A stretch of 33,481 nt of DNA from a virus. Positions 1 through 33,481 of the stretch are shown one piece after another; the stretch's first letter is position 1; every line of letters starts with the position of its first letter. The stretch spans positions 1-33,481 of IMG/VR virus record IMGVR_UViG_3300043466_002788; one strand, written 5' to 3'. Below the pieces are notes generated by a model. That model did not search any database, was not told where the DNA came from, and worked only from the letters and a program-made list of their open reading frames with translations. Position numbers and translations under genes: made by a program.

Positions 1-72
1 GATAAATTAAAAAATGAAAAATTTGACCAAATTAGTTTCTTAAAATTAAAAAATTTAGAAGAATCTATTTAA
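1..72 (+). CDS. C-terminal end of an upstream gene (partial)
   Basis: An open frame enters from the left edge and runs 23 codons to a TAA at 70-72. The encoded tail is rich in Lys, Leu and Glu and ends in LEESI. A hairpin terminator follows about 20 bases later, which supports this being a real gene end. In T4 the gene upstream of the 21-22-23 block region is the portal (gene 20), so a portal C-terminus is possible by synteny only. Nothing in these 23 residues identifies a family. Confidence 0.5.
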   Translation, partial: DKLKNEKFDQISFLKLKNLEESI

Positions 73-92
73 TAAAAAAAAATAAAATAATT

Positions 93-138
93 AAAATGAG
101 TATTATTACCAATAGGTATTTATACTCATTTTTTTTTG
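93..138 (+). terminator. Rho-independent terminator after the upstream gene
   Basis: The arms AAAATGAGTAT and ATACTCATTTT pair. An inner TACC/GGTA stem closes an AATA loop and is separated from the outer stem by a small internal loop. A run of T follows. The right inner arm contains TATTTAT (117-123), the same word that precedes several structural genes. Confidence 0.75.
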
Positions 139-166
139 ACAACCTCATTATTTTAACTTATATTTT
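136..166 (+). promoter_or_regulatory. Candidate host-type promoter for the 202 gene
   Basis: TTGACA at 136-141 is followed by TATATTTT at 159-166. Counted from the TTG, the spacer is 20 bases. This is close to the Bacteroidetes layout TTG-N19-TAnnTTTG, with T in place of the final G. It sits directly after a terminator and upstream of the first complete gene. Confidence 0.4.
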
Positions 167-201
167 AACAAATAAAATAAACGAAATAATGAAAATAATT
201 C

Positions 202-642
202 ATGAAAAAAGGAAAAAGTATAAAACTAAATTTATACAATTCAATTAAAACAGTGTATGGCACTGTTGATTCAAAAAACTTAAAATCGGTTTACATAAAC
301 ATTCAATCTTGGGTTACTCCAAGAGATGAATACGAAAATTGGAACAGAATCGTTTCAAATTTAAGTAGAGAAATAAAACATTCGGTGTATGAGTCAAACA
401 ACATAGAAATTTTTCAAGAAAAAAGTATAGTGGATTTAGATTTAAGGACGAGTGGTATTTTATATGGTAAAAAATCATTTTTAAATTTAGAAATTAATTT
501 ATATATAAAAGAAGAAATTGACTTTAAATCACCTGAAATTAAAGAATCTATAAAAAAAATTGTTCAAACAATTTATAAAAATAACATTCAAAAAAACAAA
601 TATTTTGATTTTTCTAATACAAAAAAAGAACTTGTGATGTAA
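202..642 (+). CDS. Hypothetical protein at the start of the prohead module
   Basis: This 146-residue, Lys/Asn/Ile-rich protein has no recognised domain, signal peptide or membrane segment. It is alone between a terminator/promoter region and the prohead protease 37 bases downstream. T4 carries small prohead core genes 67 and 68 in this slot, so a head-assembly role is plausible by position. The composition (mixed beta pattern such as YINIQSWVTP, near-neutral to basic) does not resemble the short acidic gp67. The ATG at 202 is the first in the frame and follows an A-rich leader, as is usual in Bacteroidota-type translation starts. Confidence 0.7.
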   Translation: MKKGKSIKLNLYNSIKTVYGTVDSKNLKSVYINIQSWVTPRDEYENWNRIVSNLSREIKHSVYESNNIEIFQEKSIVDLDLRTSGILYGKKSFLNLEINLYIKEEIDFKSPEIKESIKKIVQTIYKNNIQKNKYFDFSNTKKELVM

Positions 643-657
643 ACAATGTAAATTGAT

Positions 658-665
658 ATATTTAT
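658..665 (+). promoter_or_regulatory. TATTTAT late-type motif upstream of the protease
   Basis: ATATTTAT lies 14 bases before the protease ATG at 680, preceded by GAT. It is one of a recurrent set of coding-strand TATTTAT motifs in front of structural genes in this window. Promoter function is inferred. Confidence 0.35.
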
Positions 666-679
666 CTTAAAAAGAATTA

Positions 680-1396
680 ATGAAACAATTAAGAATTTTA
701 GAGGCAAATGAAATAGGTCATGGTATTTTAATTGAAACTGACGCGGGTTGGGTTTCTCCTAAAGACAAACACAATGAGTTAGTATTAAAAGAAGCAAAAG
801 ATTTGGATTATAGAAATCCTTTTGAATTTTATGCGGTTCTTCAAAAATATGACACACCTAATAGAAATGGTAGAACTTACCCTGAAAGAATATTAAAAAG
901 AGAGGCAGATAATTATAAAAAAGCCATTGAAAAAGGTTTGTCTACATCAGAATTAAACCATCCGGAATCATCGTTAATTGATTTAGATAGAGTATCTCAT
1001 ATCATTACTGATATATGGTGGGATAGAAATATATTAATGGGAAAACTTAAATTATTAACATCACCCGGATTTCACGAAAGAGGTATTGTATCAACTAAAG
1101 GTGACCAAGCGGCAAATTTAATGAGACAAGGGGTAACTTTAGGAATTTCATCTCGTGGTGTAGGTTCCCTTAAAAAAGTTGGAGAAAGAAATGAGGTTCA
1201 GGATGATTTTGAATTAATTTGTTTTGACTTAGTATCCTCACCTTCAACACCTGGGGCTTATTTATTTTCAAATGCTGACGATAGAGACAAGTATGAAGAA
1301 AATTTAGAAGAAGAAAAAAAATATAAACAAAATAATGATTATGTTGAAAAATCGGTTGACTTAATGAAAAAATTAAACGATTTTTTAGGAAAATAA
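680..1396 (+). CDS. 21: Prohead core protease, T4 gp21-like
   Basis: This 238-residue protein matches the gp21/herpesvirus-type prohead serine protease family. His94 lies in ELNHPE and the nucleophile Ser157 or Ser158 lies in GISSRG, followed by the conserved FDLVSSPSTPGA segment (182-193). In T4 this enzyme activates inside the prohead, cleaves the scaffold and the capsid precursor after Glu in (L/I)xE sites, then degrades itself. The length fits the T4 enzyme (about 212 residues), with a longer Lys/Glu-rich C-terminus from about residue 200 that may anchor it to the core. The N-terminus RILEANE contains a possible self-processing site. It is followed 7 bases later by a small gene and then, after two terminators, by the scaffold and capsid genes. 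Confidence 0.93.
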   Translation: MKQLRILEANEIGHGILIETDAGWVSPKDKHNELVLKEAKDLDYRNPFEFYAVLQKYDTPNRNGRTYPERILKREADNYKKAIEKGLSTSELNHPESSLIDLDRVSHIITDIWWDRNILMGKLKLLTSPGFHERGIVSTKGDQAANLMRQGVTLGISSRGVGSLKKVGERNEVQDDFELICFDLVSSPSTPGAYLFSNADDRDKYEENLEEEKKYKQNNDYVEKSVDLMKKLNDFLGK

Positions 1397-1403
1397 AAAA
1401 CAC

Positions 1404-1613
1404 ATGGAAGAAAAATTTTTTGTAGCAAAAATTCAGTATGATTTACCAGATGAAAATACGGGTAAGATTAAAAAAATTAGAGAAGAAAAACTTGTTGAAG
1501 GTTATTCAGTTACCGATGTTGAAGCGAAAGTAACTAAGAAATATGAAGGGTTTACTCACGAATGGAGAATCACTTCGGTTTCTGAAAGTAAAATTGATGA
1601 AGTAATTCAATAA
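1404..1613 (+). CDS. Small DUF4494-like protein
   Basis: This 69-residue protein begins with a short beta-type segment (EEKFFVAKIQYDLPDE) and continues with VEGYSVTDVEAKV and EWRITSVSESKIDEVI. That pattern resembles DUF4494 proteins found in Bacteroidota and their phages. The match is from memory of the family, not a search. The family function is unknown. The gene lies between the protease and the scaffold, where T4 has no counterpart. It is cotranscribed with the protease by spacing (7 bases) and is followed by tandem terminators. Confidence 0.65.
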   Translation: MEEKFFVAKIQYDLPDENTGKIKKIREEKLVEGYSVTDVEAKVTKKYEGFTHEWRITSVSESKIDEVIQ

Positions 1614-1635
1614 GAAAGTCTAAATTATTAAATTA

Positions 1636-1671
1636 AAAAAAAAAAGTGGTAGTTAATACCGCTTTTTTTTT
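1636..1671 (+). terminator. First of two tandem terminators after the protease operon
   Basis: AAAGTGGTA (1643-1651) pairs with TACCGCTTT (1657-1665) through one G-T pair, with a GTTAA loop. An A run precedes the stem and a T run to 1671 follows. Confidence 0.85.
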
Positions 1672-1684
1672 GTACTAAAATTAA

Positions 1685-1724
1685 GTTTATTTTATCTATT
1701 TCATTGATAAAATGAACTTTTTTT
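1685..1724 (+). terminator. Second tandem terminator
   Basis: GTTTATTTTATC (1685-1696) pairs with GATAAAATGAAC (1706-1717) over 12 positions with one G-T pair. The loop is nine bases and seven T residues follow. With the preceding hairpin it separates the protease unit from the scaffold-capsid unit. Confidence 0.75.
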
Positions 1725-1734
1725 GTTTTTGGTA

Positions 1735-1742
1735 ATATTTAT
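1735..1742 (+). promoter_or_regulatory. TATTTAT late-type motif upstream of the scaffold
   Basis: ATATTTAT lies just after the tandem terminators and 23 bases before the scaffold ATG at 1766. An ATG at 1744 opens only a five-codon frame (ATG AAA ATA ACA ATA, then TAA). This is the expected place for a strong late promoter driving the scaffold and capsid genes. Confidence 0.4.
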
Positions 1743-1765
1743 TATGAAAATAACAATAATTTTTC

Positions 1766-3337
1766 ATGCAAGAAAATAACAAATTAGTACAGGAGGCGCT
1801 TATTCAAATGAAACAAGTTGAAGAAGCTATAGCCGAAAATGCAAAAGGAATACTTGCTTCTACTATGAAGGAAGAAATCAATCAGCTAGTAAAAGAATCT
1901 CTTTCTGAACAAGAAACAGAAGATGATGAGGTTGAATTAGATGTTGACATGGACGATGAAATGGACTCTGACGAAGAGGAAATTGATTTTGATATGGATA
2001 CAGATAATGAAGATGAAGATGAAATGGACATGGATTTTGATATGGACATGGATTCGGATGAAACTCCAATTGACTTAACAGGAGCATCTGACGAAGAAAT
2101 TTTAAAAGTATTCAAAGCTATGGGTGAAGAAGATGGAATCATCGTTAAAAAAGACGGAGATAACATTCACTTAACAGATAATGATACTGATGAAGAGTAT
2201 TTAGTTAAACTTGGTGAATCTGAAGTGGATGAGTTTGGTGAAGAAATGTATAACATGGATGAAGAAATGTATAACATGGATGAAGAAATGGATGAAGAAA
2301 TGTATAACATGGATGAAGAAATGGATGACCAAACAACAGATGACGTTATTGATGCAATTTTTGCTGACGGTAGTGTTGACGATATTGAAAATTCAGATTT
2401 AGACGAAGAGGAATCAGATGATATTGTATTTGAAATCGAATTTGAAGAAGAAGACGATTTAAACATGATGGACGAAGAAGATTTGGAAGAATCTTACAAC
2501 CCAAGAAGAGCTGTGAGAGAATCAAAATCAACTGCTAAAGGTAGAGTTGGCTCAGGACCTAAATTTACTTACAAAGATAAAGCCGCTGGTGGATTCAATG
2601 AAAAAAGAAAAGAAGGACCTAAATCTGTTGGTACAGGTAAAGCGAAATTTGAATACAAAGCAGGTGCAAATATGGAAGGAAAATCCAAAGTTGTAAAAGC
2701 TGAAACAAAAGAAGGTGATTACGGAATGAATAAGGGTGATAAATCTAAAACTCACAGAGGTGATAAAGATTACACTACTAAAAAAGGTGACACTTTAAAA
2801 AGAAAAGCTTTTGAAAAAGAAGAAACAAAAGAAGCTGCAAGAACTTATGGAATGGGTTCCAAAGAAGGACGAGGTCTTAGAAAAGGTATTACTAACAACC
2901 GAAATTACAACTATAGTAATAATGGTGTTAAAGTAGAATCTGTTGAGACTGAAGTTAAAATGTTAAGAGAGAAAAATGAAGAATATAGAAAAGCGTTAAA
3001 TGTTTTCAGAGAAAAACTTAACGAAGTTGCAATCTTCAATTCAAACTTAGCTTATGCGACTAGATTGTTTACTGAACATTCGACTACTAAAAAAGAAAAA
3101 ATAAATATTTTAAGAAGATTTGACGATGTTGAAACTTTAAAAGAATCTAAAAATCTTTATCAGTCAATTAAAGGTGAATTATCTAAACCGGATAATAAAA
3201 AATCAATTACAGAATCGGTAGAAAATAAAATTCAAAAAACAGTTTCTACAGGTTCATCGACTACACTAATTGAATCAAAAACTTATGAAAATCCTCAATT
3301 TATGAGAATGAAGGATTTAATGAGTAAATTAGGGTAA
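1766..3337 (+). CDS. 22: Prohead scaffold/core protein, T4 gp22-like
   Basis: Position (between protease and capsid gene) and composition identify this 523-residue protein as the prohead core scaffold. Residues 1-50 contain two amphipathic helices, including INQLVKESLSEQ (38-49). Residues 50-245 are extremely acidic, with tandem EEMYNMD repeats at 159-187. Residues 250-385 are basic, Gly/Lys-rich and probably disordered. Residues 390-470 form a predicted coiled coil followed by a helical segment (NLAYATRLFTEHST) of the kind found in phage scaffolds. The C-terminus (FMRMKDLMSKLG) may bind the capsid shell. It is much longer than T4 gp22 (about 269 residues), mainly through the acidic and basic inserts. 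Possible protease sites include LVQEA near residue 10. The scaffold role is strongly supported; the exact boundaries are inferred. Confidence 0.85.
   Translation: MQENNKLVQEALIQMKQVEEAIAENAKGILASTMKEEINQLVKESLSEQETEDDEVELDVDMDDEMDSDEEEIDFDMDTDNEDEDEMDMDFDMDMDSDETPIDLTGASDEEILKVFKAMGEEDGIIVKKDGDNIHLTDNDTDEEYLVKLGESEVDEFGEEMYNMDEEMYNMDEEMDEEMYNMDEEMDDQTTDDVIDAIFADGSVDDIENSDLDEEESDDIVFEIEFEEEDDLNMMDEEDLEESYNPRRAVRESKSTAKGRVGSGPKFTYKDKAAGGFNEKRKEGPKSVGTGKAKFEYKAGANMEGKSKVVKAETKEGDYGMNKGDKSKTHRGDKDYTTKKGDTLKRKAFEKEETKEAARTYGMGSKEGRGLRKGITNNRNYNYSNNGVKVESVETEVKMLREKNEEYRKALNVFREKLNEVAIFNSNLAYATRLFTEHSTTKKEKINILRRFDDVETLKESKNLYQSIKGELSKPDNKKSITESVENKIQKTVSTGSSTTLIESKTYENPQFMRMKDLMSKLG
2240..2326 (+). 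repeat. In-frame tandem repeat in the scaffold gene
   Basis: A 21-base unit beginning GAAGAAATGTATAAC occurs at 2240-2260, 2261-2281 and 2294-2314. A shortened 12-base form (GAAGAAATGGAT) occurs at 2282-2293 and 2315-2326. It encodes alternating EEMYNMD and EEMD. The copies are nearly identical in DNA, which suggests recent slippage or unequal exchange. Confidence 0.95.
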
Positions 3338-3373
3338 TCATAATAAATAAATAAAAAAAAAACAAATACTAAA

Positions 3374-5185
3374 ATGGGAGCATTATTAGAATCAGGTCTT
3401 GTTGGTAACATCGGACTAAAACATTTAAAAGTTATCAAAGAAGATACTATTAACAAATGGGACAAATTAGGTTTCTTAGAAGGACTTAAAGGTCACATGA
3501 AAGAAAACGTAGCACAACTTTATGAAAACCAAGCGTCGTACTTAATTAACGAAGCATCAACTACATCTGATACAGGTGCGTTTGAAACAGTGGTTTTCCC
3601 TATCGTTAGAAGAGTTTTCTCTAAATTATTGTCTAACGACATCGTTTCTGTACAAGCAATGAACTTACCAATCGGTAAATTATTCTACTTCGTACCTAAC
3701 ATTCAGGCATATTCGAATGAATTAGACCCTAGCTATCCTGGTACAGGTATTCACTACGCACCTTACGGTTCTCCAAATGAAGACCCAGGTCAAACTCCTA
3801 ATTCAGGATACGATTATAACAATACTAAAGACCTTTACGATAGATTTTATGAAGGTAATGAACCAGCATTAGACCCACCAGGATTATATGATTATTCTAA
3901 AGGTCAATATTCTGCAATTACTGCTGGTGTTGCTACAGTTGCTTGGACTGGAAGTCAGTTAGTTCAATCGGCTTATACTTTAAGTGATTATAGAAAAGTT
4001 CTTATAGTTATGACAGGTTTCGCATCAGATGCTGCAGGTAAATTAATTGGACCTGACGGTAATCCAATGGATAACGAATCATTCTTATCTGATTTATCTA
4101 TTTATGGTGTTGCAGGAAATGCTACCACATCTGCAAATACTACTAATCCTTATTTATTTAGAGTTGTTACTCAAAAATATGGTAAAGGTATCGTACAATA
4201 TGGTAATAATAACGCAACTTTAGCTTTCCCTAACAGTAAAACAGGTGGTGGTCAATATGACGATTTATGTGATGCTGAAGGTAAAATTTACTTAGAGGTT
4301 GACTTACAAGTTCCTGTATGTGTTACTTGTGGTGGTTCATTAGACGGTTATACCGGCTCAACTTTTGAATCAACTTCAGGTTATAGTAATGCATTTACTG
4401 CTAAATATAAAATCTACAAAAACTTAGAATTTGAAGATAGAATTGGTGAAGTTTCTTTTGACTTACAGTCAGTTACTGTATCTGTTACAGAAAGAAAATT
4501 AAGAGCACAATGGTCTCCTGAAATGGCACAAGACGTTGCTGCGTTCCATAACATTGATGCTGAGGCTGAATTAACAGCTTTATTATCAGAACAAGTTGCG
4601 GCTGAAATCGACCGTGAAATCTTAAGAGATTTACGTAAAGGTGCGGCTTGGAACTTAAGATGGGATTACAACGGATGGAAGAGATTAGGTTCAAATGCTG
4701 TTCCTTACACTCAAAAAGATTGGAACCAAACGCTTATCACAGCGATTAACCAAATTTCAGCTCAAATTCACAAGTCAACTTTAAGAGGTGGTGCTAACTG
4801 GATTGTAGTATCTTCTGAAATCTCTGCGATTTTTGATGATTTAGAATACTTCCACGTATCAAACGCTTCTCCTGAGCAAGACCAATACAACATGGGTATT
4901 GAAAGAGTAGGTACTTTAGCTGGTCGTTACCAAGTTTACCGTGACCCTTACTTCCCACCAAACCAAGTGTTAATGGGACACAAAGGAACATCATTGTTAG
5001 ACACAGGTTACATCTACGCTCCGTATGTACCGTTACAATTAACTCCAACAATGTACAACCCATTCAACTTTACACCGATAAAAGGTATTATGACCCGTTA
5101 CGCGAAAAAGATGGTAAACAACCGTTTTTACGGCAGAATTACCGTAGATGGTGTTAGAACATTCGATTTAAGAGAATTGAGATAA
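3374..5185 (+). CDS. 23: Major capsid protein, T4 gp23-like
   Basis: This 603-residue protein fits the gp23-type HK97-fold capsid protein. The N-terminal region is helical and ends in LINEAS. The conserved FETVVFPIVRRVF and VSVQAMNLPIGKLFYFVP follow at about 70-110. The C-terminus holds the typical YDPYFPPNQ-like region and a TRYAKKMVNNRFYGRI segment. By analogy with T4, where cleavage falls after Glu65, the prohead protease should cut after Glu60 in INE|A. The length is somewhat above T4 gp23 (521), due to an insertion around residues 110-320 that includes Gly/Tyr-rich loops and a CVTCGG pair. It lies 36 bases after the scaffold gene with no terminator between them and ends at a strong terminator. 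G+C at third positions appears higher than in neighbours, as expected for high expression. Confidence 0.95.
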   Translation: MGALLESGLVGNIGLKHLKVIKEDTINKWDKLGFLEGLKGHMKENVAQLYENQASYLINEASTTSDTGAFETVVFPIVRRVFSKLLSNDIVSVQAMNLPIGKLFYFVPNIQAYSNELDPSYPGTGIHYAPYGSPNEDPGQTPNSGYDYNNTKDLYDRFYEGNEPALDPPGLYDYSKGQYSAITAGVATVAWTGSQLVQSAYTLSDYRKVLIVMTGFASDAAGKLIGPDGNPMDNESFLSDLSIYGVAGNATTSANTTNPYLFRVVTQKYGKGIVQYGNNNATLAFPNSKTGGGQYDDLCDAEGKIYLEVDLQVPVCVTCGGSLDGYTGSTFESTSGYSNAFTAKYKIYKNLEFEDRIGEVSFDLQSVTVSVTERKLRAQWSPEMAQDVAAFHNIDAEAELTALLSEQVAAEIDREILRDLRKGAAWNLRWDYNGWKRLGSNAVPYTQKDWNQTLITAINQISAQIHKSTLRGGANWIVVSSEISAIFDDLEYFHVSNASPEQDQYNMGIERVGTLAGRYQVYRDPYFPPNQVLMGHKGTSLLDTGYIYAPYVPLQLTPTMYNPFNFTPIKGIMTRYAKKMVNNRFYGRITVDGVRTFDLRELR

Positions 5186-5207
5186 TCAAAATCTTAAAAT
5201 ATTTAAC

Positions 5208-5235
5208 AAAAAGGGACTATATGTCCCTTTTTTTT
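5208..5235 (+). terminator. Terminator after the capsid gene
   Basis: GGGAC (5213-5217) pairs with GTCCC (5223-5227) around a TATAT loop. A-run and T-run flanks extend the stem, and T8 ends at 5235. Confidence 0.9.
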
Positions 5236-5238
5236 ATG

Positions 5239-5246
5239 TATATTTG
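5239..5246 (+). promoter_or_regulatory. Host-type -7 element before the HNH gene
   Basis: TATATTTG matches the Bacteroidetes -7 consensus TAnnTTTG. No TTG stands 19 bases upstream, since that position is inside the terminator hairpin, so only half the promoter is visible. Confidence 0.3.
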
Positions 5247-5268
5247 TGAACAATAGAGAAAATGGGAG

Positions 5269-5275
5269 TATTTAT
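5269..5275 (+). promoter_or_regulatory. TATTTAT motif immediately before the HNH start
   Basis: GTATTTATAGT is followed directly by the ATG at 5279. If the motif is a promoter, transcription would begin at or next to the start codon. Its position argues against any upstream start. Confidence 0.35.
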
Positions 5276-5278
5276 AGT

Positions 5279-5959
5279 ATGAGAAAAATTATATTTAATG
5301 ATGAACAAATAAAAGATATGATATCTTTATATGTTAATGATATTTGGGGAACTAGACAGATTGGTGAAAAGTATTCGGTTTCTGAAAAAACAATTAATAG
5401 GGTATTAAAAGAAAATGAAGTTAAGATGGATACTCCGGGTAGACGATATTTTGGAGGGAAAAAAACATCTGATAAAAAATATTACGAATCTAATAAAGAA
5501 AAAATATCAGAATACTATTCTGAATGGAGAGAGAATAAGAAAGAACATTTAAAAGAATATCAAAAAAAATGGAGAGAAGACAATCGTGATAAATTACGTA
5601 AAACCAAACGTGATTACGAAAAAAATCGTAAAGAGTCAGACCCATTATACAAGCTTGTTGCAAACTTCAGAACTGCAATATGGACAGTATTAAAAGAAAG
5701 TAATGTAGACAAATATGGACATTACTTTGATGTTCTACAATATAGTCCCGAGGAATTGATTAATCATTTAGAAAAACAATTTAAGGATAATATGACGTGG
5801 GATAACTACGGAATTTGGCACGTTGACCATAAATTACCAATTACATCATTTGATATACAGGAGATGGGTGACGAGGAATTTATGAGATGTTGGTGTTTGG
5901 ATAACCTTCAACCAATGTGGGGTGAGGAGAATATTCGTAAATCAAATAAAGTTTTTTAA
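5279..5959 (+). CDS. HNH endonuclease with N-terminal HTH (homing type)
   Basis: This 226-residue protein has an N-terminal helix-turn-helix (about 8-45; TRQIGEKYSVSEKTINRVL). A long charged Lys/Glu/Tyr-rich helical linker covers 65-120. The C-terminal HNH nuclease has HVDH at 181-184, then PITSFD, a CWCLDNLQPMW segment and a final EENIRKSNK. Such free-standing HNH genes in T4-like phages often act as homing endonucleases that spread into related phages. The frame is open back to a GTG at 5246, but that codon overlaps a promoter-like element. The ATG at 5279, directly after TATTTAT, is the better start. The gene sits immediately behind the capsid gene terminator, a typical homing insertion place. 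Confidence 0.88.
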   Translation: MRKIIFNDEQIKDMISLYVNDIWGTRQIGEKYSVSEKTINRVLKENEVKMDTPGRRYFGGKKTSDKKYYESNKEKISEYYSEWRENKKEHLKEYQKKWREDNRDKLRKTKRDYEKNRKESDPLYKLVANFRTAIWTVLKESNVDKYGHYFDVLQYSPEELINHLEKQFKDNMTWDNYGIWHVDHKLPITSFDIQEMGDEEFMRCWCLDNLQPMWGEENIRKSNKVF

Positions 5960-5968
5960 ATACTGAGG

Positions 5969-5975
5969 TATTTAT
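5969..5975 (+). promoter_or_regulatory. TATTTAT motif upstream of the OmpA-like gene
   Basis: GGTATTTATATA lies about 14 bases before the ATG at 5990 and 10 bases after the HNH stop, matching the motif in front of other structural genes. Confidence 0.35.
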
Positions 5976-5989
5976 ATAAAAAGAAAATT

Positions 5990-7123
5990 ATGAATAAATT
6001 ATTTGAAATATCAAATGAGGAGAGAAATAGAATATTAAATCTTCACGAAAGCGCTACTAAAAATTTATATTTAGTAAATGAACAAGTGATTTTTAACAAT
6101 GTTCAAGGTGCGCAAATAAAAACAAATTTTCCTACTCAAAATATTGGGAATGATTTTGGATTTGGTGAATATGATTCTCAAAATGTGAAACAAAGTATTT
6201 TAAATTTAAAACCTAAAATTGAAGAATTTATTAAAACCTCAGGAGGTAATAAATTTGAGGTTAACATTACTTCAGGTGAATCAAATGTTACTAATCCAAA
6301 AGGTTTTGAAACTAAAGGAAGTTTAGGTTTAGCAAGAGCTAATTCAGTAAAGAGGTATTTTGATGAAATTTTTCCCGATTTAATCAAACAAGGAGTTTTA
6401 ATAATCAATTCTCCTAAATCGGAATCCGAAGTTATTATAGGTAAAACACCATATGATAAAACTAAAGGGGATAATAAAAATCCTAAATTGGTGAAAAAAT
6501 ATAAAGAAGAACAATTTGTTAAATTTGATATTAGTGGTGAAGGTGAAGATTGTAATTTTAACTTTAGTGTGAATGCTGGAAAAGGCGACCCACAATTAAA
6601 TTATATGTTAACAAATGAATTTTTAAAAGGGAAAGGTGTTATGACATTTGGACCTGGTCAAATACCTGATAGGTTAATTATTGTTGACGGGAAAGGTCAA
6701 ATAGAAACTGACACCGGGTATATTACGAGTGAACCAAGTAAATATAAAGATTGGAAATACACACCCGAATATGTTCTTTCATTAACAAAATTGAGAAATT
6801 CAAATTCAATTGCGGTTTCAGGTAATAAAATTATTACCATTACCGCAACTAATGAGGATGAATTATTGTCTCAATTATTGAATAACCCAAAATCTAAGAC
6901 ATATTTAAAAATGGGTCAGGAAATTGGGCCTGCTTTAGGTGAACTTAAAAAAATGTTAAAACAAGGCACAACTGAATTTGTTATTTATACTTTGTCAAGT
7001 TCTGATTTTAAAATTCCTTTCGATTCACCAAATAATGATAAAAAAGTAAAGGTATTCTCACCTATTGGGAAACAAGGGGGTTTTACGACAGGATATACAC
7101 TATTTGGTTCATGTACTACTTAA
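5990..7123 (+). CDS. OmpA-like domain protein with leader tag, probable virion component
   Basis: This 377-residue protein has a short helical leader (FEISNEERNRILNLHE, then LVNEQ at 29-32) ending in a possible prohead protease site. Residues about 50-160 show the order of an OmpA/MotB-like peptidoglycan-binding fold: a beta strand, helix KPKIEEFIKTS, strand FEVNITSGES, then LGLARANSVKRYFDE, which matches the usual motif where an Arg follows an alternating helix. Residues 180-377 are beta-rich and unrecognised. OmpA-like folds bind peptidoglycan, so a role in tail-tip or ejected protein contact with the cell wall is possible. There is no signal peptide, which argues against a cell-envelope lipoprotein. 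The OmpA call is pattern based and not certain. Confidence 0.6.
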   Translation: MNKLFEISNEERNRILNLHESATKNLYLVNEQVIFNNVQGAQIKTNFPTQNIGNDFGFGEYDSQNVKQSILNLKPKIEEFIKTSGGNKFEVNITSGESNVTNPKGFETKGSLGLARANSVKRYFDEIFPDLIKQGVLIINSPKSESEVIIGKTPYDKTKGDNKNPKLVKKYKEEQFVKFDISGEGEDCNFNFSVNAGKGDPQLNYMLTNEFLKGKGVMTFGPGQIPDRLIIVDGKGQIETDTGYITSEPSKYKDWKYTPEYVLSLTKLRNSNSIAVSGNKIITITATNEDELLSQLLNNPKSKTYLKMGQEIGPALGELKKMLKQGTTEFVIYTLSSSDFKIPFDSPNNDKKVKVFSPIGKQGGFTTGYTLFGSCTT

Positions 7124-7370
7124 TTTTTTTAACTTCAATTAATTCATGATATAGTTCATCATTTTTAATGTAACCGATGTATCTCTTTAAGGTATCATTT
7201 TCAATAAAAGTTTTAACAACCAAGACATTTTTTTTATATCGTTTAGAAAGATAATCTAAAGATAAATTAACCTCTTTATCCAAATCTTTGGATTTAGGGG
7301 TTTTTTTATTTTCTTGAGAAAACGATAATACTCCAACAAATAATAACGCGATGATTAATAATTTTTTCAT
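7116..7370 (-). CDS. Small secreted protein with flavobacterial signal peptide
   Basis: The 84-residue product starts with MKKLLIIALLFVGVLSFSQE, a textbook signal peptide with the SxSQ end common in Flavobacteriia. The mature part is about 65 residues, Lys-rich, with no Cys and no membrane segment. It is convergent with the OmpA-like gene and overlaps its 3' end by 8 bases. Upstream lies a well-spaced host-type promoter, so it may be made early by the unmodified host polymerase. A role at the cell envelope, such as superinfection exclusion, is a guess. No family is recognised. Confidence 0.75.
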   Translation of the reverse strand: MKKLLIIALLFVGVLSFSQENKKTPKSKDLDKEVNLSLDYLSKRYKKNVLVVKTFIENDTLKRYIGYIKNDELYHELIEVKKIK

Positions 7371-7398
7371 AATTTTTATGTTTTTTAATTTATTTCCA

Positions 7399-7428
7399 CA
7401 AATATAAATACTTTTTACTACACTGCAA
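7399..7428 (-). promoter_or_regulatory. Bacteroidetes-type promoter for the secreted protein
   Basis: On the minus strand TTG (7428-7426) is followed by exactly 19 bases and then TATATTTG (7406-7399). This is a full match to TTG-N19-TAnnTTTG. The spacer also contains GTATTTAT overlapping the -7 box. Confidence 0.65.
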
Positions 7429-7442
7429 AATTTTTTTTAATA

Positions 7443-7449
7443 TATTTAT
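7443..7449 (+). promoter_or_regulatory. TATTTAT motif upstream of the zinc-ribbon gene
   Basis: ATATATTTATTTT lies 109 bases before the ATG at 7558. If it is a promoter, the transcript would carry a leader of about 100 bases, unlike the short leaders of neighbouring genes. Confidence 0.3.
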
Positions 7450-7462
7450 TTTTAGATTTTAG

Positions 7463-7532
7463 TTTATCAGTCCCCAGTCTTACAGACTGTTGAGTATTCA
7501 CGGACACGAAGGTATTGGTAACGTAGTCAATA
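7463..7532 (+). other. G+C-rich leader with hairpin, possible structured RNA
   Basis: This stretch is visibly richer in G+C than everything around it. CAGTC (7475-7479) pairs with GACTG (7485-7489) around TTACA, and a second AGTC at 7525-7528 could compete for the same arm. A 32-codon open frame without ATG (7463-7558) also runs through it and stops at TGA overlapping the next ATG (ATGA). It could be an RNA regulatory leader or a coding remnant. Confidence 0.35.
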
Positions 7533-7557
7533 AAACTATTATAAAATTAAAAAAAAA

Positions 7558-8490
7558 ATGAATTACACTTCAAATCAAGGTATGATGAGTCCTACAGCTC
7601 ACATCACCAAAAAAAAATCTCGTCTTAAAGTCTATAATGGGCATGTTGTTTTTTTAGAAAACAATGACAATTTCGAATTCGAGTTACACAATCCAAATCA
7701 AACTTCTGTTTTAGTTAAAATCAAATTAAATGGCGAATACATCTCATCAAGTGGTGTTGTATTAAGACCGGGTCAAAGAATGTTTTTAGAAAGGTATTTA
7801 GACACGAATAATAAATTCGAGTTCAGTACCTACGAAGTTAACAATACATCCGAGAATCGTAATGCAATTGAGTTAAATGGGGATGTTAGAATAGAATTCT
7901 ACGATGAACAAATAATTTATAACTCATTCTTAAGTTTAGGTTCGACTTCTACAGGTGCGGTATACCGTCCTTGGACTCAAAATATAATGGGAGGAGTCAT
8001 AAATACTTGTCATACGACTACAAATGACCACGGAATTACTTTTTCAACTAATTCATTAAATACTTCATATTTATCATCAAAATCAATTGAAACCGGTCGA
8101 GTTGAAAAAGGTGAAAAATCAAACCAAAGTTTTACTAATTCGTATGAACAATTTAATTCATTCACTTCACATCAAATTACTTTTAAAATAAAACCTTTAA
8201 GTGGTAAAAATAAAACCTCTCAGGATATTAGACAATATTGTGATGAATGTAATACAAAAGTGAAATCTAATTTTAAATTTTGCCCAACTTGTGGTAATGA
8301 TTTAACAAAACCGAAAGAAACAAAAATTAAATACACCGATGAACTTGGGATAAAAGTTAATGGACGTAATTTGATAATGACCACATTTAGAATATCCTTA
8401 GATAAATTGATTGAACAAAATCAAGGTAAAACAATTGTAATACACAAACCTTCATTATCTGAAGATTATTTAAGAGCAATAATATATTAA
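7558..8490 (+). CDS. Probable virion surface protein with zinc ribbon
   Basis: The 310-residue protein has an N-terminal beta-rich domain (about 22-120) containing FEFELHNPNQTSVLVKIKLN and GVVLRPGQRMFLERYLD. I recognise this pattern from predicted structural proteins of large marine phages and viruses. A Ser/Thr-rich middle follows. Residues 228-245 hold a treble CxxC...CxxC zinc ribbon (Cys228, 231, 242, 245), and residues 255-310 form a final beta/alpha segment. It has its own leader and a strong terminator, which suggests separate and high expression. The exact role (capsid decoration or fibre attachment) cannot be decided from sequence. Confidence 0.7.
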   Translation: MNYTSNQGMMSPTAHITKKKSRLKVYNGHVVFLENNDNFEFELHNPNQTSVLVKIKLNGEYISSSGVVLRPGQRMFLERYLDTNNKFEFSTYEVNNTSENRNAIELNGDVRIEFYDEQIIYNSFLSLGSTSTGAVYRPWTQNIMGGVINTCHTTTNDHGITFSTNSLNTSYLSSKSIETGRVEKGEKSNQSFTNSYEQFNSFTSHQITFKIKPLSGKNKTSQDIRQYCDECNTKVKSNFKFCPTCGNDLTKPKETKIKYTDELGIKVNGRNLIMTTFRISLDKLIEQNQGKTIVIHKPSLSEDYLRAIIY

Positions 8491-8491
8491 C

Positions 8492-8520
8492 AAAAAAAGG
8501 GTTCCGTGAGACCCTTTTTT
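8492..8520. terminator. Bidirectional terminator between convergent genes
   Basis: GGGT (8499-8502) pairs with ACCC (8511-8514) and is flanked by A7 on the left and T7 on the right. It works as a U-tailed hairpin on both strands and serves the zinc-ribbon gene and the convergent 8520-8759 gene. Confidence 0.88.
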
Positions 8521-8759
8521 TATTCTACTTCAGGTTTATCCCCTGAAACTAATTTGTGTAATAATCTTAATGATTTTGAAACTAATTCTGTTTCTTGTAA
8601 AGATAATAATCTTGATTCATGAACATAATGTAATGATTGTGTGAGAATATAAAAAGATTGTGCCATGTCTAAATTATCGATTAAATTATCGACATCTTCA
8701 GGTTTATTATACCCTATACTACCAAAAAGTAATCCTACAGGTTGTTTTTCTTGTTCCAT
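8520..8759 (-). CDS. Small hypothetical protein
   Basis: This is a 79-residue, largely helical protein (DNLDMAQSFYILTQSLHYVHESRLLSLQETELVSKSLRLLHKLV) with no signal peptide or cysteine. It ends in the shared bidirectional terminator and diverges from the 8797 gene across a 37-base spacer holding one ATATTTATAT motif. The family is not recognised. Confidence 0.65.
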   Translation of the reverse strand: MEQEKQPVGLLFGSIGYNKPEDVDNLIDNLDMAQSFYILTQSLHYVHESRLLSLQETELVSKSLRLLHKLVSGDKPEVE

Positions 8760-8774
8760 AATATTTTTTTTGGA

Positions 8775-8781
8775 TATTTAT
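8775..8781 (+). promoter_or_regulatory. TATTTAT motif in the divergent spacer
   Basis: GGATATTTATATTT lies 15 bases before the ATG at 8797. In the other direction it reads ATATAAATATCC in front of the 8759 start, so it may serve one or both genes. Confidence 0.35.
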
Positions 8782-8796
8782 ATTTAAGTTAATGAT

Positions 8797-9483
8797 ATGA
8801 AAAAAAATATAATAAGTGAAGCTACCGGTAGTGCCAATTCAGGGTCTTTTAAAGTCCCAATTGTTTTGGCACCTCAAATATGGGAAAAAAAACAATTAGG
8901 TCCTTTTACTGATAATGTTTATCAGTATTCTAATGCTGAATTAGCTTATGAAGAGGCGGATGGTGATTTTAAAGAAACGCCAAAAAAAAGAAAAGAAATT
9001 GAAAATAAAACAAAAAAAATTTCAAAAATTTTAATGAAACAGAAAAAAAAATATCAAGGTCAAAATGATGAGGAAGGTTCTGCAGTAAATCCAACAATGA
9101 GTGGATTACCTCTTAAAGAAGAATTATTAAAGGAGGATTTAGCGGTTTGGTTTGGTAAAAAGAAAAAACCGAAAGGTTCTTCACAACCTAAAGGTCCATG
9201 GGTAAATATATGTAGAAAAGTTGATGGTAAACATCCTCCTTGCGGGAGACCTGACGCCGATTCAAAAGGTTATCCGAAATGTAGGGCTGCGGGAGTTGCC
9301 GGTAAAATGAGTGATTCGGAAAAAAAATCAGCGTGTGCTCAAAAAAGAAGAGAGGAAAAGAAAAATCCAAAGTCGGGAAAAGGTAACAAACCAACAATGA
9401 CAAGTTATAAACCAAGAAAAGAATCTATTCGAGAAATTATTAAAAACATATTAAAAGAAGAAATAAAAAAACCCAAAAACTAA
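8797..9483 (+). CDS. Basic, cysteine-containing virion-type protein (DUF5872-like) with C-terminal tag
   Basis: The 228-residue protein is strongly basic. The N-terminus MKKNIISEA carries a possible prohead protease site (ISE|A). Residues 115-190 hold a conserved module with PWVNICRKVDGKHPPCGR and YPKCRAAGVAGKMSDSEKK, with Cys139, 149, 162 and 180. This resembles a DUF5872-type module seen in large phages and eukaryotic viruses; the match is from memory. The C-terminus has the amphipathic motif IREIIKNILKEE (211-222), also found near the start of the scaffold. A positively charged, tagged protein of this kind could be packaged in the head with DNA. Its stop codon interlocks with that of the convergent gene. 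Confidence 0.7.
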   Translation: MKKNIISEATGSANSGSFKVPIVLAPQIWEKKQLGPFTDNVYQYSNAELAYEEADGDFKETPKKRKEIENKTKKISKILMKQKKKYQGQNDEEGSAVNPTMSGLPLKEELLKEDLAVWFGKKKKPKGSSQPKGPWVNICRKVDGKHPPCGRPDADSKGYPKCRAAGVAGKMSDSEKKSACAQKRREEKKNPKSGKGNKPTMTSYKPRKESIREIIKNILKEEIKKPKN

Positions 9484-9496
9484 TTTTGGGTTTTTG
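9466..9496. terminator. Bidirectional terminator with interlocked stop codons in the loop
   Basis: CCCAAAA (9472-9478) pairs with TTTTGGG (9484-9490), flanked by A and T runs. The loop contains TAA (9481-9483) for the plus gene and, on the other strand, TAG (9482-9480) for the minus gene. The terminator therefore lies inside both coding ends. Confidence 0.82.
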
Positions 9497-9917
9497 TTTT
9501 TTGTATAACTTTGCTTTTTAATTTTGTTAAAGTATATTCGACTTGAGATTTCATCTGTTCAATTTTATCCATTCTATTTTGTTGAACTTTATTATCATAC
9601 ATATTTATCATTTTATTCCATTCTCTATCGGTCATTGGAATATTACTATAATAACAAACATGATTAATAATTGTAATTTTTCTATTATCTAAGATAATAA
9701 AAACCCCTATTTTTTTATTTTCAATAATTCTGTGATAAGTTTTAGGGGCAATTTCAAAAACAGAATTAGGGTGTTTTAAGATGTTACGGAAAATAAACAT
9801 ACAATCTTTAATATCTGCCAATTTTCCTGGGTCAACAATATCGTAAAGATTTTGTAATTCTAATATTTTTTTCTTAACTGCTCTTTGTTTTAATTTTCGT
9901 TTGATGTAATTTATCAT
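9480..9917 (-). CDS. Hypothetical protein
   Basis: This 145-residue basic protein has an N-terminal Lys/Arg-rich helix (RKLKQRAVKKKILELQNLYD). A beta-containing centre (GVFIILDNRKITIINHV) and a helical C-terminus with Gln/Lys-rich repeats follow. No family is recognised. A full-consensus host-type promoter lies just upstream, so it may be expressed early. It is convergent with the tagged basic protein. Confidence 0.7.
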   Translation of the reverse strand: MINYIKRKLKQRAVKKKILELQNLYDIVDPGKLADIKDCMFIFRNILKHPNSVFEIAPKTYHRIIENKKIGVFIILDNRKITIINHVCYYSNIPMTDREWNKMINMYDNKVQQNRMDKIEQMKSQVEYTLTKLKSKVIQKTKTQN

Positions 9918-9939
9918 AACAATATTGATTTATTTTCGA

Positions 9940-9969
9940 CAAAGATAAACATTTTTTTGAACTATCCAA
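9940..9969 (-). promoter_or_regulatory. Bacteroidetes-type promoter for the 9917 gene
   Basis: Minus-strand TTG (9969-9967), exactly 19 bases, then TATCTTTG (9947-9940). This matches TTG-N19-TAnnTTTG and lies 23 bases before the start codon. Confidence 0.7.
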
Positions 9970-10005
9970 AAATTTACAAAAAAAAACACAAAATAAAAAA
10001 GATTA

Positions 10006-10494
10006 CTATTTTATTAAATTTAATTTTAAAACTTTAAGAAAGTCCTCCCAAACTTCAACATTATTTTCGTTTCTGCCAATATTTGCAGAGTAACAAGTCA
10101 GTATGACATTATCTATGGTATAACCTTTATTTCTATCTAATCTGTCTAATGAAGGTTGCTGAGGGTGTTTAGAGTTATTTGATGGAATTAATGGGACATT
10201 AAACCAATAACATAAACCATTTTGTTTTTTAAACATTTCATTAACATCATCAACTGTTAGGTTATGTTCTTTATTTCTTTTTGAATCGTGTATTAATGTG
10301 TTTTGCCACAATCTTACCCTTCTTTCTTTTTGTTTTAAACTTTCATTTTTTTTAAATTCGGGGTTTAATCTGGATTTTCTTTTATAATCTCTTGTGACTT
10401 TTAAAATACATTCTTTACATTTGGACCCTCGTTGTGATGTATAAAAATCTTCTTCAGATTTTATTACATTACATTTACTACATTGTTTTCCCAT
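10006..10494 (-). CDS. HNH-type endonuclease with zinc-binding N-terminus
   Basis: The 162-residue protein starts MGKQCSKC, with a CxxC...CxxC zinc knuckle (Cys5, 8, 26, 29). A basic linker follows, then an HNH-related core: NGLCYWFNVPL, PSLDRLDRNKGY, DNVILTCYSANIGRN. The usual first His of HNH is not obvious, but the DR-D-x-x-x-GY and N-x-x-x-x-C pattern is typical of phage homing nucleases. An upstream ATG at 10518 is in frame, but GTATTTATT (10506-10498) lies between the two. The ATG at 10494, four bases after that motif, is therefore preferred. The gene sits alone between convergent and tandem units, as expected for a mobile insertion. Confidence 0.8.
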   Translation of the reverse strand: MGKQCSKCNVIKSEEDFYTSQRGSKCKECILKVTRDYKRKSRLNPEFKKNESLKQKERRVRLWQNTLIHDSKRNKEHNLTVDDVNEMFKKQNGLCYWFNVPLIPSNNSKHPQQPSLDRLDRNKGYTIDNVILTCYSANIGRNENNVEVWEDFLKVLKLNLIK

Positions 10495-10497
10495 ACT

Positions 10498-10506
10498 AAT
10501 AAATAC
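10498..10506 (-). promoter_or_regulatory. TATTTAT motif immediately before the HNH start
   Basis: On the minus strand GTATTTATT is followed by AGT and the ATG at 10494. It decides between the two in-frame starts. Confidence 0.35.
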
Positions 10507-10529
10507 ACGGGAAAACATTAAAAGATAAA

Positions 10530-10553
10530 AAAAAGAGGAAATTCCTCTTTTAA
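10530..10553 (-). terminator. Terminator for the baseplate-side operon
   Basis: AAAGAGGAA and TTCCTCTTT form a near-perfect palindrome followed, on the minus strand, by a run of T (A run on plus at about 10527-10534). It ends transcription of the 10558-11241 gene. Confidence 0.8.
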
Positions 10554-10557
10554 TTTT

Positions 10558-11241
10558 TTAACAATAAGGTGATGAACATCTTTTCTTCCCATCTAATCCT
10601 GGTTTGGTTCCTTTACACACTTGAACTCCATAACCATTACTATACGCACTTGGGTGGACTTTAAATTTTCCTTTTGCTGCTGCTAATCCTCGAGCACATA
10701 ATTTTGTTCCTGTTTTTTTCTTACCTTCAGATACTATAGGTTCTGATTGTTTTTTAGCTTTATCTAAATAATCATAAATTTTATCACCATACATTTGATA
10801 AAGTCTTTTAATGAATTGTGATGGATTTTTTCTGAGATATCTAATAACATCATTCGGGATATATTGCCCATATTTATCACCAAATAATGATTTTGCTTGA
10901 CGTTCTCTTGCACTTGTAGGTCTATCAATATCGGACGAATAATCTTGTTCATTAACATCTTCATAGTCAATATATTCTTTTTTTGTTTCATTCATTAAGA
11001 AATCGAATACTTGGTCCATATTATTTTTTGCTTCGGTTACGTGGTCATCAGCCCAATCATGTCCTCCTTCATTAATAATTTTGTCAATTTGTTGAGGGTT
11101 CATTTCCAATAACATTTCACATTGTCTTTTTATTTGTTGTAAGTTACTAAAAAACATATAATCAACAACTTCTTGTTCTTGAAGGACTTTTTTTACTATT
11201 TTATTTAAATCGGATTCCGTAAGTTTAATTATTTTTTTCAT
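10558..11241 (-). CDS. Tagged virion-type protein with C-terminal cysteine module
   Basis: The 227-residue protein begins with IIKLTESDLNKIVKKVLQEQ, an amphipathic leader. LNKIVKKVLQEQ (12-23) aligns with the scaffold segment INQLVKESLSEQ. Residues 24-175 are helical and acidic. The C-terminal 50 residues form a compact cysteine module: LCARGLAAAKGKFKVHPSAY, then Cys209, 222 and 227. This module is familiar from T4-like marine phage proteins of unknown function. The leader ends in LQE|Q, close to the (L/I)xE rule of prohead proteases. It follows the 11241 gene with overlapping stop and start (TAATG) and precedes a terminator, so it is the last gene of the tail operon. Confidence 0.72.
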   Translation of the reverse strand: MKKIIKLTESDLNKIVKKVLQEQEVVDYMFFSNLQQIKRQCEMLLEMNPQQIDKIINEGGHDWADDHVTEAKNNMDQVFDFLMNETKKEYIDYEDVNEQDYSSDIDRPTSARERQAKSLFGDKYGQYIPNDVIRYLRKNPSQFIKRLYQMYGDKIYDYLDKAKKQSEPIVSEGKKKTGTKLCARGLAAAKGKFKVHPSAYSNGYGVQVCKGTKPGLDGKKRCSSPYC

Positions 11242-12743
11242 TATTTTGTATTTACGATATTAAATGTTAATTGTTTCTTATAAGTATCTTTCTCACCTGA
11301 AGTGTTCACTTGAATATCAACATAATATTCATTTGGTATTTTATCTCTCATATCAAACATAAAGTAATATTCGGTTGGAGTTCTGTTAATAGGTGTCCAA
11401 TCTTGAACAATTACTTCAGTTGTGCCTTCTTTAACATATACTCTATAAAAGGCCGAAACATCCAATAACATTTGTTGACCAGTATATGCTTTTTTAATAG
11501 TTAAACCAACTTTTCTTATATCAGAGTTAAGTATTTTTTCATTCTGTAGAATACCGTAGAAATTAAATCCATATTTTTGAGGTTCTCTTGATACGGAACC
11601 TATTTGAATCCCTGAAGAGTATTCTTGAAGAACAAACTGATTTTGAACATTAGGGATATTTTGTCCATTAATTGTTAATCCTGACCATACGTCGTAAAAT
11701 AAACAAGGTGCGGGACTACCTGAAAACCCATTTGGAACAGTAACCTCATAAATTCCTTTAGTTTTCAAACAAGTGTTTAATGACCCCATTCCACTAACGG
11801 CATCACCATTTCGGTCTTCAATTCTAACATAAGGGTTAGAGTCTAAGTTTACCAAATCACCATTTTGGTAAACATATAAGTATAATTTATTTTCTTGATT
11901 TTTTAAGAATAGATTTCTGTCATCTTGAATTAAATCATCGTAAGTTGTTTGTAGAAATGGTTGGTAAAATGTTTGAGTATGTCTTGAGAAAAATGCAACA
12001 CTATAACTATCGGTTAATCCTGTTATGTTTTCAATCTGAGGTAAATATGCTAATCCCCAACCTGTAACGCCGGTAATTGACCCATTTAAAACACCATTTA
12101 TTTCATCTGACATATCCATATTTAGGTCTTCATTACCTAACTCAAAGTGTTGTTGAGCTACGATTGTTAACCCTGAATAATTAACCACGCCTTCATTTTT
12201 ATTATTATAAATTCCCGGTTCCGACCAATCACTTACTGTTGTTGTTTGGTACCAGTTTGAAGGTCTTGTAGAAAACGCTCGACTATCTACAAAAGTTAAT
12301 GGTGTTGAGGAACCGTTCGGACTACCTTGACTAATATTGAAGTTACTATAATCATAACCAACACCTTCATCCCATAACTGACCTCCTCCGGTATCTCCCG
12401 AAATTTGAGGAATTCTAAATAAGATTAAATCAAATGAAGTTGCTCTTCTTCTTTCGTTTGTCATGAATGTGTTTAACAATTCATTATCAAAAGAAGAGGT
12501 GTTAGTCATTTTCAATGTGTGAGTCATTGCCGAAGTGCATCCGGTTGAAACAACACCTGATTGAATGTTTTGTCTTAATAATGATAAATCTAAATCAAAG
12601 ATATATCTTGTGTATCCAAAGTTTGGAACTATTAAATCTGAAGCACCAAAATTTAATTCAATAACAGGGTTTCTTCCTGTATTAACAAATGAATTTGAAA
12701 TGATGGTATTGTTTTTATCTATGTATGACCTTAAAATTGACAT
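11241..12743 (-). CDS. Tail/baseplate structural protein, beta-rich
   Basis: The 500-residue protein is beta-rich and low in Lys compared with neighbours. Its start, ILRSYIDKNNTIISNSFVNT, then NPVIELNFG and SRYIFDLDLS-like text, resembles the DNRLRE-type domain found in secreted and structural proteins. The C-terminal part (about 395-500) has Ig-like repeats such as DVSAFYRVYVKEGTTEVIV and YYVDIQVNTSGEK. The position directly after the gp5-like gene and the composition point to a baseplate or fibre-attachment protein. A GATATTTATA motif overlaps the stop of the upstream gene, so it may also be transcribed on its own. Confidence 0.7.
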   Translation of the reverse strand: MSILRSYIDKNNTIISNSFVNTGRNPVIELNFGASDLIVPNFGYTRYIFDLDLSLLRQNIQSGVVSTGCTSAMTHTLKMTNTSSFDNELLNTFMTNERRRATSFDLILFRIPQISGDTGGGQLWDEGVGYDYSNFNISQGSPNGSSTPLTFVDSRAFSTRPSNWYQTTTVSDWSEPGIYNNKNEGVVNYSGLTIVAQQHFELGNEDLNMDMSDEINGVLNGSITGVTGWGLAYLPQIENITGLTDSYSVAFFSRHTQTFYQPFLQTTYDDLIQDDRNLFLKNQENKLYLYVYQNGDLVNLDSNPYVRIEDRNGDAVSGMGSLNTCLKTKGIYEVTVPNGFSGSPAPCLFYDVWSGLTINGQNIPNVQNQFVLQEYSSGIQIGSVSREPQKYGFNFYGILQNEKILNSDIRKVGLTIKKAYTGQQMLLDVSAFYRVYVKEGTTEVIVQDWTPINRTPTEYYFMFDMRDKIPNEYYVDIQVNTSGEKDTYKKQLTFNIVNTK

Positions 12744-12756
12744 CTATCGTTTTAAT

Positions 12757-12766
12757 TATAAATATC
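12757..12766 (-). promoter_or_regulatory. TATTTAT motif upstream of the 12743 gene
   Basis: Minus-strand GATATTTATA overlaps the TGA stop of the gp5-like gene and lies 13 bases before the next ATG. Confidence 0.35.
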
Positions 12767-14282
12767 AATTAAGTCGAATATCTGCATTTAATATTTTAGT
12801 ATATGCATTTTGTAGTTCAGTTAGGATATTTGAAACATTTGAACCATCCTCTGTAACACTCACTGGTGCTAATCCTGGATAAGCGTGAGTATGACTAACT
12901 AAGAATCTTACAATTAAATTTATTAATTCTAATAGTTCTTCACCTCTCACCATACTTGATGTGTTTGGGACTATTCGGTCGGCAAATACATCGGATGAAA
13001 TTCCGTATAATGTGTCATTTAGATTAATTTTGTCTTTCCCCGGAATTTGTGAATTATGGGATAATAAGAATAATTTATCACTAGCTAAAGCTCCAAAAGT
13101 TGTTTCTCCTGGAATTGTTCTACTTTGATTTATAAATATTTGTACAGGGGCTAAAGGTGTTGTTAAAGTGACAGCATCTTTAGTAATAATAAACCCATAA
13201 CCGCCTTGGTCAGCACTATTAAGTTTGATTCCTTTATATATTTCTGAAATATTTTTTACCTCAATAGATGATGAATTTATTTCGGTCTTCAATTTATTAT
13301 ACATCAAATTTGATGGTCTAAAAAATATTGGAAATTTAGAATTAGTTGGATTACTTGGAAATAATCTATCACCAGTTGAACTAAAATCTTTTGAATTACA
13401 AGTTTTAATAAAACTATTAATAAAAGTTATAACTTCAGGTTTTGATAGTAGTGTAAAATTTTGGGTGTATACTAATTTTTTTAAATTTTCATTAACGACA
13501 CTACCAACAGTTAAGTTTTTAGTATTAACAGAAGAATCAGGTTTTAATTGATATAAATAAACCGACCCTGTAAATTTATTTTGAGTATTTTCTGGGTTAG
13601 ATAATGACCATTCAATTAAATAATTAACTAATTGAACATTTTCTTTTAATTCAAAATATTTTTTTGGACTCAAGGTTTCTTTAATACTACCAAATTTGGA
13701 TAATTGTAAAAATCCTCGTTTTTCATTTCCTGTTGGAAGAGTATTTGGTTGTAATATATCACCTTTAAATTTTCCTGCTCTTAATAAAACTTCATCTTGT
13801 TTTACTATTAAATCCGCACTACCACGACCTAATATAGCATTATCACCTGGTTCAGGGAAAACACCTTTAATTACATCATTTGCATAACTTCCATCTTTAT
13901 TCTTTAAATTATTGGCAGGTGCGATTTGTAAACCTGTACCCGTAAATTTATTTCCACCAAAATTAAATTCTCTAAATGTTGCTGTTGGTGTTGAAAATCC
14001 GTTTTGAACATAATATTGGTTTTGATATTTAAAATCACGGTTAAGGAAAAATACTTGAATTAACTCATCGACTTTAGGGACTTGATAAATAAAATAAGGT
14101 AATAACGGATTAAAAATTAAAGGGTCTCTTGATGTCCATGGGTCTGTTGACGGATTCCAATTTTCAACACTTTTTAAGATGTCTTCATAATTATCAGTTA
14201 CTATTCTGGCACGAACACGACCCAACATTAAAGGGTCTTGATTGTCTAAAACGATGCATTGATAAAATAGTGGTTTACTCAT
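12765..14282 (-). CDS. Baseplate hub/spike protein with gp5-like OB domain
   Basis: The 505-residue protein opens with the OB-fold signature QCIVLDNQDPLMLGRVRARI (residues 8-27). This is the hallmark of T4 gp5, VgrG and gpV-type baseplate spikes. A second conserved stretch, PEPGDNAILGRGSADLIV (143-160), matches the end of that domain. The C-terminus HTHAYPGLAPVSV is common in contractile-tail spike proteins. No lysozyme domain is visible, unlike T4 gp5. The gene lies in a tail operon with 8-base overlap with the upstream 64-residue gene. The baseplate role is well supported; whether it forms the spike itself or a paralogous hub ring is not clear. Confidence 0.8.
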   Translation of the reverse strand: MSKPLFYQCIVLDNQDPLMLGRVRARIVTDNYEDILKSVENWNPSTDPWTSRDPLIFNPLLPYFIYQVPKVDELIQVFFLNRDFKYQNQYYVQNGFSTPTATFREFNFGGNKFTGTGLQIAPANNLKNKDGSYANDVIKGVFPEPGDNAILGRGSADLIVKQDEVLLRAGKFKGDILQPNTLPTGNEKRGFLQLSKFGSIKETLSPKKYFELKENVQLVNYLIEWSLSNPENTQNKFTGSVYLYQLKPDSSVNTKNLTVGSVVNENLKKLVYTQNFTLLSKPEVITFINSFIKTCNSKDFSSTGDRLFPSNPTNSKFPIFFRPSNLMYNKLKTEINSSSIEVKNISEIYKGIKLNSADQGGYGFIITKDAVTLTTPLAPVQIFINQSRTIPGETTFGALASDKLFLLSHNSQIPGKDKINLNDTLYGISSDVFADRIVPNTSSMVRGEELLELINLIVRFLVSHTHAYPGLAPVSVTEDGSNVSNILTELQNAYTKILNADIRLN

Positions 14283-14469
14283 TGTTATTTCTTTCCTGAT
14301 AAACTTTTAGTGTATTATTATATAACTCCTCCACTTTATCTAAATAACGAGTAGAGTTAATTATATTTTCTTTAGTTACCTCAAAATCTGATGATAATAA
14401 ATCCATAAATTCAACTAATTTAAGATTTGATTGTTCTTTAATTATATTTTCAAATTCTTCTCTTTTCAT
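14275..14469 (-). CDS. Small helical protein between baseplate genes
   Basis: This 64-residue, charged, fully helical protein has no recognised family. It overlaps the gp5-like gene by 8 bases (translational coupling) and starts 4 bases after the 695-residue gene stops. A chaperone or small baseplate subunit is plausible from context only. Confidence 0.65.
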   Translation of the reverse strand: MKREEFENIIKEQSNLKLVEFMDLLSSDFEVTKENIINSTRYLDKVEELYNNTLKVYQERNNNE

Positions 14470-14472
14470 AAT

Positions 14473-16560
14473 TTAAAATGCTTTTCCAACTCCTGTTATG
14501 GGGGTTTTTAATACTATTTCTATTTTTTCATTTTCCGCCCTTTCAATATCAACACCTTTATTTGATGCTAAATTAAATAGTAACATTAAATTTGGACTTC
14601 CATCCGGTAATGTACCTGTTGGAATACCTAATCCTTGTAGTGATTCTATTGTATTAATTGTTGCTCTTTCAGGTGAATATCCTGGTAATAAATCAGCTAA
14701 AAACAATAACCCTTGAGGTATGGAGTTTTTAGTAATTAACGCCTTAGGACCTAAATTGTTAATACTATCAAGTAATAATAAAATATTACTCATTAACGAC
14801 TTACATTTTCTATAATCACTTATTAGTTGTGATAAAATAAGTGCTAACCTAATTAATTTTAATATAATTGCGTATTTTTTTAATCTTTGTGATTTACTAA
14901 TATCACCGAGAATTAATACAACTAAATTAAGAATGTCTTTTTTTAATTCATTAAAAAGAATTTTTAAAAATTCATTATTAATTAATGATATTGTTTGTAT
15001 AGCAAAAGTTTTATATTTTTTAATAAAATCAGTACCATTTGTTACAACATTACTTGCACTACCACCTATGGTATTACCGGATTGTATTTGTGTATTTGCA
15101 CTTGTAACCGATTGATTGTATGTATAAGTAGCACCTGATTGTACTACCGACAATAATGTGTATAACGGTAATAAAACTTTTGGCGATAACACCGCAGCCG
15201 CAACGGCTAAAGGTATTTGTTTTATAACATTTTTATCAATAGCAACTGAAGCGTTAAAGTTAGATGGTATTATTGGATTCCATTGTGGATTTTTTGAAAT
15301 AGAATCAATAATATTTGACATAGTTTGAACCTGTTGTTGTATTGGTTGGTCATCTGAATCATCTCTAAATATAATTAATTGGTCCACTAAATTTTGACTA
15401 TCTACGGGCAATTTAACATTTTCACAATCCACAAATTCCATAACCCCATTTTGAACATTTTCAATTTGATAATCAATATTTCTTAAATCAACTTCAGTTA
15501 ATTCAAAAAAACTATCATCAACCCCATCAAGTTCGGCTATTTTTGCGGTACCACTAACATCGATTTCTTGTCTAGAATCAAAACATAAACCTAAAATTCT
15601 TTGCGCAATAAGGAAAAATTTTGATTGATTTGACAATGTACCACTACCTATTTTAGAATTTATACTAATTGCTCCTGATAATAAATTCACTAATTGCATT
15701 TGGATATCAGTTGAATCTATTAGTTTAATTGTGCTATAATAATCTGATAAAAATTCTCCAACATTATTTGAAGGATTTCCATTATCATCCACTCTATCGA
15801 TTAGCGCTACTCTATAATAATTTCCGGTTACTCCAAAACTATTAGTTGTGGTGTATTGAGTATCAAATAAATTTCTACCTGATTTCCCTTTATAAACTTG
15901 ACCATTTATTTGTCCTAAAGACTGATTAGTGTATTGGGATTCTGTTAAACGATATAATTGTTTATTCATCGGATAAGGTTTTGTACCTCCATAAGGTCTA
16001 AATATTGGACTTGCCGATGGTACACCTTTTTCGTAATAAATTTTACCAAAAGAAGTTTCAGGAGATTTTTTCAAACTTGAAAATAAATCAATAGATTCTA
16101 CTGGTATATAAATCCCTTCCGTTTGTGGTAATGTAGATAAAGGTGTTAATTGAGGGTTAAAATTAATTGAAAGACCTTTGTAAGTTTGCTCTTGAGAGCA
16201 ACCTAAAGCTTTAATAGTCTGCTCTTTAATAATGGCAGACATTTTAGGTTCTAATTTTGTTGCAACTTCAAGAACTTTAGTTCTAAGATACTTTAAAGAT
16301 TCACTACCATTACCTTTAGTTGTTCCAAGGAAATCCAACATTTTATCAGTTGAATTTGGAGGGTCTTTTAGGTATCGTTTTTGTAAATCTTTGATTTTAT
16401 CAAGTTGAGTTGCTAATTGAGAAGTTGACTTAGTTATAGAATCTCCCTTAGTTCTCCTCAATTGTTTTTCCGATTGAGAAACTTCATTATAAGTTTTCAA
16501 CGCATTTAAACGACTTTGTATCTTATCTTCTGAATTTGTTAAATCGGTAATTGATTGCAT
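14473..16560 (-). CDS. Large tail/baseplate protein
   Basis: The 695-residue protein has a helical, coiled-coil-like N-terminus (1-110). A central region of about 110-430 contains baseplate-type text (GTKPYPMNKQLYRLTESQYT). A hydrophobic stretch lies at 450-473 (PLAVAAAVLSPKVLLPLYTL), and a second hydrophobic helical region lies at 544-600 that includes SDYRKCKSLM. Related proteins with this double hydrophobic C-terminal region occur beside gp5-like genes in large uncultured phages. It is too short for a tape measure of a T4-like tail, but an ejected or hub-plug protein is possible. Function is inferred from operon position. Confidence 0.68.
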   Translation of the reverse strand: MQSITDLTNSEDKIQSRLNALKTYNEVSQSEKQLRRTKGDSITKSTSQLATQLDKIKDLQKRYLKDPPNSTDKMLDFLGTTKGNGSESLKYLRTKVLEVATKLEPKMSAIIKEQTIKALGCSQEQTYKGLSINFNPQLTPLSTLPQTEGIYIPVESIDLFSSLKKSPETSFGKIYYEKGVPSASPIFRPYGGTKPYPMNKQLYRLTESQYTNQSLGQINGQVYKGKSGRNLFDTQYTTTNSFGVTGNYYRVALIDRVDDNGNPSNNVGEFLSDYYSTIKLIDSTDIQMQLVNLLSGAISINSKIGSGTLSNQSKFFLIAQRILGLCFDSRQEIDVSGTAKIAELDGVDDSFFELTEVDLRNIDYQIENVQNGVMEFVDCENVKLPVDSQNLVDQLIIFRDDSDDQPIQQQVQTMSNIIDSISKNPQWNPIIPSNFNASVAIDKNVIKQIPLAVAAAVLSPKVLLPLYTLLSVVQSGATYTYNQSVTSANTQIQSGNTIGGSASNVVTNGTDFIKKYKTFAIQTISLINNEFLKILFNELKKDILNLVVLILGDISKSQRLKKYAIILKLIRLALILSQLISDYRKCKSLMSNILLLLDSINNLGPKALITKNSIPQGLLFLADLLPGYSPERATINTIESLQGLGIPTGTLPDGSPNLMLLFNLASNKGVDIERAENEKIEIVLKTPITGVGKAF

Positions 16561-16569
16561 AGTATTTCA

Positions 16570-16932
16570 TTACATTTTATATGTTTCTAAATCATCAGAA
16601 ACATCTTTTTCAATTAAATTTTGTAATAAATCGTCATCCAAATCTGCCATCGAAAATGACTCAGTATTATTATTAGATTTTTCCCAAATAGTGGATTGTA
16701 GTTTAGATAAACTTAATTTTTTTTCAACACAATCATTAACAATTTTTTGTTGTTTTTCAATTACAGGACCAATTGTTACCATGTCCGCAGGGTCTTTTAA
16801 CATAGATAACATTTTGTTTTGAATTCTTATTGCAGTTTGTCTTTGCTCAACAAGTTCATTATAGATTTCTTGCATAAGCGATAATATTGATTCTTTTGAA
16901 AAATTAATTTCTTTTCTTGTTGGTCTTGCCAT
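16570..16932 (-). CDS. Small helical protein upstream of the tail operon
   Basis: The 120-residue protein is predicted to be mainly coiled coil (SILSLMQEIYNELVEQRQTA and EKQQKIVNDCVEKKLSLSKL), with an acidic C-terminus. No family is recognised. It is preceded by GTATTTATAATT directly before ATG and begins the baseplate operon on the minus strand. Baseplate or tail assembly is inferred from position. Confidence 0.7.
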   Translation of the reverse strand: MARPTRKEINFSKESILSLMQEIYNELVEQRQTAIRIQNKMLSMLKDPADMVTIGPVIEKQQKIVNDCVEKKLSLSKLQSTIWEKSNNNTESFSMADLDDDLLQNLIEKDVSDDLETYKM

Positions 16933-16935
16933 AAT

Positions 16936-16944
16936 TATAAATAC
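16936..16944 (-). promoter_or_regulatory. TATTTAT motif immediately before the 16932 start
   Basis: Minus-strand GTATTTATA is followed by ATT and ATG, three bases from the start codon. It sits between the sigma-factor gene and the tail operon. Confidence 0.4.
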
Positions 16945-16951
16945 TTTCTCT

Positions 16952-17698
16952 TTAGTTTTTCATTTTAACTTGAATTATTAGATAAAGTTTTTTAAATCTT
17001 TTAATAGAGCTACGAATTTCTTTTGTACTCAAATTAGTCATTTCTCTTAACGAAAGTAAAATCACATTTTTATTAAATTTATTATTATCCGCACCTGAGA
17101 ATATTTCATCGTAATTATCAAATAAATCGATTAATGCATAACCTAATTTTTGTTCATTTTCATTCAGATTTTCTTTTTCAATAAAGATTTTTAATTCTTT
17201 TAAATATTCATTTATAATTGTTTGAGTGTCAATAATATCGTCATCAATTCTATAAATCATATCAGGTCTTTCTTCCAAACTGGTTGAAATATCTTCATAT
17301 GAAATTTTTCGATTAGTGTCTTTTTGGTCTTTAATTATCTGACCCATCAGATAATTTTTACAAATAGTCCCAAAATACGAATATGCCTTCTTTTCTTTAG
17401 AAGGTTTAAATTTATCGACTTTAGTCATTAAAAATGAATGAGTGTCTGTATGGATTTCTCTAAAATCCATATCTTTACGATAAAGTTTGTATCGTCTAAT
17501 AATTGAAGATATCATTTTATCTAAAGGACCTCTCAAAAATTCATTATATATTTTGTTTTTTTCTTCAAAAGATTCGGCAATTAAAAATCTTTTAACTGCC
17601 AATTCTTCTTTAACATCAAAATAATTTAATTGAGTTGTTTTTCTTCCTCTTTTTTTTGATAAAACATCTTCTGTTGACGCAGATAGAGTTTCTTGCAT
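16952..17698 (-). CDS. 55: Sigma-70-family late transcription factor, gp55-like
   Basis: The 248-residue protein has a basic N-terminus (KKRGRKTTQ) and a helical region at 30-75. The segment AYSYFGTICKNYL at 105-117 corresponds to sigma region 2, the part that contacts the -10 element and core polymerase. A C-terminal MTNLSTKEIRSSIKRFKKLYL looks like a region-4-type helix-turn-helix. In T4, gp55 replaces the host sigma to transcribe late genes. The length is close to T4 gp55 (185) plus an N-terminal extension. It sits beside structural genes preceded by TATTTAT, the natural candidate target. It is the last gene of the long minus block before that motif reappears. Confidence 0.75.
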   Translation of the reverse strand: MQETLSASTEDVLSKKRGRKTTQLNYFDVKEELAVKRFLIAESFEEKNKIYNEFLRGPLDKMISSIIRRYKLYRKDMDFREIHTDTHSFLMTKVDKFKPSKEKKAYSYFGTICKNYLMGQIIKDQKDTNRKISYEDISTSLEERPDMIYRIDDDIIDTQTIINEYLKELKIFIEKENLNENEQKLGYALIDLFDNYDEIFSGADNNKFNKNVILLSLREMTNLSTKEIRSSIKRFKKLYLIIQVKMKN

Positions 17699-18505
17699 TT
17701 AGACATTTTCTGATTCATATTTTATGGTTCTATCTTCAATGAAAAAATATTCCCTTTTTGCCGTTTGTATCCAAAATTTAACTTCATCCTCAGTCATAAC
17801 TGATTCGCCATGTTTATAATTCCAAAAAATTGAACCTTCCCTCATATTAGTGTGTTTATAACCTAATTTAGGTATAGTCATAATAGTTGTTGAATTATAA
17901 GTTAATCTTAATAAAAATTCATAAATGAAAGTTAATTTAATTGACGATTTAAATCCTCCAAAATCTTCGATAACATCTTTTCTAATAACTGAACCTGCGG
18001 TTTGAAAATTTTGATAATCTTGTAATGTATCATTTGTTAAAACACCCATTTCTTGAGTAAAATTTGCTGCAAATGTTGCCTCATTCGTAAATCCCGCAAA
18101 AACACCTTTTTCATCGGTTTCTACCACAACAGGTAAAAACATTTGTACTTCCGGATATGACTCAATATATTTTGCAACATTTTTGAACCAAATTGATGAG
18201 TATTCATCGTCAAATTCAAATAAAGAAATCCATCTACCTTTGGCTTTTTTAATTCCAAAATTTACTTGGTCTGAATAATTAGGTTCTTTATCCCACAAAA
18301 ATTTGTTAACTTCTAATTTTCCAAAATCATAAGAATCTAAAAATGAAACTAACGATTCTTCATTAGTATGAACAATAACTAATTCCTCAACATCAATTTG
18401 TTGGTTATGTATTGACTCTATCGCTTTTTTAAAATAATCTTCAAAATCTTTTGCTTTTGAGGACTTAATTGGTAATATTATTGAAACTGATAATTTATTT
18501 TCCAT
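17699..18505 (-). CDS. GT2-type glycosyltransferase
   Basis: The 268-residue protein starts with the GT-A beginning SVSIILPIKS and the helix FKKAIESIHNQQIDVEELVIVHTN. A metal-binding FEFDDEY (near 95-101) takes the place of DxD. GSVIRKDVIEDFGGF (170-185) is a typical acceptor-side motif. The sugar donor and acceptor cannot be read. The stop precedes the sigma-factor gene directly (TAA then ATG), so they are cotranscribed. Confidence 0.82.
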   Translation of the reverse strand: MENKLSVSIILPIKSSKAKDFEDYFKKAIESIHNQQIDVEELVIVHTNEESLVSFLDSYDFGKLEVNKFLWDKEPNYSDQVNFGIKKAKGRWISLFEFDDEYSSIWFKNVAKYIESYPEVQMFLPVVVETDEKGVFAGFTNEATFAANFTQEMGVLTNDTLQDYQNFQTAGSVIRKDVIEDFGGFKSSIKLTFIYEFLLRLTYNSTTIMTIPKLGYKHTNMREGSIFWNYKHGESVMTEDEVKFWIQTAKREYFFIEDRTIKYESENV

Positions 18506-18506
18506 A

Positions 18507-19559
18507 TTATTCTTGTGTTTTAGTAATTTGTTGTTCGAACGCCTCTGCTCTAGTGTTTAAGTATCCTTCAAATAAAGAAACTACCGACGATTCAAATTTT
18601 TGTTTATCTGAGTATCTTTCAATCGTTTTTTTCATTTCATCATAAACTTCAGGTTTGATATTATCTTCTAACCAATTTTGAATAAAATCCGCAATTACAT
18701 CAGAGATTAAAGTTTGGTCTGTAATCCAAATTCCATTTTCTTCATTAATCCAATCCGGAATTAAATTAGGAACCTTACCAATAACTGGTACATTTGATTT
18801 CATTGATTCTAGTGGGAATGTCCCAAAACCACTTTCATTATCAATCCACACACTTAAAAAACATTCTTTAAGTGAATTTGCAAATTCTTTTTCAGATAAA
18901 CCTCTTAAATCTCTAAAAGTGAACCATCTATATTGTGGGAATTTTAAATAAAAAGTTTTAATGATATTAACCGCATCACTTTGTTCTTTGGTGTGAACAC
19001 CAATAATTGGCATTGGAGGTAATTTTTTTGGTTCAAATGAATCTGTAATGTATGGTTCAATAACATCAAAAGAACAATTTCTCATAATTTTTTCAATATA
19101 TTCTTTTTGTTTATTATTTGTGGTTATACATTTCATAAATCCAAATTGAGACCATGTTTGACCAGGTTGTAAAGTTTCTAACATATATGCGTATGATTGT
19201 GTTAAAACAATTTTGGCACAAGGTAATTGTTTAATTTGTTCCATTACATATCCAAAAATTTCCGGAATAACTATAAAATCCTCAGGAGATATTTCTAAAT
19301 TTTGACCTTCGATTGATTTATGGGGTAATTCCATATATTCCTCTTCTAACCACGCAACAACACCCGCATAGTCATTTTTTTCATGTAGGATTATAGGATT
19401 GTATCCGTTGTCCTTTAATGCTTTAGCCATTTGATAAATGTATCTAACAGACGCCTTAGCATTACCTTTAGTGTCTTGAACTAAAAAGTATATTCTGGCA
19501 TTTTTGTCTCTTAGTGTTTGAATGGACTGTTTTACTTTTTCTTCTAATGAATTTTCCAT
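18507..19559 (-). CDS. GT-B (GT4-like) glycosyltransferase
   Basis: The 350-residue protein has a Rossmann-like N-terminal half (RIYFLVQDTKGNAKASVRYIY). In the C-terminal half ESGFGTFPLE (242-251) gives the E-x7-E-like nucleotide-sugar site of GT4 enzymes, followed by SNVPVIGKVPNL. Residues 300-350 form a closing helical tail. It is one base from the following gene. It probably transfers a sugar in the same pathway as its neighbours. Confidence 0.8.
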   Translation of the reverse strand: MENSLEEKVKQSIQTLRDKNARIYFLVQDTKGNAKASVRYIYQMAKALKDNGYNPIILHEKNDYAGVVAWLEEEYMELPHKSIEGQNLEISPEDFIVIPEIFGYVMEQIKQLPCAKIVLTQSYAYMLETLQPGQTWSQFGFMKCITTNNKQKEYIEKIMRNCSFDVIEPYITDSFEPKKLPPMPIIGVHTKEQSDAVNIIKTFYLKFPQYRWFTFRDLRGLSEKEFANSLKECFLSVWIDNESGFGTFPLESMKSNVPVIGKVPNLIPDWINEENGIWITDQTLISDVIADFIQNWLEDNIKPEVYDEMKKTIERYSDKQKFESSVVSLFEGYLNTRAEAFEQQITKTQE

Positions 19560-19563
19560 ATTA

Positions 19564-19854
19564 TTAATAATGATTTATAAGTTTTTTATTTAATAAGCTA
19601 TTAAATGCAATTCTAAATGGTATACTGGTATTGGATGATTGTTTCATTCCTAAAGTTTCATCTATTTCTTCATGTTCAGTTAACACAGTATCTAATAACA
19701 TTTTAACCAAATCAAATTTGATTATGTTTATTCTCATTTCAGGAGTTTCTCCTGACATTGGTTCAGTTTCATTTGGCATCCCAATGTATTGTTCGACTAA
19801 ATCCAAGTCAACATAGTAGTTTTCACCTAATACTTTAATCATAAATTTCTTCAA
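19564..19854 (-). CDS. Small conserved-looking hypothetical protein
   Basis: This 96-residue acidic helical protein contains RINIIKFDLVKMLLDTVLTE and IPFRIAFNSLLNKKLI. No family is recognised. It overlaps the upstream HAD-like gene by 20 bases and precedes the GT-B gene by four bases, so it belongs to the same transcript. Confidence 0.7.
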   Translation of the reverse strand: MKKFMIKVLGENYYVDLDLVEQYIGMPNETEPMSGETPEMRINIIKFDLVKMLLDTVLTEHEEIDETLGMKQSSNTSIPFRIAFNSLLNKKLINHY

Positions 19855-20431
19855 TTTTATTTTTAAGCTCTTTAATATTTGATATTGAGTGCTCTGTTTT
19901 AATATTTGAGTTATAAATTGTGTCGTATTTTATCACAATTTTATTCTCGGGTTGTTCTAATAATAGTTTAGGATTTGCCGTAAGTAAAATGTCTATTGAG
20001 TCCCACATCAAATTAATTGTTGATTCACTATAAAATTTTACGGTTTCAGTTAAACATCCAAATTTTGAAATAAAAAATAATGAGGCCGGTTTCGATTTAC
20101 CCATTTCATCGGAAACAATTAATATGTCATGCTTATCTCTCATATCCAAATAAAAATCATTAAAGTCCATCATACTTGAAACTTCAACTGAACCGGCATG
20201 TCCGAATATTTCCATGGTATGTTCCTTATAAAGGAAATTATATAACTCATCCTCGTCTTTAAATTTTAAATGAGACATTATATCTAATGAAGTTAAATCG
20301 GAAACAACTTCATATTCAAATTCGTCTTCCGTATCTCTAAATGGATTATCAATATACCACTTTTCATATTCTTGTTGTATTTTTCTAAGAGTGTCTCTTA
20401 AAACACCATTTAATTCAATTCCAATTCTCAT
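19835..20431 (-). CDS. HAD-like fold protein with degenerate catalytic motif
   Basis: The 198-residue protein has the HAD order. Motif I comes first (RIGIELNGVLRDT, residues 2-14), then a helical cap (20-75). The core follows with DKHDILIVSDEMGKSKPASL, where motif II/III Ser and Lys are recognisable, and MWDSIDILLTANPKLL at the end. In active enzymes motif I is DxDGV, but here both Asp are replaced (Glu6 and Asn8). Phosphatase activity is therefore unlikely or altered. Small phage HAD proteins are often 5'(3')-deoxynucleotidases, so a ligand-binding relative is possible. It overlaps phoH by four bases (ATGA). Confidence 0.65.
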   Translation of the reverse strand: MRIGIELNGVLRDTLRKIQQEYEKWYIDNPFRDTEDEFEYEVVSDLTSLDIMSHLKFKDEDELYNFLYKEHTMEIFGHAGSVEVSSMMDFNDFYLDMRDKHDILIVSDEMGKSKPASLFFISKFGCLTETVKFYSESTINLMWDSIDILLTANPKLLLEQPENKIVIKYDTIYNSNIKTEHSISNIKELKNKIEEIYD

Positions 20432-21177
20432 TCTTCGTATTTTTTTAATATTTTACTAATCAATTTATTTCTAACAATATCTTTATCATCGGTAAATTCG
20501 AATACTGAAATATCACTATCATTTCTAAATCTTTCAATTGCATCGTATAAACCACTATGGGTTTTATTTTTAAATTTGTCAGACTGTTCAACATCACCTG
20601 AGATGAAAAATTTACTATTAAACCCGATACGAGTTAATAATAATTTCATTTGACTCGGGGTTGCGTTTTGTCCCTCTTCAAAAATTAAAATTGAATTATC
20701 AATATTCATACCTCTCATAAATGCTAATGCAAATACTTCAATAACATCTAAATTTTTTAATTCTTCTCGAGTCTCTTTTCCAATAATTTTATTCATCAAA
20801 TAATAAGAAGGGAAGATATAAGGGTCTAATTTTTCTTCAACATTTCCGGGTAATGAACCTAATTTCTCTTCAGCTTCAACTGCGGGTCTTACAATAATAA
20901 TTTTTTCATAAGGAGTTTCAGGGTCTGATATTAAATCAATTGCCGCTTTCATGGTAATATAACTTTTACCAACACCTGCAGGACCTGAACAAATCGTAAT
21001 TTCACTATCAATTAAAGTATCGTAATATTTTTTTTGATTTACAGTTAAAAACTTTTGTTTTGTTTTCTTTTTTATGATAGAACAAATAATCTCTTTAATT
21101 GTTTTATTTTTAACATTTTCACTCGTAGGAGTAGGAGTTATTTTTGGTTTACCCCCTCTTGTTGGTTTTTGATTCAT
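20428..21177 (-). CDS. phoH: PhoH-like ATPase
   Basis: The 249-residue protein is a P-loop ATPase with Walker A GPAGVGKS (65-72), the family segment RPAVEAEEKLGSLPGNVEEKL (98-118), Walker B region ILIFEEGQNATPSQMKLLLT (163-182) and GDVEQSD (194-200). The family is very common in T4-like and marine phages. Its cellular role is unresolved and may involve RNA or phosphate-related metabolism. In most members the Walker B region reads xLDEAQN; here it is FEEGQN, a conservative change. A Pro/Thr/Lys-rich N-terminus of about 30 residues is unstructured. It is translationally coupled to the HAD-like gene. Confidence 0.92.
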   Translation of the reverse strand: MNQKPTRGGKPKITPTPTSENVKNKTIKEIICSIIKKKTKQKFLTVNQKKYYDTLIDSEITICSGPAGVGKSYITMKAAIDLISDPETPYEKIIIVRPAVEAEEKLGSLPGNVEEKLDPYIFPSYYLMNKIIGKETREELKNLDVIEVFALAFMRGMNIDNSILIFEEGQNATPSQMKLLLTRIGFNSKFFISGDVEQSDKFKNKTHSGLYDAIERFRNDSDISVFEFTDDKDIVRNKLISKILKKYEE

Positions 21178-21194
21178 TTTAATTATTTAACTGT

Positions 21195-21953
21195 TTAGTT
21201 GTAAATTTCAATAAACTTTTTTAATTCGGTTTCAATATTATCACACTTTAAAACTTCATATGTGATTATTTTATCGTATCCTATTTTTTTTAGTTCATTT
21301 GAAAATTTTACATGTGTTTCAGAATTTATAATAGGTGCTAATTTCACCTCCGAAACATGTATATGGTTGATATAGTTATAATATTTTTTCAATTCACTAA
21401 TTGAGTTATAACCCTCTAATTCCAAATTATGTGTATCAATCATAGTTTTAATATTGACTAACTTATTATTTTCAATAAATTCAACAATTTCGCTTAAGTT
21501 ATAAAAATAATTTCCTCCGTAAATTTTGGCATTAGGTTCAATAACCAATGTGATTTCAGTGTTATTTAATAGTTCATCAAATTTTTTAAATATTTTGGAT
21601 AGTGATTCATCAATGATTCCTGTTCTCATGGTAGGTGACCCAAAAACCATTACTTTTACATCTAATATTTGACATATTTCAATGAGTCTTTTGAAGTGAT
21701 TGAAGACAACTTTAGAATCTCTTATCCCGTCACATTTTATATTATAAAAAATGGATTGAATCGATTCTATTTTTATATGGTATGTGTCTAATTTTTTCTT
21801 AAATTCATATAAGACATTATCGGATAATTTATCCCAATTATCAATTTTAGTTAAAACACCCTCAACATTATTAATACCTAATTCATTAAGTAAATAAAAT
21901 ACTTTTTGATTATCTTGAACATCCCATGCTAAATTACTTACCGATAACTTCAT
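21195..21953 (-). CDS. Xylose-isomerase-like TIM barrel (sugar isomerase/epimerase type)
   Basis: The 252-residue protein follows the AP endonuclease 2/xylose isomerase barrel: KLSVSNLAWD start, then IKIESIQSIFYN, VKVMVFGSPTMR, TLVIEPNA, KTMIDTHNLEL, INHIHVSEV and TYEVLK. The metal-ligand positions Glu, Asp-x-His, His and Glu are present. Proteins of this type isomerise or epimerise small sugars. Given the flanking epimerase and glycosyltransferases, it probably helps make the donor sugar. It overlaps the epimerase-like gene by 20 bases. It is 17 bases upstream of phoH, the first visible break in the cassette. Confidence 0.8.
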   Translation of the reverse strand: MKLSVSNLAWDVQDNQKVFYLLNELGINNVEGVLTKIDNWDKLSDNVLYEFKKKLDTYHIKIESIQSIFYNIKCDGIRDSKVVFNHFKRLIEICQILDVKVMVFGSPTMRTGIIDESLSKIFKKFDELLNNTEITLVIEPNAKIYGGNYFYNLSEIVEFIENNKLVNIKTMIDTHNLELEGYNSISELKKYYNYINHIHVSEVKLAPIINSETHVKFSNELKKIGYDKIITYEVLKCDNIETELKKFIEIYN

Positions 21954-22704
21954 CTATAAACTTTTTTATTTCTGTTAAAACTTCGTCTTTAGTTTTAATA
22001 TAACCACTATTATGGTATTTTGTAGTATAGTCGTAAGATATTTTAATATTGTTGTGTTTAACTAAATTTTTGGCATTTTCAAAGAAAGATATAATATCTA
22101 TCGTTTCAACTGGTTCGGTGAATAAATTAAATGTTGTTTCGTGAGGAAATTGGGTAGAATATTTGGTGATGTCATTGTGTAGGTCATCTAAATTATACCA
22201 TTGAAACATTGAGTTTGAATTTATTTGGTCGACATTATTATTGTTAATTAAGTCAAATAAAACATTTTTTTTGATGTGTTTGTTGAATAATGCAGGAAGT
22301 CTAAAAATCTTTAAGTCATCTGATTTCAAATATTCTTTAACCATTAATTCAAACAAATATCGGTTATTACCATAACTTAAACCCCCAAAATTTGGTTTAT
22401 ATTCCTCATTAACCTTAAGAGGTGAATCATTGTACACATCAATTGTTGACAGCAACACTATTTTTGAATATGTATGTTTTTTTAAAATATTAATAATATT
22501 GTAAATGTTATCCAAATCACTTGAGAGATTTTTGTTTACCATCCATTTAGTTGCTGGTAGACAAGACAAATATAGTTCATGACCATCCTCAGTAACCAAT
22601 TCATTAAATTTATTGATATTTTTTGAGTTAAATTTTAAATCAAATTCTATTGTTTCGGTTAATGTTGTTCCAATTAATCCGGTGTGTCCCACAAGTATTC
22701 TCAT
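21934..22704 (-). CDS. Extended SDR, NAD-dependent epimerase/dehydratase-like
   Basis: The 256-residue protein has the Rossmann motif GHTGLIG (6-12), the catalytic-region LLSTIDVYND with Ser/Thr, and YGNNR in place of the usual YxxxK. The Lys is thus Arg, which could weaken or change activity. Later text (FRLPALFN, FQWYNLDDL) fits extended SDR nucleotide-sugar enzymes. It is shorter than typical epimerases (about 320). Probably it modifies a nucleotide sugar used by the neighbouring transferases. Start overlaps the upstream gene by ATGA. Confidence 0.78.
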   Translation of the reverse strand: MRILVGHTGLIGTTLTETIEFDLKFNSKNINKFNELVTEDGHELYLSCLPATKWMVNKNLSSDLDNIYNIINILKKHTYSKIVLLSTIDVYNDSPLKVNEEYKPNFGGLSYGNNRYLFELMVKEYLKSDDLKIFRLPALFNKHIKKNVLFDLINNNNVDQINSNSMFQWYNLDDLHNDITKYSTQFPHETTFNLFTEPVETIDIISFFENAKNLVKHNNIKISYDYTTKYHNSGYIKTKDEVLTEIKKFIDEVIGK

Positions 22705-23735
22705 CGTTTAAATAAAACTTTTATTGATTTAGATTCGACTAACATATAGTCTTTTAAATGTATTTGTAATAATCTTTCGGGGTATGAACAATAAAAATAA
22801 TACAATGACTCTACGTGCCCAACATGGTCTTTTAAAACATAATTACCATCCGTGAATTTTGCAGTTGTATTGTTAACCTCAAACGATTTAAGATTATCGG
22901 ATAATAAGGATTCGTTTAATTTATCATAATGTTCATACAACGAACAATAACTTTTCATTGCATCAAAATTACCATACGCAAATATATCACACACTACATT
23001 TGTATGTGGGAATATATGAACATTTTTTAATCCATGTTTATAGTACATATTATCACAAGCATAACAAGATGTCCCATTATCTAAGTGAGAATGCCCACAA
23101 TCACTATTTGGTACAAAAATAATTTTATTATTCTGAATATCTTCAACTTGAGTTTTTAATAAATTAAATGATTCGATATTATTATCAAATCTAAATTTAA
23201 ATATTACATCATAATTCACATCTGATTCTTGAGAATGTTCCTCAAGAAGTTTAAATGCTGAGTTGACTGAGTATAGTTGGGATTTAATGAATTTTTCTGG
23301 AGACGAAAAATTAAAGTATCCTGTGACGTTTTCCAATGTATCGATATATTCTTTATTATTTTCAATAACATATTTCACAACATTTGGGATTTGTTGTATT
23401 TCACTAACTACCTCATCGTAAGAGGTTTTACTATCAAGATTCATTTCTTCCCCTTTAATTCCAATTGTATCCCATGTATGAATAAACACATCATAATCGT
23501 ATTTACTTAAAAAATCGATAAAATTTGTTAAAATATTTTTTCTTCGAATATGACCGGTTAATAAAATGGCAATTTTTACATTGGTTGCATTTTTTAAATT
23601 TAAATATTCTTCACATTTAGATAATTCTTTTTCAAGTATGTGAAATTCTTTTTTTCCATGAATAACCCATTCTGATTCTGTAAAATTTCTATCCAAATAT
23701 TTTTCAAATAAAATTTTTAATTTTTCTTTTGTCAT
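22701..23735 (-). CDS. Glycosyltransferase-like protein with N-terminal linker-type segment
   Basis: The 344-residue protein has an N-terminal 45-residue segment (KILFEKYLDRNFTESEW, then LEKELSKCEEYLN) that resembles short DUF4214-like repeat units seen fused to phage and bacterial glycan enzymes. The main domain begins KIAILLTGHIRRKNIL, continues DYDVFIHTWDT and has VIFKFRFDNNI. This is the layout of LPS-type transferases where DVFIHTWD is characteristic. Cys residues cluster around 225-245 (DCGHSHLDNGTSCYACDNM). The acceptor is unknown. It is followed by the SDR gene with ATGA overlap. Confidence 0.65.
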   Translation of the reverse strand: MTKEKLKILFEKYLDRNFTESEWVIHGKKEFHILEKELSKCEEYLNLKNATNVKIAILLTGHIRRKNILTNFIDFLSKYDYDVFIHTWDTIGIKGEEMNLDSKTSYDEVVSEIQQIPNVVKYVIENNKEYIDTLENVTGYFNFSSPEKFIKSQLYSVNSAFKLLEEHSQESDVNYDVIFKFRFDNNIESFNLLKTQVEDIQNNKIIFVPNSDCGHSHLDNGTSCYACDNMYYKHGLKNVHIFPHTNVVCDIFAYGNFDAMKSYCSLYEHYDKLNESLLSDNLKSFEVNNTTAKFTDGNYVLKDHVGHVESLYYFYCSYPERLLQIHLKDYMLVESKSIKVLFKR

Positions 23736-23747
23736 TGTATAAATTTT

Positions 23748-24365
23748 TTAATTATTTGATTTAACGCCTAAAGACTCAAAACTTGGTTTTTGAAAAATAT
23801 TTTTTGATTCCCATTTATTGTAAAAATAATCATAATCTTCCTTAAATGTTGTTTGATATACGTGTGCAAGATTATTATCAGAATCCTCCAAATTTCTTAA
23901 TATTGATGCGTCATCATGATTAATTTCGGATGGTTTATCAATATTATGTACTATTGGTTGACAATACCCTGATTCGTAAATTCTCTGTCTAATATCAAGT
24001 TCCATATAACTATTTTTTAAATTTTCATCCCACCCTCCAATTGATTTTATTTTTTCAGTGTCAAATAAAACTAATAAATCCGTTATGTCACAAGCAGTAC
24101 TAGATGCGGAATTTTCGTGTAATAAATATTGGTCGATTATTTTATCAAAAATAGTTGGGTCCAATATTTCGGCATCATAGTGCATAAAAAACCATATAGG
24201 GGTTTCTACCGAGTGTAAAATTTTATTTAAACATTTTGTAAATGGGACCGGTGTTTCGTTATTGTTAACTCTAACTTCAAATCTATCAGGTATTGACTTG
24301 ATGGCTCTCTTAAGTAAATCAGGATATTTTCCGACGTAATTAAAATAAATTGGTATTTTCTTCAT
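23748..24365 (-). CDS. GT-A fold glycosyltransferase, short
   Basis: The 205-residue protein contains WFFMHYDAEILDP (about 59-71) as DxD-type site, then SIGGWDENLKNSYMELDIRQRIYESGY, a pattern typical of the C-terminal half of GT2 enzymes. It is compact and lacks membrane segments. It overlaps the upstream FAD oxidoreductase gene by 26 bases. Confidence 0.75.
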   Translation of the reverse strand: MKKIPIYFNYVGKYPDLLKRAIKSIPDRFEVRVNNNETPVPFTKCLNKILHSVETPIWFFMHYDAEILDPTIFDKIIDQYLLHENSASSTACDITDLLVLFDTEKIKSIGGWDENLKNSYMELDIRQRIYESGYCQPIVHNIDKPSEINHDDASILRNLEDSDNNLAHVYQTTFKEDYDYFYNKWESKNIFQKPSFESLGVKSNN

Positions 24366-25344
24366 TATTTATTATTTCTTTTATTGTATTCTCTATTATG
24401 TAAATTCCTTGTATTTTTCCGGTAAAGCAAGTGATTATATTATTTTCTTTTTTTATTACCGGATACCGATTTCCTGACTCATCGTCAACTTTACTTTTTA
24501 TTGATAGGAAATATGTATCATATTTAAAATACTTATTAAAATCCTTCATAAATTTTAGTACTCTTTTTTCGAACTCATTCTTTTTATTCAATATGAATGT
24601 TTCATCAATATTTTTACTAAATTCTTCTATTGAGTCTATTGTTGTGAAACGATTTAAAGGTGTTAATTTAACATCAGTTAATGTAAATTTATTGTCTTTA
24701 TATGGATATATTGAAAACAATTCACCATCAACAAATGTCACCGAATCAAATTCGGTAGGGTTAATTTTTTCATAAATCAAAGTTAATGTTAATTCATAAA
24801 AAAAATCTTCATTAATTAATCCCATAAAGTTATTAGTTGAATCAATAACTAAATCATAATTTTTAGATAATTTTTTTAATTTTACTTTATCAATATTTTC
24901 ATAGACTATTAAATCACCTAATTCCTTTTCAAAAAAAGAACGAACCTTTTCAAAATTTATATGTTTTTCATTTGTTAAGATACAACCTTCAGTGTTTATA
25001 AAATTATGGTTAGTAAGTTCAATTGGATAATCGTTAAAGATTTTCAAATATGATTCTAAATCAAGTAATGACATTTTTTTGGGTACACAATAAAAATTTT
25101 TTGAAATATCTGTAACACAAAATCCATAATCATCTATAAATTTGTAAAAAGTTGATTTACAAAGCTCTCTTGTTTTATGATTTCTCGCATAATGATATCC
25201 ATAGTGTAATCTATTTTGATTCTTATATGAAGTCCCATTAAAAATTTTTTTATCTTTTTCAAAAATTGTAATATCATGGTTTTTTTTTAATTTAGCCGCC
25301 AAATGACAACCGACCCAACCACCACCTATTATTGCTATTTTCAT
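24340..25344 (-). CDS. FAD-dependent oxidoreductase (DAO-like)
   Basis: The 334-residue protein begins KIAIIGGGWVGCHLAAKL, a dinucleotide-binding Rossmann motif, with an acidic end at FEKDKK. RLHYGYHYARNHKTREL then resembles conserved text in flavin oxidoreductases close to UDP-galactopyranose mutase and DAO-type enzymes. The C-terminal TGKIQGIYIIEN fits FAD closure. In this setting it may oxidise or isomerise a sugar, but the substrate is not known. Its A+T content looks even higher than that of the tail genes, and it is rich in Lys/Asn/Ile codons. Confidence 0.75.
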   Translation of the reverse strand: MKIAIIGGGWVGCHLAAKLKKNHDITIFEKDKKIFNGTSYKNQNRLHYGYHYARNHKTRELCKSTFYKFIDDYGFCVTDISKNFYCVPKKMSLLDLESYLKIFNDYPIELTNHNFINTEGCILTNEKHINFEKVRSFFEKELGDLIVYENIDKVKLKKLSKNYDLVIDSTNNFMGLINEDFFYELTLTLIYEKINPTEFDSVTFVDGELFSIYPYKDNKFTLTDVKLTPLNRFTTIDSIEEFSKNIDETFILNKKNEFEKRVLKFMKDFNKYFKYDTYFLSIKSKVDDESGNRYPVIKKENNIITCFTGKIQGIYIIENTIKEIINNEENTNLF

Positions 25345-25345
25345 T

Positions 25346-26011
25346 CTATATATTAAGTATCATAATACCCCCATTGGTTTGACCCCAATTGGATTTATTC
25401 TTGTACAAATCTAATGATTCGTAATATTCAGTTCTTCTTATTGTATTTGTTTTGTACCAATTTTCATAATCAACAACACTCCAATTATTATTGTTATTGT
25501 AAATTAATGGTGATGGACTTGATTTCCATAAAATATAATCTTCATTATGTACTCCCCAATTTTTCCAATTTCTTAGTGAATTTTCACTATAATCGGTGTT
25601 TTTAATTTGGAGTAATTTATCTTTAACAGTTAATAAATAAATATAACTGTACAGACCAATAGACATTGCGGGTGTCGATTTTAAAGAAATTTTTTCCGGT
25701 TTATTATCGGGAATATTATAAAGAAGTTCTTTAAACCTTGGTCCAACTTTACAAGTGTCATGAATTAAAAACCAATATTCTGATGATAATTCTTTTTCAC
25801 AAATTTCTATTAAAGGACTATATTCATATGAATTATGTTCTAAATAATAATGTGTAATACCATCTATAATTTCTATTTCAAACTTATCAAATCCTGAATT
25901 GAAAACAAATATATCTTTTACCTCAATACCCGCCTCTATTAAAGATGGTATAATGATTGGTAATGATAATTTATAAAAATTTTTATTAGTTGAAATTGCT
26001 ATTTTAATCAT
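25346..26011 (-). CDS. Probable GT-A fold transferase
   Basis: The 221-residue protein starts KIAISTNKNFYKLSLPIIIP. Its SSEYWFLIHDTCKVGPRFKE segment (about 77-96) looks like the metal-binding part of a GT-A enzyme, followed by SIGLYSYIYL. The match is weaker than for the neighbours. It lies one base before the FAD oxidoreductase gene and shares its ATGA overlap with the upstream GT2 gene. Confidence 0.6.
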   Translation of the reverse strand: MIKIAISTNKNFYKLSLPIIIPSLIEAGIEVKDIFVFNSGFDKFEIEIIDGITHYYLEHNSYEYSPLIEICEKELSSEYWFLIHDTCKVGPRFKELLYNIPDNKPEKISLKSTPAMSIGLYSYIYLLTVKDKLLQIKNTDYSENSLRNWKNWGVHNEDYILWKSSPSPLIYNNNNNWSVVDYENWYKTNTIRRTEYYESLDLYKNKSNWGQTNGGIMILNI

Positions 26012-26715
26012 AGAAAAATACTTGAAGGTCTAAGTTTCGAAAATTCTTCGTTTATTCTTAAGTTATGAGGAAACCCCATTCTAACATAAGTGTGAATATC
26101 TTCAACACCAATGGTTTTCATAAATTTTTTACTTTGACCTTCAAAATGAATCATTGGGGAACTTGTTATATATGCAACATCATAACCTTGTTTATATAAA
26201 TTGTGGAATATGAAATCGTCACCACAATATGTTTTTAATTGTTCAGGAATTGGAGTAAATAAGTCCCTTCTAATACTATAATCCCATCCTTGCATATATC
26301 TATCTCGTTCCACTATTGTATATTCAGTTGGTGTTTTTTTAACAGTATAACTTTCATGATTTGTCGAATGAACCACAATACCTACTTGAGTTTCTTTATT
26401 GAAAACTTCCATAATGTCGTAGATAAAATTATCGGTAATAATGACATCATTATTCAAAAAACATAAAATTTCTTCAGTGTAAGTTTGGTGAAACCAATTC
26501 CACACATGATTTAAAGGTCGGTTTTCTTCATTTCTTACAATCTGAATTCTTGAATCAGTTAGTGTTTCTAAAAACTCTTGAGTTCCTTCTTCTGATGAGT
26601 TTTGGTCAACAATTGTTAGTTTAAAATTCTCATAGGTCTGAGATAATAAATTGTTTATACAATTTTTGGTATATTCTTTGTTGTTTAAATTAACAACTAA
26701 TATTCTTATATTCAT
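26008..26715 (-). CDS. GT2 family glycosyltransferase
   Basis: The 235-residue protein shows classic GT2 text: IRILVVNLNNKEYTKNCINN, FKLTIVDQNSSEEGTQEFLE and ILCFLNNDVIITDNFIYDI (DxD-like NND). YMQGWDYSIRRDLF then occupies the acceptor region. No transmembrane helices are seen, so it is cytosolic. Four-base overlaps on both sides place it in the middle of the glycan operon. Confidence 0.88.
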   Translation of the reverse strand: MNIRILVVNLNNKEYTKNCINNLLSQTYENFKLTIVDQNSSEEGTQEFLETLTDSRIQIVRNEENRPLNHVWNWFHQTYTEEILCFLNNDVIITDNFIYDIMEVFNKETQVGIVVHSTNHESYTVKKTPTEYTIVERDRYMQGWDYSIRRDLFTPIPEQLKTYCGDDFIFHNLYKQGYDVAYITSSPMIHFEGQSKKFMKTIGVEDIHTYVRMGFPHNLRINEEFSKLRPSSIFL

Positions 26716-28343
26716 GATAAAATTTTAATATATTGTTCTTTTATTTGTTTGGTTACATATGAGGAATGATATTTTTCTAAATCAGACGGAACATCAAACT
26801 TTTCTTTCGATAAAATAAATCCTCCGGAATCAACTTTATAAATCCAACTAGGTTTATTACATAACCACCCTTCAATTGTTGTTCGACCTAATTGAATTCC
26901 AGCGGTTTCACTACATTTTTGAACGTAAGGTTCTATATTCCATGTTGATTGAAAATGTTTTACATGTGGGTTTTCCAATATTGCCGGTAAATAATTTGAT
27001 TTGTCCTCACCTACTAACCACAATTCTTTATTATTCTCTCTTGTGTAATCGATTAAGTCCATAATCGTTTCTCTTCTCAAATAATCTATTGTACCAACAA
27101 ATAATAAATAATTTTCCTCTTTAATTGTTTCAGGTTTAAATTTTTGATTATCAATTGGATTATAAATAATTTCAACCATTTCCTCAGGAATTTCAAACTT
27201 ATCGACAATATGTTCTTTAATTTCCGGTCTAATGGCAATGTATTTTTTGATTGACTCATGTTTAATAGGGTCCTCAAGTTCAATCACTTCAGAATGTATG
27301 GAATAAATTTTATCAATTTCCGGATAAAACTGAATCATTCTTTCAGCAACAGGTTTGTGTTGCATATGTATCAAATCAAAATTAACTTCAGAAATACGAT
27401 ACATAACACCGGGTTGTGATGGTTGAAATCCTTTTTCTGTGTTATGACCCCATTTCCCATCACCAAGTTTAAAACCGGGAGCATTTTCAAATGAAATACA
27501 TTTAATACCTTGTTTTTTTGCCATATCTGTAAGAGGTCCTCCAATTTGAGACATAACAGTTACATCACAATTTTGTTTGATTAGGTTTTTAGCTAATTCG
27601 TAAACATAAAGTTCTGACCCGGTAAATGTTTTAAAAAATAGACAAGATAATAAAACTTTTATTTTTCTTTTTTCATCAAATGGTATTTTAATGGGTAGAT
27701 TTGAAATGTATTTTTTTGAAAATAATTTTCTATTCTCTTCCCACTGTTCATTAGTTTGCCCTATTGATTTATGGGTTAGTCTAATATTAGTTATTACACC
27801 AACTTTAACACCCTCTAAATGGTTTTCAAAACAAAAAGGAATATCATAAAAATGAAACCCTTTAAATTCTTCGTTGAAATTTTTCTTAATTCTTTTTTTA
27901 CTTAACGCGATGAATAAACCATCAACAATGACAGTTTCATGTATGTCATTACCAAAACTTTCAGAATATTTTGATTCCCATTTTTTTCCTTCGTGTTCGT
28001 GATTTACAATTCCTACCATTTTTTTTCGGTTTTCCCACCACATTCCACTCTCAGGTATTTGAGTAGTACCAGCCATTCCAATAATTCCAAAATCGGATTT
28101 CTCGAAATGTTTTAATAATTTAGGATACCAAGCATTTGTATCAAAATAAATGTCGTCATGGCATAAGACAACAATATCTGTTTTGGACTCTAATAATATT
28201 TCGTTATATACTTCGGCAAGGGATTTTTCACCATTATTAACTTTTTCAATAACTTCAATTTTTTTAAACCCTGAACTTTTTTTTAAGTATTCTATAAATT
28301 CAGGTTTATGTTCTCTAGTTGAATATCCTACTGTTATCATCAC
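26712..28343 (-). CDS. Two-domain glycosyltransferase: GT-A (StrF-like) plus GT-B
   Basis: The 543-residue protein joins two catalytic folds. Residues 1-230 match the StrF-like GT-A family: ITVGYSTREHKPEF, SLAEVYNEILLES, VLCHDDIYFD and GIIGMAGT. Residues 230-543 form a GT-B half: LLSCLFFKTFTGSELYVYEL, YSIHSEVIELEDP, LLFVGTIDYLRRE and GRTTIEGWLCNKPSWIYKV. Two linked transferases could add successive sugars to one acceptor. The gene follows dut with no spacer and is the first gene of the dense glycan cassette. Confidence 0.82.
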   Translation of the reverse strand: MMITVGYSTREHKPEFIEYLKKSSGFKKIEVIEKVNNGEKSLAEVYNEILLESKTDIVVLCHDDIYFDTNAWYPKLLKHFEKSDFGIIGMAGTTQIPESGMWWENRKKMVGIVNHEHEGKKWESKYSESFGNDIHETVIVDGLFIALSKKRIKKNFNEEFKGFHFYDIPFCFENHLEGVKVGVITNIRLTHKSIGQTNEQWEENRKLFSKKYISNLPIKIPFDEKRKIKVLLSCLFFKTFTGSELYVYELAKNLIKQNCDVTVMSQIGGPLTDMAKKQGIKCISFENAPGFKLGDGKWGHNTEKGFQPSQPGVMYRISEVNFDLIHMQHKPVAERMIQFYPEIDKIYSIHSEVIELEDPIKHESIKKYIAIRPEIKEHIVDKFEIPEEMVEIIYNPIDNQKFKPETIKEENYLLFVGTIDYLRRETIMDLIDYTRENNKELWLVGEDKSNYLPAILENPHVKHFQSTWNIEPYVQKCSETAGIQLGRTTIEGWLCNKPSWIYKVDSGGFILSKEKFDVPSDLEKYHSSYVTKQIKEQYIKILS

Positions 28344-28967
28344 TTATACTATTCCAGTTGACCCAAATCCATTATCACCTCTTTCACCATCGGTTACTTT
28401 ATCCACTTCAATTAAATTAACATATTTTCCGTTAACTACGGGACACAAGACGGCTTGAGCAATTTTCATACCTTTTGGTATGGTTACGATATGATTATTG
28501 GTGTTGAATATGATTACTTTAATTTCCCCATTATACCCTGAATCCACAGTTCCGGGAGTATTTAATACTGTTAAACCTTGATTAATAGCTAAACCGCTTT
28601 TTGGTCTTACTTGTATTTCAAATTCATCAGGGATTGATAATTTAATTCCGGTTGAAACTAATGCTCTACCGAATGGTCCTATCTCTAATTCCTCTGTTGA
28701 ATATAAATCAAATCCTGAATCACTTGGATAAGCATATTCAGGAAATTTTGCGTCATTATTAAGAAGTTCAACTTTTACTGTTTTACTTTTCATTGCGGTC
28801 ATCATCTCTTCATTCATTTCTTCATATGTCATACCTAAAAGATTTTCTAATTCTTTTTGATATTCATCGTCAAGTTCAACTCCCGCTTGTTCTTGAAGTC
28901 CTTCAAGTTGTTCTTGAATTTGTTTCAACATTTCAGGGTCAAACCCTAATCCATCTAAATTTTGCAT
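28344..28967 (-). CDS. dut: dUTPase with N-terminal extension
   Basis: The 207-residue protein contains the five trimeric dUTPase motifs. These are SDSGFDLYS (82-90), RPKSGLA (121-127), GTVDSGYNGEIKV (139-151), AQAVLCPV (170-177) and RGDNGFGSTG (196-205). The catalytic Asp is present in motif 3. The enzyme converts dUTP to dUMP and limits uracil in DNA. Typical family members are about 150 residues; here about 60 extra N-terminal residues form a charged, Gln/Glu/Leu-rich helical region of unknown role. It overlaps the exonuclease gene by one base. Confidence 0.93.
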   Translation of the reverse strand: MQNLDGLGFDPEMLKQIQEQLEGLQEQAGVELDDEYQKELENLLGMTYEEMNEEMMTAMKSKTVKVELLNNDAKFPEYAYPSDSGFDLYSTEELEIGPFGRALVSTGIKLSIPDEFEIQVRPKSGLAINQGLTVLNTPGTVDSGYNGEIKVIIFNTNNHIVTIPKGMKIAQAVLCPVVNGKYVNLIEVDKVTDGERGDNGFGSTGIV

Positions 28968-29668
28968 TATTTTAATTCTGTTAATTTTTTTATTACTTCA
29001 ACAAGTACTTCGACATCTTTTTCACAATATTCAACAATACCTTTAATGTCTTTTTTATCCCAAAACGCTTCATGAACTTTATTTCCCGTAACTTCCATAT
29101 TTTTGGATGATTCAATACCTAAACAAACACACATAAGTTCCAAGGATGCAATTGAACCGTATCCACCATACTGCCAAACTTCTTTTGTATCAAGAGCTTT
29201 AATTTCCCATGGTTTAGTGTCATGTCCCGGTAAAATTTTTGGAGGTAGAACACCGTTCATAATCATTCTTTTTGCCAATACTGGAATATCAAATCCTTTA
29301 ACATTATGACCACAAAGGAAGAACCCTAATTCTCCAACTCTATAAAGTAATTTTTGAACTTCCAAAAGTAATTCTTTTTCATCCGGATTGCTAAATGATT
29401 GCATTTTGATTTCACCTTTTGGGTCAATAAATGCAACGCTTACACATGCAATTCTTAAAAATTCGGGAACCAATGCCGCTCGGTTAACAAACATTTTACT
29501 ATAACCCTCATCTCCATCTTCAGGAAATCTTTTTTGAAACCAATCAAAATATTTCTCGAACTGAAATGCTAATTCAGGTCTGTTTTGTTGTAATGATTCC
29601 CAAGTTGGTTCAATACCAACGGTTTCAATGTCTAAAAATAAAATTTTAGTTAATGGTATGTTTATCAT
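28967..29668 (-). CDS. DEDDy 3'-5' exonuclease (PolB-exonuclease-like)
   Basis: The 233-residue protein has the RNase H-like exonuclease motifs: LFLDIET with Asp13 and Glu15, GHNVKGFDIP with Asp127, and YCEKDVE with Tyr214 and Asp218. This DEDDy pattern matches predicted exonucleases related to DNA polymerase B proofreading domains. A Trp/Phe-rich insert of about 40 residues follows the first motif. It probably works in phage DNA repair or nucleotide salvage. Its start overlaps a previously unlisted 49-residue gene by ATGA. Confidence 0.88.
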   Translation of the reverse strand: MINIPLTKILFLDIETVGIEPTWESLQQNRPELAFQFEKYFDWFQKRFPEDGDEGYSKMFVNRAALVPEFLRIACVSVAFIDPKGEIKMQSFSNPDEKELLLEVQKLLYRVGELGFFLCGHNVKGFDIPVLAKRMIMNGVLPPKILPGHDTKPWEIKALDTKEVWQYGGYGSIASLELMCVCLGIESSKNMEVTGNKVHEAFWDKKDIKGIVEYCEKDVEVLVEVIKKLTELK

Positions 29669-29814
29669 AATTTAATATTTTCTTTATCGTAACTAACTCT
29701 ATTTGATTTTTTGAATGTTTGGAATGTTTCTTCACTAATGCAATGAACATCTCCATTTTGTGTCATAACAATATATTTGTCATCAGTTTTATTTATTAAA
29801 ACAATATCCCACAT
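29665..29814 (-). CDS. Small 49-residue protein, translationally coupled
   Basis: A minus-strand frame starts at the ATG at 29814, begins MWDIVLINKTDDKYIVMTQN and runs 49 codons to TGA (29667-29665). It overlaps the exonuclease start as ATGA. It fills the only large gap in this tightly packed operon, and its codons look like those of its neighbours. No family is recognised; the beta-hairpin-like pattern (KYIVMTQNGDVHCI) suggests a small folded domain. Confidence 0.7.
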   Translation of the reverse strand: MWDIVLINKTDDKYIVMTQNGDVHCISEETFQTFKKSNRVSYDKENIKL

Positions 29815-29818
29815 AATT

Positions 29819-31036
29819 TTATTTGATTAATGATTTATAAAAATCTCTACGAGTTTTTGTTACAATATTTAAATCATATTTGTCTTTAACCGTCTCGTAT
29901 AATCTTTCTCCCATATCTTTAACTAAATTTGGATTTTTTAATAATTTCTCAATATTTTTTGCCCAATCAGAATGATTTCTTGATTCATCCACTAACATTG
30001 CATTCCCATCAACAAATCCACCATTTTTTAAACAATGTTTTAAATCCAATGTGTATGGTCCAATGTTTGATGCGATTAAAGCCTTTTTGTAAAATCCTGC
30101 CTCAATAACTTTTAATTGAGATTTCATTCGATTAAACATGTGATTTTTAATTGGTGCCAAAGATACATCAAATTTTGAATAATTTTTAGCATAAGAATTA
30201 ACAGGTCTTGTCCAAACTCTTAAATAAGATTCGTTCATCTCATTTGGAAATGGCTCTTGATTATAATTTAATAAATGTTTGGTGTAATCTTCCGAAATTA
30301 TTTTATAATTCTGAGTGAAGATTTTTTCATATTGAGCCCAAACCGTTTCTTCCGGTTTAATATCTCTTTTATTATGTTCACCTGTTTGTGAATTTATTTC
30401 GGTTACAGTTCCACGAGTATCAAAGCCACAAAGAACATATTGTAATTCGTCTTTGTATTTGATTAATTTACCAAATGAATCATTTAATAATTGAAGGTCG
30501 TGTAAATGGGATGACCCACCTAACCATCCAATTCTTAATCTGTCAGATTCTAAAGTAGGTTCTTTGAATTGTGGTTCGTTTGGATTAATACCATTTGGAA
30601 TTACAAAAACATTTTTGTTTATTTTTCGAATTTCATCTGCAAATAAACTTGTTGTTGTCGTAACATATTGAGCAATTTTAAGATTTGCTGTAATTTTTTC
30701 GTTTATTTTATTAAATTTAATTACATCGTGAATCGGATGTTCTTTACCGGGCATCCAATAATCGTCAATATCACATACGGTAATAATACCCATTGTATTT
30801 AACATATTGATTAATTGCTGAGCTCGTTCAAAATCAGGTCCAATACTTCTGTGGAATGCAACTATTTGATATTGTTTCCAAAAATTCATATCATCATATG
30901 ATGGTTCATATACGATATCAACATGGAAATCATCCCCATATAGATTTTGTAAGAAAATGTGAGGGTCAACTGACCTAAATTTCCCAACACCAGTACGGTC
31001 TGATGGGATAACTAAAACATTAATTTTTTCTTTCAT
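29819..31036 (-). CDS. GT4-like glycosyltransferase
   Basis: The 405-residue protein begins INVLVIPSDRTGVGKFRSV, the usual first strand and loop of GT-B enzymes. Further features are CDIDDYWMPG (94-103), VFVIPNGINP, RLRIGWLGGSSHLHD and LKVIEAGFYKKALIASNIG, the E-x7-E-like region. Closing NLVKDMGERLYETVK follows. Such CDIDDYW-type GT4 proteins are frequent in large phages. A TAACTTTG -7-like box lies upstream (31080-31073) without a clear TTG partner. Confidence 0.85.
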   Translation of the reverse strand: MKEKINVLVIPSDRTGVGKFRSVDPHIFLQNLYGDDFHVDIVYEPSYDDMNFWKQYQIVAFHRSIGPDFERAQQLINMLNTMGIITVCDIDDYWMPGKEHPIHDVIKFNKINEKITANLKIAQYVTTTTSLFADEIRKINKNVFVIPNGINPNEPQFKEPTLESDRLRIGWLGGSSHLHDLQLLNDSFGKLIKYKDELQYVLCGFDTRGTVTEINSQTGEHNKRDIKPEETVWAQYEKIFTQNYKIISEDYTKHLLNYNQEPFPNEMNESYLRVWTRPVNSYAKNYSKFDVSLAPIKNHMFNRMKSQLKVIEAGFYKKALIASNIGPYTLDLKHCLKNGGFVDGNAMLVDESRNHSDWAKNIEKLLKNPNLVKDMGERLYETVKDKYDLNIVTKTRRDFYKSLIK

Positions 31037-31085
31037 AAAATTTGATTATATATTGTATTGTAGTTTTATCATCAAAGTTAGATTT

Positions 31086-31157
31086 TTAAACTACTTCTAA
31101 AGTATAACCATAATTTTCAATTAATTCAACTTTTTTTTTGTTATAAACCCATAATTC
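31086..31157 (-). pseudogene. Possible remnant of a nuclease-type C-terminus
   Basis: Between two glycosyltransferase genes a minus-strand frame without a start reads ELWVYNKKKVELIENYGYTL and two Val codons before TAA. This resembles the end of Vsr-like or homing endonucleases, where such text is usually followed by IWE. It lies between a stop and the next gene and could be a trace of a lost insertion. The evidence is short. Confidence 0.3.
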
Positions 31158-31173
31158 TCAAGTAAATTTATTA

Positions 31174-31722
31174 TCATAACAAATGAGATGTGTTTGATTG
31201 ATTACCACCTCTATACCAATGTTGAACATATATTCCTTTCATTAAACCTACTTTACCTCCAAATTCTTTAACTTTCATATGAATATCATTATCAACACCT
31301 AGCATATTGTTTGTTTTAAACCCTCCGACTTTCTCCCAAACATCTTTTTTAATTAATAATAAAACACCACTAATATATGGGTTATCAGTTAGGTCTAAAA
31401 CTGAGGTTCCATATTTATTCCACATATTTTCACCGAACTCTCTATGATATTTTTGGTCATTTGTTTCTCGATTAACATCGGGAGCTATTTGAGGTTTGAA
31501 CCCAATTCTATTAGTATAACAAGTGAATAAGGAATATTCCGGGTTATTATCAATGACATCCTCAATTCGTTTACCGAAAAATGGTGTGGTATGAACGGCG
31601 TCTCCATCTAAAAAACAAACCCAATCTTCGGAACCAACTAAAGACATTGTTTTATTATACGAGACTCCAATATTTTTATCACTATTCCAAGGTATGACAT
31701 GGAATATATCATATTTTTTCAT
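31174..31722 (-). CDS. GT-A glycosyltransferase, short form
   Basis: The 182-residue product starts at ATG 31722 (MKKYDIFHVIPWNSDK). An ATG at 31755 is in frame but lies inside the upstream terminator stem, so it cannot be the usual start. The protein has WVCFLDGDAVH with a DGD motif (about 35-45). YISGVLLLIKKDVWEKVGGF and DNDIHMKVKEFGGKVGLMKG follow, which are GT2 acceptor and C-terminal features. The first strand and P-loop-like region of full GT2 enzymes are missing or reduced, so it may be shortened. Confidence 0.78.
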   Translation of the reverse strand: MKKYDIFHVIPWNSDKNIGVSYNKTMSLVGSEDWVCFLDGDAVHTTPFFGKRIEDVIDNNPEYSLFTCYTNRIGFKPQIAPDVNRETNDQKYHREFGENMWNKYGTSVLDLTDNPYISGVLLLIKKDVWEKVGGFKTNNMLGVDNDIHMKVKEFGGKVGLMKGIYVQHWYRGGNQSNTSHLL

Positions 31723-31738
31723 GTTATTTTTTTTTTTA

Positions 31739-31765
31739 ATAAAAAAAACCCTCATTATGAGGGTT
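31739..31765 (-). terminator. Terminator between virion-type genes and the glycan block
   Basis: AACCCTCA (31747-31754) pairs with TGAGGGTT (31758-31765) around TTA. On the minus strand it is followed by T8. It ends the 31769-33481 unit and precedes the glycosyltransferase start. Confidence 0.9.
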
Positions 31766-31768
31766 ATA

Positions 31769-32362
31769 TTAAGATAATTTTTTAATTTTAGTTACTTTAC
31801 CTTCGAATACATGTTTTCCAACTTTAAATGAAAAAGTTTCATTTGATTTTTCAGAACTTTCAGCAATTAATCCATTTTCTTTTAATGCGTTTTTAACTGC
31901 TTCATTAATCATTTTTTGAATTAATTTGTAGTCAATTCCTGCATTTGATGATTGTTTTTTTGTTGTTTCCGTGATTGGAGTATTTTTTGGTTGATTACCC
32001 ATTAATCTTGACGCTCTCTCAATTAAATCATTTGATAATGTTGGTGCCACTTGTTGAGGTTGTGCAATTGGATGTTCCATCATTAATTTTTTTATTTCAT
32101 CAGGAAGTCTTGAATTTTTAATTGCCTCAACAGTTGGAACTCCCACTGGTTTTGTATTTTCAACAGGAAGTGAAGATAAGTAAGGTGTGTGTGAAGACGG
32201 AGAATTTTCTTGTAAAAATTCTTGAGGTATGTTATATTTTGCGTTTGGCATTTCATAATCCTCCATCATATTATTAGAAAAGGATTGTTTACTTGCCTTT
32301 ATATCGTTTGTCATTAGAGCCCTTGCATTTGATTGGGCTAATTTTTGCATTAAATCACTCAT
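31769..32362 (-). CDS. Probable virion or assembly protein, mostly disordered
   Basis: The 197-residue protein has a Met/Asn/Gln-rich N-terminus and a Pro/Ser-rich middle. A C-terminal helix INEAVKNALKEN (152-163) is followed by a short beta segment (FSFKVGKHVFEGKVTKIKKL). The helix has the same spacing as the tag-like motif in the scaffold and cargo proteins. No catalytic motif is present. It is the last gene of its unit before a strong terminator. Confidence 0.68.
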   Translation of the reverse strand: MSDLMQKLAQSNARALMTNDIKASKQSFSNNMMEDYEMPNAKYNIPQEFLQENSPSSHTPYLSSLPVENTKPVGVPTVEAIKNSRLPDEIKKLMMEHPIAQPQQVAPTLSNDLIERASRLMGNQPKNTPITETTKKQSSNAGIDYKLIQKMINEAVKNALKENGLIAESSEKSNETFSFKVGKHVFEGKVTKIKKLS

Positions 32363-32424
32363 AATATTAAAAATTTACTATAATCATAATAAAACTTATT
32401 AGATTGTCACTATTATGTTTTAAA

Positions 32425-33057
32425 TTATTGATTTAGTTTGTTTGTTATTGTTGTTCTTAAATTATTTTTTTCTGAATCAGTTAATTTTTTATTAGTTCCG
32501 GATTCAATTGCGGAATATATTCGTTTGAATGCTTCAGCAGATTTAGACAAATCAAAACCTCCCTCACCGTATTTTCTTGTAAATTCGTCTTTTAATGTTT
32601 TAATTGTGTTATCAATAATTGTGTCAACACTTGGTGTTTGGAATTGTTGTGGGATAATTGAAGGTCTTGCAGGTGTTGAAAAATTCGCAATAGCTTCAAT
32701 TGATACCATACTCTTATCTCCGTTAGGGTTAAATCCGGGTCTCACCTCATTAAAAGTTTCTGATGTTGGTAAAAATGTGAATGTTTTATCCAACCTAAAT
32801 AACCTCCAACCTGGTAATGGTTGTGTTCCAATTGTTGCGGTGTGTGAAGCACCTTCTCTCTCCCAAGCACGAACAACTCGGTTTCCAGCTTTACTAATTC
32901 CGACACATACCGGTTCAATAAGTCGTTGACCTTTACCTCCCGGTTCATCACCATCATAACTGGTACCCATAACTCGTTTATTTTTAATTGCATCAATAAC
33001 TGTTTCAATTGACGCAATTTCCAATATTAAACTTTTAAGAGAATTTTGTAATTTCAT
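32425..33057 (-). CDS. WYL-like domain protein with tag-like N-terminus
   Basis: The 210-residue protein starts with an amphipathic helix (SLKSLILEIAS). Residues 17-110 look like a WYL domain: IETVIDAIKNKRVMGTSYDG, LIEPVCVGISKAGNRVVRAW, GWRLFRLDKTFTFLPTSETF, with the order of strands and the final RLDK-x-x-F of that family. WYL domains usually bind nucleic acids or ligands in bacterial regulators. Here there is no DNA-binding domain, and neighbours look virion-related. Residues 140-210 form a helical tail. The WYL match is by eye and deserves a profile search. Confidence 0.68.
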   Translation of the reverse strand: MKLQNSLKSLILEIASIETVIDAIKNKRVMGTSYDGDEPGGKGQRLIEPVCVGISKAGNRVVRAWEREGASHTATIGTQPLPGWRLFRLDKTFTFLPTSETFNEVRPGFNPNGDKSMVSIEAIANFSTPARPSIIPQQFQTPSVDTIIDNTIKTLKDEFTRKYGEGGFDLSKSAEAFKRIYSAIESGTNKKLTDSEKNNLRTTITNKLNQ

Positions 33058-33356
33058 TATAATTGAAAATTCGGATAAGTGTTTGACGAGTTAAATTTGT
33101 TTATTTTAATTTCGTTTTTTCTTTCGGTAATATCTGTAACTGTTCCAGCTTGAGTATTATAAACATCAAGAAACACTCCGGTTCCTCTACCTTTATCATC
33201 ACCATCCGCAACGGCATCTCTATTCACTGATGAATATTCATTACCTGCCGCGTTATAGTCGTTTTTAGGGATTAGTTTTGCTCTTTCCATATCAGCGATT
33301 GCCGTTAATTGATTATTCACATTTTGTGATAAATCTACTACAATTTCGTTTGCCAT
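33057..33356 (-). CDS. Small hypothetical virion-type protein
   Basis: This 99-residue acidic protein (ANEIVVDLSQNVNNQLTAIAD, later NYNTQAGTVTDIT-like text) has no recognised domain. It overlaps the WYL-like gene start by one base (TAATG) and is probably cotranslated with it. A structural role is inferred from its neighbours. Confidence 0.65.
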   Translation of the reverse strand: MANEIVVDLSQNVNNQLTAIADMERAKLIPKNDYNAAGNEYSSVNRDAVADGDDKGRGTGVFLDVYNTQAGTVTDITERKNEIKINKFNSSNTYPNFQL

Positions 33357-33358
33357 AA

Positions 33359-33481
33359 TTATAATTTTAACATTATTTCATTTATTCTTCTTAAACTTTC
33401 CACAACTGCCTCATCATATCTTTCAACAGTTTTAGAATGTTCTTGAGATTTTCTTACATTTGTAAAATCTTTTTTCTCGTG
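33359..33481 (-). CDS. C-terminal part of a gene entering from the right edge
   Basis: A minus-strand open frame enters at 33481 and codes for 40 residues (helical, RKSQEHSKTVERYDEAVVES) before TAA at 33361-33359. It stops 2 bases before the next start, in line with one operon. The family cannot be judged from this fragment. Confidence 0.6.
   Translation of the reverse strand, partial: HEKKDFTNVRKSQEHSKTVERYDEAVVESLRRINEIMLKL

Follow-up and report, generated by a model that had tools for sequence, protein, structure and literature searches.

A glycan gene locus with a conserved glycosyltransferase core and an exchangeable cassette in a T4-like phage, and its candidate role in virion glycosylation

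Which target would be glycosylated by a phage locus in which glycosyltransferases (GTs) are packed together with sugar-modifying enzymes: the virion, the phage DNA or the host surface? We studied this question on a 33.5-kb IMG/VR fragment of a T4-like phage (record IMGVR_UViG_3300043466_002788, positions 1 to 33,481; the window, meaning the whole stretch of DNA analysed). On its minus strand, a dense glycan locus begins at exonuclease and dUTPase (dut) genes, continues past phoH and ends at genes of the sigma-like and baseplate region. All the genes named below (each after its lower coordinate) are intact open reading frames on the minus strand, and we are nearly certain that the locus itself is real. 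The genes from 29668 down to 16952 overlap or adjoin, with intergenic gaps of at most 17 bases, and the core GTs adjoin the sigma-like and baseplate-region genes in one packed run; this tight packing suggests that they probably form one transcription unit, including the sigma-like gene. Gaps of 150 and 137 bases separate 29819 and 31174, respectively. No minus-strand late promoter of the TATAAATA type was found inside or directly upstream of the island genes, and a sigma-70 promoter scan gave scores close to the shuffled-sequence level.

The original prediction had placed here about nine GT-like genes, eight of which have HMM or fold support, the ninth (23748) showing motifs only. The SDR, the sugar-isomerase-type barrel and the FAD oxidoreductase predicted beside them all proved real by Pfam matches or homologues, and GTs and sugar enzymes packed so densely could indeed build an oligosaccharide, as proposed. 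The view of the locus as a single "island" was supported as to its density and not as to its unity: relatives keep one part and swap the rest, and the locus is better described as four conserved core GT units plus an exchangeable cassette. The placement beside phoH and dut, described as unusual, is the norm in this lineage.

The comparison set included 84 relatives, corresponding to 57 distinct backbones. All are metagenomic records of unproven completeness, and absences among them are therefore weak. As far as their contigs extend, 80/80 phoH-based relatives share the conserved portion, which is thus not there by chance. A megablast search of positions 17,500 to 33,481 against 50,697 phage records gave no match.

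The core, found in essentially every relative, consists of GT2 17699, two GT-B enzymes (18507 and 29819) and the GT-A domain at the N-terminus of 26712:

17699 to 18505, minus strand: core GT2 (GT-A) glycosyltransferase (Pfam GT2, E 2.6e-9)
18507 to 19559, minus strand: core GT-B, relative of the AmGGT/Agt glucosyltransferases (family profile against PDB 8xsg/8xsh, E 8.5e-13)
26712 to 28343, minus strand: bifunctional GT with a constant N-terminal GT-A domain (about residues 1-215) and an exchangeable C-terminal GT-B domain (Pfam Glyco_tranf_2_5, E 7.6e-31, and Glyco_transf_4, E 3.8e-9)
29819 to 31036, minus strand: core GT-B, PHROG 7162 "glycosyltransferase" (E 2e-46)

Gene 17699 is present in 56 of the 57 distinct backbones (the sole miss lies at a contig end), is single copy in all 20 long relatives searched (E <= 2e-134), and keeps its EFDDE motif across 57 sequences. 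Its dN/dS against the closest relative (L006) is 0.04, within the range of about 0.04-0.07 of the core. Gene 18507 was found in 57/57 distinct relatives and, at E 1e-3, matched none of the 50,697 records of isolate phages. Taken alone it scores under the Pfam cut-off, and its support comes from the family profile against the solved GT-B enzyme AmGGT, its closest solved relative, to which it appears distantly related. The Agt proteins, homologues of AmGGT, add glucose onto peptide-linked oligosaccharide chains, while AmGGT itself does not use glycopeptides (PMC12159676); the acceptor-specificity motif of AmGGT cannot be mapped onto 18507, since it falls outside the aligned stretch. Gene 29819, also under the Pfam cut-off when taken alone, is present in all 16 distinct relatives whose loci extend past its position, and homologues occur in 134 phage records, for the most part of Escherichia.

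The fourth unit, 26712, was found in 29 of the 31 loci having both cassette borders and, as the alignments indicate, it straddles the cassette boundary, with the N-domain fixed and the C-domain swapped. Indeed, the N-domain is 43-93% identical in 32/32 distinct relatives, whereas the C-domain is homologous in 8 and undetectable in the other 24. The Pfam tally among the relatives is coherent with this pattern, with Glyco_tranf_2_5 in 28/28 and Glyco_transf_4 in 7.

Between the constant borders phoH and dut lies the cassette:

20428 to 21177, minus strand: PhoH ATPase, constant border (Pfam PhoH, E 4e-60)
21195 to 21953, minus strand: xylose isomerase-like TIM barrel, putative sugar epimerase or isomerase (Pfam AP_endonuc_2, E 9e-19)
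21934 to 22704, minus strand: SDR, NDP-sugar epimerase-dehydratase-like, with YxxxR replacing YxxxK (weak galE match)
22701 to 23735, minus strand: GT-A-like GT, PHROG 13607 of unknown function (AlphaFold model, AF2, against PDB)
23748 to 24365, minus strand: probable GT-A protein (HYDAE and GGWDE...D motifs, by eye only)
24340 to 25344, minus strand: DAO-like FAD oxidoreductase with an NQNRLHxGxHY motif (Pfam DAO, E 6e-10; alignment of 9)
25346 to 26011, minus strand: GT-A GT (AF2 pLDDT 82; PDB matches to chondroitin synthase, TarP and RmlT)
26008 to 26715, minus strand: GT2 (Pfam GT2, E 4.8e-17)
28344 to 28967, minus strand: dUTPase, constant border (Pfam dUTPase, E 7e-27; at the equivalent place in 31 distinct relatives)

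Judging from nucleotide alignments, this cassette is replaced wholesale among close relatives, even where the flanking DNA is about 84% identical. Compared with one relative (L020), DNA identity is 84% up to position 21,096 in phoH, and the alignment resumes only at 27,712, inside 26712; a second relative (L007) shows the same exchange pattern, similarity ending at 21,114 inside phoH. Even the closest relative has two additional exostosin-type genes and lacks 23748. The genes shared with it have dN/dS values of 0.04-0.39, indicating purifying selection. Cassette genes fall into 181 clusters at 40% identity, many of them in few relatives. Among the relatives, the cassettes carry GTs of families GT2, GT10, GT11, GT17, GT47 and GT92, together with GDP-mannose dehydratase, DegT aminotransferase, FkbM and TylF methyltransferases and hexapeptide acyltransferases; no tail fibre was recognised in the cassette. 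Gene 22701 (4 of the 57 distinct relatives) has no Pfam match and a mediocre AF2 model (pLDDT 61) whose best PDB matches are GT-A enzymes; 26008 has a homologue only in the closest of the 57 distinct relatives. For 23748 one homologue was found (L123), and neither hhalign profile comparison nor a PDB search yielded an assignment.

The SDR, the TIM barrel and the FAD oxidoreductase form one pathway: a Sulfurovaceae MAG (L087) has all three fused into a single protein of 830 aa, and they are adjacent in Aestuariibacter (L088), where they lie beside ABC-transporter, epimerase and GT genes. A genome scan with the TIM barrel alone retrieved no bacterial relative, unlike the FAD alignment used as query. 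Putative metal residues of the TIM barrel (E139, D173, H199 and E233) are invariant in eight phage homologues and kept in the bacterial ones. In the SDR, G6/G9/G12, Y111 and R115 are invariant in eight phage and three bacterial homologues, and the homologue in Aestuariibacter matches Pfam Epimerase above the cut-off. The pathway most likely makes an unusual activated sugar. GT 25346, which has no Pfam match and a good AlphaFold model matching PDB GT-A enzymes, has a 59% identical homologue immediately after the fused enzyme in the Sulfurovaceae MAG, and is the probable dedicated transferase partner of the module. The fused enzyme offers a tangible starting point for work on a sugar pathway that phages and bacteria share and that is so far uncharacterised.

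Judged by the published description, the phage very likely belongs to the moraphage lineage of aquatic Bacteroidota jumbo phages (Perez-Hernandez et al. 2025, PMC12619734). Moraphages have T4-like capsid genes, four core putative-GT orthogroups, core dUTPase, PhoH, prohead protease and sigma factor, and derive from aquatic metagenomes; coherently, the window and its relatives, likewise from aquatic metagenomes, show a T4-like major capsid protein (MCP), prohead protease, dUTPase, PhoH and conserved GTs. In its accessible part, that paper reports the four GT orthogroups and unexplored variable islands, with no account of a cassette bordered by dut and phoH, of a GT divided like 26712 or of an SDR-TIM-FAD module. 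Among isolates, Flavobacterium phage immuto is the nearest by MCP; it has PhoH near its capsid genes and no annotated GT in the region inspected.

Among virion, DNA and host, a virion protein is in our view the best candidate target. We consider the chances about even that it is glycosylated in the cytoplasm without a lipid carrier, the glycan having a core that stays constant and outer sugars that vary. Late in infection, the core GTs would initiate and elongate a short oligosaccharide, assembling it straight on one of the structural proteins of the phage with no lipid carrier involved; a pre-existing glycan made by host enzymes could also serve as acceptor. The location of the core GTs in one packed run with sigma-like and baseplate-region genes, and the kinship of 18507 to AmGGT and the Agt proteins, speak for this reading. 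Onto the core, lineage-specific outer sugars would be added by the cassette GTs together with the exchangeable C-domain of 26712, and thus otherwise alike phages would carry different surface glycans ("serotypes"), affecting adsorption specificity or protection. Somewhat short of an even chance, we think, is the fuller proposal of a "virion serotype" system, in which the soluble conserved GTs, working free of any lipid carrier, furnish a protein of the particle with an invariant stem, while the dut-phoH slot and the swappable half of 26712 change the outer sugars, one of them coming from the previously unrecognised SDR-TIM-FAD pathway.

A lipid-linked exported surface glycan is disfavoured: the initiating phosphoglycosyltransferase (PF02397), the Wzx flippase (PF01943) and STT3 (PF02516) were each found in 0/20 long relatives, with positive controls matched for the first two and, for STT3, matched only in archaea. 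Together with the lack of any clearly membrane-like stretch in the island GTs, these results fit a cytoplasmic, carrier-free route. Of the enzymes of cytoplasmic NGT-Agt glycosylation, the Agt/AmGGT-type GT-B has a distant candidate counterpart in 18507; the GT41 N-glycosyltransferase, which could prime a protein, was found in 0/20 long relatives, a result that counts against the virion reading.

Virion glycosylation by viral GTs has parallels. Chlorovirus PBCV-1, to one of whose GTs we found one weak GT-A fold match, likewise uses virus-encoded, partly multidomain GTs, independently of host organelles, and has a glycan core common to all chloroviruses; it is a eukaryotic virus in which glycan and acceptor are proven, whereas here both are proposed (PMC7826918). 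Among tailed phages, mycobacteriophages have been proven experimentally to glycosylate capsid and tail tube proteins with their own GTs, whereas glycosylation of a virion protein is a proposal here; no large exchangeable cassette is described for them in the accessible text (Freeman et al. 2023, in PMC12363180 and PMC12619734). If true, our reading would extend chlorovirus-like conserved and variable virion glycosylation to T4-like phages of an aquatic lineage, with antigen-like variation of phage surfaces. GTs are common in large aquatic phages and their targets largely unknown; a near-universal core with an exchangeable cassette makes the target question testable, as this design predicts which sugars are shared and which differ, and names the enzymes.

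Modification of host LPS or lipid-linked Bacteroidota O-glycans by the phage GTs, for superinfection exclusion or release, seems unlikely to us, at roughly one chance in four. In its favour, the gene families seen in the cassettes are those typical of surface-polysaccharide loci in bacteria, where the bacterial homologue of the module also sits. Moreover, the hypervariable host recognition cluster of pelagimyophages and cyanomyophages, likewise a GT-rich island interrupting a T4-like structural region, has been read as host O-chain modification (PMC7029224). That island carries tail fibres and lies between VrlC and gp14, in contrast to the dut/phoH borders, the lack of a recognised fibre and the near-universal core GTs found here. 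The LFG O-glycosylation locus of Bacteroidota also has variable GTs between conserved genes and a glycan with a conserved inner core and variable outer part; it begins with metG and the wzx flippase and has a proposed undecaprenyl phosphate route with periplasmic transfer (PMC12871550). Phage GTs could use such a host lipid-linked precursor, making a phage flippase or ligase unnecessary. Against this reading stand the lack of matches to the three export-pathway families in the 20 long relatives, the lack of obvious transmembrane stretches in the island GTs, and the presence of the four GT units among late genes in essentially all relatives, which is more in line with a role that every particle needs than with exclusion as an optional extra.

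Glycosylation of modified phage DNA bases against restriction and CRISPR is improbable. It would account for the neighbouring dut, PolB-type exonuclease and phoH genes, and for the 31174-29819 pair, whose homologues in Stephanstirmvirinae lie beside DnaB helicase and DNA polymerase; GTs of DNA-hypermodifying viruses are also known (Pyle et al. 2024, as cited in the accessible text of PMC12619734). Against it, PF00303 matches occur in 7/28 relatives, and the two of these proteins that were inspected carry the PFN motif and are genuine thymidylate synthases. The long relatives, fragments only, show no sign of a nucleotide hydroxymethylase, and a search run without positive control gave no Tet/JBP match. 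To our knowledge, base-modification loci do not swap methyltransferases, acyltransferases and nucleotide-sugar enzymes wholesale in this way. Moreover, restriction-modification was exceptionally effective in the BASEL study against Vequintavirinae and their relatives, the phAPEC8 group among them (PMC8594841). More improbable still is a recombination-prone landing site where polysaccharide genes from hosts collect as cargo and hardly work together: the extreme diversity of the cassette agrees with it, and the strong bias towards glycan chemistry, the purifying selection on shared genes, the module travelling as a unit, and the nearly invariant core all argue against it.

Outside core and cassette, the locus carries one accessory gene:

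31174 to 31755, minus strand: short GT2, PHROG 14179 (E 4e-26; Pfam GT2 E 5.5e-5, barely above the cut-off)

It does not occupy an equivalent place in any relative, and lies behind a terminator-like hairpin (31765-31747, minus strand). In Stephanstirmvirinae, its homologue is paired with that of 29819.

The 33,481-base IMG/VR virus record has a G+C content of about 28%. Genes for a prohead protease and a major capsid protein, both T4-like, lie on its plus strand; the nearest matches to the capsid protein include those of Microcystis phage Mel-JY01 and Flavobacterium phage immuto, the latter at about 42% identity over 55%. Near the capsid genes, on the same strand, lies a 310-aa protein with a zinc ribbon close to its C-terminus (7558-8490); judged by eye, two further proteins (5246-5959 and 10006-10518) resemble HNH/homing-endonuclease-type genes. 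On the minus strand, from 29668 to 16952, the genes are tightly packed, overlapping or spaced by at most 17 bases, in the order exo, dut, glycosyltransferase (GT) and sugar genes, phoH, two small genes, two GTs, a sigma-like gene and then baseplate-region genes (the last two names were assigned by eye and position; Pfam search of these genes gave no match). The GTs are named by their start coordinates; the other landmarks are:

28344, minus strand, dut
24340, minus strand, FAD enzyme, DAO-like
21934-22704, minus strand, SDR
21195-21953, minus strand, TIM barrel, xylose isomerase-like
20428, minus strand, phoH

The original prediction placed about nine GT-like genes here with an SDR, a sugar-isomerase-type barrel and a FAD oxidoreductase. 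The three sugar enzymes are all supported, and the GT assignments held to different degrees. Four of the nine passed Pfam cut-offs (17699, 26008, 26712, and 31174), the family profile of 18507 matched the solved GT-B enzyme AmGGT (E 8.5e-13), and 29819 belongs to PHROG 7162 (E 2e-46). The predicted fold of 25346 indicates a GT-A with good confidence and that of 22701 suggests another, the model being mediocre; 23748 was assigned by motifs alone, profile and PDB comparisons giving no clear match.

We then compared the locus with its relatives. The best 80 loci from a phoH search, together with a FAD search, gave 84 relatives, 57 with distinct backbones; all are metagenomic records of unproven completeness, and selection by phoH similarity biases the sample toward this lineage. 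This synteny comparison, proposed with the original prediction, showed that the flanking order and core GTs are conserved (h99-h210-h197-29819-exo-dut ... phoH-h198-h96-18507-17699-sigma-like-tail/baseplate genes) and that the dut-phoH content differs. Indeed, 18507 was found in 57/57 distinct relatives and 17699 in 56/57, the lone exception being a contig end; 17699 is single-copy in each of the 20 long relatives searched. Likewise, 29819 occurs in all 16 loci extending past its position. Conversely, few relatives have 26008, 25346, 22701, or the SDR, TIM, and FAD genes, and neither 23748 nor 31174 was at this place in any of those compared. The short GT2 31174 (31174-31755) is immediately preceded by a terminator-like hairpin (31765-31747); homologues of this GT in two relatives, L143 and L145, share their contigs (those of L033 and L013) with the phoH locus but are some 55-60 kb away from it.

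The cassette between dut and phoH is exchanged among relatives, with sharp borders. The interval spans about 2.8-9.5 kb, and over all loci its genes form 181 clusters at 40% identity. Pfam families, tallied by family from one representative per cluster, include GT2, GT10, GT11, GT17, GT47, and GT92, GDP-mannose dehydratase, epimerases, DegT aminotransferases, FkbM and other methyltransferases, TylF, and hexapeptide acyltransferases. Against L020, DNA identity is 84% up to 21,096 (in phoH), followed by no similarity before 27,712 (in 26712); L007 gave the same pattern. The closest relative, L006, carries a two-gene exostosin-type insertion and lacks 23748. In L002 (12788-14929), two oppositely directed genes between SDR and TIM match exostosin GT47, one weakly and one clearly; L006 and L016 carry a similar pair.

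A homologue of 26712 is present in 29 of the 31 loci having both borders; in a few relatives it sits at the phoH end of the cassette. The N-terminal GT-A domain of 26712 is shared by 32/32 distinct relatives (43-93% identity), whereas a homologous C-terminal domain was detected in 8 (strongly in 7) but not in the other 24, most of which have a GT2-type domain in its place. Thus, the border of the exchangeable region runs through this gene.

On sequence grounds, we favour a virion protein as the glycan target, at about even probability, since the locus GTs look soluble in a simple hydropathy scan, AmGGT, a relative of the conserved 18507, has homologues that elongate peptide-linked oligosaccharides (PMC12159676), and the evidence on DNA and lipid-linked glycans points the same way. 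Modification of a host glycan by the phage GTs is possible but rather unlikely: no initiating transferase, Wzx or STT3 was found in the 20 long relatives (metagenomic records), which argues against a lipid-linked surface glycan. GT41 was also not found in these 20.

Phage DNA is an improbable target. The 31174-29819 pair does have distant homologues, in the same order and adjoining replication genes, in Stephanstirmvirinae; however, the BASEL study found exceptional susceptibility to restriction among Vequintavirinae and related phages, a set that takes in the phAPEC8 group (PMC8594841). Furthermore, two thymidylate-synthase-family proteins examined from relatives retain the PFN motif that marks true thymidylate synthases, and a search without positive control found no Tet/JBP in relatives. 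That the locus is mixed cargo whose genes have little function in common is very improbable.

By its gene content, this phage very probably belongs to the moraphage lineage, in which four GT orthogroups, dUTPase, and PhoH are part of the core genome and the variable islands were set aside for later work (PMC12619734). Pelagimyophages have their own hypervariable GT islands (PMC7029224), and the Bacteroidota LFG locus has a similar genetic layout (PMC12871550). Chlorovirus GTs make conserved-core glycans (PMC7826918). The papers examined on these systems contained no description of a fixed dut-phoH slot, a half-constant GT such as 26712, or an SDR-TIM-FAD module.

The SDR, TIM, and FAD genes occur together in the phage cassettes holding them, except for a distant FAD homologue in L021. 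SDR enzymes usually carry YxxxK, in which Lys is catalytic; here the motif is YxxxR, with Arg invariant in the aligned phage and bacterial members. The TIM barrel retains putative metal residues; its dS against L006 is 0.25, well under the 0.49-1.4 of the remaining genes in that comparison, a hint that it recombined in an event of its own. Among bacteria, all three genes are present in a Dolichospermum contig (L093), and in Aestuariibacter salexigens (L088) they are adjacent (FAD-SDR-TIM), next to ABC-transporter, epimerase, and GT genes. In a Sulfurovaceae MAG contig (L087), they are fused into a single 830-aa protein, and immediately after it comes a copy of 25346 with 59% identity. The three enzymes are thus predicted to form one pathway whose product, an unusual activated sugar, would be transferred by 25346. 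The L087 segment holding the fused protein and the 25346 copy (4692-8012) has 29% G+C inside a 35% G+C contig, which suggests recent transfer.
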